NCBI GenBank assembly: GCA_003598085.1 | Contig: QZKU01000039.1 | Coordinates: 1-55,322, forward strand | Reading direction: 5' to 3' | Origin: Candidatus Abyssobacteria bacterium SURF_5 | Lineage (GTDB): Bacteria > Abyssobacteria > SURF-5 | Length of the DNA: 55,322 bases | The notes under the pieces: model-generated | What the model was told of the DNA's origin: nothing | Databases searched by the model: none | Seen by the model: only the letters and a program-made list of their open reading frames with translations | Part shown: piece by piece, positions 1 to 55,322 of the stretch | Layout: every line of letters starts with the position of its first letter | Numbering within the stretch: the first letter of the stretch is position 1 | Position numbers and translations under genes: made by a program

Positions 1-146
1 AGAGAGCCAGAGAAAATGTAGTGCCTAGAGCTTTTTCTGTCTCTGTAAGTTCTTGATACAAAATAGCTTAATTTTTCAAACTGTCGAAAATGAGTCAAAT
101 TTTGGATGGATGATCTGATTTCCTTTCTCAGTCGAATCGACGCAAG

Positions 147-1424
147 CTATGCCATGCTAAAGAGGAGTTCGAGGAAGAACCGGACCTCCTGTTCGGTATA
201 GGCGCTTGCCTCGATATTGGCGCGGGCATCCTCGATCACCCGGTCAACGTCGCGCCACTTCAGATACAGCGGCAGTTTGCTTTCATATTCGATGCCCAAC
301 GCCCGGCCCACCAGCGCCACGAAATTCACCACTTCAAATGGGTACCCCTGAGCTAGTCCCCTGAACGTTCGATTACAGCTCAAACACTGAGTAACCAGCA
401 GTTCCGCGCCCGACTTCTTCGCCTCTTCCATCAGCAGCAGCCCCATCTGCTTTGCAGCGGCCGGGTCGTGCTGTGCCGCCGGACTGCCGCAGCAGCGCGT
501 CTCTTTGCCGCGGTGCTCCAACTCGACCAGCCGGATTCCCGGGATCGCCTTCACTGCTTTTCTTGATCCTTCGAACTCGCCAAGGCCGCGCCCGAGCTGG
601 CACGGATCGTGAATTGCGACCGTTTTCCTGATCGGCTTCTCGAATTTCAGGCGGTCGATGTTTTCGGCAAGAAATTGCGATAGGTGCATGGTCCGAAACG
701 GCAGGCCTGAACAGTCGAAAAAACTCTCGCTCAACCGGATCATGCAGCCGGGACAAAAGAGGACCGCTGTATGCGGCGTGAATGCGGAAATCGACTGGAC
801 AAGACGATCCCCAAATTCGCCGCATTCCTCAGCCTTGCCGGCCAGCATATAGGCGCCGCCGCAGCAATGCGCGATCCCGCCCAGGGTGACATGGTTCAAC
901 TCCATCCGGTCGAGAATATCCAGGCACGCGAACAAATGGTCCGGCATCGTATGCAGCCCGCAACCGGGGAAAAAAACGACGTCGGCATGCGCGGGAGAAA
1001 CGGGCGCCTCCGTAATCCACCGCTTCCGTGATGGGTCGGTCAGCAGCGCCGACATGATACCGAAGTAATTGAAATGCTCGCCCGCAAGCGCAAACGAATA
1101 TGCCGGCGGCGCAGCGTGGCCGCGCCTGATCAATTCCATCCTCGAGATGATTCCGGTCTGAGCCGGGTTCAGACCCTGCGGGCAAACACCTTTACAGAAA
1201 TGGCAACCCATACAGGAGAAGGCCATATCATACACCGCATCGGATGCCTCGCCGCCTTTGAGGAAAGCGATTCGCGCCGCCTGCAACTGCGCCGTATCCT
1301 TTTCGGCATAGCGGGAAAACGGCCGTATCGGACATACGCTCAAACACGTGCCGCATTCTTTGCAGCCCTCAATGATCTCCTGCTTGTCGTGAGCCATCCG
1401 TTCGATGAAGCTTGCGCCTGCCAT
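147..1424 (-). CDS. (Fe-S)-binding oxidoreductase with two 4Fe-4S sites and CCG domains
   Basis: A 425-residue cytosolic electron-transfer protein of the GlpC / heterodisulfide reductase D-like group. The N-terminus has two ferredoxin-type motifs, CKECGTCLSVCP and CMGCHFCKGVCP. The rest is a pair of cysteine-rich CCG domains, recognisable from FFPGCG, HCCGGA, FCPGCM, TRCCGSPAAQ and QCLSCNRTF. Such proteins usually pass electrons between a flavoprotein dehydrogenase and a quinone or another Fe-S partner, but no partner dehydrogenase is adjacent, so the substrate is open. The ATG is preceded by GGAGG at good spacing. A good promoter lies just upstream, so the gene is probably transcribed separately from the efflux operon behind it. 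Family is clear; specific role is not. Confidence 0.85.
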   Translation of the reverse strand: MAGASFIERMAHDKQEIIEGCKECGTCLSVCPIRPFSRYAEKDTAQLQAARIAFLKGGEASDAVYDMAFSCMGCHFCKGVCPQGLNPAQTGIISRMELIRRGHAAPPAYSFALAGEHFNYFGIMSALLTDPSRKRWITEAPVSPAHADVVFFPGCGLHTMPDHLFACLDILDRMELNHVTLGGIAHCCGGAYMLAGKAEECGEFGDRLVQSISAFTPHTAVLFCPGCMIRLSESFFDCSGLPFRTMHLSQFLAENIDRLKFEKPIRKTVAIHDPCQLGRGLGEFEGSRKAVKAIPGIRLVELEHRGKETRCCGSPAAQHDPAAAKQMGLLLMEEAKKSGAELLVTQCLSCNRTFRGLAQGYPFEVVNFVALVGRALGIEYESKLPLYLKWRDVDRVIEDARANIEASAYTEQEVRFFLELLFSMA

Positions 1425-1481
1425 ATGTCCTCCGCGATCGCGTCGAGAAAAAACAAAGAGTCAATGAGCTTCAACTGAATG

Positions 1482-1510
1482 ATTATAATGACGCGTTAAC
1501 TTCTTTTCAA
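1482..1510 (-). promoter_or_regulatory. sigma-70-type promoter for the Fe-S oxidoreductase
   Basis: On the minus strand TTGAAA (1505-1510), a 17-base spacer and a perfect TATAAT (1482-1487) stand about 60 bases before the start codon at 1424. The site is in the 125-base gap after the efflux permease gene, which supports independent transcription. Confidence 0.6.
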
Positions 1511-1549
1511 GGCACCGAGACGGGAGGAGAATTGGACGGGTTGCCGAGG

Positions 1550-2761
1550 TCACTCATATCGAAGCGCATCGATCGGGTTGAGGCGCGCAGCCTTTCGAGC
1601 GGGAAAATATCCGAAAACAATTCCCACCAGCCCGGAGAAGATGAAGGCAATCGTGACAATTCCTCCATTGAACACGAACGGAATCTTCAGAAAATGGGCG
1701 CCGCCGGCCGCCGCCGAAAGCCCGAGTATGATCCCGATGAGTCCACCAAAAGAGGAGAGGACCACGGCTTCCACCAGAAACTGTATCATTACCTCGCGCT
1801 CGAGCGCTCCGATGGCCAGCCGCGTGCCGATCTCACGGGTTCTTTCCGTGACGGAAACCAGCATGATGTTCATGATACCGATGCCGCCGACCAGCAGACT
1901 GATTGCGGCCACGGCGCCCACAAGCGCCGTAAGCATCCGGGTCGTGCTCGTCATCGTACTGATAATCTCTTTCATGTCGTGCAAATGAAAATCATCCTCG
2001 TCCTCCAGCGAGATGCGGCGGCGCTCGCGCAGCAGCCGCTCGATATCACTCTGCACTTTTTCCGTCGAAACGCCCTCTTGCGCCGTCACCAGAATGGCGC
2101 TGACGTCCTGATTGCCCGCAATGCGCCGCTGGAACGTTCTCAAAGGAATGAGCACGAAATCATCCTGGTCCATTCCCGTGCTTGATTGCCCCTTTGCTTT
2201 GAGAACTCCGACAACGCGGCATGATAGTTTCTCAAGACGCAACGACGAACCGATCGGATTTTGCGGTCCGAACAATTTCTCCCGAACCATTGATCCGATT
2301 ATGCAGACCGGCTTGCCGCCTCGGAGCTCGCTTTCGTTGAATAGTCGCCCCGATTCAAGCGTCCAGTTGCGCACGATGAGAAAAGCGTTCGTGCTGCCGG
2401 TAACGGTGGTGGACCAGTTGTCGTTTGCCACGATTGCTTGAAGCGATCTGGATGCAACAGGGGCTGCCGCGATGACACCGCGGATTTCCTCCTCGATTGC
2501 AGCGGCGTCCTTCAAATCGAATGGCCGCTCCGCCGAGCGCGTGCCGCCGGGCCCCCGGAATCCCTGCCCCTGGTGCACCTGGAGCAGGTTTGCGCCGAGG
2601 CTGGAGATCTCAGTTGCTACCTGAGCGGTTACGCCGTCGCCCAGCGTCACCATGGTAATGACTGCGGCGACTCCGATGATGATCCCGAGAACAGTGAGAG
2701 AAGAGCGCAACACGTTGCGGCGAATTTCCCTCGATGCCAGCAGAATCATATTCCACCACAT
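1550..2761 (-). CDS. MacB-like ABC transporter permease (FtsX family)
   Basis: A 403-residue inner-membrane permease of the MacB/FtsX type. It has one N-terminal transmembrane segment (about residues 16-38), a large periplasmic MacB-PCD domain (about 45-270) and three C-terminal membrane segments with the hallmark [21 protein letters not shown] region. In MacB of E. coli the ATPase and permease are fused; here the ATPase is the separate gene just upstream, overlapping by 16 bases. With the adaptor and outer membrane factor it would form a tripartite pump working by mechanotransmission on periplasmic substrates such as drugs, siderophores or lipids. It is the last gene of the TetR-led operon. 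Substrate cannot be read from sequence. Confidence 0.92.
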
Positions 2762-3495
2762 CCGGCAGGCCCTCCATTCTGCGCATCGTTTTCAATGGCG
2801 CCATCGAGAAAATGGACAATTCGCTTTGCATATGAGGCCATTTCGGCGGAATGTGTCACCATGACGATCGTGATGCCGCGCTCGCTGTTGAACCTGGTGA
2901 GCAGTTGCATGATCTCCCGGCTCCGGGCCGAGTCCAGATTTCCCGTCGGCTCGTCGGCCAGCAGGATCGACGGACTGGTAACGATGGCGCGAGCAATGGC
3001 AACCCGCTGTTGCTGCCCGCCCGACAACTCGCCGGGGGTATGCTTCTCCCATCCTTTAAGCCCGACGGCGGCGAGCGCCTCGCGGGCGAGCGCGTGCCGC
3101 TCGGCCGGCCGCAGACCCCGATAGATCAGGGGAATTTCGACGTTCTCGAGCGCACGGGTTCGGTTCAGCAGATTGTATCCCTGGAAGACAAACCCGAGGT
3201 AGTTGCGTCGTAAAAGCGCGCGCTGGTTGCGCGTCAACGTTCCTACTGCTATCCCCCTGAACAGATAACTTCCGGAGGTCGGAACATCGAGGCATCCAAG
3301 GATGTTCATGCAGGTGGATTTTCCCGAGCCGCTCGGGCCCATTACCGCAATGAATTCGCCTTCACTGATGAGAAGATCGATCCCGCACAGCGCCTCCATG
3401 GCCGCCTGGCCCTCGCCATACACTTTGCGCACACGCTTCAACTCGATCAGCGGGCGGCCCCGCTGGTCATTCCCCCCGTTGATGGTTCCCGTCAT
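2746..3495 (-). CDS. ABC transporter ATP-binding protein (MacB/LolD type)
   Basis: A 249-residue cytoplasmic ATPase that powers the adjoining permease. Motifs in order are Walker [11 protein letters not shown]-loop in FQGYNLLN, signature LSGGQQQR, Walker [13 protein letters not shown] and the switch histidine in MVTHS. Length and motif spacing match LolD/MacB-type ATPases. Its ATG overlaps the stop codon of the adaptor gene by four bases (ATGA), and its 3' end overlaps the permease start, so the three proteins are translationally coupled. The C-terminal tail after the H-loop is glycine-rich and probably unimportant. Confidence 0.95.
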
Positions 3496-4781
3496 TTTCG
3501 AGCTTCCTCCAGGCCCACCAGCAGAGGAGTTCCCTCCTCAATTTCTCCGGAAACAATTTCTGTCATGCTTCCGTCCGTCGACCCCACAGTGATCGAGATG
3601 GCCGCGGGGTTCCCGTCCTTAAGCGTCCATACCAGCTTTTCCCCTTTGGGCCCTTGCGATTCCTTATCACCCGGCCTGGAACGCCCCCACCGCGGGCGCG
3701 GAAGAAGCCTTCCCGTAAGCGTCGCGGGAGGCGCCTCTTTTTCTTCTGAAGGCGGTGAGAAGCGAAGCGCCGCGTTCGGCGCCAGAAGAGCGTTTTGAAC
3801 GTTTTTGACGGTTATATCGGCGGTCGCAGTCATTCCCGGTCGAAGCAGAAGGTCCGAGTTATTTACCTTCAGCGTGGTCTTGTAGGTGACTACACCGTTG
3901 ACGGTCTGGGAACCGTACCGAACCTGGGAAACTGTGGCATGAAAATCCATATCGGGATAGGCATCCACCGAAAAAACGGCGCCCTGCCCCTCTTTCACCT
4001 GTCCCACATCGGCTTCATCCACGTCAACATGAAGTTCCATCTGCGCGAGGTCCTCTGCCAGCATGAACAGAATCGGCGCCTGAAGCGAAGCAGCGACTGT
4101 CTGGCCCGGCTCGACCTCACGCGTAAGTACGACGCCATTAATCGGCGATTGAATAGCCGCCTTTGTGAGATCGGTTTCAGATGCATTCAGATTGGCTTCG
4201 GCCTCGGCTACCTGAGCGACCGCACTTGCCTCCGCCGCTTGCGCCCGCTGGAATGCGGCCTCTGCAATCTCGATGTCATGTTCCGAAGGCGCTCGCTTCT
4301 CAGTTTTCTCCCACACCTCTTTCATCCGCTGCAGGGTGCTGCGGGTTTCCACGACATTCGCCTTCGCCTCAAGAACTCTCGCGCGCGCCGCCTCGAGCGC
4401 GGCTCGGAATTTTACCACCTGAGCTGTCAGTTTCTCCGTGTCCAGTCGTGCCAGCACCTGCCCGACCTCTACCGTGTCGTTATCATCCACCTCTACGCTT
4501 TCAATGATGCCCGATAACTCGCTGCCCACTTCCACCTGATTCGTCGGCTGCAATGTTCCGGTTGCGCTTATCGTCACGATCAAATCGCCTCGCTGCGCCG
4601 GCAATGTCTCATATTTCGGAACTCTTGCGATCGCGGAGGTCCGGCGCCATGTGACTGCCGCGAATATCACCGCTGCCAAAAGCGCGGTCACAATGAGGAT
4701 TTGCTTTAGTTTTCTCGCGCGTCCCTGTGCGGGCCCGACTCCTAAGGTCTGCGCGACATTCTGTTCCGGTCTCTCTGTCAA
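3492..4781 (-). CDS. Efflux periplasmic adaptor (MacA/HlyD family)
   Basis: A membrane-anchored adaptor that bridges the inner-membrane permease and the outer-membrane channel. One transmembrane anchor near the N-terminus (ILIVTALLAAVIFAAV) is followed by a lipoyl/biotinyl-like half-motif (GTLQPTNQVEVGSELSGI), a long alpha-helical hairpin rich in Ala, Glu and Lys, and a beta-barrel part. I choose the TTG at 4781 (429 residues) because GGGGGA lies six bases upstream; the more distal TTG at 4835 would run 41 bases into the outer membrane factor gene. A Pro/Arg/Gly-rich insert near the C-terminus (about residues 345-370) is unusual and may be a flexible loop. Family call is secure. Confidence 0.9.
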   Translation of the reverse strand: MTERPEQNVAQTLGVGPAQGRARKLKQILIVTALLAAVIFAAVTWRRTSAIARVPKYETLPAQRGDLIVTISATGTLQPTNQVEVGSELSGIIESVEVDDNDTVEVGQVLARLDTEKLTAQVVKFRAALEAARARVLEAKANVVETRSTLQRMKEVWEKTEKRAPSEHDIEIAEAAFQRAQAAEASAVAQVAEAEANLNASETDLTKAAIQSPINGVVLTREVEPGQTVAASLQAPILFMLAEDLAQMELHVDVDEADVGQVKEGQGAVFSVDAYPDMDFHATVSQVRYGSQTVNGVVTYKTTLKVNNSDLLLRPGMTATADITVKNVQNALLAPNAALRFSPPSEEKEAPPATLTGRLLPRPRWGRSRPGDKESQGPKGEKLVWTLKDGNPAAISITVGSTDGSMTEIVSGEIEEGTPLLVGLEEARK

Positions 4782-4794
4782 CTTCAGTCCCCCT

Positions 4795-6213
4795 TTATCC
4801 TTCAGTGGAAACAAGCGGCATCCATCCGCCGCCAAGTGCTCGGTAGAGACGGATCAAGTTCGATACCACCTCGCCCTCGCTTCTGGCCAATTGCTCCTCG
4901 AACGCCAGCAGCGAGCGCTGGGCATCCAGAACAATCTGAAAGTCGATCAACCCCGCGGCATATTGCATTTCGGCAAGCTCGGCTGCACGGGCCGCAGCCT
5001 CCGAAGCATTGAGCAGAGCCTGACGGCGAACCTGCTCATCGGCATAGGCGACCAGCGCGTTCTCGACCTCCTCCAACGCTGTCAAAATCGTAGTCTCGTA
5101 TTGCAGTAGCGCCTGCTCGGCAAGGGCATCTTGCACCACGATATTTTGGCGAATACTACCCGCGGTGAAAACGGGCACGCTGAAATTCGGCCCGTAGCGA
5201 TACGTATAGCTGCCGCCACGAAAAAGGGTATCAAGCGAGAGGGACTCGAGACCGATCGAGCCCGGCAATTGGAATCTCGGGTACAGATCGGCCGTCGCCA
5301 CGCCAATGCGCGCCGTTTGCGCGGCTACCCGCCGTTCCGCCCGGCGGATGTCGGGCCGGCGCCTTAAAGCGTCAGCAGGCACGCCGACAGCGACTTCAAG
5401 CGGAATCACCGGGATAGGTTCCGGTTGCGACAACACATCATCAAGGGCGCCCGGCCGGTCTCCGAGCAACACCGCGATCCGGTTCTTTGCCTGCTCGATC
5501 TCGACTCGAAGCGGAGGAATCTGAGCGTGCGTGCTCTCGAGATTAGACGTGGCTTCCTCAAGATCAAGTCGGCTCGTCAGGCCGGCCTCAAAGCGAGCAA
5601 GCACAAGTTCATATGTGTCCTGCTGCTTCTCGAGATTGGATTCCGAAACGGATATCCGCGCCTGTAGCGTGCGCACGTTGATATAATTCAGCGCGACCTC
5701 CGAAACCAGTATCACCAGCACGTCGTGCAGGTCGGCCTCGCTCGCCTCGAGCTCTGCCACAGCCGCCTCGACCGAACGCCTCACACCTCCAAAAATATCC
5801 AATTCCCATGCTGCATCAAAACCGGTCGAATAAAAGTCTGCTCTCTCTCCGCTGCCTGTCTGCCCGCTGCTGCGGCTGTAGCTCCTGTCGCCGCCGCCGG
5901 TAATGGAAGGAAAGAGGCCGGCCCTGTTGATGCCCACGACCGCACGGGCTTCTCGAATGCGTGAAACCGCTTCGAGCAGGCCTAGGTTGTCCCTGCTCGC
6001 CCGCTCAATCAGGTTCGTCAAGATTGGGTCATTCAATATCGACCACCAACCGGCCAGTTCGGAAATATCGGGATTTTCGCCGCTCAGCCCACCCCTCGGT
6101 TCCGAACTCCATTGATCAGGCGCCGAAACTGTGGGAGAAACATAATTCGGTCCGACCGCCGCACATCCCGTTATCAACAACACCATCAGGATTGCAGAAA
6201 TCTTTTTCGTCAT
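4795..6213 (-). CDS. Outer membrane efflux lipoprotein (NodT/OprM type TolC family)
   Basis: A 472-residue outer membrane factor forming the exit duct of the tripartite pump. The signal peptide ends in a lipobox, LITGC, with the lipidated Cys at residue 17. Two repeated OEP halves follow; typical segments are AAWELDIFGG, the RRPDIRRAER motif that opens the second half, and FDIQ-like text near the end (GLIDFQIVLDAQRSLL). The start overlaps the tetR stop codon by four bases (ATGA), and the adaptor start follows 13 bases after this stop. Export by the general secretion pathway and signal peptidase II is inferred from the N-terminus. Confidence 0.93.
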   Translation of the reverse strand: MTKKISAILMVLLITGCAAVGPNYVSPTVSAPDQWSSEPRGGLSGENPDISELAGWWSILNDPILTNLIERASRDNLGLLEAVSRIREARAVVGINRAGLFPSITGGGDRSYSRSSGQTGSGERADFYSTGFDAAWELDIFGGVRRSVEAAVAELEASEADLHDVLVILVSEVALNYINVRTLQARISVSESNLEKQQDTYELVLARFEAGLTSRLDLEEATSNLESTHAQIPPLRVEIEQAKNRIAVLLGDRPGALDDVLSQPEPIPVIPLEVAVGVPADALRRRPDIRRAERRVAAQTARIGVATADLYPRFQLPGSIGLESLSLDTLFRGGSYTYRYGPNFSVPVFTAGSIRQNIVVQDALAEQALLQYETTILTALEEVENALVAYADEQVRRQALLNASEAAARAAELAEMQYAAGLIDFQIVLDAQRSLLAFEEQLARSEGEVVSNLIRLYRALGGGWMPLVSTEG

Positions 6214-6875
6214 CCTACCGCTTTCTCAGTCTCAATATCCTGCCGCACGCGCAAGATGCCCGCCAATGAGAAGTTCGCGATGTGCCGCGCCAGGAATTCG
6301 ACTTCATCTCTGGTGGCAGTTCCCTTTCTGAGCAGCGGCGGGGCCTGAGGGCTGTGAATTTGGGCCTGCGACATGATTTGCCCCATGACGCTCGAACCGC
6401 ATAATTCGATATGGTCGCCGGTGGCTCTCTCTCCAAGAAGATCGCGAACTATGACAGACAAAAGGTGTCGCGTTTTTGCTATCTCCTCATTGATTATGGA
6501 GAGTACCGCCGGTCGGGGGGCCATCCGTTCGTGCGCGAGGAGGACGCCCTGCCAGGCAGGCCGTTCCGGATCAAGAAATCTGTAAAGCAGATTGCGAACC
6601 AGCGTCTGCAGCCGCGATTCGGCGGATTGGCTGTCATCCATGTCCTTATCGACCGGGAAACTCTCTCTCATTCCCTCCAAGATGGAGATCATGACATCCT
6701 CATATAGACTCTCCTTGTCTCGGAAATAATAATTTACGGCGGCAACATTGGCTTCTGCAACGTCAGTTATATCCTTAACCGTAGTCTCTTTAAATCCTTT
6801 TTCAGAAAAGAGTTTCCCGGCAGCCTCTATCAACCTTTCTCGCGTGGATTTGCTGTGCCTCAGTTGCCGTTGCAT
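6210..6875 (-). CDS. TetR/AcrR-family regulator of the efflux operon
   Basis: A 221-residue repressor-type protein. The N-terminal helix-turn-helix is typical (TRERLIEAAGKLFSEKGF followed by TTVKDI and NYYFRDKESLYEDV). The C-terminal ligand domain resembles the CecR/YbiH group (DUF1956), seen in RFLDPERPAWQGVLLAHERMAPRPA. ATG 6875 is taken as the start; a GTG at 6878 and a TTG at 6896 are in frame alternatives, and the AAAGG upstream fits the GTG/ATG pair better than the TTG. As first gene of the operon behind a strong promoter with a palindrome at the transcription start, it probably represses itself and the pump until a ligand binds. Confidence 0.9.
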   Translation of the reverse strand: MQRQLRHSKSTRERLIEAAGKLFSEKGFKETTVKDITDVAEANVAAVNYYFRDKESLYEDVMISILEGMRESFPVDKDMDDSQSAESRLQTLVRNLLYRFLDPERPAWQGVLLAHERMAPRPAVLSIINEEIAKTRHLLSVIVRDLLGERATGDHIELCGSSVMGQIMSQAQIHSPQAPPLLRKGTATRDEVEFLARHIANFSLAGILRVRQDIETEKAVG

Positions 6876-6907
6876 CACCGTTTCCCGACCTTTCAAGCGA
6901 AGATTTC

Positions 6908-6919
6908 AAATGAACATTT
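6908..6919. promoter_or_regulatory. Candidate TetR operator (12-bp palindrome)
   Basis: AAATGAACATTT is a perfect inverted repeat with a two-base centre. It sits immediately after the expected transcription start of the tetR-efflux promoter (about 6921), where a bound repressor would block RNA polymerase. It is also inside a direct repeat of ATTTCAA. Assignment to this regulator is by position only. Confidence 0.4.
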
Positions 6920-6927
6920 CAAGCAGA

Positions 6928-6956
6928 ATTATAGATCGAGAAACTATTCCTGTCAA
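6928..6956 (-). promoter_or_regulatory. Consensus sigma-70 promoter of the tetR-efflux operon
   Basis: On the minus strand a perfect TTGACA (6951-6956), exactly 17 bases and a perfect TATAAT (6928-6933). It lies about 50 bases before the regulator's start codon. A full-consensus promoter would be strongly active unless repressed, which fits control by the TetR protein it expresses. Confidence 0.82.
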
Positions 6957-7063
6957 GTCCTCCTCGAAAATCACACACACAGAATGAATAACGAGTTCAT
7001 GGCCGCGTCTGTTATAATGACTAAACCGGATGCATTCTCGTTCGTCTAACAAGGGGAAAGCAA

Positions 7064-8101
7064 ATGGAAGCTTTGATAAAGCTCAGCAGTGTAATGGGGC
7101 TGTCGCTGACGTCAGGAGTCAATCTTTATGCCACGGTGGCGGTCGTCGGACTTGTCTCAAAGTTCAACATGATAAAAGGTCTGCCGCCGGAGTTTCAGGC
7201 ATTCGATAATGACGCGGTAATTTTTCTTGCCATTGCTCTCTATCTTTGCGAATTTGCCGTTGACAAGATTCCCGGGTTCGACAGCCTTTGGGACAGCATC
7301 CATACAATTATCCGTCCCTTCGGCGCCGCGCTGGTATCGTTGACCATTGTTGGCGAAGCCGATCCGTCTGTTGAAGTGCTTACCGCCTTGTTGGGATCGA
7401 GTCTGGCTCTGGCCACGCATACGGCGAAAGCGGGAACCCGATTGGTCGTTAACACGAGTCCTGAACCCTTTTCCAACATAGCTCTCAGTGTTGCGGAGGA
7501 CGTGGGCGTCGTTGGATTTTCATTGCTGGTGATCTCGCATCCTGTGATTTCCCTGATCATAAGCCTGATACTGTTGATCTTGCTTGTCTGGTTAGGACCG
7601 GGCCTATGGCGCGGCGCATTACTGGTTCTGAAGGCGATCGTGGTGAGGCTTTACACGATCTTTTCGGGCGCGGCCGCTGCTTCTCCTGAAGCGCTGCCCG
7701 ATGGAATTGCGGAATTGGTTGACGAGGAGTTTTCCAAAGGTGAACCGGTCCGTGCCACTATCCAAGGATATCTCCGCAAGGTAAAGGGCTGCGGCAGAAA
7801 CCGAAAAGGCTACATGATCCTCACGGATAAGAGGATTCTGTTCGTTTTCCGAAAGCTTTTCCGATCTCAGGTAAAATCTTGGGATCTTTCAGAGGTGGAA
7901 AAGGCAAAGCTTCAGAAGAAGCTTCTATTTGACATACTTGCGATCAAGAGCGATGGCAAGTTTTTTCAGGTTATTGTCCTCAAGAACAGGAGCGGCCTCG
8001 CAAGAAAGGCGCACGAATTACTTTCCGGAGCGACCGGCGCCGAGGATTCGGAAGCGCCGGCGGGACGAGGCGAGCCGCGACCGGGTATCGTCGACAGTTG
8101 A
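7064..8101 (+). CDS. DUF4126 membrane protein with C-terminal PH-like domain
   Basis: A 345-residue protein in two parts. Residues 1-205 match the DUF4126 pattern: Gly-rich hydrophobic helices, the SGVNLYATV start, the SLWDSIHTIIRP segment and a glycine/alanine-rich THTAKAG loop, ending in two strong transmembrane segments. Residues about 225-320 form a soluble, lysine-rich region (VRATIQGYLRKV, MILTDKRILFVFRK) resembling a bacterial PH-like domain, which usually binds lipid or protein at membranes. AGGGGAAAG precedes the ATG well. A TATAAT at 7013-7018 is a possible minus-10 element but has no clear partner. The biochemical function of DUF4126 is unknown to me. Confidence 0.75.
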   Translation: MEALIKLSSVMGLSLTSGVNLYATVAVVGLVSKFNMIKGLPPEFQAFDNDAVIFLAIALYLCEFAVDKIPGFDSLWDSIHTIIRPFGAALVSLTIVGEADPSVEVLTALLGSSLALATHTAKAGTRLVVNTSPEPFSNIALSVAEDVGVVGFSLLVISHPVISLIISLILLILLVWLGPGLWRGALLVLKAIVVRLYTIFSGAAAASPEALPDGIAELVDEEFSKGEPVRATIQGYLRKVKGCGRNRKGYMILTDKRILFVFRKLFRSQVKSWDLSEVEKAKLQKKLLFDILAIKSDGKFFQVIVLKNRSGLARKAHELLSGATGAEDSEAPAGRGEPRPGIVDS

Positions 8102-8153
8102 AACATCCCTCCTGAGAAAAACCTGGGACTCGCCATGCTCACCGCCAAAAGTA

Positions 8154-9800
8154 TTACTGTGGCACTCCCACATCATAGGGCGATATCGGGAGAGGAATTT
8201 TCGCCTGCGACTTTTCCAGTCCTCTCCTTGCAGTCTTCATCTCCGAAGCAAACGCCGTGAAGTCCGGCTGTGATTGAAAATGTTCAAGAGCGGCATGATA
8301 ATGGCGGATGGCTTCTCCTCGCAGCCCCAGCCTGTCGGCGAGTATTCCCCGCGCAACAAGCGCAAGCCCTCGAACATCGAACGGCGCCTGTTTGTCGGCA
8401 GCCGTCTCGAGAGCGGCATACGCCCCTTTGGTATCATTTAAAGAAGCGAGTGTGCTCGCATAGCCCAGGGCCAGCCGGCGCGTATTCAAAGCGCCGGGGT
8501 TCGAATCGAGCAGGTGAATCCACGTCTTTCGGGCTTCCTGAAATTTCTCCTCGCGATGCAGTTTGAGGGCTGACCGCGCTGTCTGTATCTCCTTTCGCTC
8601 CTGGTCGAGCGCCCCGGTCGTTAGCAACTCGCTTGCCGGGAAAGTCGGAGGGACCGACTTCTTGAAAAACGTGAACGGGACATAGGAACCGTATGGCGCG
8701 TGCGGCTGCATGACGGTGGAATGCCACAGCGTCAGCGATGAAGGATGCACCACAACCGGATTTATCACATTCGGATTGCCCACACTCGGCTCATTGGCGA
8801 AGGCGGCGCCGGTGCGGTCGCGCAGAATCTCTACCGCCAGCTCAGGGGTAAGGTTTCCGAGATGCCGGCGCACTGCCGCTTCCATTGCCGCTCTCCGCTG
8901 AAACGAATCCGGGTGCCGGTAGCGGTCGTATGGTATCATCTTTTGGGTCCGCGCATGATTGGCCTGTCCAAACCAGTCCTCATCAGGACGGTACACCGCG
9001 AAACGGGTCGGAGTCCATTCCACCATCGCGATATCGCCGGTTGCGTCGGCCATCACATAAAAGGCTGAGAGCCCGCGGCGCCCCGACGCCGCGATTAACT
9101 GAATCGCTTCCTCCACGGTCTTTGCCTTCTGCAATACGCTTCGATGCGGCCAGGCGGGAAAAAAGAGACTGACGCGCGGCTCGCTCACAAAAAAGTTCAA
9201 GGATACCGCAAGTCCGGCCTCATTCAGGCCAACCGTCGGCAATCCTACCAGCGGCCAACCGGTAAAAATGTAATCGAGGTCTCCCTCCGTCGGGTGATAA
9301 ATGGCGACAACTGGACGCCGCAGGCCGTATGCGTCGCCCCAATCCACGTTTCGGCCGATAAGGGATTGTCCATCAGCCGTAGCGCTGCGAGTGGCTGCAA
9401 AGACGGTGGAACCGCCCGCAAGGCTGAAAAGCGCCCTCATCACATTCCGGCGAGGTACGCGAAGCACTGAGGCGATACCTCCTATCTCATCTTGGAAATG
9501 GCTGTCATCGCCGAACGGGGCAACGGCGCTGTACAGAGGAATCATTATGTAATTGAAAAACCTCCCTCCAAAACCTGCTCCGGATGCGAGCTGTGTAAAA
9601 TCTTCAAGCTGCATCTCGTAAACGCGGCGGAGGTCGGGCCCCAGCAGTTCCGCCTGCTGCTTGCCCATCTCGTGGTAGGTGCCGTACAGGTGGAGAACTA
9701 TCAGATCTCCGATGTCTTCGCGGCGAGGCTGTTCCGCATAAGCTGATCCGATCAACAGCAGAAAAACGATGATGAACAGCGCGAGGCGCCACCTCTTCAT
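8154..9800 (-). CDS. Secreted C45-like (acyltransferase/choloylglycine-type) Ntn-hydrolase with TPR-like tail
   Basis: A 548-residue exported protein. I start at ATG 9800, which has GAGGAG nine bases upstream and opens a classic signal peptide ending SAYA/EQ; the longer in-frame GTG-type extension lacks this. Residues about 30-370 resemble peptidase family C45 (acyl-CoA:6-APA acyltransferase-like): HLYGTYHEMGKQQAELLG, GRNVDWGDAYG, GLNEAGLAVSLNFF and MVEWTPTRF. At the autoprocessing position, where the family normally has Gly-Cys, the sequence reads Gly130-Ser131-Thr. The C-terminal 150 residues look like TPR helices. Members hydrolyse or transfer amide-linked acyl groups; substrate unknown. 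The gene converges with the DUF4126 gene. Confidence 0.8.
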   Translation of the reverse strand: MKRWRLALFIIVFLLLIGSAYAEQPRREDIGDLIVLHLYGTYHEMGKQQAELLGPDLRRVYEMQLEDFTQLASGAGFGGRFFNYIMIPLYSAVAPFGDDSHFQDEIGGIASVLRVPRRNVMRALFSLAGGSTVFAATRSATADGQSLIGRNVDWGDAYGLRRPVVAIYHPTEGDLDYIFTGWPLVGLPTVGLNEAGLAVSLNFFVSEPRVSLFFPAWPHRSVLQKAKTVEEAIQLIAASGRRGLSAFYVMADATGDIAMVEWTPTRFAVYRPDEDWFGQANHARTQKMIPYDRYRHPDSFQRRAAMEAAVRRHLGNLTPELAVEILRDRTGAAFANEPSVGNPNVINPVVVHPSSLTLWHSTVMQPHAPYGSYVPFTFFKKSVPPTFPASELLTTGALDQERKEIQTARSALKLHREEKFQEARKTWIHLLDSNPGALNTRRLALGYASTLASLNDTKGAYAALETAADKQAPFDVRGLALVARGILADRLGLRGEAIRHYHAALEHFQSQPDFTAFASEMKTARRGLEKSQAKIPLPISPYDVGVPQ

Positions 9801-9911
9801 AAGCAGTATCTCCTCATCCAGTTCCCATGGAGGGTGATTGACAATAAGAGAATTATACACTTTCAATGGGAAAATTGCAGGAAAATCGATTCGCTCGGAG
9901 AATCGTCCATT

Positions 9912-9920
9912 TGATATAAT
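9912..9920 (+). promoter_or_regulatory. Extended minus-10 promoter candidate for the serine hydrolase gene
   Basis: TGATATAAT combines TATAAT (9915-9920) with the TG extension that can replace a good minus-35 box; no convincing minus-35 is present. It is 70 bases before the start codon at 9990. Confidence 0.35.
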
Positions 9921-9989
9921 GAGGCTCAGCATTCAGGAGAAGACCAAACGGGTGCGTATGACATTTCAATCTCGGCGGGGGGAAGCGCT

Positions 9990-11432
9990 ATGAACAAGCT
10001 GCTGAAGAGAGTACTTCTGGGGCTCGGCGTGGTGGCCCTGATTCTTGCGGGATATGTCTTTTATTTCATCACTTTTAAAGTCGCTCCTGTCGGCGCGGGA
10101 TACAAGGCAAAGATGCTGTGTTCTTATCTTTTCATTCAGAACCGGCCCATCCAGAATATCCTTGAAAATGACCTCGAGCCGTTTAATCCGCTGATGAAGT
10201 TGGTGGACGTCGACGTCGATTACGAGCGGAAATCGGTAACCGCCACCGCATTCGGTTTCGTCAAGAGACGCGCCGTCTTTCGCGACTGCGCCGGCTGCAC
10301 GATCATACCACCCTCATGGGAGGCGCAGCAGGTGCAAACTCCGGCTGAATGTATCGAGCCGGAGCCGGCAGATCCCGCGGTCGTGCCCTGGCCGACGGGC
10401 GACCTCGATGCAACGGCCGATTTCCCTGAGGTCGATCAAGGGAAGTTAGCGGCTGCGCTCGATCGAGAATTTTCCGAACCCGATCCCGCGAAGCCGCGGC
10501 GCGCGCGGGCGGCTGTTATTGTTTATAAAGGGAAAATCGTTGGGGAGCGCTATGCCCCCGGTTTTGACAAGGACATGCCCATGCACGGATGGTCGATGAC
10601 GAAGAGCATCACGAGCGCTCTCATCGGGATATTGAAAGGCCGGGGAAAATTTTCCGTCGACGATCCGGCTCCTATCCCCGAGTGGCGAAAACCTGGCGTC
10701 CCGCATCGAAAGATAACCGTCAATCATTTGCTTCACATGAGCGCCGGCTTCGATTTCCACCACGACCTGAACCCTTCGGGACAGAGACAGCAGGCCTTGT
10801 TCGGGGCAATCGATTCGACCGCATACTCGACTTCGTGCGCCCTCGAGGTGGAACCCGGCAGCAGGTGGGAATATGCCAACGCCAATCCCCATTCACTCTG
10901 GAAGATTATCCGAGATACCGTCGGGCCCGATGAATATCCGACTTTCCCGCGACGAGCTTTGTTTAACAAGATCGGCATGCGCAGTGCACTGATCGAGCCT
11001 GACCCGTATGCTAATTTTGTCGGCACCTCCTTCGGGTGGGCAACCGCCAGGGATTGGGCGCGATTCGGACTTCTGTACCTTAATGACGGCCTCTGGCAAG
11101 GCGAACGCATACTTCCCGAGGGATGGGTGCAGTACACGCGAACTCCCGCCCCCGCCGCTAAATTGAAGCACTATGGCGCACTTTTCTGGTTGAATGCGGG
11201 CGCAGAAGAATTCGGAGCGATGAAACCCGAACAAAAAGGAGGCAGAAATCAGCCGCCTTTCCCGAAGCTGCCCGTAGATGCTTACTTTGCCATGGGACAC
11301 GACGGGCAGGTGGTCGCCATCATTCCATCACGCGATCTGGTCGTCGTGCGACTGGGATTGAGCCGGTCATCCGAAACGTGGGATTACGAAGGCTTTATTG
11401 CAGATATACTGGCATCAATCAAGGAAGCGTGA
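9990..11432 (+). CDS. Membrane-anchored serine hydrolase, beta-lactamase class C family
   Basis: A 480-residue protein of the AmpC/penicillin-binding esterase family. An N-terminal uncleaved anchor (about residues 8-29) leaves the catalytic domain outside the cytoplasm. The SxxK motif is Ser202-Met-Thr-Lys205, the second motif is Tyr295-Ala-Asn, and HDGQ near residue 433 takes the place of the usual KTG/HxG box. Relatives include esterases, D-amino-acid peptidases and the 6-aminohexanoate-dimer hydrolase type; the FGWATARDWARFGLLYLNDG segment is typical of that last group. True beta-lactam hydrolysis cannot be inferred. GGGGGAAG precedes the ATG. The nucleotidyltransferase gene starts four bases after the stop, so the two are probably co-transcribed. 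Confidence 0.88.
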   Translation: MNKLLKRVLLGLGVVALILAGYVFYFITFKVAPVGAGYKAKMLCSYLFIQNRPIQNILENDLEPFNPLMKLVDVDVDYERKSVTATAFGFVKRRAVFRDCAGCTIIPPSWEAQQVQTPAECIEPEPADPAVVPWPTGDLDATADFPEVDQGKLAAALDREFSEPDPAKPRRARAAVIVYKGKIVGERYAPGFDKDMPMHGWSMTKSITSALIGILKGRGKFSVDDPAPIPEWRKPGVPHRKITVNHLLHMSAGFDFHHDLNPSGQRQQALFGAIDSTAYSTSCALEVEPGSRWEYANANPHSLWKIIRDTVGPDEYPTFPRRALFNKIGMRSALIEPDPYANFVGTSFGWATARDWARFGLLYLNDGLWQGERILPEGWVQYTRTPAPAAKLKHYGALFWLNAGAEEFGAMKPEQKGGRNQPPFPKLPVDAYFAMGHDGQVVAIIPSRDLVVVRLGLSRSSETWDYEGFIADILASIKEA

Positions 11433-11435
11433 ATA

Positions 11436-11948
11436 TTGAAAGAAACAATGACGGCTGCGGATGTCGCTGAGATCATGGATATTCTCGAAAATGCAGGCAT
11501 TGACGTGTGGCTCGATGGCGGATGGGCCATTGATGCGCTGCTCGGAAAACAGACGCGCCCGCATGAGGACCTCGATGTGGTTGTTGCCCTCAGTCAAATA
11601 GACAAGATAAAAAGTGAGCTGGCGACGGAGGGTTTTTCAGTCACTGAAGATGAATTGCCGACGAGATTAGTCCTGAAGGACACGAGAGGCCGCCAGATAG
11701 ATTTTCACACGGTTACATTCGATAGCGAGGGCGGAGGAGTGCAAGTACTGCAGAATGGGCGCTCTTACAGATATCCTCCTCAAGGTTTTACGGCGATGGG
11801 GGAGGTGAACGGGCGGCGCATGAAATGTTTGAGCGCGGAGGTTCAGGCGGAGTGCCATTATGGATATGAGCCGGATGAGAAGGACTGGCACGATATGAAG
11901 ATCCTGCGCCAGCACTTCGGTATAAAGATTTATTCTCCTTACTTGTAA
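11436..11948 (+). CDS. Small nucleotidyltransferase, aminoglycoside/lincosamide type
   Basis: A 170-residue cytosolic protein with the minimal nucleotidyltransferase fold. The core is IDVWLDGGWAIDALLG followed by RPHEDLDVVV, giving the Gly-Gly and Asp-x-Asp-type metal residues. This layout is shared by LinB/ANT(2'')-like enzymes and by many uncharacterised genomic homologues. TTG 11436 is used as start because AAGGAAG lies eight bases upstream; ATG 11448 is the alternative. It directly follows the serine hydrolase gene. Adenylylation of a small hydroxylated compound is the likely reaction; antibiotic resistance is only one possibility. Confidence 0.75.
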   Translation: MKETMTAADVAEIMDILENAGIDVWLDGGWAIDALLGKQTRPHEDLDVVVALSQIDKIKSELATEGFSVTEDELPTRLVLKDTRGRQIDFHTVTFDSEGGGVQVLQNGRSYRYPPQGFTAMGEVNGRRMKCLSAEVQAECHYGYEPDEKDWHDMKILRQHFGIKIYSPYL

Positions 11949-11980
11949 TCCGACCGCTGTTCTTGTCACACAAACTCTCA

Positions 11981-12775
11981 TCATTCACCTTTAAAGGTCG
12001 GCTTTCGCTTCTCCAGGAAGGCCGCGACGCCCTCATTGAAATCCTGCGTCATCTGAGAGAGCAGAACCTGATCCGAGTCCATATGCATAATGGCCGCATC
12101 GATTGCCGATGAGATGGCGTTCACGCTGCGCTTGACCATTTGCGCGGCGATCGGGGGCATTGCGGCATATTCTTCGGCAATTTCGCCCACGCGCTTCATC
12201 AAGTCCCTCTTTGGAACGACCTCGTCGAGGAAACCCCAATCGAGCAGGGTTTGTGCTTTTTCTCGCCTCGCAAGAATGACGAATCGTTTGGTCCTCGCGG
12301 GGCCAATCAACCTCACGCAAAGAGGAAGGCTCACCCAGCTCAAGGGGATTCCCAATCCGACTTCGGGATAGGCGACGAAGCAATCATCCGCACCGATGCG
12401 AAAATCGAGCGCTGATACAATGCAGGCGGCTCCACCGAGTGCGCCGCCGTTAATGGCGGCAATGGTGATCTGATTCATTTCGACCAACCTTTGAATCAAG
12501 CGGGGCCCCAGGTGAAACTGCCGCTGTCTCTCGAGAATGCCGGCCTGTCCCGGCAACTTCGTGCGCTGGTCCTGCAGGTCTCTGCCGGCGCTGAAATGTT
12601 TGCCCGCGCCGGTGAAGATAACAACGCGCGTTTCGATGTCCTCCTGAAACTCCCCCACAACATTTTGCAGTTCTTTCATCAGGTCGATACTGAGAGCGTT
12701 AAGCTTGTCAAGCCGGTTCAAAGTCACAACAGCCACATGACCGCTTTTCTCGACCATCAGATGCTCATAAGCCAT
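11981..12775 (-). CDS. Enoyl-CoA hydratase/isomerase (crotonase family)
   Basis: A 264-residue soluble acyl-CoA enzyme. Crotonase hallmarks are the first oxyanion-hole region GAGKHFSAGRDL, the second INGGALGGAACI, and YPEVGLGIPLSW where the catalytic acid region lies. The C-terminus (FLEKRKPTFKGE) matches the usual tail. Members hydrate or isomerise enoyl-CoA thioesters in fatty-acid or amino-acid breakdown. No thiolase, dehydrogenase or CoA ligase is beside it, so the pathway is unclear. AGGAG is seven bases before the ATG. A TGATATACT element on the minus strand at 12833-12841 is a plausible extended minus-10 promoter. Confidence 0.88.
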   Translation of the reverse strand: MAYEHLMVEKSGHVAVVTLNRLDKLNALSIDLMKELQNVVGEFQEDIETRVVIFTGAGKHFSAGRDLQDQRTKLPGQAGILERQRQFHLGPRLIQRLVEMNQITIAAINGGALGGAACIVSALDFRIGADDCFVAYPEVGLGIPLSWVSLPLCVRLIGPARTKRFVILARREKAQTLLDWGFLDEVVPKRDLMKRVGEIAEEYAAMPPIAAQMVKRSVNAISSAIDAAIMHMDSDQVLLSQMTQDFNEGVAAFLEKRKPTFKGE

Positions 12776-12889
12776 TTTTCATCTCCTGTAGATTTTTGTT
12801 TCGTTATGGCCTGGACTCGAAATCGATTTCAAAGTATATCAAAAAATGTCCGGCGAACATATTCTTGCCGTTCATTGCACGACGCCATC

Positions 12890-12898
12890 TGGTATAAT
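12890..12898 (+). promoter_or_regulatory. Extended minus-10 promoter candidate for lutABC
   Basis: TGGTATAAT, a perfect TATAAT (12893-12898) with the TG extension, stands in the 298-base gap between the divergent enoyl-CoA hydratase and lutA genes. No strong minus-35 box is visible. The remaining gap holds a leader-like micro-ORF and nothing else I can identify. Confidence 0.38.
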
Positions 12899-12948
12899 AA
12901 AAGGACTCCCGGCAAGAGCGTTAATGCATCACTGGTTGGAGAGGAAGT

Positions 12949-12975
12949 ATGACCCTTGCGGTAATTCCTTCCTGA
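12949..12975 (+). CDS. Leader-like micro-ORF upstream of lutABC (8 residues)
   Basis: ATG at 12949 opens an eight-codon frame (MTLAVIPS) ending in TGA. It is preceded by GGAGAGGAAG, a better ribosome site than that of lutA itself. It lies between the candidate promoter and lutA, where leader peptides occur. Nothing in its composition suggests which signal it would sense, and it may be a chance ORF. Confidence 0.2.
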   Translation: MTLAVIPS

Positions 12976-13073
12976 TCCTGTGCGACTAGATTATTCCATC
13001 GACAGAAAGTGATCCCGGCAATAAGCAGAGCCATGCTTGGGCGCGGCATATGGAGAAGGAACTCCATGCTAAC

Positions 13074-13814
13074 ATGAGAAACGTATCGCTGTTCGTTCCG
13101 TGCCTGGTCGATCTCTTCATGCCTGAAGTGGGGGAGGACTGCATTACGCTGCTTCGCCACCTCGATATCCACCCCATTTACCATGCGGAGCAAACATGCT
13201 GCGGACAACCGGCGATCACGGCCGGCTACCGGAAACAGGCAAAAGAGGCTGCTCGCCATTTTATCAGCGTATTCGAGCACGACGAGGCGATCGTTTGTCC
13301 ATCAGGTTCCTGCGTGCATACGGTGCGGCGGCATTACCCGGATCTTTTTGCAGACGAGCCGCGGTGGCGCAGCAGAGCTGAACAGCTCGCGCCGCGGGTG
13401 TACGAGCTTTCACAATACCTTGTCGATGTCCTGGGAGTCGAAGATATCGGCGGAGTGCACGCAGCGAAAGTCGCCTATCACGCTTCATGTCAGCTTCTGC
13501 ACGGTCTGGGTGTGACGGAGCAACCGAAAAAGCTGATTCGATCGGTCGATGGAGCGCAACTGGTGGAGATGCGCGGCTCTGAGAAGTGCTGCGGCTTCGG
13601 CGGCGCATTTGCAGTCGCGTACCCGGACATTTCCGAAGCCATGGTGAGCGAGAAGGTCGCACATTACCTTGAGAGCGGCGCCGACGTTCTTGTTGCCTGC
13701 GACCCGGGATGTCTTCTGAACATCGGCGGCTACCTCAGCCGTCGCCATTCAGACAGGAAAGCTATTCACCTGGCGAGCTTTCTGGCGAATGCGGTAAGGA
13801 ATGGCAAAGTATGA
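13074..13814 (+). CDS. lutA: Lactate utilisation protein A (CCG-domain Fe-S subunit)
   Basis: A 246-residue Fe-S protein of the LutA/YkgE family, one of three parts of the LutABC L-lactate oxidising complex. Two CCG domains are visible: FVPCLVDLF with TCCGQPAITAG and CPSGSCVHT, then YHASCQLLHGLGV with KCCGFGGAFAV. I place the start at ATG 13074, giving MRNVSLFVPC, because family members begin two or three residues before this strand; ATG 13050 is in frame and adds eight residues, and the ribosome site (AGAAGGA, 13054-13060) does not settle it. The stop overlaps the lutB ATG by four bases. Confidence 0.9.
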   Translation: MRNVSLFVPCLVDLFMPEVGEDCITLLRHLDIHPIYHAEQTCCGQPAITAGYRKQAKEAARHFISVFEHDEAIVCPSGSCVHTVRRHYPDLFADEPRWRSRAEQLAPRVYELSQYLVDVLGVEDIGGVHAAKVAYHASCQLLHGLGVTEQPKKLIRSVDGAQLVEMRGSEKCCGFGGAFAVAYPDISEAMVSEKVAHYLESGADVLVACDPGCLLNIGGYLSRRHSDRKAIHLASFLANAVRNGKV

Positions 13815-15238
13815 AAATCAATACCAATGAATTCGTCGAGGTGGCGCAACGGGAGCTGACCAACAAGCGAACCAGAACGCTGCTCGATATGATCTCATCG
13901 GTCGTTGACAACCTGCGGGATTCCGCGATGTCTTCTTTCCCTGATCCCTCAGCCGCTCTCGAATACGGACGGGCGATCCGCGCAGAATCGCTTGCCCGCC
14001 TGCCGGAGCTCCTCGATCAATTCGAAAAGAACGCAGTCGCGCACGGAGCCAGCGTCTTCTGGGCGCGTACTGCAGACGAGGCCAACCAATTCGTGCTCGA
14101 TCTCGCCCGCAAGCGAAACATCAAGTACGTCACCAAAGGCAAATCGATGGTGACCGAAGAGATTGGCCTGAATGACGCTCTCGCAGCCGATGGAATCGAC
14201 GTTTTTGAGGCCGACCTGGGAGAATTCATCGCGCAACTGCTCAAACGACCTCCTTTTCATATCGTCGGGCCCGCCATAAATGTACCAGTAGACGAAATCT
14301 CCGCTTTGTTCCTGAAAAAGGGACTGATCGAACGCGCGACGCAAGACCCCGTCGAACTGGGCGCCGCCGCCAGGCGTTACCTCCGGCAAAAATTCCAGCA
14401 TCTCGAGATGGGGATTACCGGCGTCAATATGGCCGTTGCCGAGACGGGCGCAATTATCAACGTCGAGAACGAGGGCAACATTCGATTTTCGAAGTCGTCT
14501 CCGAAAACGCAGGTGTCATTCATGACGATCGAGAAGGTCGTACCGACGATGCGCGATGCCATGCATCTGCTGCGGCTCCTTTGCCGCAACTGCACGGCAC
14601 AGAAGATATCAGCCTACGTCAGCATGGACAGCGGTCCGAAAAAGCCCGGGGAGATCGATGGCCCGGAGGAGCTCTTCATCGTCATTCTCGATAATGGACG
14701 ATCGGCCATCTACGCCAATGAGAACCTGCGGGAAGCGCTGCGCTGCATTCGTTGCGGAGCATGCATGTACGGGTGCCCGATCTATATGAAAATCGGCGGT
14801 TATCCCTACGGCTGGGCCTATTCGGGGCCGATGGGGCAGGTGGTCAATCCGCTGCTGCTCGGACTGGACAGGACGCAGCACCTGTACCGCGCCTGCACCC
14901 TGTGCGGGAAATGCAAGAGCATCTGCCCGGGCGGGATCGACCATCCGAAGCTGTTTCTGCTGTATCGCTCGATGGATGTCGAAGGAGATGTCCAATTGAA
15001 AGGACAGAGTCGGCCTTGGCTCGAACAAAAAGCCATGAATATTCTGTCATGCGGCGCGCGACGCGCATGGCATTGGAACGCCGGCGTAAAGGGGGCGCGG
15101 CCCGTCGTCAACCTGCATGCCCGCGGCAATGTCATCTCGCAAATGCCGCTTCTAGGTGGCTGGTTCAGGTGCCGCGATTTGCCCGCCGTCGGGCGCAAAA
15201 CTTTCCGGGAACGAATGAAGGAAACCGGCCAATATTAG
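13811..15238 (+). CDS. lutB: Lactate utilisation protein B (4Fe-4S/LUD subunit)
   Basis: A 475-residue subunit of LutABC. The N-terminal two thirds are the LUD-type domain (WARTADEANQFVLDLA, TKGKSMVTEEIGLN, AETGAIINVENEGN). The last third has two ferredoxin-type motifs, CIRCGACMYGCPIY and CTLCGKCKSICPGG, followed by the usual C-terminal domain. The start at 13811 forms an ATGA overlap with lutA and matches the family N-terminus; a frame open upstream to 13709 lies inside lutA and is not used. The complex oxidises L-lactate to pyruvate in the cytosol and hands electrons to a membrane carrier. Confidence 0.94.
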   Translation: MKINTNEFVEVAQRELTNKRTRTLLDMISSVVDNLRDSAMSSFPDPSAALEYGRAIRAESLARLPELLDQFEKNAVAHGASVFWARTADEANQFVLDLARKRNIKYVTKGKSMVTEEIGLNDALAADGIDVFEADLGEFIAQLLKRPPFHIVGPAINVPVDEISALFLKKGLIERATQDPVELGAAARRYLRQKFQHLEMGITGVNMAVAETGAIINVENEGNIRFSKSSPKTQVSFMTIEKVVPTMRDAMHLLRLLCRNCTAQKISAYVSMDSGPKKPGEIDGPEELFIVILDNGRSAIYANENLREALRCIRCGACMYGCPIYMKIGGYPYGWAYSGPMGQVVNPLLLGLDRTQHLYRACTLCGKCKSICPGGIDHPKLFLLYRSMDVEGDVQLKGQSRPWLEQKAMNILSCGARRAWHWNAGVKGARPVVNLHARGNVISQMPLLGGWFRCRDLPAVGRKTFRERMKETGQY

Positions 15239-15265
15239 CATCGAAAAGTTCTGAAGGATGATGAA

Positions 15266-15934
15266 ATGACGAATCCGCGAGAGGACATCTTCAGCAGGTT
15301 GAATTCGGCGCGAGGAACCGAACTGCCTCAAAGACCCTTTGTCCCGCCGCTCTCCGAGATCTCCCATGATCGCGATAGGATGATACGCGCGTTCACAGAT
15401 AACCTCACAGCCCAAACGGCGGTTGTTCATCATGTGGCGGATTTCGCGGCGGCAGCCGAGAAACTGGCCGAAGTCGTTGCCGCTGAAAATATAAAGAGTG
15501 TAGTTGTTTCCTCGGACGCCGTTATCCGGAAACTTGATCTGCCGGAGTGGGGCAGGAAGCATAACCTCACGGTTCTTCAGGCAGAAGATTGTACGGGAAG
15601 AGAACATTTCAAGAATATGGTGTTTGCTGAGGCCGACGCGGCAATTACAGGCGCCGATTTTGCCATAGCAGAATCAGGCACGCTGTGCCTCATTCACGAT
15701 AAGGATCAGCCCCGCCTTATTTCACTTGCGCCGATCATGCACATTGCGCTCGTTCCTCTCGAACGGCTGTTCCCGGTCTACGAGAGCGCAATCGATCGGA
15801 TATTCGGCGACCCGCACAATGTGCCAAGCCATGTTACCTTCATCACGGGCCCCAGCATGACTGCCGATATTCAGGGTGTTCCCTTCAAAGGAATGCACGG
15901 GCCAAAGAAGCTTACGGTCATTCTTATCGGCTGA
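15266..15934 (+). CDS. lutC: Lactate utilisation protein C (LUD domain)
   Basis: A 222-residue LUD-domain protein, the third LutABC component. Diagnostic segments are ADAAITGADFAIAESGTL and the SLAPIMHIALVP stretch, then a C-terminal TFITGPSMTADIQ. GAAGGATGATGAA precedes the ATG. It ends the plus-strand operon and converges on the large PHP-domain gene; I see no good terminator in the 30-base gap. With lutA and lutB it allows growth on lactate; a lactate permease and a LutR-type regulator are not present here. Confidence 0.92.
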   Translation: MTNPREDIFSRLNSARGTELPQRPFVPPLSEISHDRDRMIRAFTDNLTAQTAVVHHVADFAAAAEKLAEVVAAENIKSVVVSSDAVIRKLDLPEWGRKHNLTVLQAEDCTGREHFKNMVFAEADAAITGADFAIAESGTLCLIHDKDQPRLISLAPIMHIALVPLERLFPVYESAIDRIFGDPHNVPSHVTFITGPSMTADIQGVPFKGMHGPKKLTVILIG

Positions 15935-15964
15935 GCCGAAGCTTCTTCTCCATCATTTGCCCGC

Positions 15965-18925
15965 TCATTCAAGGATTCTCCGGCGCCTTCTCAAATGGCG
16001 GATGATGGACATGAGCGCGAGGAGCGCCGCCACCAGAGAAGTTTTCGCCGGCCACGGCAGACCTGCGGCGGCAGAGGAAGGCGGAATTCCCGGAGGATCA
16101 AAAATCCCGTTCCCGTCGATATCGACAAAGATGGGGTTGCTGAATGCAAGCGGCACGAAACCCGGCGCAATGATGTTGTACAGGCCGCCCGGCGGCTGAG
16201 GGATCCGCAGCGGATCATTTGCGGTGCTGGTCTCCACCGTTACCCATGCATCGCTCTCTAATCTCAAAATAATATCTTGATCGAACCGGTTGATGCCGGA
16301 TTTGGAGTCTACCGGATATTGCGCCTGCTGTTTTCCATTTGCATAAATTCTGATCTGATCAAGAGGGATCCAGGGAGCGGCAAGCACCTTCACATTCAGA
16401 GTTACCTCGTTCTCTTCGGGAGTTATGATGTCTCCGGGCAGCGCTTGTTCATTGACGGTGAAGTAGACAAGCGGACCCGTAGTTCCGAACAGCCTTTGAT
16501 TGCTGATCTGCTTCATGATATCGCGCTCGGTTGCGCGCTCGGCATCCGGATTCTGTAACAGTATGTAATTTCGGGGATATCCTCCGATCTGCGCCTTGAT
16601 GTGAGTATCCGAATTTGCCGTTGCGGCTTTACTGAACCCCTGATTCAGCAGGCTGAACCAATCGCTGCGGAGAAGAAGATACTCGTCATAAGCGGTTCCG
16701 TTCAGCAATTCCATCGCATCGAAATCGATATCGCGTATTCCGCTCGACTTCTTTTCGAGCAGCAGGTTGTTCGGAAACTCGTTCATCGGCTGGGAGGGCT
16801 TGTACGAGAGCGGTCGTCCGAATTCGGTTCCAAGCGCATGAAAAAAGGAAGCGCCTCCATCAGGTTCACTGCCGCGCCCGTGGTTCACTTGGATCACAAT
16901 GTCGCCGTCTCCGATGTCTCTGAGGCGTTCATACAGCACGCGAGGCCGGATTCCCTCGTCGAGCGGCATCCCGTTTCGCGGGAGCAACGCGTTGAACCGA
17001 AGCGGCCATGCGTTGTAGTGTCCAATGGTAAATGGAGTGGACCGCACCATCAGCATACTGGTCGCCTCGACACCCACTATTGAAGCTATCCGGTCCGACA
17101 GACCCATCGTGGAGATGACGGGAGCATAATCTGTCAAAGTATCGTGATCGGTCGCAATCAGCAATTCGACGCCCTCCGCCACAAATGAAAGAACCCGCTG
17201 CTCCTGTGGAAAGGCGCTGTCCATGCTGGCGATCGAGTGCACATGAAAGTCGCCGGTCATCATGCCGGGCGTTTCAATCACCCGCTCGAGTTGCAGGCTT
17301 GCGAGGGCCTCGTCGTTCGGGCGCTCAACCATAACTTCTTGCCGGTCGACGGAATATTCGAAACCATGTGTGGCCACCACTTCATAGCGCCCGGGCCTGA
17401 GGCCCACACGGACGGGTCCGGTCTCTTGCCCGCTCAAGAGGAGCCAGTTAGCCGCAAAGCTCGAGGGCGTGGTGCGGTTTCCGACAGTGAAATGAAGAAG
17501 ATCGGAACCCAGATCGGGATCCGGCGTCCCCTGAATCCCGCGAATGATAACCCGCGCCGGCACCGCTTGGCCCCCTTCCTTTACCTCGATCAGCAGCGCA
17601 GCCTGCGGCGGGGCCTCGATCGTTCCAAGATCCGTGACGGAGCCTGCGACTGCAAACGGTATTCTCAGAGGGTCCAGATCCGGTGATTCGGGTCGCGCAT
17701 CCCTTTCCGCGAAAAAAATCTCCGCAGTATATTCGCCGGAAGGCAGGACTGCCTTGAACCGTCCAGCTTCCGGGCCTTCTCTTACCGGTCGAATTTGTGT
17801 TACAGGGAACTCATCTTTATCAATTATAAGAATGGAGCATCCTGCGGCCGGCGGAGATACTCTGCCGGTGATTCCCGATTCCCTGTCCGCCATCCCCAAC
17901 AGGGGAAAAATGATGTCCGTCGCCGATGCCGCATCATTATTCTCACCAACAACGACAATGCGGTCATATGTGAAATCCTGCCCCGCCCTAATTCGAAAGA
18001 ACGGGGTTTTCCAGAAATCAAAGGTTCGATTATGGTCGCCTGTAAAGATTCCGATTGCTGAAACCATCCTGTCATTGATTCCCCAAAGCAGAGCGTTTTT
18101 TGCGTATTCCGTTGGAGAACAAAGTCCGTACGAGATCGGCGGGAGCCCATCGACGCCCCCACCAGCTATGTACGTGTAGCCGCCCATCCCCCGCATCAAT
18201 GAGATGAAACTGCTGGTATCGAGATCGGGATGCCGGAACCCGCGGGGCGCGCCGCGGGCAGATCCCATCCGTACGGGACTGCCGGCAAACGGCTTGACCG
18301 TGTCGTCTCCCCAGTAGATGATGTCCGCGACATTAAAGATAGAGATTGATTTGGAAGAGGGATTCCGAATCGTGGTCGTAACATGAAGAAAGTGCTCGTC
18401 CGAGTTCAAGCGGTACGTCGTCTCAACCTGTATGTTCGCGGCTGCCGCCTCATCGGGCACACCAAAGCCGTGTTGCTGCGGGTGCAATCCGCTTGAGGTG
18501 GAGACGAGGATCGCTGCCCAGTCGTCGCCGGATTCCGTTCTTATCGTATCGTATGGGATTACGATGTCGCGGTTCATGTTCAAAAGCTGCAACATCTGCA
18601 CGAACTGGTCTGTTTTGTTCGAGACCAGACCCAGATCGATCAGACTTCCTCCAGCGGGCGAAATCATGTTCTGGTTTTCGACATCGTCGACAATCGCCCA
18701 GATGTGCCGGTTGGCGAGATACCAGTCGCCGATTCCGCCGGTGCGGTCCGGCGAATCACAGAGAAGCCTCCGCGCGTTTTCTTCGGTTATTCGGATAGCG
18801 ACGACGGACTCGTCCGCAATCGCCATGGGGGATAGCAAAACGGCGGTAATGCAAATCAGGAGCGCAAGCCGAAATGGCCGAAGAGTACTGCAATGCTTGA
18901 TTCTCGTCAAGAAAAGCTTTTGCAT
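15965..18925 (-). CDS. Large secreted PHP-domain metallohydrolase (CehA/McbA-like) with C-terminal membrane tail
   Basis: A 986-residue exported protein. ATG 18925 opens a long signal peptide (ALLICITAVLLSPMAIA); an in-frame GTG at 19060 would lie inside the upstream gene. The first half is beta-rich, with Ig/carboxypeptidase-regulatory-like modules near residues 370-550. The PHP metal-binding domain starts at His561-x-His563 (GDFHVHS), continues with Asp593-His-Asp595, and includes VNHGRG and NSDTHIK. The protein ends in a proline-rich linker, a hydrophobic helix and a run of arginines. CehA-type enzymes are metal-dependent hydrolases with varied esters or phosphoesters as substrate; the substrate here is unknown. 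The start is 10 bases after the YhaM-like gene, suggesting coupling. Confidence 0.82.
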   Translation of the reverse strand: MQKLFLTRIKHCSTLRPFRLALLICITAVLLSPMAIADESVVAIRITEENARRLLCDSPDRTGGIGDWYLANRHIWAIVDDVENQNMISPAGGSLIDLGLVSNKTDQFVQMLQLLNMNRDIVIPYDTIRTESGDDWAAILVSTSSGLHPQQHGFGVPDEAAAANIQVETTYRLNSDEHFLHVTTTIRNPSSKSISIFNVADIIYWGDDTVKPFAGSPVRMGSARGAPRGFRHPDLDTSSFISLMRGMGGYTYIAGGGVDGLPPISYGLCSPTEYAKNALLWGINDRMVSAIGIFTGDHNRTFDFWKTPFFRIRAGQDFTYDRIVVVGENNDAASATDIIFPLLGMADRESGITGRVSPPAAGCSILIIDKDEFPVTQIRPVREGPEAGRFKAVLPSGEYTAEIFFAERDARPESPDLDPLRIPFAVAGSVTDLGTIEAPPQAALLIEVKEGGQAVPARVIIRGIQGTPDPDLGSDLLHFTVGNRTTPSSFAANWLLLSGQETGPVRVGLRPGRYEVVATHGFEYSVDRQEVMVERPNDEALASLQLERVIETPGMMTGDFHVHSIASMDSAFPQEQRVLSFVAEGVELLIATDHDTLTDYAPVISTMGLSDRIASIVGVEATSMLMVRSTPFTIGHYNAWPLRFNALLPRNGMPLDEGIRPRVLYERLRDIGDGDIVIQVNHGRGSEPDGGASFFHALGTEFGRPLSYKPSQPMNEFPNNLLLEKKSSGIRDIDFDAMELLNGTAYDEYLLLRSDWFSLLNQGFSKAATANSDTHIKAQIGGYPRNYILLQNPDAERATERDIMKQISNQRLFGTTGPLVYFTVNEQALPGDIITPEENEVTLNVKVLAAPWIPLDQIRIYANGKQQAQYPVDSKSGINRFDQDIILRLESDAWVTVETSTANDPLRIPQPPGGLYNIIAPGFVPLAFSNPIFVDIDGNGIFDPPGIPPSSAAAGLPWPAKTSLVAALLALMSIIRHLRRRRRILE

Positions 18926-18935
18926 CAGGCGATGG

Positions 18936-19922
18936 TTAGCCCGGACTCTGTTCGGGAGAGAGATCGGTTTCATACGTAGGCTTCTTGTAAAGAATTCTCT
19001 CGAGCGCTTTCTGGTACGCAGTCCAGGGGGAGTCAGGGTCGCGGTTGTCGGAGAGAGCACGGGTGAAAATCTCGACCTTGACGTCGAGGTCGTCGGCCCG
19101 ATGAAGGATTTCAGCTTCCAGGATCATCGGCGGCCTCGGAGACCCCCACTCCGACTGGCCATGGTGTGAGAGAACCATGTGTTCCACGAGCATCTTGAGC
19201 TTCGGCGGGAACCCGGATATCTGCGCGATCTTTTCGTCTATCATCTGAATGCCGATGACGATGTGGCCGAGAAGATTGCCCTGTTCCGTATAATTGATTG
19301 ACGGCAAAGCCTCCAACTCTTCAATCTTCCCAATATCATGCAGAATCGCCATCGTGATGAGCAGATCCGCGTCGAGAGCGGGGTAGTGGGTTGTCAGGTA
19401 CTCGCACAGGCGCACGGTCGAAAGCGTGTGTTCGAGCAGACCGCCCACAAAAACGTGATGAATGCTCCGCGCGGCCGGCGCCTTGAGGAATTTCTTCACA
19501 AAACGCTGGTCGTCGAAAAATCTCTCCAACAGCGCCTTCAAGTGAGGATTGGCCACCTGTTCCGCATATGCGCGAAGCTCGAGGAAAGTCTCATCAATGT
19601 TGTTGTCGGTATGCGGGAGATAATCCGCGAGATCAAATTCTTTCGGGTCGGCAAGCCGCAACCTCTTGATAACAAGTTGCAGTTCCTTGTTGTACAATTC
19701 CGCGTTCGCGTCCACTTTGATGACATCGTTCACTTTGAAGGTGTCATAGAATTCGAGAGCGCTATCCCAGAGTTTTGCGGAGACACTGCCGGTTTTGTCT
19801 TGCAGGATCATGCTGATATATGGCTTGCCGCTCTTCGTGGTCAGGAGTTGCTTGGATTGGACCAGGAAGTGAGAAACGATGCGCTCGCCTTCGGTCAATG
19901 CGGAAATGAATAGCTTGTCCAT
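18936..19922 (-). CDS. yhaM: 3'-5' exoribonuclease of the YhaM family (OB fold plus HD domain)
   Basis: A 328-residue cytosolic protein. Residues 1-100 form an OB-fold nucleic-acid-binding part (LLTTKSGKPYISMILQDKTGSVSAKLWD cut here to its features: KSGKPY and LQDKTG). Residues 160-300 are an HD domain, with the metal ligands in HHVFVGGLLEHT, ILHDIGK and SHHGQ. Order and length match YhaM, which trims RNA 3' ends in Gram-positive bacteria and has many relatives in Gram-negative anaerobes. GGGGAG is seven bases before the ATG. It sits 14 bases after homoserine dehydrogenase in the long minus-strand operon. Confidence 0.85.
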   Translation of the reverse strand: MDKLFISALTEGERIVSHFLVQSKQLLTTKSGKPYISMILQDKTGSVSAKLWDSALEFYDTFKVNDVIKVDANAELYNKELQLVIKRLRLADPKEFDLADYLPHTDNNIDETFLELRAYAEQVANPHLKALLERFFDDQRFVKKFLKAPAARSIHHVFVGGLLEHTLSTVRLCEYLTTHYPALDADLLITMAILHDIGKIEELEALPSINYTEQGNLLGHIVIGIQMIDEKIAQISGFPPKLKMLVEHMVLSHHGQSEWGSPRPPMILEAEILHRADDLDVKVEIFTRALSDNRDPDSPWTAYQKALERILYKKPTYETDLSPEQSPG

Positions 19923-19936
19923 GGCCGACTCCCCGT

Positions 19937-21226
19937 TCAGGAGATAATGCGAATGAGCGCGCTCTTCGCCTCAATGCTGTCGAGTTTGTCAATTTCCGAG
20001 AGAGCCCGCCGCACGTCGCGTTCGACCGCCTCGTGCGTCATCATGACGACGGGAACGCGCTTGCCGCGATGCTGCACCTTCTGGATCACTGAAGCAATGC
20101 TGATGCCATGCTTGCCCAACACGCCCGATACCTGTCCGAGCACTCCCGGATTATCGAGCGCGGTAAAGCGGATATAGTAAAGCGAGGTGATATCTTCAAT
20201 GTTTTTCACGGACAGGTTGTTTGCGTACGTGAAAGGCTGCGTTCGTACCGGCGATTTGAAGGACATATTCTTACCGATATCGACCAAATCGCTGATGATG
20301 GCGCTCGAGGTGGGAAACTTGCCCGCTCCTTTGCCATAGTACATCGTGGTGCCCACTACGTCGCCGTGAACGAGCAATCCGTTGTACTCGTCGCGTATCG
20401 AAGCAAGGAGCGAATCCTTCGGGACGAGTGTCGGGTGTACGCGCACCTCGATCTGCTCACCCGCCAATTTTGCGATCGCGAGAAGCTTGATGACGTATCC
20501 GAACTCCTCGGCATGTGCTACATCTTCGAGAGTTATCCCGCTTATTCCTTCGACATGCACGTCGGCGAGGTCGATCCGTGAATTGAAGGCGATTGAAGCG
20601 AGAATGGCCAGTTTGTGGGCGGAATCGTAGCCTTCGATGTCGAGCGTCGGATCCGCCTCAGCGAAGCCTTTCTTCTGCGCCTCTTTCAGGGCTCGCTCGA
20701 ACCCCATCTGTTCAGAGGTCATGCGCGTGAGAATGTAGTTGCAGGTGCCGTTTACGATTCCGTAGATATAGTCGATATTGTTCGCGACCAATCCCTCGCG
20801 TAACGCCTTCAGAATCGGTATGCCGCCCGCGACGCTTGCCTCGAAACAGAGATCGACTTCATTTCGCGCAGCCAATTCCACCAGTTCCGCGCCCTGCTTC
20901 GCGAGCAGCGCCTTGTTGGCGGTGACCACGTGCTTTTTCCTGTTCAGCGACTCGATAATGAAATCGCCGGCGGGCGAATACCCGCCGATCAGTTCGACCA
21001 CGACATCGACCGAATCGTTCTTGATCAATTCGCCTGCGTCCGTGGTGAAAATTCCGTCGGGAATGCCGAGGCGCTGCCGCAATGACTGATCGAGATCGGC
21101 CGCCTTCCTGATCACCAGCTTTATGCCGGTGCGGCGGGCGATCTCATCCGAATGGCGAACCAAAGTCTCGTATACACCCGAGCCGACTACTCCCAATCCG
21201 ATTATGCCAACGCCTACTTCTTTCAT
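19937..21226 (-). CDS. hom: Homoserine dehydrogenase
   Basis: A 429-residue NAD(P)-dependent enzyme that reduces aspartate-4-semialdehyde to homoserine, the branch point to threonine and methionine. The Rossmann motif is GIIGLGVVGSGV. Catalytic-domain text includes TANKALLAKQG, EASVAGGIPI, GIVNGTCNYILT and AEADPTLDIEGYDSAHK. A C-terminal ACT domain (TALDNPGVLGQVSGVLG onward) implies feedback control, usually by threonine. The gene starts three bases after the aminotransferase stop, in a run of amino-acid metabolism genes; no threonine synthase or homoserine kinase is in the window. Confidence 0.96.
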   Translation of the reverse strand: MKEVGVGIIGLGVVGSGVYETLVRHSDEIARRTGIKLVIRKAADLDQSLRQRLGIPDGIFTTDAGELIKNDSVDVVVELIGGYSPAGDFIIESLNRKKHVVTANKALLAKQGAELVELAARNEVDLCFEASVAGGIPILKALREGLVANNIDYIYGIVNGTCNYILTRMTSEQMGFERALKEAQKKGFAEADPTLDIEGYDSAHKLAILASIAFNSRIDLADVHVEGISGITLEDVAHAEEFGYVIKLLAIAKLAGEQIEVRVHPTLVPKDSLLASIRDEYNGLLVHGDVVGTTMYYGKGAGKFPTSSAIISDLVDIGKNMSFKSPVRTQPFTYANNLSVKNIEDITSLYYIRFTALDNPGVLGQVSGVLGKHGISIASVIQKVQHRGKRVPVVMMTHEAVERDVRRALSEIDKLDSIEAKSALIRIIS

Positions 21227-21229
21227 TTA

Positions 21230-22411
21230 TCATGCCTCTCTGACACAGTCCGAAATCCGGCTCAGTCCTTCGCCGATATTCTTTTCCGACGTGGCGAAGG
21301 AGAACCTGACCCGGGTGGAATCGCCGAAATCTGTCCCTGGAACGGCGGCGACTCTTGCCACGTCCAGCAGCACCTTGCAAAAATCGTCGGCCGTTCTGAT
21401 GGTAATACCCCTGAGTTTTCTGTCGACGAAGAAAGAGATGCTGGGGAAATAGTAAAACGCTCCTGCGGGCGGAGGAGTATCGTCCTGCAGAAGCTCGTTC
21501 AAGCCCTCGGAAAGAATTCTTCTCCGCTTATCGAACTCCTTCAGCATCACTTCGACCAAAGCGTAATCTCCCGTCAACGCTGCAATCGATGCCTTCTGCG
21601 AAATCGAGCAGGGGTTGGACGTCGATTGGCTGGTCATGTTGCCGATGGCCTTTATATAGGAGGCGGGGCCGCCGGCATAGCCGATGCGCCAGCCCGTCAT
21701 CGAATAGGTTTTTGAGACCGCATTGACGGTGAACGTCAGATCCTTGAGCCCTTTATCGAACGACGCAATGCTGTGGTGTTCGTTGCCGTCGTAGAGAATC
21801 CTCTCATAGCATTCGTCCGAGAGAATCAGGATGCGATGTCTAAGCGCAACTTCTCCGATCGCTTCAAGCTCTTTCCTTGAATAAACCGCGCCTGTCGGAT
21901 TGCTGGGGCTGTTGAGCACCAGCAGCTTGCTCTTCGGCGTGATCGCCGATTCGAACTGGTCTGAAGTCATCTTGAAGTTGCGCGTCTGAACAAAGCTCGG
22001 GATGCCGCCGGTCAGACATACCTGTTCCGGATAGCTCACCCAGAAAGGGGAGGGGATCAGCACTTCATCCCCCGGATCGCACACCACCTGGAAGATGTTA
22101 TAGATAAGCTGTTTCGCGCCGCACCCGATCGTGATCTCGGCGCGCTCGTAGTCGATGCCGTTGTCTCTCCTGAATTTCGCCGCCACGGCGTCTTTCAGTT
22201 CCGGCATGCCGGAGGCATCGGTATATTTTGTGAAACCTTCCTTTATCGCCTGGATCGCGGCGGCTTTGATATGATCCGGCGTATCGAAATCAGGTTCGCC
22301 GGCGCCGAAACCGATAACATTTATTCCTTCCGCCCGCATCGCTTTGGCCTTTGCCGTGATCGCCAGCGTCGACGACGGTTTTAAACAGCGCGCTCTTTCG
22401 GAAAGAGCCAT
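21230..22411 (-). CDS. Aspartate-type aminotransferase (PLP class I/II, subgroup Ib)
   Basis: A 393-residue PLP enzyme, probably aspartate aminotransferase. Visible features are GAGEPDFDTPDHI, the NSPSNPTGAVYS segment, the PLP-binding lysine in VNAVSKTYSMTGWRIGY and the C-terminal arginine in TRVRFSFATS. These fit bacterial subgroup Ib enzymes that make or use aspartate and often also prephenate. Placement beside homoserine dehydrogenase suits aspartate-family amino-acid synthesis. The gap to the upstream aminotransferase is two bases. Exact substrate range cannot be set from sequence. Confidence 0.92.
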   Translation of the reverse strand: MALSERARCLKPSSTLAITAKAKAMRAEGINVIGFGAGEPDFDTPDHIKAAAIQAIKEGFTKYTDASGMPELKDAVAAKFRRDNGIDYERAEITIGCGAKQLIYNIFQVVCDPGDEVLIPSPFWVSYPEQVCLTGGIPSFVQTRNFKMTSDQFESAITPKSKLLVLNSPSNPTGAVYSRKELEAIGEVALRHRILILSDECYERILYDGNEHHSIASFDKGLKDLTFTVNAVSKTYSMTGWRIGYAGGPASYIKAIGNMTSQSTSNPCSISQKASIAALTGDYALVEVMLKEFDKRRRILSEGLNELLQDDTPPPAGAFYYFPSISFFVDRKLRGITIRTADDFCKVLLDVARVAAVPGTDFGDSTRVRFSFATSEKNIGEGLSRISDCVREA

Positions 22412-22413
22412 AA

Positions 22414-23637
22414 TCAGTTCTTCCTTTCCCTTTTCGCCGGAGAAACGTCCGGTTTCTCCCCATTCATCTCCATCATCCTCTTGATTCCCCGCAAAGCCTG
22501 CCTGATGCGCCGCTCATTCTCCACGAGCGCAAGTCTCAGGTAGCCTTCACCGGCCGCTCCGAATCCAACGCCGGGCGAGGTCGCCACCTGGGCCTGTTCA
22601 AGCAGAAGCTCGGAAAACTTCATGGAACCAAGGGTCCGGAAACGGTCCGGAAGCGGAGCCCATACATACATCGTGGCCCTCGGGCGCGGCACATTCCAGC
22701 CCATCCCGTTCAAGCCGTTGACCAGGATATCGCGGCGCCGGCTGTAGGTGGAAACCGTTTCCTCGATGCACGACTGGTCCCCTTCAAGCGCAGCGATGGA
22801 GGCCACCTGAATCGGCGTGAAAATGCCGTAGTCGTAATAACTCTTGAGTTTTGCAAGCGCGGCTATGACATGTCTGTTTCCAACCGCGAACCCTACTCTC
22901 CATCCAGCCATGTTGTACGTCTTGGAGAGCGAATAAAATTCGATGCCCACCTCTTTTGCCCCCTTTGCCTGAAGGAGACTCGGGGCCCTGTAGCCGTCGA
23001 AGCAGATTTCACTGTATGCCAAGTCGTGGATAATCAGTATTTTTTCCCTCTTCGCGAACTCGACGACCTCCTCGAAAAATGCAAGGTCCACTACTTGTGC
23101 CGTGGGATTATTCGGATAACTCAAAATCAGAATCTTGGGCCGAGGATAGACCTCGTGCGCAACCTTTGAGAGATCGGGCAAAAAATTGCTTTCCGCGGTG
23201 AGCGGAACAGTATGCAGATGCCCGCCCGCTATCACGACGCTGAAATAATGAATCGGATAACTCGGACTCGGAACCAGCACAAGATCGCCTTCATCAAGAA
23301 TCGCAAGAAAAAGATGACAGATGCCTTCTTTGGACCCGATAACGGCGATCGCCTCTGTTTCAGGATCGATATAGACTCCAAACCGCCGCTCATACCAATG
23401 TGCAATCGCCCGGCGCAAATGCGCGATTCCCTTCGAGGCCGAATATCGGTGTGCCTTGGGATCGCGGGCAACCTCGCACAGTTTATCGATCACATGATGC
23501 GGGGTCGGAATATCGGGATTCCCCATCCCCAGATCGATAATGTCCCTGCCGGCGTGGCGGGCATCGAGTTTTAACTGATTAATCCGTGCAAACATGTACG
23601 GAGGAATCCGCTCCATGTGCTTCGAGATATACTGCAC
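22414..23637 (-). CDS. alaC: AlaC-like aminotransferase (glutamate-pyruvate type)
   Basis: A 407-residue PLP enzyme of the AlaC / LL-diaminopimelate-aminotransferase-like branch. Key text is IDLGMGNPDIPTP, the LSYPNNPTAQVVD motif, the Schiff-base lysine in YSLSKTYNMAGWRVGF, and the C-terminal YLRLALVENERRI. AlaC makes alanine from pyruvate and glutamate; the close relatives are hard to separate by eye. The start is the GTG at 23637 with GAGGAA about ten bases upstream; ATG 23616 is a shorter alternative. The C-terminal tail of about 20 residues (GEKPDVSPAKRERKN) is charged and variable. Confidence 0.87.
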   Translation of the reverse strand: MQYISKHMERIPPYMFARINQLKLDARHAGRDIIDLGMGNPDIPTPHHVIDKLCEVARDPKAHRYSASKGIAHLRRAIAHWYERRFGVYIDPETEAIAVIGSKEGICHLFLAILDEGDLVLVPSPSYPIHYFSVVIAGGHLHTVPLTAESNFLPDLSKVAHEVYPRPKILILSYPNNPTAQVVDLAFFEEVVEFAKREKILIIHDLAYSEICFDGYRAPSLLQAKGAKEVGIEFYSLSKTYNMAGWRVGFAVGNRHVIAALAKLKSYYDYGIFTPIQVASIAALEGDQSCIEETVSTYSRRRDILVNGLNGMGWNVPRPRATMYVWAPLPDRFRTLGSMKFSELLLEQAQVATSPGVGFGAAGEGYLRLALVENERRIRQALRGIKRMMEMNGEKPDVSPAKRERKN

Positions 23638-23642
23638 TCCGG

Positions 23643-23882
23643 CTATTCCTCCTCAAGCAAGGCAAGCACCTCGCCGACCTTTATGACATCGCCTTCCTCT
23701 GCGAGAATTTCTGACAAAATCCCCCGGCGGGGTGATGGAACATTGAATGTTGCTTTATCAGTGGTCATCTCCACCAAGTCATCGCCTTCAGTGATCTCGT
23801 CACCCTCCTCGAAATGCCAACTGGAGACGATCGCTTCATCTCCGGCGCCATCGCCTAAATCGGGGAGCTTCACTTCAAACAT
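23643..23882 (-). CDS. Free-standing lipoyl (biotinyl-lipoyl) domain protein
   Basis: A 79-residue protein that is nothing but one lipoyl domain. It has the start FEVKLPDLGDG, the modification hairpin EMTTDKATFNVPSP with lysine 43 as attachment site, and the closing GEVLALLEEE. The Glu-x-x-x-Asp-Lys-Ala setting favours lipoyl over biotin. Such domains normally begin an E2 acyltransferase of a 2-oxoacid dehydrogenase, but there is no peripheral-subunit-binding or catalytic domain here and no E1, E2 or E3 gene nearby. GGAGG precedes the ATG. It directly follows lipA, whose product could lipoylate it. Confidence 0.88.
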   Translation of the reverse strand: MFEVKLPDLGDGAGDEAIVSSWHFEEGDEITEGDDLVEMTTDKATFNVPSPRRGILSEILAEEGDVIKVGEVLALLEEE

Positions 23883-23897
23883 CCGTAACCTCCGAAA

Positions 23898-24770
23898 CTA
23901 TTTGGAATTTGCCTCCTTTTGAACCGCTTTTGCGTTATACGAGCTTCGCACGAACGGCGCGGATGCGACCGCCCGAAAGCCCATACGCCTCGCTATCTCG
24001 CCATATCTCTCGAAATGCGAAGGCTCAAGAAACTCTACTACCGGAAGATGCTGTGGCGATGGACGAAGATATTGCCCGATCGTCAGAATGTCGCACCCGT
24101 GCTGTAACAGGTCCTTCATTACCTCCTCTACCTCTTCCGGCCTCTCGCCCAGGCCAACCATCAGGCCGGATTTTACCAGCATCTGCGGCTTCAATTCTTT
24201 TGCCGTTTTCAGGATGCGCAGCGATCTGCGATAGTCGGCCTGCGGCCGCACCTGCGGGTAGAGCGACCAAACCGTCTCGACGTTGTGGTTGAAAACGTCG
24301 GGACCGGCCTCAACGACAACCCGCACCGATTCCCTGCTTCCCTGAAAATCCGGGACGAGCACCTCAACCGTTGCTTCCGGCATCCTGGCGCGCAACTCTC
24401 TGATGACAGCAGCAAAGTGGGCGGCGCCGCCATCTGGAAGGTCGTCACGTGTCACCGAAGTTACAACCACATGAGAAAGCTTCATCTCACTCGCGGCAAG
24501 GGCAACCCGCTCCGGCTCCGATACATCCAGCGGCTCGGGAGCCCCCTTCTCGACAGCGCAAAATCGGCAAGAGCGCGTGCACGTATTCCCCAGTAGCATA
24601 AAAGTCGCTGTGCCCCGCGCAAAACACTCGCCGGTGTTCGGGCATTGGGCGCTCCTGCAGACCGTATTCAAGCGATGTCGCGCGAGGATGTCCCTCGTGC
24701 GATCGGCCTGAGGATGCGCCGGAAGCCGTTTCTTTATCCACGGCGGAAATTTTCTCTGTGGTTGCGGCAT
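23898..24770 (-). CDS. lipA: Lipoyl synthase
   Basis: A 290-residue radical-SAM enzyme that inserts two sulfurs into protein-bound octanoate. The auxiliary cluster motif [12 protein letters not shown], the radical-SAM motif CTRSCRFC, and the C-terminal RSSYNA serine ligand are all present, so the enzyme looks complete. ATG 24770 is taken as start, leading to [10 protein letters not shown], the usual entry of LipA. No good ribosome site precedes it; a GTG at 24866, overlapping the nitrilase stop, is in frame but would add 32 residues unlike the family. LipB or LplA is not in the window, so the octanoyl donor route is unknown. Confidence 0.94.
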
Positions 24771-24862
24771 GTATAATTGGGGAGAAACAGCAGAATCTTC
24801 AACCGGATAACGGGTTAGTCTAGCATAGCAAAATAACGAAATGCAACCGAGGGGGCCACCTT

Positions 24863-25723
24863 TCACTTCTCCCGGCCCAACTCACGGTACAGCTCCGGCC
24901 GTCTCTCCTTCATCCAGTCCACCAGGGTGTCCTTCATTAAAGCTCGTTTGTCCAAATGGAGCGTGGCGGCGACAATACCCCACGGCTCGTTCCCTGTATA
25001 TGCCTCCATCTTGCCGAGCGGGCCAATGATGCAACTCCTGCCGAAATGGTCCCTGCCGCCGTCTTCCCCCTCAATCTGTTCCCATCCAGCCTTGTTCACC
25101 GCGACAACAAAAACCTGGTTCTCCATGGCTCTCACCTGAAGTTCCGATTGGAATGCGTCGGCGCGAGCACCCCACGAACAGACAGGCACGAAAATGATCT
25201 CGGCGCCCTTCACCGTCAGGACGCGGAACGTCTCCGGGAACGAACGGTCGAAACAGATAAGAATACCCACCGTGAGTCCGTCAAGTTCGAAGACCGGGAG
25301 CCGGTCCCCGGGAGAAAAATAATATTTTTCGTCGCTGTTCATTATGGGCGACGACGATTTCGGAATATGCGTCTTCCGGTATTTCCCGACAAGTTCGCCT
25401 GTCTTGGAGAAGAGGACGGCGGTATTGTAATATGTTCCGTTTTCCTCCTCGAACAGAGTCGCGATGACATTGATTGCATGTCTCTTTGCCTGAGCGGCCA
25501 TGATCTCCGTGGTCGGACCGGGAATCGACTCGGCGAATTGGAAATACGCGTCGTCGTACACCCTGCAGAAATAGGGGCCGGTCATCATTTCCGAAAAACA
25601 GACGATCTCGGGAGAATATTCTGCAACAGCGTGCTCCAGCCTCTCGACCGCTTTGTCCATATTGGCCGTGTAACTGCCCGGATACGGACCCATCTGGATA
25701 GCGGCAACAGTAATCGTCTTCAT
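24863..25723 (-). CDS. Nitrilase-superfamily amidase (beta-ureidopropionase / N-carbamoylputrescine amidase-like)
   Basis: A 286-residue carbon-nitrogen hydrolase. The Glu-Lys-Cys triad is visible in [21 protein letters not shown] and [12 protein letters not shown]. The sequence most resembles N-carbamoyl amide hydrolases (N-carbamoyl-beta-alanine or N-carbamoylputrescine). Being 15 bases downstream of a hydantoinase/dihydropyrimidinase, a role in removing the carbamoyl group from the ring-opened product is the natural inference, releasing CO2, ammonia and an amino acid. A G-rich ribosome site (GGGGGGGAAA) sits against the ATG. Confidence 0.88.
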
Positions 25724-25738
25724 TTTCCCCCCCCTTTC

Positions 25739-27100
25739 TCAACGATAGGCAGGGAGTAACGCGGCCGCCGAAAATCTGCCGTAGCCGGATTGGCCGACAA
25801 TCTCGCCGTCCTGCATGACAATCTGACCGCGAACCATGGTCAGAATCGGCCATCCCTTTATCTGCCAGCCGTCATAGGCGCAATACGAGTAGACGTCGTG
25901 CATCTTTGCAATCTCGATTTTCTGTTTTCGATTAAGATCAACAATAACTATATCAGCATCCGAACCGACTTGAATAGTTCCCTTCAGAGGATACAGCCCG
26001 AAAATCTTGGCCGGATTCTCGCAGCACACCTCGACCAGCCTCTCGAGGGAAATGCGGCCGGCGTTTACTCCGCGATCAAGCATCACCGGCAGCATTGTCT
26101 CCACGCCCGGCATCCCCGGCTTGGCCGTCCAGAATTCGCCCTTCTCCTCCGGTGAGAGCGGGCAATGATCGGAGCCGACACAATTAATTGTTCCCTCGTC
26201 AAGCTCCCGCCACAACTGCTCGCCGTCTTTCACGTCCCGAAGCGGCGGATTCACCTTCCCCCAAATTTTATCCGTGTCGAACCGCGTGAGCGAGAGATAC
26301 TGAGGGCATGTCTCGGCCCATACTCTTACTCCCTCAGCGCGTGCGCGACGTATTAGATCGCCTCCTTCTCGAATGGAAACATGAACGATATACAGCGGAC
26401 ACCGTGTCATTTTCGCCAGATGCGTGACCGTGGCAATCCCCTGCGCTTCGCATTCGTTCGGACGGGCATCGTGCCAATGAATATCCGCCCCGCCGGACGC
26501 CTGCAGTTCCTCGCGCAATCGGAAAAAGATATCGGGGCTCTCGCAGTGAACCATTGCAATACCGCCCGCCCTGGCGATCTCCCGCATCCCGATGAAAATA
26601 AGGCCTTCATCAATATCGCCCACCCCTTGAATGGCTTCGGTCCCCTTGTACGGCAGCAGAAATTTGAAGGAGTTAATCCCGTTTTCGATTAGATCGCGGA
26701 CTTCCCCGACCTGCTCCCGTTTGAAAATGATCGCGTGAAAGGAGCAATCGACATAAGCCGCAAATTCAAATATCTGCTTGAATACCTCATAAGCACCCGT
26801 GATTTTTTCCATCGAAGCGATAAAAGGGACGACTGTCGTGACGCCGCCGGCCGCGGCTGATCGAGTCAACAAACGGAACGACTCGTCGATCGGCGTGTCG
26901 AGGTAACGGAAATGCACGTGAGGGTCAACGAGGCCCGGCAGGAGATATTTACCTGAGGCATCGATGACGCGATCGGCCGATGAAAGAGCAGTTCCACGGC
27001 CTAGTGCCGCTATTTTGCCATCCTCTACAAGCACGCTCACCTGTGCTCGACCCCGGGGACTTACCAGTGTCCCCCCATCAATCCGAATCGTTTCGCTCAT
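25739..27100 (-). CDS. Hydantoinase/dihydropyrimidinase-type cyclic amidohydrolase
   Basis: A 453-residue metal-dependent amidohydrolase. Metal ligands and neighbours are DPHVHFRYLD, the lysine for carboxylation in NSFKFLLPYKG, MVHCESPD, YIVHVS and the late aspartate in GSDHCPLSP. The family opens cyclic amides such as dihydropyrimidines, hydantoins, allantoin or dihydroorotate; sequence alone does not tell which. ATG 27100 is preferred because AAAGGA lies eight bases upstream; ATG 27109 and an upstream GTG-type start fit worse. The gene heads the long operon reaching to 15965 and has its own strong promoter. Confidence 0.88.
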   Translation of the reverse strand: MSETIRIDGGTLVSPRGRAQVSVLVEDGKIAALGRGTALSSADRVIDASGKYLLPGLVDPHVHFRYLDTPIDESFRLLTRSAAAGGVTTVVPFIASMEKITGAYEVFKQIFEFAAYVDCSFHAIIFKREQVGEVRDLIENGINSFKFLLPYKGTEAIQGVGDIDEGLIFIGMREIARAGGIAMVHCESPDIFFRLREELQASGGADIHWHDARPNECEAQGIATVTHLAKMTRCPLYIVHVSIREGGDLIRRARAEGVRVWAETCPQYLSLTRFDTDKIWGKVNPPLRDVKDGEQLWRELDEGTINCVGSDHCPLSPEEKGEFWTAKPGMPGVETMLPVMLDRGVNAGRISLERLVEVCCENPAKIFGLYPLKGTIQVGSDADIVIVDLNRKQKIEIAKMHDVYSYCAYDGWQIKGWPILTMVRGQIVMQDGEIVGQSGYGRFSAAALLPAYR

Positions 27101-27169
27101 GTAACCCATCCTTTCGCCCGTCGGGATGCTGATTCTGGAAGGGAATACACACATGCGCAGGACTGTCAG

Positions 27170-27181
27170 GGCGGTCCCGCC
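27170..27181. promoter_or_regulatory. Candidate operator at the hydantoinase promoter
   Basis: GGCGGTCCCGCC is a perfect inverted repeat with a two-base centre. It overlaps the expected transcription start of the promoter at 27189-27218. The cognate regulator is unknown; GC-rich palindromes of this size also arise by chance here. Confidence 0.3.
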
Positions 27182-27188
27182 TCGCGCA

Positions 27189-27218
27189 AATATAACACCC
27201 GAAGGGAGCGGCTGTCAA
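27189..27218 (-). promoter_or_regulatory. Sigma-70-type promoter for the hydantoinase-to-PHP operon
   Basis: On the minus strand a perfect TTGACA (27213-27218), 18 bases and TATATT (27189-27194). The expected transcript begins about 80 bases before the ATG at 27100. This separates the operon from the glycyl radical enzyme genes upstream. Confidence 0.65.
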
Positions 27219-27270
27219 CGGCTTGAACATGACGTATATTCGAGGGAATGGAACGGCAGGAAAGGGACGT

Positions 27271-28167
27271 TCAGGCGGTGCTTTGCCGAAGCAGTGTCAT
27301 CGTTTCCGCTGACGGCGGCTCCACACCTTCAAGCTCGTACGCTTTCCCGAGTTGCTGATACTTCGGCTCGCCGAATCTGTGATATGCCAGCAGTTCGTGT
27401 TCGGCTGAAGGGGCAATTTGCTTGAGGAATCGGCGAATCTTGACGATATCTTCTACCGTGTCGTTGAAGCCGGGAACGACAGGCGTTCGCACGATCAGGT
27501 GTACGTGCGGGAACGTTCGCACAAATCTCTGGAAATTTTCGAGGATCAGCTCGTTGCTGGTCCGCGTCCACGTCCAATGTTTGTCGCCGTCCATCGACTT
27601 GATGTCGAAAAAAACCTGGTCGACGTGCCGACAAACGGCCTCAATATCCCTCCATGGGCAGTAACCGGATGTCTCAAGGGCGGTATCTAATCCCCGGCTG
27701 CGTGCTTTCTCCAGCAACTCGATCGCGAACGCAGCATGTGAAACCGGCTCGCCACCGCTGAAGGTGAGGCCGCCGCCCGACCTCGCATAAAAGGCGCTGT
27801 CCTGCTCGACAACACGGATGATTTCATCCGCGCTCATGCGCTTGCCCATCAATTCCAATGCCTTCGACGGACATGCCTCAACGCATTCGCCGCAGTTGTC
27901 ACACAATACGCGATCGATCCGGGCCTTGCCCTCCTCATCCGCCCGGATTGCCTCATTCTTGCATGCGCGCATGCACAGGCCGCATTCCGCGGCGCCAATG
28001 CATTTCGCTCTCTTGTACGCAAGCTCCGGCCCGTAAGACTGTCCCTCCGGATTTGAGCACCACCTGCAGGATAGGGGACAGCCCTTGAAGAAAACAAGGG
28101 TGCGAATACCTTTCCCGTCGTGTAAGGAAAACTTCTGAATATTAAAGATGAGCCCCGTTTTCATCAC
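27271..28167 (-). CDS. Glycyl radical enzyme activase (radical SAM)
   Basis: A 298-residue activating enzyme that abstracts hydrogen from the glycine of the neighbouring glycyl radical enzyme. The radical-SAM motif is CKGCPLSCRWC, which holds the CxxxCxxC ligands. Between it and the barrel come two ferredoxin-type clusters, CIGAAECGLCMRAC and CDNCGECVEACP, the layout of activases for dehydratase- and decarboxylase-type enzymes rather than for pyruvate formate-lyase. TFSGGEP, the SAM-binding motif, is present. GGAAGGA precedes the ATG. It is 176 bases downstream of the enzyme gene with a stem-loop between them, so its expression may be lower. Confidence 0.93.
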   Translation of the reverse strand: MMKTGLIFNIQKFSLHDGKGIRTLVFFKGCPLSCRWCSNPEGQSYGPELAYKRAKCIGAAECGLCMRACKNEAIRADEEGKARIDRVLCDNCGECVEACPSKALELMGKRMSADEIIRVVEQDSAFYARSGGGLTFSGGEPVSHAAFAIELLEKARSRGLDTALETSGYCPWRDIEAVCRHVDQVFFDIKSMDGDKHWTWTRTSNELILENFQRFVRTFPHVHLIVRTPVVPGFNDTVEDIVKIRRFLKQIAPSAEHELLAYHRFGEPKYQQLGKAYELEGVEPPSAETMTLLRQSTA

Positions 28168-28235
28168 GCTTCCTTCCCAAGACAGGTTACCCTCACGTTT
28201 CGCTTTTCGGATACCGTCCGGAGAACTCAGAAAAA

Positions 28236-28286
28236 TTGGGGACTGACATTCCTCTCAAGTTGCATTCGAAGGCTGTCTGTCCCCAA
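28236..28286 (-). terminator. Imperfect stem-loop between the glycyl radical enzyme and activase genes (terminator-like, REP-like)
   Basis: TTGGGGACTGACA (28236-28248) pairs with TGTCTGTCCCCAA (28274-28286) with one mismatch across a 25-base loop. Read on the minus strand, the stem is followed by AATTTTT, so it could work as a partial terminator after the enzyme gene. The arm sequence also resembles the ends of REP-type palindromes carried by RAYT transposases in environmental bacteria. The rest of the 176-base gap shows nothing clear. Confidence 0.42.
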
Positions 28287-28343
28287 GCTTCCCCTTAAAA
28301 TCCAAAAAAACGAGACAAGGACACCGGTCCGCAAGCCTGTTCG

Positions 28344-30809
28344 CTAGAACGTGTGTTCGGTCCTCGTGATTATCTCATTCTGAAGCTGCGGAGTGAGGTC
28401 CACAAAGTAGGCGCTGTAGCCGGCAACTCGAACGAGCAGGTCGCGGTACTTCTCGGGATTCTTCTGTGCGGCAAGCAATGTCTTTCTGTTGATAATGTTG
28501 AATTGCAGGTGCCACAACTTGAGATCGCATGCGGTCCTGATGATCGACATCAGCTTCCTCGTGCCTTCCGATCCCGCAACCGCCGACGGGCTGATCTTCA
28601 TGTTCAGCAAACGCGCGGCGCGCTCTTTATATGCCGCGCATCTGGTGTTGGCGATCGAGACCAGGCTCGCCGTCGGACCGTTCCGGTCCGACCCCTGCGC
28701 CGGACTCACGCCTTCGGATATCGGCTCGCCGGCTTTGCGCCCGTCGGGTGTTGCGCCGAGAACCGCTCCGAAAGGAACATGCGCCGTGATCGTGACGTAC
28801 CGGATATCCAATTCGCCGCCAAAAGCCGTCTTGTGGCTGCGAGTAAGGTTGATGAACATCTCCTCGATGTCGTGCCCGATTGAGTCGACGTAGGGATCGT
28901 TATTGCCGTATTTGGGCGCGTTCAGGCACATCTGCCGAATTGCTTCTTTACCCTCGAAATTCGTGTCGACCGCATCCAACAATTCCGCCATGGTCAGCTT
29001 TTTGTCGTCGAACACCAGTTTCTTGATTGCCGCCAACGAATCCATCGCCGTTGCAAATCCGAGCGTATCAATGAAGCCGAGATACAGTGCGCCCGGGATC
29101 GGCCCCGAGTGCATATCGATGCATTCCTTCATGCACAGATCGTGAAGCATCGATGACATTGGCGCGGCTATGAACTGGCCCTTCAGCTTGTCGGCCACGT
29201 ATTGTTGGGCGAACGTGTGCTTCATGATATGTTCCGCCTGCCGGCTGAATGCATGCCACAGTTCGTCGTAAGACGAAAAAGAACGCGCGTCCCCGGTTGA
29301 AACGCCGTATCGCTGGTCTCCGAACAACTTGACTCTGCCGTCGTTCAGCGTCATCTCGATGATGGCGCCGACATTGACCCAGGCACAGCCCGTGGTGACC
29401 CCATCGCGGTTCAGCATCTTCGTCTCCGTGCAGCCGGCGATACAATAATCGTTCGCCTCATCGACGGGTGCTCCCTTCGCCAGAAAGAGAGGGATGATTT
29501 CCTCGTCGAAGAACAGCTTTGGAAATCCTGTGCCCTCTTTGATGGTCTCGGCGACCGCGTGCAGGAACGGCTCCGGCGTCCGCGAATGAATTCGTACGGC
29601 AAGATCGGGATAATTCAGCGGGAATTCGCGCTTGGATTGCAGCATGAGATACGACAGCTCGTTGGTAGCGTCTTTGCCGTCCGTGTTCACGCCGCCGAGT
29701 GTCGTTGCCTCCCAGTGAGCATAGCCGTCGGTATACGAGAATGTGCCCGGGGTGGCATAAATTTCCACATTGCGCGCCATTCCGAGCCACAGGCACTCGA
29801 GAAGTTCCATCGCCTGATCCTTCGTCAGACGGCCCTCCTCGATGTCCTTCTCGTAGTAGGGATACAGGTACTGGTCGATGCGGCCATTGCCGACCGTTCC
29901 GCCGATACGCTGCTCCAGCCGCGAAACCGTCTGGATCAGCCACTGCGATTGCACCGCCTCGCGAAATGTGCGTGCCGGATTCTCCGGAACCCATTCGCAC
30001 ACCTCGGCAATTTCCAAAAGTTCCGATTTCCTGATTTTGTTCTTTTCCGCCTTCGCCATCTCGCGGGCCAGCTTCGCATAACGATGAGCGAAATTGACGA
30101 TGGCGTCGCACGTCATGATGACCGCCTGCAAAAACGGGATCTTCTCGACCAAGTTTTTCGGATCGACCGGATCGAGTGAAGAAAGCCGCAACTCGGCCTC
30201 CTGCTTGACCCCCCTGATCCCGCGCGTGAGCGCTTTCTCGTAATCGTGATTCCATGCCAGACAGGAGCGGGCGGTCGCCGTCGCCGTGATGATGCAGTAC
30301 AACTCCACGATTCGCCTCGTCTCTTCCGGGAGCGCATTGATGTATGCGGAATGATAATGCTTCTTCTCCCAGTACGGCTTGAGCTCTTCGTTGATGATCC
30401 GCACGTCGTCTTCCGTGATCATCAGCGAGTCGCCCGGCTGACTCGGCTGAGCCTCCTGCGCAAAGAAACGCTCTTCGAGTTCCGGGAAAAAGACGGCATA
30501 TCGGCCGGGCGGACCGGCGGCGCCGACAATCAGATCATGCTCCTCGATGTGGATCGGCATGTTGTTCAGAATGTGGGCCATCGCCTTGCCCCACCTCAGA
30601 ATGGTCGGCTGACCCTCGGTCTGGCTGAACGATTCGGTCAACAGGCGCGCCCGCTCCAGATTCATGCGGATCGGCTTGTCGCGAAAGCCCTCGAGCATCT
30701 TGTGAATCCGAAACCGCTTCTTCTGGGCCTCAACGTTCACCAGCCCGATCTTCTGACCGCTTTGTATCCTTTCTTCCTGGGGTGATAAAATCTCCGCTCC
30801 TCGTGCCAT
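28344..30809 (-). CDS. Glycyl radical enzyme, dehydratase/decarboxylase-type (substrate unassigned)
   Basis: An 821-residue glycyl radical enzyme. The glycyl motif RVAGYSA places the radical at Gly797, followed by the usual TRTEHTF end. The thiyl cysteine is Cys460 in CIAGCTETK, with Glu462 two residues on. This G-C-x-E arrangement belongs to the eliminase and related branch (glycerol, propanediol or hydroxyproline dehydratases, C-S and C-N lyases), not to pyruvate formate-lyase with its paired cysteines. The middle residue is Thr rather than the Val common in that branch. ATPDGRKAGEPISEG and LGGVNTDGKDATNELSY are also typical. No microcompartment or coenzyme-specific partner is near, so I do not assign a substrate. 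It lies 12 bases after tetR. Confidence 0.92.
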   Translation of the reverse strand: MARGAEILSPQEERIQSGQKIGLVNVEAQKKRFRIHKMLEGFRDKPIRMNLERARLLTESFSQTEGQPTILRWGKAMAHILNNMPIHIEEHDLIVGAAGPPGRYAVFFPELEERFFAQEAQPSQPGDSLMITEDDVRIINEELKPYWEKKHYHSAYINALPEETRRIVELYCIITATATARSCLAWNHDYEKALTRGIRGVKQEAELRLSSLDPVDPKNLVEKIPFLQAVIMTCDAIVNFAHRYAKLAREMAKAEKNKIRKSELLEIAEVCEWVPENPARTFREAVQSQWLIQTVSRLEQRIGGTVGNGRIDQYLYPYYEKDIEEGRLTKDQAMELLECLWLGMARNVEIYATPGTFSYTDGYAHWEATTLGGVNTDGKDATNELSYLMLQSKREFPLNYPDLAVRIHSRTPEPFLHAVAETIKEGTGFPKLFFDEEIIPLFLAKGAPVDEANDYCIAGCTETKMLNRDGVTTGCAWVNVGAIIEMTLNDGRVKLFGDQRYGVSTGDARSFSSYDELWHAFSRQAEHIMKHTFAQQYVADKLKGQFIAAPMSSMLHDLCMKECIDMHSGPIPGALYLGFIDTLGFATAMDSLAAIKKLVFDDKKLTMAELLDAVDTNFEGKEAIRQMCLNAPKYGNNDPYVDSIGHDIEEMFINLTRSHKTAFGGELDIRYVTITAHVPFGAVLGATPDGRKAGEPISEGVSPAQGSDRNGPTASLVSIANTRCAAYKERAARLLNMKISPSAVAGSEGTRKLMSIIRTACDLKLWHLQFNIINRKTLLAAQKNPEKYRDLLVRVAGYSAYFVDLTPQLQNEIITRTEHTF

Positions 30810-30821
30810 GATTCCGCCTCC

Positions 30822-31451
30822 TCATTGGGAATTCGTATTCTTTACGTACTCGAAATACATTTCCAGAGATTTATCCAAATGCTCGTCGAGCGTGACATCA
30901 AACTCTCCGCCATAGTACTCGTGCAAAAGCATCATACCCATGATCTGCGCGAAAAACAGGTTGGATGCATCCTTCGCCCGCAAGTTCCGAACCTCCGCTC
31001 GCTCGGCGCCCTCACGGTAAAAATCGCGGAATACATTTTCCAACTCGCGCCGTTTTGCGTTGAGCCGCGCCCTCAACTCCGGCGATAGGCGGGGCTCCAC
31101 CTGATGGCGTTGAATGAAGTACAGCTCGAAGAAGTTCGGCTTCAACTTGATCATCAACCGCAGTTCTTCAAGAAATGTACGTATCTTGCCTATGGTGTGG
31201 CTGGATTTGGTGACAGCCTCCGCAACTCGCTCGGTCAAAAGGTCGGTGTAGCGCATCAGGATGTTAACATAAATCTGCTCTTTGCTGCTGAAATATTGAT
31301 AGATGGAGGTGCGGCTGAAATCGGCCGCCTCCGCAATATCATTGATGGAGGTATCAGCATACCCCTTCTCCACGAACAATCGCTCGGCAGCATTCAGGAT
31401 CAAATCCATCCTCGCTTGCCGTTCTTGTAAGATTCTGACTCGTCCGGTCAT
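30822..31451 (-). CDS. TetR/AcrR-family regulator of the glycyl radical enzyme genes
   Basis: A 209-residue regulator. The helix-turn-helix is clear: LILNAAERLFVEKGY, TSINDIAEAADFS and SIYQYFSSKEQIYVN. The C-terminal half is an all-helical ligand domain similar to those sensing acyl-CoA or hydrophobic compounds, though no ligand can be named. It is the first gene of a unit with the glycyl radical enzyme (12-base gap). A near-consensus promoter and a palindrome lie just upstream, fitting self-repression released by the substrate of the enzyme. Confidence 0.9.
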   Translation of the reverse strand: MTGRVRILQERQARMDLILNAAERLFVEKGYADTSINDIAEAADFSRTSIYQYFSSKEQIYVNILMRYTDLLTERVAEAVTKSSHTIGKIRTFLEELRLMIKLKPNFFELYFIQRHQVEPRLSPELRARLNAKRRELENVFRDFYREGAERAEVRNLRAKDASNLFFAQIMGMMLLHEYYGGEFDVTLDEHLDKSLEMYFEYVKNTNSQ

Positions 31452-31462
31452 TTCAGACTTTC

Positions 31463-31475
31463 TGACATGGTGTCA
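31463..31475. promoter_or_regulatory. Candidate TetR operator before the glycyl radical enzyme operon
   Basis: TGACATGGTGTCA is a perfect inverted repeat of five bases around a three-base centre. It lies between the expected transcription start (about 31487) and the start codon at 31451. A direct repeat CCGTCAT occurs next to it at 31481-31487 and 31489-31495. Position is the only evidence for its role. Confidence 0.42.
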
Positions 31476-31493
31476 CAATACCGTCATGCCGTC

Positions 31494-31522
31494 ATTTTAC
31501 CACGAGATCAGCCGCCTGTCAA
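31494..31522 (-). promoter_or_regulatory. Sigma-70-type promoter of the tetR-glycyl radical enzyme operon
   Basis: On the minus strand a perfect TTGACA (31517-31522), 17 bases and TAAAAT (31494-31499). It is 43 bases before the regulator start codon. Confidence 0.72.
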
Positions 31523-31544
31523 CAGTTAAATCATACGTTTGGCT

Positions 31545-31716
31545 CGATTCCTGACCCCTTTTCTCACCTGAACAGATGAGCCATGCCGCTGATTAACCGT
31601 TCGTTCAGGCGAGCGCGCTCCAGGCTTCCCCTACACCAGACCCGCACGAAATGATTCCCCCCTTCTCAAATGGCTGTTCCAGGGCTTGCTTCCAAAAAAC
31701 GAGGGACGATTCCTGA
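31545..31716. repeat. Non-coding segment with direct repeat, possible degraded REP/MITE element
   Basis: CGATTCCTGA occurs at 31545-31554 and again at 31707-31716. The first copy continues into CCCCTTTT and the second is preceded by AAAAAACGAGGGA. The stretch between has no credible gene. With 31452-31544 and 31717-31803 it makes up a 352-base gap that otherwise holds only promoters and an operator. Identity as a mobile remnant is a guess. Confidence 0.28.
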
Positions 31717-31730
31717 TTCTGGCTTTGTTC

Positions 31731-31759
31731 TTGCATATTCTGGACGGGTGCGGCATAAT
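31731..31759 (+). promoter_or_regulatory. Weak promoter candidate for the epimerase gene
   Basis: TTGCAT (31731-31736), 17 bases, CATAAT (31754-31759). The minus-10 is good and the minus-35 poor. It lies about 45 bases before the chosen start. Confidence 0.3.
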
Positions 31760-31803
31760 TAACACAGTTTTTTGCTGACAAAGTGAAGAAGAGGGGTTCG
31801 ATT

Positions 31804-32847
31804 TTGTTCGCCTTGATTACCGGAGCATGCGGGCTGCTCGGCCGACGCCTCGCGGAGGAACTGATCGCCCGGGGTCACAACGTGCGGGTGATCGACCTGA
31901 ACGATTTTGCAGGCGTAGGGCGAGCTGGTTTCATCGGCAGGGATGCCCAGCCGACTGGCGAATCTGGAGTAGAATTCATGAGGGGTGACGTACGCAATGC
32001 CCAGACCGCTCGCGCGGCCTGCAAAGGAGTGGATGTAGTGTTCCATCTCGCCGCGCTGCTGCCCCAATCGAAGGCTTCTGCGGAAAACATGTATTCGATC
32101 AACGTGCGCGGCACTGAGACAATGCTGATGGCTTCGGTTGCAGAGTCTGTTCGGCGGTTCATATATTCTTCCTCGGTTGAAGTCTACGGAGTTCCCGACC
32201 GGGTGCCGGTAACCGAAGATGCCCCGAAGAAGCTGCTGGGTCCATACAGCCGCACAAAACTGGACTGCGAAGAAATGTGCGCTCGTCATTCGGCCGATTT
32301 CGGCATCGAAACAGTCGCGCTGCGCATGCCGATGATTTTGGGTCCCGGCTATTATCACGAGAGGTTCTTTACGAAGATGTTTGATGACCTCGGCCGCGGG
32401 CGCACGGTGCGCATCATCGGCGATGGCTCAAACCGGTACCAGGCGGTAGCCTCCTCGGACGTAGTGGAAGCATGCCTTTTGGCGGCGGAGGAGCCGGCGG
32501 CGGCGGGTGAGGTTTTCAATATCTGCTCGGATCCCGACCGAGTGCTCCCCGTGCGCGATACGATCTTTCGGCTGGTCGAGCGAACCGGCTCGCGATCCAA
32601 GGTGAGCCACGTCAATAAGATGTTGGCCCGAGCCGCAATCAAGCTGACCTCGGCCATCGGCCGGCCGTTGCTGCTGGATGAATATCACGAGGTTGCCTTT
32701 GCCGATTACGTTTTCGACATCACGAAAGCCCGCCAATTAATCGGTTATTCTCCGCAGAAGGACGATGTCCAGGCAATGGTAGAGACCGTCTTGTGGTACT
32801 GGGAAACAAATGGCATAGCTCACTCCCCGGCCCTTCTAACGGAATAG
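31804..32847 (+). CDS. NAD(P)-dependent epimerase/dehydratase (extended SDR)
   Basis: A 347-residue extended short-chain dehydrogenase. It opens with LITGACGLLGRRLAEEL, the GxxGxxG cofactor motif, and has FHLAALLP, YSSSVEVYG and the catalytic pair in PYSRTKLD (Tyr-x-x-x-Lys). Members act on nucleotide sugars or on sterol- and hydroxy-compounds. I choose TTG 31804 because AGGGG lies seven bases upstream and the first strand starts at once; GTG 31783 has no ribosome site. Its neighbour is a glycosyltransferase gene, so sugar modification is plausible but unproven. Confidence 0.82.
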   Translation: MFALITGACGLLGRRLAEELIARGHNVRVIDLNDFAGVGRAGFIGRDAQPTGESGVEFMRGDVRNAQTARAACKGVDVVFHLAALLPQSKASAENMYSINVRGTETMLMASVAESVRRFIYSSSVEVYGVPDRVPVTEDAPKKLLGPYSRTKLDCEEMCARHSADFGIETVALRMPMILGPGYYHERFFTKMFDDLGRGRTVRIIGDGSNRYQAVASSDVVEACLLAAEEPAAAGEVFNICSDPDRVLPVRDTIFRLVERTGSRSKVSHVNKMLARAAIKLTSAIGRPLLLDEYHEVAFADYVFDITKARQLIGYSPQKDDVQAMVETVLWYWETNGIAHSPALLTE

Positions 32848-32903
32848 CCCATCCTGCCAACTCAATAAGACCCGCCGTCTGCAAATACTGAGCGCGCCTC
32901 TTG

Positions 32904-32931
32904 TTGACAGTAATCTCTTTTCGGATATAAG
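32904..32931 (+). promoter_or_regulatory. Sigma-70-type promoter for the GT39-GH4 gene pair
   Basis: A perfect TTGACA (32904-32909), 16 bases and TATAAG (32926-32931). The expected transcript starts about 70 bases before the glycosyltransferase start codon at 33009. The 161-base gap shows nothing else. Confidence 0.6.
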
Positions 32932-33008
32932 ATTTTAGGTATGGTTCTGCAAACACATGCCTTGCGCACCAATCTATCCCTGCCGTTGAACAGGAGGCAG
33001 GGCTCCTC

Positions 33009-35051
33009 TTGAGACATTCTCTTGCTGTGCAACTTCGCGAACGGCTGGATATCCTGCGCAATGCCCGTCAAATTCTCCCGAGTGCGGCCGTTGCCGTTCT
33101 TTTCCTCGCAATTTTTTCCCTGACGTACCGGCACCTCATATTTCAGGCGTACGGACAGGGTTTTGTGCTTCAGGAACTTGCTCCGCTCATGAATGCCGCG
33201 GTCGGCGCGGGCGGAGAATTGAGTTCATGGGGCAGATACAACGTGACAGCTTCCATCGTCGCCGTCATTTTCTGCTGCCTGACCGTTGCCGCGGGGATTG
33301 TTGCCCGGTCGAATGTTGCTTTGCGGAACAATCTGTGGCTCTTTCTGATCGCCATCGGCTTTTCTTTCATGCTTCTGCCGGCGCTCACTGAAAGTCTCTT
33401 TGTATACATTGCGGTGATTCCCGCGGTTATTATTTTGGGGTGGATCGGCCAGCGTAATTGCGGCGCCAGCCAAACGGTTTCAATGGGCGGATCGGCGAGG
33501 GCAGTATTGGTTTCCATCCTCGCAGTTGGGCTGCTTGTTCGTCTCTACCAGCTTGATGTTTTCCCTACGCGCTATACGATCGATGAACAGCTCTTCGCGA
33601 GGGCGGCGCTGGAAATAGGGGATGACCCCGCCGCATTTTTTTCGCAACCGCACTATTCAAAACCGTACCTGATAAAAATCTTAGCCATTCGTCTTGCATT
33701 CTGGCTGGCAGGGGTTGGCCTGTTTCAGCATCGCAGCGTCTCGGCGGTTGAAGGAACGCTCAGTATCCTGCTGCTCTATTTTCTCGTGCGGCAGACGTGG
33801 GGAAATCGTGCCGCAGTCTTTGCCGCATTTCTGTTGGCCGTCGACCCATGGCATATCGGGTATAGCAAGTTCGGGGTACACGAGATCGAGGGTCCTCTCT
33901 TCCTGATCCTCCTGTTCTTTTTCGTTTTTCGCGCCGCTCAGAACGGCGGCCGGAAGAATTTTGCCGTGCTCGGACTGCTTACCGGCGCGACCCTCTATCT
34001 GTATCTGGCTAATGCGGTGATGGCGCCATTCGCATTTGCCGCAGCCCTCGGCGGCAGTATCCTTTTGAGGAAAGTGAACTGGACAATTTTGGCTGGCGAG
34101 GCGGCCTCAATGACGGCTGCTTTCCTTCTGGTGCTGACGCCGCATCTGACGTTCGGGCGAGAAAACGTCCAGCAGCTCTTATCGATTTATTCTTCATCAA
34201 GCAACTTCATTGTTGCCGCACAATATCATGGCATGACTCCGGTCTCTTTGCTCTTGGCGAATCTGTGGAGCGGTGTTGAGACCCTCTTTCAATGGGTGCG
34301 CGACCCGGGACATCCCGCTCCTGTTTTCCGGCCGAACCCCATCGTGAGCGGACTGGCTCTTCTGGGTGTCGGCATCCTCATTGCCCGGAAGAATGGGAAG
34401 GATCTCTTGATCCTCCTCTGGATTCCCGTGGCCTTCTTGCCCGCCGCCGTCGGTTTTGGGTTTGAGGAGAGGCGGTTGTTTGCGACGCTGGTGCCAATCC
34501 CTGCGATGCTCGCCGGAATCGTGCTGGCCCATCTGTGGGAAAGCGGCAAGATCTCCCATTTCCACTTCAGTGCCTCGATTTCCAAGGTTTTCGTGCTCCT
34601 TCTCCTCTGCGGAGTCCTTTTCAGCGGCATGTTCATTACTTTCGTCGACACCGATTCGTCGTTCGGGAGATCCGCTCAACCAAGAAAAGCGGCTGAATTC
34701 ATCCGTTCATTGCCTCCGTCACATTCGATAATCATTTCTAGTCGGATAAAGGAATCGCCGTTCCTCATCTATCTTATGAATTACGATAAAATAGACCGGC
34801 GCGGCGCTGAAAGGACTCATAGTTTTGCCGACATCGAAGAATTGCTGCCGCAATCTCGCAACCTGGCGGCGACAAGACAACTGGTCCTACTGCTTGATCC
34901 CGGCGTGCGCGAGCAGGAACTGCTCGATCAGATTCAGCAACTGAATCCTTATGTTAAAATCATTAAATCAAGAGATTTCTGGGCTTGCATCATTGATGAC
35001 GCCGCGCCCGGAGTCGGCCGAGAAGGGGGGAGCCATGAAACCGCTCAATGA
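33009..35051 (+). CDS. Membrane glycosyltransferase of the GT39/ArnT-like (PMT) family
   Basis: A 680-residue polytopic inner-membrane protein with about ten to twelve transmembrane segments. The first periplasmic loop carries the Asp-Glu pair in YTIDEQLFARAAL, the hallmark of enzymes that use polyprenyl-phosphate sugars. The DPWHIGYSKFGVHEIEGPL segment is the second recognisable motif. The C-terminal 120 residues form a soluble periplasmic domain. The TTG at 33009 has AGGAGG about ten bases upstream and is accepted as start. Acceptor (lipid A, protein or glycan) cannot be told. The end overlaps the GH4 gene by 17 bases. Confidence 0.87.
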   Translation: MRHSLAVQLRERLDILRNARQILPSAAVAVLFLAIFSLTYRHLIFQAYGQGFVLQELAPLMNAAVGAGGELSSWGRYNVTASIVAVIFCCLTVAAGIVARSNVALRNNLWLFLIAIGFSFMLLPALTESLFVYIAVIPAVIILGWIGQRNCGASQTVSMGGSARAVLVSILAVGLLVRLYQLDVFPTRYTIDEQLFARAALEIGDDPAAFFSQPHYSKPYLIKILAIRLAFWLAGVGLFQHRSVSAVEGTLSILLLYFLVRQTWGNRAAVFAAFLLAVDPWHIGYSKFGVHEIEGPLFLILLFFFVFRAAQNGGRKNFAVLGLLTGATLYLYLANAVMAPFAFAAALGGSILLRKVNWTILAGEAASMTAAFLLVLTPHLTFGRENVQQLLSIYSSSSNFIVAAQYHGMTPVSLLLANLWSGVETLFQWVRDPGHPAPVFRPNPIVSGLALLGVGILIARKNGKDLLILLWIPVAFLPAAVGFGFEERRLFATLVPIPAMLAGIVLAHLWESGKISHFHFSASISKVFVLLLLCGVLFSGMFITFVDTDSSFGRSAQPRKAAEFIRSLPPSHSIIISSRIKESPFLIYLMNYDKIDRRGAERTHSFADIEELLPQSRNLAATRQLVLLLDPGVREQELLDQIQQLNPYVKIIKSRDFWACIIDDAAPGVGREGGSHETAQ

Positions 35052-36396
35052 TCCAAAAATTCCAGCCAGGATCGTTATCATCGGGGGCGGCAGCTATAAC
35101 TGGGCCCCGACAATCGTTAACGATATCTTGTTGACACCCTCGCTGAACGGCAGCACCATCATCTTGGAAGACATCTCACCCGAACCGCTGAAAATCATCG
35201 GCGAGCTCAGCAGGAAAATGATTGCGGATAAGGGATCTGATTGCAGGATCCGGACTACTACGGACGAAGCCGAGGCGCTTCAGGATGCCGACTTTGTTAT
35301 CGTCACCATTTCCACCGGCGGTTTCGAAACGATGGCGAATGACCTGGAGATTCCAGCCCGGTACGGCGTGAATCAGACGGTGGGGGACACGGTGGGGCCG
35401 GGCGGACTGGCGCGCGCGCTGCGCAGTATCCCTGTGCTGGTGAATATCGCGAAGCACATGGAGAAGCAGTGCCCGCGGGCATGGCTGATCAACATTACGA
35501 ATCCAATGTCCACGCTCTGTCTCGCAATTAAAAAAACGACTAAAATCAAAACAATCGGATTATGTCATGAATTGCAGGGGGTGCTCTTCATCGTGAAAAG
35601 CATGGTGGGCCTGCCGGAGACTACGAAGCTTGATTTTACAGTCGCCGGAGTCAATCATTTTATCTGGCTGTTGAGGTTGTCGATGAATGGGCGGGATGGA
35701 TTCCAAATGCTCCGGCAATGGTCCAAAAATCCAACCCCGTTTCGCGTGCACGACCAGGACGTGAAGGAGATGTTTGCGCCCTCCACAATCGATCACGCGA
35801 AATTGAAGATAGAGCTGTTCAAACAGCTCGGATATCTACCAGCCGCCGGTGACCGGCATATTGTTGAATTCTTTGAAGGCTACCTCAAGGACGTCGCGCA
35901 GACGGAGTTCAGATATCAGATCAAACCCACTTCCATAAAGGAACGCGGCGAATCCTGGCTTGCCGCGATGCGGGCGTATGTGCACGGGATGCTCGAGGGT
36001 AATTTCCCGCTGCCACACGAGAAATCAACTGAAACGATATCCGAAATACTGGCGGCCCTTGCGGGCGGAATCAATCCGATCATCGACGTCGTCAATCTGC
36101 CGAATACCGGCCAAATCAAAAATCTGCCGAACGACTGCGTCGTGGAAACGCTCGGCACGATATCACTCAATTCCGCGGAGCCATGCGAACCAATCGGGCT
36201 GCCCGGGCCGATTTGCGACCTCATCCTGCCGCATGCAGAAAATCAGTCCCTGATAGTACAGGCGGCGCTTGGGGGTGACCGGTCGGCCGCGCTCGAATAT
36301 CTGCGGCGCGATCCCTTGAGCCGCAACTCGAGCAACCCAAAGAAAATGCTCGACGACCTGCTCCTGGCACATCGGCGATATCTGCCGCAGTTCTAA
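35035..36396 (+). CDS. Glycoside hydrolase family 4 (NAD- and metal-dependent)
   Basis: A 453-residue cytosolic glycosidase of family GH4, which works through NAD-mediated redox at C3 of the sugar. The nucleotide motif is VIIGGGSYNWAP, then NITNPM, and the metal-site residues are Cys177 in GLCHELQG and His208 in GVNHFIW. In this family the residues after the cysteine track specificity; Cys-His-Glu is nearest to the alpha-glucosidase-type group and differs from the phospho-glycosidases, but that is an inference. GGGGGGAG precedes ATG 35035. The start is inside the last codons of the glycosyltransferase gene, so translation is coupled. Confidence 0.92.
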   Translation: MKPLNDPKIPARIVIIGGGSYNWAPTIVNDILLTPSLNGSTIILEDISPEPLKIIGELSRKMIADKGSDCRIRTTTDEAEALQDADFVIVTISTGGFETMANDLEIPARYGVNQTVGDTVGPGGLARALRSIPVLVNIAKHMEKQCPRAWLINITNPMSTLCLAIKKTTKIKTIGLCHELQGVLFIVKSMVGLPETTKLDFTVAGVNHFIWLLRLSMNGRDGFQMLRQWSKNPTPFRVHDQDVKEMFAPSTIDHAKLKIELFKQLGYLPAAGDRHIVEFFEGYLKDVAQTEFRYQIKPTSIKERGESWLAAMRAYVHGMLEGNFPLPHEKSTETISEILAALAGGINPIIDVVNLPNTGQIKNLPNDCVVETLGTISLNSAEPCEPIGLPGPICDLILPHAENQSLIVQAALGGDRSAALEYLRRDPLSRNSSNPKKMLDDLLLAHRRYLPQF

Positions 36397-36407
36397 ATAG
36401 CGAAATC

Positions 36408-37271
36408 CTACTCGCTCACGCCGGCGCCAACAGCACCGTATGTAATACCGCCTACCGTCGCGGTCTCCAGCCTCATTCCCAAGGTGTAGGTAAGAGTTGA
36501 CATTCCGTCAGCTGTTGCCCAAATGACGGTCAGAACGCGTTTTACTCCCCCCGCTCCTTTCGCCCACCAGTCCTCGTATATGGTGGTTTTCGTTCCGCCT
36601 CCCCATGTTTCGGTCAACGTGTTTATCCGATTGGTCCGCAAACAATCGGTGAACGTGCCGGCGGGAACGCTTACGTCTTCCAAAAGATTTCCGGTAAAGC
36701 TGTAATAGCCGGTCAAATTACCGGTCTGCACTCCGCCGGAATCCCTAAGGGGCAGGTTCTCATACGGAGCTTGTGAAGAAAAACCCAGGTAAAGCTGCGG
36801 CGGGCTCATCATCAGCGGAGGACAATAAGTAACGCTTTGTCCGGAGGAGTCGGCTGTTTTCGCATACCACCAGCCGGAGCCGTCATTTATATACCAGTCC
36901 GTAACCCCGTTCGACCATTCCTTCCGCATGCAAGTCAACCCGCAGATTTGCTCCGTACCGGTGATGGTCGCTGTAAGAGTGCCGCCGTCCGAGCAGCTAT
37001 ACGTCCAACTGTCGCCGACATGGAGAGGAAAATATTCTGCGGTCGCAAACGTGGGGGTTTTCAGTCCATAGCCGGTCGGAGCGAAAACGTTCTCCGCCGC
37101 GTTCCACTGGAAAGTCCCCCAATAAAACTTCGAGCCCAGTAAGCCGTTGTGCAGGATGAACTGATTCGGCGCGATAACTTCCATCCCCGCACTCGTAAGA
37201 TCAAGCGGCACCGCATGCACCGAAGCGGTCAATAACAGCGTGAACACTAAGAAAAGCAACTGCCTTCTCAT
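36408..37271 (-). CDS. Secreted protein of unknown function
   Basis: A 287-residue protein that I do not recognise. ATG 37271 has GGAGGG seven bases upstream and begins a clear signal peptide (LLFLVFTLLLTASVHA). The mature part is beta-rich, with many Thr, Gly, Tyr and Trp. It has a phrase seen in many secreted extracellular proteins, YFPLHVGDSWTYSCSDGG, and a Cys-x-x-x-Cys-like pair in QICGLTCMRKEW. There is no C-terminal anchor or sorting tail. It stands alone, converging on the GH4 gene, behind a good promoter and a 167-base leader. Likely periplasmic or extracellular. Confidence 0.7.
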   Translation of the reverse strand: MRRQLLFLVFTLLLTASVHAVPLDLTSAGMEVIAPNQFILHNGLLGSKFYWGTFQWNAAENVFAPTGYGLKTPTFATAEYFPLHVGDSWTYSCSDGGTLTATITGTEQICGLTCMRKEWSNGVTDWYINDGSGWWYAKTADSSGQSVTYCPPLMMSPPQLYLGFSSQAPYENLPLRDSGGVQTGNLTGYYSFTGNLLEDVSVPAGTFTDCLRTNRINTLTETWGGGTKTTIYEDWWAKGAGGVKRVLTVIWATADGMSTLTYTLGMRLETATVGGITYGAVGAGVSE

Positions 37272-37444
37272 CACAACGCCCTCCTTCACTCCCAATAGTT
37301 GTCGCGCCGGGCAAGAGAAAAACGGAACACTCGACAGGTCTTTTTCATCATCAGGAACGAAAACAATATCTTTCCCCGCCGCCGGCGATTGTTCCTCTTG
37401 CTCAGGAATATTATTCTTGTGTAAAAAGCGGAGGGATAGAAGAA

Positions 37445-37473
37445 TTTATATCACAGAAGAAATATTTAGTCAA
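37445..37473 (-). promoter_or_regulatory. Promoter of the secreted protein gene
   Basis: On the minus strand TTGACT (37468-37473), 17 bases and TATAAA (37445-37450), with a TG extension before the minus-10. The gap between the V-type ATPase genes and this gene is locally A+T rich. The transcript would have a leader of about 167 bases. Confidence 0.6.
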
Positions 37474-37525
37474 TAGGCTAAATGCGAATAGAATCAGGGA
37501 GGGTCTCTGCAACAAAACGGTCGCC

Positions 37526-38143
37526 TTAGTGCTTCCGGACGATATCTTTGACTTTCATGAGGCGGGTGATGTTGCCGCGCTCGAGCTCGCTCAGCTTGTT
37601 GCTGATGTACTTGATGGTCTCCTGGAGAGAGGGGATGAGGATATGTTCGAGCGCATTCACGCGGCGGCGCGTGCGTTCAAGTTCGTCAGCGAGCATGGAT
37701 ACGTGTTTTTCGGTCTGCGCCATTCCGATCATGCGCGGCAGCAGAGCTTCGAGCGATGTCAGCGATCTGTCGAGGTCGCCGGTGATGTCAAGAAAGCTGT
37801 ATCCACATTCTCCTCGCGATTCGACTTGAAAATGAGGCACGCGCAGGTTCATGATTGGCTCAATCCTGCTCTTGAGCGTGATTTCATTTTGGGTGAATCT
37901 GAGCGCTTCCTCCATCTCAGGCTGCAGGACTTCGAGCCGGGCGTGAAAGAAAGAACGCATCGCTCTCTGGAGTTCTTCCTCGACTTGTTCGCGCTGCTTG
38001 CGGGCGTCTCCAACCAGCACCATGAACCGGCGCATCAGTTCTTCCTGCTTATCCTTGAGCAGCTTATGGCCGCGCCGGGCAAGCTGGAGCCTGCGTCGCA
38101 GCTTGAGCAGTTCCATGCGGTTGGGGTTGACCCTGAGAATCAT
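37526..38143 (-). CDS. ntpD: V-type ATP synthase/ATPase subunit D
   Basis: A 205-residue central-stalk subunit that turns inside the A3B3 head. It is an antiparallel coiled coil; typical text is [29 protein letters not shown] at the start (residues 12-40) and [24 protein letters not shown] near the end (here described as the conserved ALE-H-ILIP region). Length matches the family. The start overlaps the subunit B stop by four bases. It is the last gene of the operon; I see no clear terminator after it. Confidence 0.95.
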
Positions 38144-39525
38144 TGAGCCTCGACCTTTTGCGGGTAGTACTTGTCGATGTATTCCTGTCGAATTCTTTTG
38201 AGTTCGCTCTTCGGCAGCAGCGTAAGCAGGTTCCAGCCGATGGCGATGGTTTCCTCGATGGTCCTGTTCTCGTCGCCGCCCTGCCTGACGAATTCATCCT
38301 CGAACACATCGGCGAACTTGAAGAATGCCTTGTCTTCCGGCGTGAGAGCGGCCTCGCCAAGGATTACCGCAAGTTCCTGCACTTCTTTTCCGCGCGCGTA
38401 TGCGGCGAAGAGCTGATTCGAAACGTCAGCATGATCTTCGCGCGTCTTGCCTCTGCCGATGCCCTTGTCGCGCAGGCGCGAGAGAGAGGGCAGCACATTG
38501 ATTGGCGGATAGATGCCCCTTCGATGCAGGACGCGATCGAGGATGATCTGCCCTTCGGTTATGTAGCCGGTCAGGTCCGGGATCGGGTGCGTCTTATCGT
38601 CTTCCGGCATCGAAATGACCGGTATCTGCGTGATCGAGCCGGTACTCTGTTTGAGGCGGCCTGCCCGCTCGTATATGGTGGATAAGTCGGTGTACAGGTA
38701 GCCGGGATAGCCGCGCCGGCCGGGCACCTCCTTGCGCGCCGCGGATATCTCGCGCAGAGCTTCGCAGTAGTTGGTCATATCCGTAAGGATTACGAGCACG
38801 TGCATTTTCAGGTCGAACGCGAGATACTCGGCCGCCGTCAAAGCCATTCGCGGCGTCGAGATGCGCTCGATGGCCGGGTCGTCGGCAAGATTGACGAACA
38901 GGACCGCGCGATCGATGGCGCCCGTGCGCTTGAAGTCGGAGATGAAGTAGTCGGATTCCTCGAAGGTGATTCCCATCGCGCCGAACACGACTGCGAAGTG
39001 CTCCTCGGTTCCTCGCACGGTCGCCTGGCGTGCGATCTGCGCCGCCAGCTCGGCATGGGGAAGTCCGAAACCGGAGAAAATCGGCAGCTTTTGCCCGCGC
39101 ACCAGCGTGTTGAGGCCATCGATGGCCGAGATGCCGGTCTGGATGAATTCCGATGGATATGCGCGCGCATACGGATTGATTGGATTCCCGTTGATGTTGA
39201 CACGTCTTTCGGGGATGATCGCCGGGCCGTCGTCGATCGGCCTGCCCATTCCGTCGAACACGCGCCCGAGCAAGTCGGGGGAGAGTCCAAGTTCCAGTCC
39301 ACGCCCCAGGAAACGTACCTTCGAGTCGTGGATGTTGATGCCGCTCGCGCCCTCGAACAGTTGAACAAGCGCGGTATCGCCGGCCACTTCAAGCGTTTTC
39401 CCGCGACGGATCTCACCGCCGGGCATTTCGAGCTCCACCAACTCGTCATATTTCACGCCCGTGGTCTCGCCCACCAGAACCAGCGGGCCAACAATTTCGC
39501 GTATCGTTCGGTACTCTATTACCAT
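38140..39525 (-). CDS. ntpB: V-type ATP synthase/ATPase subunit B
   Basis: A 461-residue regulatory (non-catalytic) head subunit. It has the [12 protein letters not shown] start, the degenerate nucleotide loop [15 protein letters not shown] in place of a Walker A motif, and the [20 protein letters not shown] segment that includes the arginine finger region. Length and order match. One base separates it from subunit A, and it overlaps subunit D, so the head proteins are made together. Confidence 0.97.
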
Positions 39526-39526
39526 C

Positions 39527-41305
39527 TTATCCCTCTTGCTCGGTTCGTTTCGTCAAAGATTGTATCTGCTCTCCAATCCTGCCGCCGAGTTCGTCGAGTC
39601 TGGCGAGTTCGGTCTCGGTCGTATAACGCATGCGGCCGATTTCTTCCTTCACCGGCAAACCGGCGATCTCTTCGATGGCGGCTCCCTGCTCGATGGCCTC
39701 GTCGGCCGCATGGTGGAACCGGATTATGTTCTTCAGCATTTTATATTGTTTCGAAAACGACGCATAACTGTCAATCTCGTGGAATGCATTCTGGTGGAGG
39801 AAATCTTCACGGATCGAGCGTGCCGTCTCGAGCACAAGGCGGTCGGACGGCGAGAGAGCATCCACGCCCACGAGTCTCGCGATCTCCTTCAGATCCGATT
39901 CCTTCTGCAGGAGCGACATCGAATCCAATCGCAGATTCGTCCAGTCCTGCGCAACCTCCTTTTCGAAGAACCCGCGCATATTCTCATGATAGAGAGAATA
40001 ACTGGTGAGCCAATTAATTGCCGGAAAATGGCGCTCGTACGCGAGCTTGTCTTCGAGACTCCAGAACACCTTCACCACTTTCAAAGTAGCCTGCACGACC
40101 GGATCGGAGAGGTCTCCGCCCGGCGGGGAGACGGCGCCGATGGCGCTGATGGCCCCATGGCGAGCGTTGGAGCCAAGGCAGACGACGCGGCCGGCTCGCT
40201 CATAATATTCCGCTATCCGGGTCGGCAGGTAAGCGGGATAGCCTTCCTCGCCGGGCATCTCTTCGAGGCGGCCGGACATTTCCCGCAGCGCTTCGGCCCA
40301 GCGGGAAGTCGAATCCGCCATGATCGCAACGCTGTACCCCATGTCGCGGAAGTATTCCGCCATCGTGATGCCGGTATACATCGATGCCTCGCGCGCGGCC
40401 ACCGGCATGTTCGAAGTATTCGCCACCAGCACCGTCCGCTTCATCAGCGGCTCGCCCGAGCGCGGATCCTTCAGCTCCGGGAACTCCAGAAGCACGTCGG
40501 TCATCTCGTTGCCGCGCTCGCCGCATCCGACGAAAATGACGATCTCGGCATCGGCCCACTTCGCAAGCTGGTGTTGCACGACCGTCTTGCCGGCGCCGAA
40601 CGGGCCGGGCACGCACGCGGTGCCTCCTTTGCCGATAGGGAAGAAGGCATCGATGACGCGCTGCCCCGTGATCAGCGGGATATTCGGCATCAACTTTTCC
40701 TTGTATGGCCGCGGCGAACGGACCGGCCAACGCTGCATCATCGTCAGTTGATGGGTCTTTCCATTAACCTTCAGCTCGGCCACCACATCGGTGATGGTGA
40801 ACTGTCCGCTTTCGATAGCCGAAACCTCGCCTTTCAGGCCTGGCGGGACCATGATTCGGTGCTCGACCAAGGTGGTTTCCTGAACCGTGCCGATGATGTC
40901 GCCGGCCGACACCGTTTGTCCTACCGTGACGGCTGCCTTGAAATCCCATTTCTTGTCGCGGTCGAGTCCCGGCACGGAGATCCCGCGCGTGATCAGGCTA
41001 CCGGCCAGGGACATGATCTTGTCGAGTGGACGCTGAATGCCGTCGTAAATCGACTCGATCATTCCCGGCCCGAGCTCGACGCTCAACGCCTGTCCGGTCG
41101 TTTCGACGGGTTCGCCCGGCCCGAGCCCCTGCGTATCCTCATAAACCTGAATAGAAGCCCTGTCTCCGCGGAGTTCGATGATTTCGCCGACCAGATTCTT
41201 CTCGCTCACGTGCACGACGTCGTACATCTTCGCGTTGGACATTCCCTCGGCGATCACGAGCGGACCGGAAACCTTAATGATTGTTCCCTTGGCTGTTTGC
41301 TTCAT
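39527..41305 (-). CDS. ntpA: V-type ATP synthase/ATPase catalytic subunit A
   Basis: The 592-residue catalytic subunit. Walker A is [12 protein letters not shown], and the long non-homologous insert typical of V/A-type A subunits lies before it (about residues 110-190). Walker B is in [18 protein letters not shown], with [20 protein letters not shown] after it. GGAGG lies seven bases before the ATG. A gap of 113 bases separates it from subunit F, the only sizeable gap in the operon, and a 15-codon frame ends over this start codon. Confidence 0.97.
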
Positions 41306-41349
41306 CCCGATTCCTCCACCTCTATGAGGAAATTCATTTCTTCTTCCAT
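41302..41349 (-). CDS. Micro-ORF coupled to the V-type ATPase A subunit start (15 residues)
   Basis: ATG 41349 opens [15 protein letters not shown], whose TGA overlaps the start codon of subunit A. A weak ribosome site (CAGGA) precedes it. It fills part of the only large gap in the operon and could couple translation of subunit A. It is very acidic and too short to judge; it may be chance. Confidence 0.25.
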
Positions 41350-41418
41350 GTCCTGCAAGATCAAAATCCGTCTATAAACGCCCCCAAAAATCAATACCTA
41401 CAGGATTAACCCTTTCCC

Positions 41419-41727
41419 TTACATTAATTCAGAACCCATAGCCTTTCTGACGGATGTGCGAATCATTTGGGCGGCGACGCCCCGGCTTCCGGTAACTGCG
41501 GGAATAACGGCGAACGTTGGGATCGCTTTTTCCGTGAATTCATCTATTCGCTCTCTTGTCGCCTCATATACGTCTTCTGTGACGAATATAATTCGAAACG
41601 GTTTCTGTGAAACCTCGGTAACAAGGCGCATGGGCGAGGCGTGCTCATCGGAAAAGAATACATCGGCTCCGAGCGCGGCAAACGCCCAAATCGAATCGCG
41701 CGGCCCTATGAAAGCTATCTCAGACAT
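41419..41727 (-). CDS. ntpF: V-type ATP synthase/ATPase subunit F
   Basis: A 102-residue central-stalk subunit that binds subunit D. The family start IAFIGPRDSIWAFAALG and the ITEDVYEATRE-like stretch (FVTEDVYEATRERID) are present, as is the IPAVTGSRGVAAQMIRTSVRKAMG end. It overlaps the subunit C gene by eight bases. In V-type enzymes this subunit helps regulate coupling. Confidence 0.92.
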   Translation of the reverse strand: MSEIAFIGPRDSIWAFAALGADVFFSDEHASPMRLVTEVSQKPFRIIFVTEDVYEATRERIDEFTEKAIPTFAVIPAVTGSRGVAAQMIRTSVRKAMGSELM

Positions 41728-42721
41728 ACAGGAACCTCACGCGTTCCTCGATTTCATTTCGCGCCATTCCAATCATCTTGCTCTTTATCACGGTGCGAAG
41801 AAACTTCCCGTCTGATTCTTTCCTCAAAAGGTAATAGATCAGGGGAGCGATGCTGAAAAGCGCGTTGCGCATCTGATAAAACCGGTTGAGGAAATAATTA
41901 TCGATGGCGAGCTCGAGTCGCCAGAATGATCTGTCTTCCGGCCACCTGCTGAGGCCTTCGGACAGCACCCTCCGATCCTCGCTTCCCCTGTCCAGGTGCG
42001 TGAGGAACATGCTGATCTGCTCGTCGAGGGAGTGGAGGAAAAAGTCAATAGTGTAGCTCCCGCCAGGAATGAAGGATGCGTTTAGAACGTCCCGATCCTC
42101 TGCAAATTCTTTTATCCGAATAAATGTCTTGATATTGACAAAATCGATATGCTTCCGGAACAGATCGATTACGATCTCATTCCCGACTTCTCGAGCCCGC
42201 TCGATGAGATGCATCCACATCGCGCGGTCGCAGATACGGCTGATCTCCTCCAGCTTCTGCGTCTTCTCATATGCGGCCACCGCTTGAAGTGCCGTGTCGC
42301 GGATGTAATCGGGTACAAAACGGTATGCATTCTCGCTGACCGTGGCTGAAAGCTTTTCAAGAGCATACGTCCCGAGGTCGATGATCGATCCGTTGGCGGG
42401 AACTTCCAACAGATGCGCTTTCAGCAGCGCCTTGAGATTGTGGAAATCATACCGCTTGCGCAGCAGTTCGATCACTTCTTTTTCCGGGCAGATGTGGTGG
42501 AGCAGGTCGTACGTTTTTCCCAGCTCGATGATCAGCCCGCGATCGAAGTCGGCCGGATCCTCGATACTCGCGAAGCTTTGAGCATAATCCGTTTCGCTCA
42601 GCATTCTTAGTATCTCGCGCGGCTCTGCCGCGAGCACTCTTGACGCGAAAGCTTTGTCGATCAACCTGGTGCTGAGAACGCTGATTCGCGCAACTGCATA
42701 TGTGTACCGGTAGTCATCCAT
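41720..42721 (-). CDS. ntpC: V-type ATP synthase/ATPase subunit C (AC39/d type)
   Basis: A 333-residue funnel-shaped subunit that joins the central stalk to the membrane rotor. It has three repeated helical units, with DYRYTYAVARISVLSTRLI at the start and MIGMARNEIEERVRFLYV at the end. ATG 42721 is preferred; GTG 42736 is in frame and adds five residues. The start lies within the end of the subunit E gene. Family call rests on length, end motifs and operon place. Confidence 0.92.
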   Translation of the reverse strand: MDDYRYTYAVARISVLSTRLIDKAFASRVLAAEPREILRMLSETDYAQSFASIEDPADFDRGLIIELGKTYDLLHHICPEKEVIELLRKRYDFHNLKALLKAHLLEVPANGSIIDLGTYALEKLSATVSENAYRFVPDYIRDTALQAVAAYEKTQKLEEISRICDRAMWMHLIERAREVGNEIVIDLFRKHIDFVNIKTFIRIKEFAEDRDVLNASFIPGGSYTIDFFLHSLDEQISMFLTHLDRGSEDRRVLSEGLSRWPEDRSFWRLELAIDNYFLNRFYQMRNALFSIAPLIYYLLRKESDGKFLRTVIKSKMIGMARNEIEERVRFLYV

Positions 42722-43322
42722 GCTGTTTGGTTTCACCGAACAAAACCCGCGCCACCTGAGGCTCCAGCATGTCGCGGTTTGACTCGATCAGGCTTGAGAG
42801 CGTCAAATTGGTCTCCCGATTGCCTTCCCGCAATACGCATCCGCCGGAAAAAGCGCCTGCCTCTGCGCTCAGCCGCAGATGCCCTCGCTCAGGGCCCAAC
42901 GCATCATTCAAACTCCTGAGAAATGCTGCGGTAAAAAGATCCTTCTCTCGTTCAGCGGGAACAATTTCCTCATTTCCCGATTCGACTGCGTTAAGGATCA
43001 GCGGCTTCAGGAACGCCAGATACTCCTCGGGTGGGAGGTTCAGAATTTTCTTCCTCGCCTCTTCAATGCTCTCATCCACTAGCCGCTTCTTCACTGCGAG
43101 GATTTCCTTGCGCTGATCGAGTCCGGCCAGAATCCTTATTCTCTCAGCATGACTTTTTGCCCGCCGCTCGGCCTCTCGCATCAGCGTTGCTTTCAGGTCA
43201 TCGGCCTCTCGGCGCGCTTTTTCCCTGATCGATTGCGCCTCCGCACGAGCGAGCGACAACAGAGAATCGGCTTCGGCGCGCGCCTCCTCATTGATTTTCT
43301 TAAGAATATCTTCCAGTGCCAT
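42714..43322 (-). CDS. ntpE: V-type ATP synthase/ATPase subunit E
   Basis: A 202-residue peripheral-stalk subunit. The first 90 residues are a charged, alanine-rich coiled coil (INEEARAEADSLLSLARAEAQ region), and the rest is a globular domain that holds the head, with the typical SLIESNRDMLEPQVARVLF end. It forms heterodimers with the small G/H subunit at the start of the operon. It begins 15 bases after the K gene. Confidence 0.93.
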   Translation of the reverse strand: MALEDILKKINEEARAEADSLLSLARAEAQSIREKARREADDLKATLMREAERRAKSHAERIRILAGLDQRKEILAVKKRLVDESIEEARKKILNLPPEEYLAFLKPLILNAVESGNEEIVPAEREKDLFTAAFLRSLNDALGPERGHLRLSAEAGAFSGGCVLREGNRETNLTLSSLIESNRDMLEPQVARVLFGETKQHG

Positions 43323-43337
43323 GATTGATCATGCGCC

Positions 43338-43853
<516 letters not shown>

Positions 43854-43870
43854 TCAAACCGCATCACATG

Positions 43871-45859
43871 CTACTCCAATTCCGAACGAACTACCGTATG
43901 CTCCCGCACTTCCGCAAACGGCTCAAACGGCCGGCCTCCGCCGGTGAAGAACTTCGAGAAGAATTCCAAGTACTGGAGCCTGAGCGAATGGACGAACCCG
44001 CCCAGCGCGTTGATCACAATATTAAACGTGTGGCCGAAGACCAGGATGAAAATAGCCATCACGATCCCGATCCCGTACGGGATCGGCAGCACGAGCGAGG
44101 CGATGTCATTTACCGTCATCGCCAGAAAGGCCCCCGACAAGCCCAGCGCCATCAGCCGCGCGTACGACAACGTATCGCCGAAAAAGCCGAGAGTATCCCG
44201 CAACACATTCAGCGTGCCCATCAGCGGCATAAAATAAATCTTGCTCTTTCGGCCGCGTCCAAGCACCAACGGTCCGACAAAGACCAGAGCCGTCGTTTTC
44301 GCCGCCGCCAGCGCCTGCTCGCTCACCTTTCCTCCAAACAAGTACTTGTACACCAGCGGGGCCGCCGCCACGATCACGAAAATCCATAACCCCTCGTCAA
44401 AAACCGCCGAGAAATAGTCGCGGTCATGGATATCCTTTGCTATCTTCAGGATCAGCCCGAAAATGATCTGGCACAGACCGATAAGGAACGTCAGATACAG
44501 GAACTGCAGCACCTGCCGTGTCGGCTCAAAAATCATCATGCTCCTGAGAAACGTCGGGAGCTTGTCCGAAGGAATGGCGAAAACGCCGCCCGTAAAAATT
44601 CCCACGATAAAGGTGGCAAGACCTCCCCACGCAATTATCTGAAGAAGCAACCGAGCCGAACCCTTGGGACGCAGTTTCTTCAGCCCGATAAGCGAAGCGA
44701 CGGTGAGGACAATGCCATAACCCGCATCTCCCATGCAGATTCCAAAGAAAAAGATAAAAAAAGGCGCCAAAAAAGGAGTCGGGTCAAACTCGGAGTATTG
44801 GGGGCGGCCATACAACTCGGTGATCAGAGAGAAGGGTTTTATGGCCGGCGGATTCTTCAATAAAATCGGTACCACATCACGCGGCCCCGGGTCCGAACAT
44901 CTTACCTCAATATCCCGCGTCAGCTCGTTCAGGCGACGCTTGAGCCTTTCTTCTTCCGCCGCAAGAACCCAGCCGTTAATTGCGAATGTCCGCTGCGTGA
45001 AAAGGAAATTGCGCTGCACCTTCAGCGTGTGCGTTTCCTGCAAATAATGATCGTAAAGCAGAAGAAGTTCGTTCCGTACTGGAAGAAATTCCTCGACTAT
45101 CCGCTCCTTTATTCTCTGGTTCCGCTCGTGAAGTTCCTTTATCTGCTCTCGCAAACGGTCCCGGATTTCCTGCGGCGCACCCGTCAACCCCGAAAATTGT
45201 ACGGACCTCCATGCGAACTTCCGCATGATGGGCGTATATAAATCCTCAAGCTCCTTGGCGTAGATCAGAACCATGGAGACAGAGGACCGGGATATCTCCA
45301 CCACTTCAATGTGATGGAGCGGCGACGCCTCCGCCAATTCACGGGCAAACGCCGGGTACGTCCGCGCGTCGCAGATGCCCAATGAGATGCGGGTGCAGCG
45401 CGTATCCTGAATCCGCTCCAACTGCCATCGAAGGGGCAGCCACAGGCTGATCTCCTCGATCAGCAATCCCTTTCTTGCGATCTGGTTCTCATTCTCTTGA
45501 AGCTCCTTTTCAAGCAGCCCGCACTCGCCGGAGAATCTCTCCAGCTCAAACTCCGCCACAATTGCATCTGCCTCATGCGGCGTGAAAATGGGCCTGCTCT
45601 TCAGGAGCGATGGGGGCAGCGAGCGCTTCGGCAGGTATTTCATCCCGATATCCAGGCAGTGCCGGAGCGTCGAAAGTTTTTCTTCGGCCTGATTAATCGA
45701 AATTTCCAGAAAGGAAGGAAGGTTGTTCTCCCACTCGGGGTAAAGCTCGCTGACGTTGGATATGTGGACAGCGGCTGTCTTGCGAAGCTCCGTCAATACC
45801 TCGTCGCGCCACTCACCATGCGCCAGTATTTCCAGTTTTCTGACCTTGCTTACGGCCAT
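43871..45859 (-). CDS. ntpI: V-type ATP synthase/ATPase subunit I (a-type membrane subunit)
   Basis: A 662-residue stator. The N-terminal 330 residues are a soluble, helical arm; the C-terminal half has seven or eight transmembrane segments. FFFGICMGDAGYGIVL is a strong family marker, and LSYARLMALGLSGAFLA holds the essential arginine that faces the rotor. The end is HSLRLQYLEFFSKFFTGGGRPFEPF, again typical. It starts one base after the G/H-type gene. Confidence 0.96.
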   Translation of the reverse strand: MAVSKVRKLEILAHGEWRDEVLTELRKTAAVHISNVSELYPEWENNLPSFLEISINQAEEKLSTLRHCLDIGMKYLPKRSLPPSLLKSRPIFTPHEADAIVAEFELERFSGECGLLEKELQENENQIARKGLLIEEISLWLPLRWQLERIQDTRCTRISLGICDARTYPAFARELAEASPLHHIEVVEISRSSVSMVLIYAKELEDLYTPIMRKFAWRSVQFSGLTGAPQEIRDRLREQIKELHERNQRIKERIVEEFLPVRNELLLLYDHYLQETHTLKVQRNFLFTQRTFAINGWVLAAEEERLKRRLNELTRDIEVRCSDPGPRDVVPILLKNPPAIKPFSLITELYGRPQYSEFDPTPFLAPFFIFFFGICMGDAGYGIVLTVASLIGLKKLRPKGSARLLLQIIAWGGLATFIVGIFTGGVFAIPSDKLPTFLRSMMIFEPTRQVLQFLYLTFLIGLCQIIFGLILKIAKDIHDRDYFSAVFDEGLWIFVIVAAAPLVYKYLFGGKVSEQALAAAKTTALVFVGPLVLGRGRKSKIYFMPLMGTLNVLRDTLGFFGDTLSYARLMALGLSGAFLAMTVNDIASLVLPIPYGIGIVMAIFILVFGHTFNIVINALGGFVHSLRLQYLEFFSKFFTGGGRPFEPFAEVREHTVVRSELE

Positions 45860-46171
45860 TTACTTTCTTCCGGCGATCGTATCCACGATGAGTTGAACCG
45901 CGCGCGACCAATTTTTCCTCGCCGATGCCAGCAGGGCCTCCGTCTGCTTCTTATTTTCTTCGCGCTGTTTGTCTACGCTCTCGCGCGCTTGCTGCTCGTA
46001 TTGTACGAGGAGTTCGGCTTCTGCCTGGCGGCATTCTTGCCTCATGGATTCAATCAGTTTCTTGGCTTCTTCACGGGCCGCGCGTATCAGCTCATCGGAC
46101 TCGTGTCGAGCGGCGGCAATTAACCTGTCGCTTTCACTTTCAACACGTCTGATGTCTTCTATAAGTTCCAT
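45860..46171 (-). CDS. V-type ATPase peripheral-stalk subunit G/H
   Basis: A 103-residue, almost wholly coiled-coil protein rich in Glu, Arg, Ala and Gln (DRLIAAARHESDELIRAAR). Such proteins (AhaH, NtpG-like) pair with subunit E to form the peripheral stalk. It is the first gene of the operon, the standard place, and ends exactly where subunit I begins. The assignment rests on composition, size and position because coiled coils carry no unique motif. Confidence 0.85.
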   Translation of the reverse strand: MELIEDIRRVESESDRLIAAARHESDELIRAAREEAKKLIESMRQECRQAEAELLVQYEQQARESVDKQREENKKQTEALLASARKNWSRAVQLIVDTIAGRK

Positions 46172-46215
46172 GATTCATTCGATTTCCATAGAGAGGGCAG
46201 GGCACCAGTCGAATT

Positions 46216-46244
46216 ACATTAGCATACAGGAAAGGTAAAGTCAA
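46216..46244 (-). promoter_or_regulatory. Promoter candidate for the V-type ATPase operon
   Basis: On the minus strand TTGACT (46239-46244), 17 bases and TAATGT (46216-46221) with a TG extension. The minus-10 is weak. It is placed 45 bases before the first gene, in the 191-base gap after mnhG, so the ATPase genes may also be read through from the antiporter operon. Confidence 0.4.
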
Positions 46245-46362
46245 GATGCTCAAATGGGTCGCAGCGCCGGATTTATCATTTAATCCTTGAGAAGTCTTCC
46301 CTGTAACTCACACTTCATTGATCTGCGAGTCCTTTCATGCGGGCAAAAGGGGCCTTTAACCT

Positions 46363-46719
46363 TCATTCCTTGGGTCCAGTCCGACTATACCCTCCATTTT
46401 GCCCACCGCCGAGCTCGTCTATGACCGACCGCTCCCAAAGGGGAACACCTACATGATATGCGGCCCTGCTGAGCAAATGAGCGGCTACCGGTACCGTTAT
46501 CAGCAGGAAAGCGATTGTTGCAAACGAAAGCATGGCAACATCGATGCGTCCAAAATGAACCGCGAGCGAGAACAATGCGAAGCCGGCCCCCAGCGTCGAA
46601 GCTTTCGTGGAAGCCGAGATTCGCATATATAAATCCGGAAAACGGATGATCCCCAGGCCGCTGATCAACATGAGACAAGCCCCGATAAACATGAAAACCG
46701 CCGACATCGCCTGCTGCAT
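46363..46719 (-). CDS. mnhG: Mrp/Mnh cation:proton antiporter subunit G
   Basis: A 118-residue membrane subunit with three transmembrane helices. LISGLGIIRFPDLYMRISASTKASTLGAG, seen at residues 19-47, is the family's core. ATG 46719 follows the mnhF stop by two bases and is chosen over a much longer open frame that runs antisense-free but through mnhF in another frame. The C-terminal tail (GGGQNGGYSRTGPKE) is hydrophilic. It ends the antiporter operon. Confidence 0.93.
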   Translation of the reverse strand: MQQAMSAVFMFIGACLMLISGLGIIRFPDLYMRISASTKASTLGAGFALFSLAVHFGRIDVAMLSFATIAFLLITVPVAAHLLSRAAYHVGVPLWERSVIDELGGGQNGGYSRTGPKE

Positions 46720-46721
46720 TC

Positions 46722-46988
46722 TTAAATTCCCCGTCGGATATGATAGCTGAAGAATACGGTTGTCAAGAAGGCGATGAGCGCCATAACCACAGCAACATGC
46801 ACAAACACATGATTGTTCGCCGCTACCGAATAAGCTGCGATGAATCCTATGGCTATTACACCCATCAGATCGAGTGCCACTACCCGGTCGGGCAGCGTTG
46901 GACCCAGCAAAAGCCGAATAAAACAAAATACCAACCCCAAAGCCATCAGCGAGAGAGAAATAAGATTCACAACCTGCAAAACATTCAT
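46722..46988 (-). CDS. mnhF: Mrp/Mnh cation:proton antiporter subunit F
   Basis: An 88-residue protein with three transmembrane helices and the conserved GPTLPDRVVALDLM loop. Length and sequence match MrpF. Its start overlaps the mnhE stop by four bases (ATGA). Required for assembly of the whole complex in studied bacteria. Confidence 0.95.
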   Translation of the reverse strand: MNVLQVVNLISLSLMALGLVFCFIRLLLGPTLPDRVVALDLMGVIAIGFIAAYSVAANNHVFVHVAVVMALIAFLTTVFFSYHIRRGI

Positions 46989-47458
46989 CGGAAAACCTCC
47001 AGCAGACGCCTTTCAAAGCCTTGCTTCACGTGACGCCTGAATCCCTCGACGCTGTCGATGTAGAGGGCATGCACATATAATACGCGCCGATCGTCGGATA
47101 CCTCGATGCTCAAGGTGCCGGGCGTCAGCGTGATCAGATTCGCAAGGAAAACTATCTCCGCATCTGTTCTTGCATCCAATGGTATTGCCACTATTCCCGG
47201 CGACATCCGGTGCCGCGGCGTCAGGATGTCGTATGTCACCAGGGCGCTCGCCTTTGTGAGCTCCCAAACGAAGAACAGGATGAAACCGACCGCCTGCGGA
47301 ATCTTGGAAAAATAGGGTGACTTGGTCTTCTTCTTCTGCGTCAGCCGCAAGACAAGATACCCTAAGACGAAACCGGCCATAAAATTTGCTGCCCCGAACC
47401 GACCGGTTAATGCCATCCAAGCCAGGGCCAGCAAGATGTTGAACAGAAACAAGATCAT
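46985..47458 (-). CDS. mnhE: Mrp/Mnh cation:proton antiporter subunit E
   Basis: A 157-residue subunit: two N-terminal membrane helices, then a soluble cytoplasmic domain. Family markers are FFVWELTKASALVTYDIL and the LTPGTLSIEVSDD stretch. It starts three bases after mnhD and overlaps mnhF. Confidence 0.95.
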   Translation of the reverse strand: MILFLFNILLALAWMALTGRFGAANFMAGFVLGYLVLRLTQKKKTKSPYFSKIPQAVGFILFFVWELTKASALVTYDILTPRHRMSPGIVAIPLDARTDAEIVFLANLITLTPGTLSIEVSDDRRVLYVHALYIDSVEGFRRHVKQGFERRLLEVFR

Positions 47459-47461
47459 TTT

Positions 47462-48961
47462 TCACCTGTCCTCCCGAAGGACCGCCTCAATGTAACCGCT
47501 GGAATCGAGCAACTGTTCGGCGGCTCTTGATGAAAGCGCAAGAAACGGCTGTGTCGCGAGCCCGATAAGTATCGTGATGAGAGCGAGCAGGATGATCGGA
47601 GAATACATCACAAATATCGAGGCCGGCCTCAAAGGCTGCGAAGCCTGCTGCGGCTGCGGTTCCGATTTCCAGAAGGCCTCATTCCATATCTTTGTCATCG
47701 AATACAAAGTCAGAAAGCCTACGGCAAGCGCGACGACCACGATGGCATAGTCTTCGGTCTCCACTCCCGCTTGCAACAGAATGAGCTTTGCCCAAAATCC
47801 CGAGAGCGGCGGCGCCCCCGCAAGCGAAAATGCGGGTATCAGGAATAATGCGCTGAGGCCGGGCGAAATCCGCGATAGCGAACCCAGGCTCTTCAGATCA
47901 TATGTCCCTCTCATCCTATGCACCACACCGCTCACCAGAAACAGGTTTGTCTTCACAACTATGTGATGAAAAATGTAGAAGACCGATCCTGTTAACCCGA
48001 GGTGAGTGAACAGGCCGAGCCCCATAATCATGTATCCGATCTGGCTCACAATGTGGAACGAGAGGATGCGCCTGAATTCGTTGTGGGCCACTGCGCCAAG
48101 CACGCCGCTGGCCATCGTCAGGCCGGATATGATCAGGATCAGCCGATGCGTCACGCCGACCTCCTGAACAAAGAGCAATGTGAACACCCGAACAAGCGCG
48201 TACACCCCCACCTTGGTCAGCAATCCCGCAAATAAGGCGGATACCGCCGGCGGCGGCGTATGATAAGAGGCGGGCAACCAAAAAAACAGCGGAAAAATCG
48301 CAGCTTTGATCCCAAAAGCCAGGAGAAACAGCATTGCCACGGTGGTGATTAGCCCGGGCGACGTCACGGTCGGCAATTGGCGGGCGAGGTCCGCCATATT
48401 CAGCGTGCCCGCCATCCCATAGAGAATGCCTACCCCGCTCAAAAACAGCGCGGAAGACATAAGATTAAGCGTAACATATTTCAACGCTCCTTCCAGTTGG
48501 GCTCGTTCTCCCCCCAGTTCCATCAGAACAAACGAGGAAATGAGCATTACCTCGAACCAGACATACATGTTGAACATATCGCCCGTCAGGAACGAGCCGC
48601 ACACCCCCATCAAGAGAACGTGGAGCAACGGGTAATAACCAAACGACTCCCTCGGCTGATCCATGAGTGACAGCGAGTAGATCGCCACGGAGAAGCCGAT
48701 CAGTCCCGCCATCACCACCATAATCGAAGCAAACAGGTCCGCCACCAGCGTAATGCCGAAGGGAGCCGGCCACCCTCCCATCTGCACCGCCTGAATGCCG
48801 TCTTTCCGGACAACCAACAGAAGCAAGATTGAAGAGCCGAAAAGCGCAGTCGCTCCGATAACGTTTACTATCCGCTGAAGGCGGCGTCTGGCCCAAAACA
48901 GAAGAAGGACGATTGCCGTAACAAACGGAATCAGCAGGGGCGCAATCAAAAACAGTTTCAT
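47462..48961 (-). CDS. mnhD: Mrp/Mnh cation:proton antiporter subunit D
   Basis: A 499-residue membrane protein homologous to the proton-pumping NuoL/M/N subunits of complex I. The hallmark is [36 protein letters not shown], with the lysines of the ion path, around residues 214-249. [16 protein letters not shown] holds the key glutamate of an early helix. ATG 48961 is used; the longer open frame upstream runs into mnhC. About fourteen transmembrane segments are expected. Confidence 0.95.
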
Positions 48962-48981
48962 GACCGAGCTATTGCCCTTTT

Positions 48982-49335
48982 TCAGCGCAACACGTCGGTG
49001 TTGCGCAGTTGATCCAGGTCTGATGTGCCGGTTGCCTGATGCGTGCGCCGGATGAGAACGACCAGGAAAGCCTGCATTCCGAAACCGATAACAATCGCCG
49101 TCAAGATGAGCGCCTGCGGAACCGGGTCCGCATACGGTGTTAAAGGTTCGGTCATTCCCAACGGCACGATCGGAGAATTGCCGCGCACCAGGCCTCCCAT
49201 GAGGAAAATAAGGAGATTTGCTCCGTGGCTGAGAAGCGCAAGACCAAGAAACAATTTCACGATGCTGCGCCGCATCATCAGGTAAAGCCCGGCTGCATAC
49301 AGACCCCCGATTATCAACGGCAGAACAATCCCCAT
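48982..49335 (-). CDS. mnhC: Mrp/Mnh cation:proton antiporter subunit C
   Basis: A 117-residue subunit homologous to NuoK, with three transmembrane helices. Core text is [20 protein letters not shown] and [22 protein letters not shown], with the buried acidic residues replaced in the way usual for MrpC. ATG 49335 follows the mnhB stop by two bases; a longer frame enters mnhB and is not used. Confidence 0.95.
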
Positions 49336-49337
49336 TT

Positions 49338-49778
49338 TCAATCCTCCGCAAGAAGAAAGATGATAGTCAGAACCGCTCCAATCACTACCAGATAAATCCC
49401 GGCGTCGAAAAGCAGCGGCGTGCCCACCTTCCAATCATACGGCGGTGCTTCAAACCACAGGCCGCTCAAGAACGGTTTTCCCTGCAGAAACGAGACGGCG
49501 CCGCTGAGCAGGGCCGTCAGGAGTCCTATTGCAACAAGCGACTTCGGGTCTACCCGCAGCATTCGGCGTGCTTCGTTCGTACCGTGTGTGATTGCATACA
49601 AGATAAAAGCGGCCGCGAACACAAGTCCCCCGACAAATCCGCCGCCAGGTTCATTGTGCCCGAACAGCAGCAGATAGATGGAAAGGATCACGAGAAGCGG
49701 CAGAACATAGATGGTTGCCACAGATATGATGAGAGATGCCGCCTGTCCTGCTTTCTTTGGACCCGTGGTATTCAGCAT
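49338..49778 (-). CDS. mnhB: Mrp/Mnh cation:proton antiporter subunit B
   Basis: A 146-residue subunit with four transmembrane helices. [17 protein letters not shown] is the family signature, and [16 protein letters not shown] follows near the end. It begins 70 bases after the mnhA stop. Confidence 0.95.
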
Positions 49779-49848
49779 TCGATTTCTCCCTTAGTTTCGC
49801 TTCAAAAGGCCGCTGACCAATCTCGCCGATGCCCAGGTTGGCGCGATG

Positions 49849-52137
49849 CTAATTCTTCTCGATACGCAGCTTGAGGAGCGAATAAACTCCGACGGCGGCT
49901 ATGGCCAAAACTGTGATTTCGCCCACTGTATCCAAGGCACGAAAGTCCACTAGAATAATATTCACGATATTTCTCCCATTCGCCTCAGAGTAGCTCCTCT
50001 CAGCAAAAAAAGGAGATAGAAAAGAACCGCCCGAAACCGCCGTCGCTCGAAGCGTCAGCCCCGTCATCAGCAATCCTGCGGCGGCTGCCCCGAAGGCGTC
50101 CCGAACCCGCTCCTTCAGGCGCGAAAACTTTTCGAAACGCGGCATGGGATACAACACGAGCACCAGCAGAACTACCGTCAGCGTATCCACAGCGAACTGC
50201 GTTATCGCCAGGTCGGGCGCCCCGAACATGAGGTAGATCAACCCGACTCCGTATCCCACCGCGCCGAGCGCGACGACCGACGAAAACCTCGATTTGATGG
50301 CCAAAACCGCAAATGTCGCGCTGATGATAATCAAGCCGATCAGGAGTTCGTGCAGGCGGATATCCAGCCACCCGGTGAATCGTATCAACTCCAATTGGCG
50401 CACAAGCGGAAATCCGGCGAGGGCCACAGTCGCACAAATAATGATCAGCAGATAGTAGTGCAAATGCCCGCTTTGAAGAAATCTCGTCTGCATCCCTGCA
50501 ATCCAATTCAGTCCCGCGTGCCCGAATTCGTACGCTCTGGAAGGCCCCAATATATGTCCGAAATCCAACCGCACAACAGACCGGCGGACGGCCGTTCGGC
50601 AAAAATAAAGAACAGCACCGGCCGCTATAGTAAAAACGCTCAACAGAAGCTTCTTATCCGGCGAAGGAATTGTTTTGAACTCGACGTGCACCTCCTGTGA
50701 AGCGATCACGCCTGCGGCGGACGAAATAAGCGCTTCGGCGATACCGGGTGCGAGCCCAAAGAGAAGTCCTAAACCCGCCAGCAGGAGCGGCCCCGCCACC
50801 ATAATGAAGGGACCGTCATGCAATTTTCCCGGATGTTTCTCGCGACTGAAAAATGGCTTTAAGATGGTAATTCCGGCTGCGACCACCAGTAGCAAACTCA
50901 TGACGAAAGCGACAGCGGTTAGAAGGATCGGGACGATCGGCGCCTCGAGCGTCGTGGAATACAGTTTTTCTTTCCCAATGAAGCCGAACAGCGGAGGAAA
51001 TCCCGCCATCGAAAGCGCTGCCAAACCACCGGCAATTGCCGTGATCGGCATTTGTTTCCACAATCCGCCAAGCCGCCTGACATCCCGCGTGCCAGCCTCG
51101 TGGTCGATCACGCCTACAATGAGGAAAAGCGCCGCCTTATAAAAGGCGTGCACAAGCAGGTACGTTATTGCCGCCACGACTGCCATTCTTGTCCCAATGC
51201 CGATAAGAAAAACCAGTACGCCGAGAATGCTGACGGTTGAATAGGCAAGAACCCTTTTCAGATCAAACTCCTTCAGCGCCAGTACCCCGCCCAATAACAT
51301 TGTTAAAGCGCCCGCCGTTATGATGCCGCCATGCCAGATGACGGTGTTCCCCATCAGAGGACTTAGCCGGGCCAGGAAATAAACGCCCGCTTTGACCATT
51401 GTCGCCGAATGCAGATAGGTGCTCACAGGCGTCGGAGCCTCCATCGCGTTCGGAAGCCAGAAATGGAAAGGGAACTGGGCCGACTTCGAGAGCGCTCCGA
51501 ACAACACGAGTGCAAAGATGGGATAATAAAGCGAATCCGTGCGGATAACATCCGATCGGTTGAACAATTCCGAAAGCTCAAATGTCCCGCCAACTCTCCA
51601 AAGCAACAAGATGCCCAACAGCAAAGCATAGCCGCCGCTGTCTGTCACCAGCAGCGCCTGCCATGCAGCCTTCCGGGCTGATTCTTTCTCGTGGTCGAAT
51701 CCAATCAGCAGATACGATGCCACGCTTGTCAATTCCCAAAACACAAAGAAGGCAATGAGATTGTCCGCCAGCACCACTCCGAGCATTGAAGCCATAAACG
51801 CCAGGATATAACTGTAGAAGGAACCTATCCGCGGTTCCTTCGTAAAGTAGGCGATCGAATACGATGTCACCAGAAAACCTATGCCGCTGATGATGAGCGC
51901 GAAGACCAGGCTCAACCCATCAAGGCGAAACGATAATCCGACCCCGAGATCCGGAATCCATGGCGCGGAGGTCCTGACGGTTTCACCTGCTGAAATCCTT
52001 ACAACGAAAAAGGAGAAGTAAATAAAGAGCCCCAATGGACACAGGCTGAGGAGCCAACCTGCTGTCTTGGGGAAGACTCTAAAAAGGAGCGGCGCCGCAA
52101 TCGACACGAGGAAACCAGAGAGGACGGCTGCGAACAT
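49849..52137 (-). CDS. mnhA: Mrp/Mnh cation:proton antiporter subunit A
   Basis: The 762-residue largest subunit and first gene of the operon. The N-terminal 500 residues are NuoL-like (FVFWELTSVASYLLIGFDH, QFPFHFWLPNAMEAPTPVS). The C-terminal part contains the DUF4040 segment (YLMFGAPDLAITQFAVDTL) and an MbhE-like end (VDFRALDTVGEITVLAIAAVG). The operon order A-B-C-D-E-F-G is the complete group 1 Mrp set, which exchanges cytosolic Na+ for protons. The 222-base gap upstream shows no convincing promoter. A GGAG lies nine bases before the ATG. Confidence 0.95.
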   Translation of the reverse strand: MFAAVLSGFLVSIAAPLLFRVFPKTAGWLLSLCPLGLFIYFSFFVVRISAGETVRTSAPWIPDLGVGLSFRLDGLSLVFALIISGIGFLVTSYSIAYFTKEPRIGSFYSYILAFMASMLGVVLADNLIAFFVFWELTSVASYLLIGFDHEKESARKAAWQALLVTDSGGYALLLGILLLWRVGGTFELSELFNRSDVIRTDSLYYPIFALVLFGALSKSAQFPFHFWLPNAMEAPTPVSTYLHSATMVKAGVYFLARLSPLMGNTVIWHGGIITAGALTMLLGGVLALKEFDLKRVLAYSTVSILGVLVFLIGIGTRMAVVAAITYLLVHAFYKAALFLIVGVIDHEAGTRDVRRLGGLWKQMPITAIAGGLAALSMAGFPPLFGFIGKEKLYSTTLEAPIVPILLTAVAFVMSLLLVVAAGITILKPFFSREKHPGKLHDGPFIMVAGPLLLAGLGLLFGLAPGIAEALISSAAGVIASQEVHVEFKTIPSPDKKLLLSVFTIAAGAVLYFCRTAVRRSVVRLDFGHILGPSRAYEFGHAGLNWIAGMQTRFLQSGHLHYYLLIIICATVALAGFPLVRQLELIRFTGWLDIRLHELLIGLIIISATFAVLAIKSRFSSVVALGAVGYGVGLIYLMFGAPDLAITQFAVDTLTVVLLVLVLYPMPRFEKFSRLKERVRDAFGAAAAGLLMTGLTLRATAVSGGSFLSPFFAERSYSEANGRNIVNIILVDFRALDTVGEITVLAIAAVGVYSLLKLRIEKN

Positions 52138-52359
52138 CAGCGGCGCTCCATGAAATTATGCGATGAAACGGAGACTCGGATGTACCCGGCTGCGCTTCGA
52201 TGAGGAGGAAAATCGGAAAACGAGCCGTTGCAAAATAATTCCCCGGCAACAAGCATCGTATTTGTAAGTATTTACGGGTGGAACAAGATTGGCAAGCAGG
52301 ACGGATGCGGCGCCAAATAGCTGGATTTCAGGCCGGCACAGAGGAATCGGACGATATTT

Positions 52360-53409
52360 CTAGGTTAGGTTTTCCCTGGATTCGATCTTGGAGATCGCTC
52401 CCTGGATTTCCTCAAGGAGGTCCTGTTTGAAGACATCCGGAAGGAAGCTGCCTCGGACACTGTTGAAAGACAGCGTTTTGATATCGTCCCAACTCAGCCC
52501 GAGCAGGCGCGAAGATAGTTTGTATTCCTCAGTCAGTGAGACACCGAACATCGCCGGATCGTCGCTGTTCAGTGAAACCGTCAGGCCCCGATGCAGGAAT
52601 TCGGGAAGCGGATGCTCCTCGTATGAACGGACCGCGCCGGTTTCAACATTACTGGTCGGGCACATTTCAACGGCGACATTCTCGACTTTCAGATGTTCCA
52701 ATAGCCGTTCATCACCGCGCGCACCGATGCCGTGGCCTATCCGCTCAGCGCCAAGCGATTTGACCGCCCCCCAAATGCTGGCCGGACCGCCTACTTCACC
52801 CGCGTGCGCCACAACATGAAGGCCTTGTCGCTTCGCAGTCGCAAAATGCTCTGCATAGATCTCCGGCGAGTAGTGCAGTTCGTCGCCGCCAAGCCCGATC
52901 GCTACAACCCCCAAATCCATGTATAGCACCGCTTCCCGTAAAGTCTGCCATGCATGTTCAACGCCGAACTGGCGGCCGATGTCGAATATGAACCTGACAT
53001 CAAATTCTCCATGCACCCGCGCTCTTCGCGCGGCGGCATCCAAGCCGGTCATAACTTCTTTCATCGGAACGTTGTTCAGCCGATGCATCGTCGGCGCAAT
53101 GGTGATCTCGGCATACCGAACAGATTGCTCCCTTAAGTTGTGCAACACGGCCGCAGCGGCGCGTTCGAAATCCGCCCGCGTACTCAAACACCGGCATCGC
53201 AAGCGGTAAGCCTCAAGAAAATTTATCAGATGCCCATATTTCAAAGCAGGATTTGCCCGGTTCCGTCCCTCCAGCGCCACTCCGTTCTTCTGCGCCAACT
53301 GCTCGATAACATCTCCGGGAATTGATCCTTCAAAATGGACATGAAGCTCAACCTTGGGCATCAGCTCAATGGCCCGCTCCAATCTGCTGTTTGTTAACCG
53401 TTCATCCAT
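52360..53409 (-). CDS. add: Adenosine deaminase
   Basis: A 349-residue zinc enzyme turning adenosine to inosine in purine salvage. The zinc ligands and catalytic residues are seen in KVELHVHFEGSI, VVAHAGEVGGP, RIGHGIGA and SLNSDDPAMFG. The HAGE motif and length suit adenosine rather than adenine deaminase, although bacterial relatives acting on adenine or futalosine compounds are close. It is a single gene, divergent from wecB. A TGATATAGT sequence on the minus strand near 53443-53451 is a possible extended minus-10. Confidence 0.9.
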   Translation of the reverse strand: MDERLTNSRLERAIELMPKVELHVHFEGSIPGDVIEQLAQKNGVALEGRNRANPALKYGHLINFLEAYRLRCRCLSTRADFERAAAAVLHNLREQSVRYAEITIAPTMHRLNNVPMKEVMTGLDAAARRARVHGEFDVRFIFDIGRQFGVEHAWQTLREAVLYMDLGVVAIGLGGDELHYSPEIYAEHFATAKRQGLHVVAHAGEVGGPASIWGAVKSLGAERIGHGIGARGDERLLEHLKVENVAVEMCPTSNVETGAVRSYEEHPLPEFLHRGLTVSLNSDDPAMFGVSLTEEYKLSSRLLGLSWDDIKTLSFNSVRGSFLPDVFKQDLLEEIQGAISKIESRENLT

Positions 53410-53488
53410 AAAATACTAACCCTCCGTCATGCCTCTAATATTACTATATCATATCACCTTTTCTCCCCCGACTATATCGTAAGGGAAA

Positions 53489-53517
53489 TTGAAAGCAGTC
53501 CGCCTGACCTGTATAAT
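53489..53517 (+). promoter_or_regulatory. Sigma-70-type promoter of wecB
   Basis: TTGAAA (53489-53494), 17 bases and a perfect TATAAT (53512-53517). The transcript would start about 20 bases before the wecB ATG. Confidence 0.66.
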
Positions 53518-53544
53518 GAAACATATCTTTATAAACATGGAAGC

Positions 53545-54705
53545 ATGATGACAGCAAATAAAAGCAAGCTCAAAACCTTGATCGTTCTGGGTACCAGACC
53601 CGAAGCTATCAAGCTGGCGCCCGTCATTCGTGAGATGCGCAAGCGGCCCTGGGCTCTCCCGATAGTGTGCGTGACCGGTCAGCATCGGGAAATGGCGGAC
53701 CAAATGCTTTCTGTTTTCGCGATCACTCCCGACATCAACCTCGACGTGATGACCCGCTCGCAGAGATTGTCATCGGCCGCCGCAAAAATCCTGATCGGCA
53801 TGCAGAAAACCCTGAGACAGGTTGCTCCTCATCTGGTAGTGGTCCAGGGAGACACAACAACAACTTTCGCGGCAAGCCTGGCCGCCTTTTACGAAGGCGT
53901 TCCAGTGGCTCACGTCGAAGCAGGATTAAGGACTCAAAACCGATTGGAGCCGTTCCCCGAGGAAATCAATCGCAGACTCGCAGACTCGCTGGCCGAACTG
54001 CTATTCCCCGCGACCGAGGAAAACCGGCGTAATCTGCTCAAGGAAGGAATTGAGCCGGACAGGATTTTCGTGGTCGGCAATACCGTCGTCGACGCCTTGA
54101 AGCATGTCATTCGATACAATCGAAAAAAGCATTTTCCAGAGTTGCCCAGGTTGAGCGGCAGAATGATCATCACTGTTACTGCACACCGAAGGGAAAGCTT
54201 CGGTCAGCCGCTGGAGAATATCTGCAAGGCTCTCCTGACTGTTCTCGAAATCGATGACAGGATAGAAATCGTTTATCCCGTTCACCCAAACCCAAATGTC
54301 ACAGGGCCGGCCCGAAAATATCTCAGCCGCAACGAGAGAATCCACTTGCTCCCACCGCTCGACTACCTTTCCTTCATCGAATTGCTCAGACGCTCTGAGC
54401 TTATTTTGACCGATTCCGGAGGAATCCAGGAGGAGGCTCCCACCTTGAAGAAACCAGTGTTGCTCATGCGAAATCTGACCGAGCGGCCGGAAGGGATCCA
54501 CGCAGGCTTCGTCAAAATCGTCGGTACCGATGCGAAAGACATCGTTGCCGCTGCACGACAAGTTCTCCAGAATCCAACACTACAATCGCACCTGCAGTCG
54601 ATTCCCAACCCGTACGGCGACGGCCGATCAGCTCAACGCATCGTCAGCATCATCGGTCAGCATCAAAGGCAACTGCTTTCCCGCCGCCCCTTCATCCTTT
54701 CGTGA
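53545..54705 (+). CDS. wecB: UDP-N-acetylglucosamine 2-epimerase (non-hydrolysing)
   Basis: A 386-residue enzyme that interconverts UDP-GlcNAc and UDP-ManNAc for surface polysaccharides. Diagnostic motifs are VLGTRPEAIKLAPVI, VVQGDTTTTFAASL, VAHVEAGLRTQNR, VTAHRRESFG, HPNPNV and LTDSGGIQEEAPTL. Length fits the family. The start has two consecutive ATG codons with GGAAG close by. It has its own promoter and a terminator after it, so it forms a single-gene unit; no other polysaccharide genes are inside the window. Confidence 0.95.
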   Translation: MMTANKSKLKTLIVLGTRPEAIKLAPVIREMRKRPWALPIVCVTGQHREMADQMLSVFAITPDINLDVMTRSQRLSSAAAKILIGMQKTLRQVAPHLVVVQGDTTTTFAASLAAFYEGVPVAHVEAGLRTQNRLEPFPEEINRRLADSLAELLFPATEENRRNLLKEGIEPDRIFVVGNTVVDALKHVIRYNRKKHFPELPRLSGRMIITVTAHRRESFGQPLENICKALLTVLEIDDRIEIVYPVHPNPNVTGPARKYLSRNERIHLLPPLDYLSFIELLRRSELILTDSGGIQEEAPTLKKPVLLMRNLTERPEGIHAGFVKIVGTDAKDIVAAARQVLQNPTLQSHLQSIPNPYGDGRSAQRIVSIIGQHQRQLLSRRPFILS

Positions 54706-54740
54706 CAGAACATTGCCCCTCGAAAAACCCCGCTGATTGC

Positions 54741-54772
54741 GTGAAATGACCCAATATCTTGGGTTATTTCAC
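54741..54772 (+). terminator. Rho-independent terminator after wecB
   Basis: GTGAAATGACCCAA pairs with TTGGGTTATTTCAC across the loop TATC, a 14-bp stem with one G-U pair. It is followed on the plus strand by CAACTTTTCTT, giving a short T-rich tail. It lies 36 bases after the wecB stop codon. Confidence 0.6.
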
Positions 54773-54787
54773 CAACTTTTCTTGAAA

Positions 54788-55108
54788 TTACACTTTTTGT
54801 AGTAGCTGGGAAAATTTTTCCTCTTTTCGGGGCCGCATCAGTACCCCATCTCGCAAGACCTTATTATCATTGGCCTTATAAATTGCGCCAACATTAAGTT
54901 TTCCCGCTTCAGTAAAGAGTTTTTCACTTAATCGATGAGGATAGATGACTATTTGGAAGTCGGCACAGAGGTTGCATTTAAAAAGTGAGCCTATCGGCTC
55001 CATGATGACATTTTTCACGGCAAGCGTGGAAGCCTTTTTCATTAGAAAAAGGAAGAGCTCATCCAAAAAGGCATACATGACTGGTACGTCAATGACAAAT
55101 CCAATCAA
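54788..55108 (-). CDS. Doubtful small ORF, unknown
   Basis: An open frame of 106 codons from a TTG, or 96 from ATG 55078. I do not recognise it. It has a hydrophobic start (MYAFLDELFLFLMKK), a Cys-x-x-Cys in FKCNLCADFQ, and a basic C-terminus (RPRKEEKFSQLLQKV). The composition is A+T richer than the neighbours. No ribosome site is clear, and the start is only 14 bases from the divergent gene at 55123, leaving little room for a promoter. It could be a fragment of a transferred gene or not a gene. Confidence 0.3.
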   Translation of the reverse strand: MIGFVIDVPVMYAFLDELFLFLMKKASTLAVKNVIMEPIGSLFKCNLCADFQIVIYPHRLSEKLFTEAGKLNVGAIYKANDNKVLRDGVLMRPRKEEKFSQLLQKV

Positions 55109-55122
55109 CTGGTGCGGGGAAT

Positions 55123-55322
55123 ATGAAGAACCTGACTGATGTCTGGCATCAAGCCATTTCTTGCTTTTGCAGATTCCTGTTTTCGTTCCTCGTCCTCTTG
55201 CCGCTGTTCTTGTGCGGGAGCAGTGTCTTTGCGCAGGAGGCGGTTGAGGAGGAAGAGAGGTGGCTGGATTTGCCGTTCGAGGTGAGCGGCAACTACCGCG
55301 CCGACTATTGGGGCCGCTGGAA
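55123..55322 (+). CDS. Secreted protein, 5' part only (cut by window end)
   Basis: ATG 55123 with GGGGA close upstream opens 66 codons that run off the window. Residues 1-37 are a signal peptide with a long hydrophobic core (FLFSFLVLLPLFLCG) and a cleavage site around SVFAQ/E. The mature start is acidic, then has a Trp/Tyr/Arg-rich stretch (SGNYRADYWGRW) of the kind that begins beta-barrel outer membrane proteins. The family cannot be named from this part. Confidence 0.65.
   Translation, partial: MKNLTDVWHQAISCFCRFLFSFLVLLPLFLCGSSVFAQEAVEEEERWLDLPFEVSGNYRADYWGRW

Follow-up and report, generated by a model that had tools for sequence, protein, structure and literature searches.

The window, by which we mean the whole 55,322-nucleotide stretch analysed here, carries a gene for a glycyl radical enzyme (GRE) and raises the question of which substrate this enzyme acts on in its Abyssobacteria host. 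Sulfonate-splitting GREs control the anaerobic conversion of taurine, isethionate, and sulfoquinovose products to sulfite and sulfide. An earlier note had placed the gene at 28344-30809 and suggested a possibly undescribed branch without an assigned substrate. The gene was borne out on the minus strand, which that note had left unspecified (Table 1), while stops interrupt the plus-strand reading of the same positions. Its product has the features of a GRE eliminase, namely the GRE fold, a glycyl motif, a Cys-x-Glu motif, and an adjacent activase, with Pfam scores of 627 bits for PFL-like and 105 bits for Gly_radical. The motifs read A-G-C460-T-E462 and A-G797-Y-S-A-Y. Cys460, Glu462, and Gly797 align with Cys468, Glu470, and Gly805 of Bilophila wadsworthia IslA, in agreement with the positions that the note had given. 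Five relatives are 75–81% identical over the full length, with differences concentrated at third codon positions (0.54, with 0.16 and 0.09 at the other two). The gene is therefore real and evolves under purifying selection, with a signal that chance comes nowhere near explaining.

Table 1. Features of the GRE locus, in positions of the window
Feature	Position	Strand	Remarks
Predicted promoter of the hydantoinase block, TTGACA-18-TATATT	27189..27218	(-)	Separate; the block lies outside the GRE unit
GRE activase, radical SAM	27271..28167	(-)	C-x3-C-x2-C motif and ferredoxin-type cysteines
GRE, 821 aa	28344..30809	(-)	Single open frame, 821 codons; AGGAGG ribosome-binding site precedes ATG
Codon Gly797	28419..28421	(-)	Glycyl radical site; equals IslA Gly805
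Codon Arg670, kept	28800..28802	(-)	Equals IslA Arg678, sulfonate ligand
Codons Cys460-Thr461-Glu462	29424..29432	(-)	Thiyl cysteine and general base by homology (IslA Cys468/Glu470)
Codon Ala185, replaces ligand Gln193 of IslA	30255..30257	(-)	From the alignment; IslA Q193A inactive (PMC8473560)
Codon Arg181, kept	30267..30269	(-)	Equals IslA Arg189, sulfonate ligand (PMC8473560)
TetR-family regulator	30822..31451	(-)	12 bases upstream of the GRE
Operator-like site TGACnnTATTnTGACAnnnTGTCA	31463..31486	(-)	Directly after the -10 hexamer
Predicted promoter TTGACA-17-TAAAAT, TG before the second hexamer	31494..31522	(-)	11/12 match; upstream of the TetR gene

Sequence and predicted-structure searches both ranked IslA/IseG and HpsG first. 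This puts the enzyme in the sulfonate-lyase superclade, whose enzymes release sulfite, and the tree gives the same placement. This close kinship had been overlooked in the earlier note. By sequence, the nearest solved proteins were 5YMR (Desulfovibrio vulgaris IseG/IslA), 6LON (B. wadsworthia HpsG), and 7KQ3 (B. wadsworthia IslA) at 899–942 bits, followed by choline lyase at 596 bits. The predicted structure (pLDDT 87.2, pTM 0.89) retrieved the same three at E values of 1e-76 to 1e-80, with the next family at 1e-61. In the tree, the window GRE and its five relatives form one clade (support 100/100) beside the IslA/HpsG crown and outside it, and the branch uniting this clade with the crown has support of 97/96. 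That branch, together with arginines at positions 189 and 678 and with Trp374 (IslA numbering), places the enzyme within the broadly defined IslA/HpsG superclade. By the features tested it is neither IslA nor HpsG, since it falls outside the clades of both and has not kept all three sulfonate ligands. A search of viral contigs returned no relative.

The automatic name needs to be read with care. The window GRE scores 1177 bits against the NCBIfam equivalog NF048011, "(2S)-3-sulfopropanediol dehydratase", and passes its cut-off of 1000. This model marks the superclade rather than an activity and cannot separate IslA from HpsG, because D. vulgaris IslA (1554 bits), HpsG (1509 bits), and a GRE with Asn-Asn-Lys at the ligand positions (L033, 1072 bits) all pass. 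We therefore did not take the name at face value. NF048011 covers IslA, HpsG, and several clades of unassigned function with a single name and will mislead surveys of the sulfur cycle.

Several other GREs were met in these searches. L033 (1440-11496), whose neighbours include an HpaB-like protein and a PorA-like oxidoreductase subunit, belongs with L078 (5964-8510) to a second basal clade that has Asn-Asn-Lys at the sulfonate-ligand positions. In a Desulfosporosinus sp. UBA5188 contig (L032, 1726-7668), two GREs flank one activase, and the second combines Arg-Asn-Arg with GCVE. The host genome encodes six further GREs (L002, L003, L004, L005, L006, and L020), none of which reaches any NCBIfam equivalog cut-off.

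The residues of the pocket distinguish the enzyme from its crown relatives. In B. wadsworthia IslA the sulfonate ligands are Arg189, Gln193, and Arg678, which are conserved in the IslA cluster and lacking in other GREs (PMC8473560, PMC6453916), and the Q193A mutant is inactive (PMC8473560). The window GRE and all five clade mates instead read Arg, Ala, Arg: the Gln193 column of the alignment holds Ala in 6/6 clade members and Gln in 50/50 crown members. In IslA numbering, the window GRE also has Gly replacing Thr or Ala at position 312 and Asn replacing Val at position 195; the latter is its Asn187 and is new in the clade. The window GRE keeps Trp374, Val680, Cys468, Glu470, and Gly805, and none of the six members departs from the catalytic residues, Trp366, or either arginine. 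The changes from Gln193 to Ala and from Thr/Ala312 to Gly would be expected to leave more space in the pocket than IslA or HpsG has.

Together with the separate clade, the loss of Gln193 now carries the view of a branch without an assigned substrate. That conclusion of the earlier note stands on these grounds and not on its own, which treated the Thr of the GCTE motif as unusual. In 50 crown relatives, the position between Cys and Glu is occupied by Thr (30), Ala (18), Ser (1), or Ile (1), and the sequences with Thr include D. vulgaris IslA (5YMR) and HpsG (6LON). The motif is ordinary in the superclade, and we discarded it as a mark of novelty. The note had also named what would count against its view, membership of a characterised isofunctional group without any change among the pocket residues; the clade lies beside the crown and has one of the three sulfonate ligands changed.

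It is unlikely that the enzyme is a plain isethionate lyase or HpsG in a divergent host, with another residue taking over the role of Gln193. Such an enzyme would pass NF048011, as this one does, and the window GRE shares Ile at position 682 with HpsG; the clade-specific Asn187, two residues past Ala185, could compensate for the missing ligand. The window GRE nevertheless falls outside the crown that contains both enzymes, its Arg-Gln-Arg triad is broken, and a model passed by both IslA and L033 does not identify it. A basal relative (L030, 8290-22141) retains Arg-Gln-Arg and is placed just outside the six-member clade with weak support (84/49). Because this outlying sequence has the full triad, the comparison suggests that the clade probably lost the Gln, with the order of events not firm. 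An aldehyde dehydrogenase on one side and two MttB-type methyltransferases on the other flank the L030 GRE, a crotonyl-CoA carboxylase/reductase lies farther along, and the GRE possibly belongs to a quaternary-amine or related pathway.

The GRE is part of a compact arrangement that recurs elsewhere. The order TetR-GRE-activase is found again in L022, L023, and L080, and by tblastn in L075, and the TetR orthologues upstream of the GRE in L022, L023, and L080 are 69–73% identical. The activase passes the cut-off of TIGR02494 and falls just under that of NF048010 (425.7 bits, cut-off 430). The predicted promoter of the TetR gene could be aligned in L022, L080, L023, and L075. The operator-like site TGACnnTATTnTGACAnnnTGTCA occurs without mismatch in five loci (the window, L022, L023, L075, and L080) and with four mismatches in L107. 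The pattern was built from the exact-match sites, so that these matches arise by construction and the informative results are its conservation between loci and its absence elsewhere. By chance, 0.03 occurrences would be expected in the window at three mismatches. The sequences show a conserved three-gene unit, made up of TetR regulator, GRE, and activase, that shares a single predicted promoter with an operator-like site. A search of three Abyssobacteria genomes for a second close copy found only unrelated sites with at least three mismatches, near the control count, and with no second close site the operator yielded no regulon or partner genes. In genome G001, a second GRE copy (L084) is preceded by a TetR gene that differs from those of the unit, and it lacks both the operator-like site and an adjacent activase. 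In UBA5616, a TetR-GRE pair of this kind is divided between two contigs (L107, 4028-6217; L072, 27-986), and the reading frame is interrupted in L107.

The surroundings of the unit were then considered for clues to the substrate. Among the genes scanned in the window, we found no microcompartment, sulfite, trimethylamine, or propionyl-CoA genes, as the earlier note had reported, and near the GRE no sulfonate transporter, reductase, or sulfite gene. A hydantoinase and a carbon-nitrogen hydrolase lie downstream in the same direction, starting 116 bases past the activase, and this adjacency is what would favour a cooperation of the GRE with the two enzymes in the breakdown of a cyclic ureide. We consider such a role highly improbable, given that the block of hydantoinase, carbon-nitrogen hydrolase, lipoyl synthase, and two aminotransferases is conserved on other contigs in genomes G001 and G002 without the GRE (in G001 no carbon-nitrogen hydrolase was found), and that a strong promoter-like site precedes it. 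With synteny kept without the GRE and its own promoter-like site, the block is an independent unit that gives no clue to the substrate, and the hydantoinase was set aside as a pathway partner. A literature search for a GRE joined with a hydantoinase or dihydropyrimidinase returned nothing relevant. Elsewhere in the window, genes with CCG, LUD, and Fer4 domains (13050-15238) resemble those for LutAB-type lactate-utilisation proteins, and a V-type ATPase cluster adjoins Mrp/Mbh-type antiporter subunits (37526-52137).

Sulfur genes give a mixed picture. In L080, a true sulfoacetaldehyde acetyltransferase (Xsc; 771 bits, cut-off 676) is encoded ~3 kb from the GRE. It is lacking in L023, the closest relative of L080, despite similar neighbours, and no true Xsc was found in three Abyssobacteria genomes. 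AprA was over its cut-off in all three of these genomes and DsrA was absent from them, which agrees with the description of the Abyssobacteria lineage (PMC6121073). L080 (1309-9240) and L023 share a class III aminotransferase, an SDR, and ThDP enzymes near the GRE, and in L080 a PfaA-like polyketide synthase, judged by eye, lies downstream of the unit. Related genes form a separate operon (L126, 7870-12866; L108, 2481-7537) conserved in the host genome and in G001. There, orthologues of the aminotransferase accompany a ThDP gene away from the GRE, whereas no close orthologue is present in G002. We therefore do not claim an aminotransferase, SDR, and ThDP pathway for the GRE.

Our preferred reading, held tentatively and rated at a little under even, is that the window GRE is a 1,2-eliminase of the IslA/HpsG superclade that acts on an anionic hydroxy-compound of larger size, with a sulfonate as the most likely candidate, and would release sulfite. 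By homology, the adjacent activase would generate a radical on Gly797 that is passed to Cys460. The Cys460 thiyl would abstract hydrogen from the hydroxyl-bearing carbon, Glu462 would deprotonate that hydroxyl, and the ketyl intermediate would expel the group on the next carbon. Arg181 and Arg670 would hold the anionic group of the substrate. Given the extra space expected in the pocket, the enzyme probably takes a hydroxy-sulfonate of greater size than isethionate, or else dihydroxypropanesulfonate in another binding mode. Its C-S bond would then be cleaved and sulfite would leave. In the Abyssobacteria host the sulfite could feed APS reductase. TetR, the product of the first gene, probably represses the unit through the site over its start.

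The sulfonate assignment draws on IslA and HpsG as closest relatives, on the invariant catalytic residues, Trp366, and arginines, on Xsc in L080, and on AprA. Set against it are the loss of a Gln whose mutation to Ala inactivates IslA, the lack of sulfonate genes nearby, and the lack of Xsc in the Abyssobacteria genomes and in L023. The two arginines would suit a carboxylate or phosphonate also, and AprA may serve sulfate metabolism or sulfite of other origin. The main rival keeps the same eliminase chemistry with a non-sulfonate anion (a hydroxy-carboxylate, dihydroxy-acid, or phosphonate) and water or another leaving group, so that the Gln loss marks a change of anion. We regard this as possible but rather doubtful. 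It would account for the uniform replacement of Gln by Ala across the clade with Asn in place of Val195 beside it, and for a window without sulfonate genes, and the class III aminotransferase, SDR, and acetolactate-synthase-like neighbours in L080 and L023 need not mean sulfur metabolism. Against it, both arginines, Trp366, and the whole scaffold remain those of sulfonate lyases, and Xsc is encoded near the GRE in L080.

A neighbouring clade with changed sulfonate ligands marks one of two things: an additional specificity among sulfonates, or a move of the scaffold to another anion. It is quite plausible, if short of an even chance, that an undescribed GRE eliminase specificity is found here, in a clade of deep-subsurface and other uncultivated anaerobes whose sulfonate-lyase scaffold has turned to a different, larger anion under its own TetR and operator. 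If the enzyme releases sulfite, this would suggest that Abyssobacteria, where AprA is present and DsrA absent, draw sulfite from sulfonates.

Compared with known systems, the window GRE shares the GRE eliminase fold and Cys-x-Glu motif with HpfG-type sulfopropanediol dehydratase (NF048009), CutC (TIGR04394), and HypD (NF043068), but scores 488, 567, and 574 bits against their cut-offs of 1000, 1050, and 1100. It is 48–51% identical to IslA/IseG (5YMR, 7KQ3), with the same fold, the same Cys/Glu/Gly machinery, and Trp374, Arg189, and Arg678. Unlike these enzymes, it has Ala for Gln193, Gly for Thr312, and Ile for Phe682 and belongs to a separate clade, and the window holds neither TRAP transporter nor microcompartment genes. 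From HpsG (6LON) it differs in having Ala for Gln193 and Gly for Ala312, in lying outside the HpsG clade, and in its NF048011 score (1177 vs 1509 bits), while sharing 48% identity, the GCTE motif, Ile at position 682, and both arginines.
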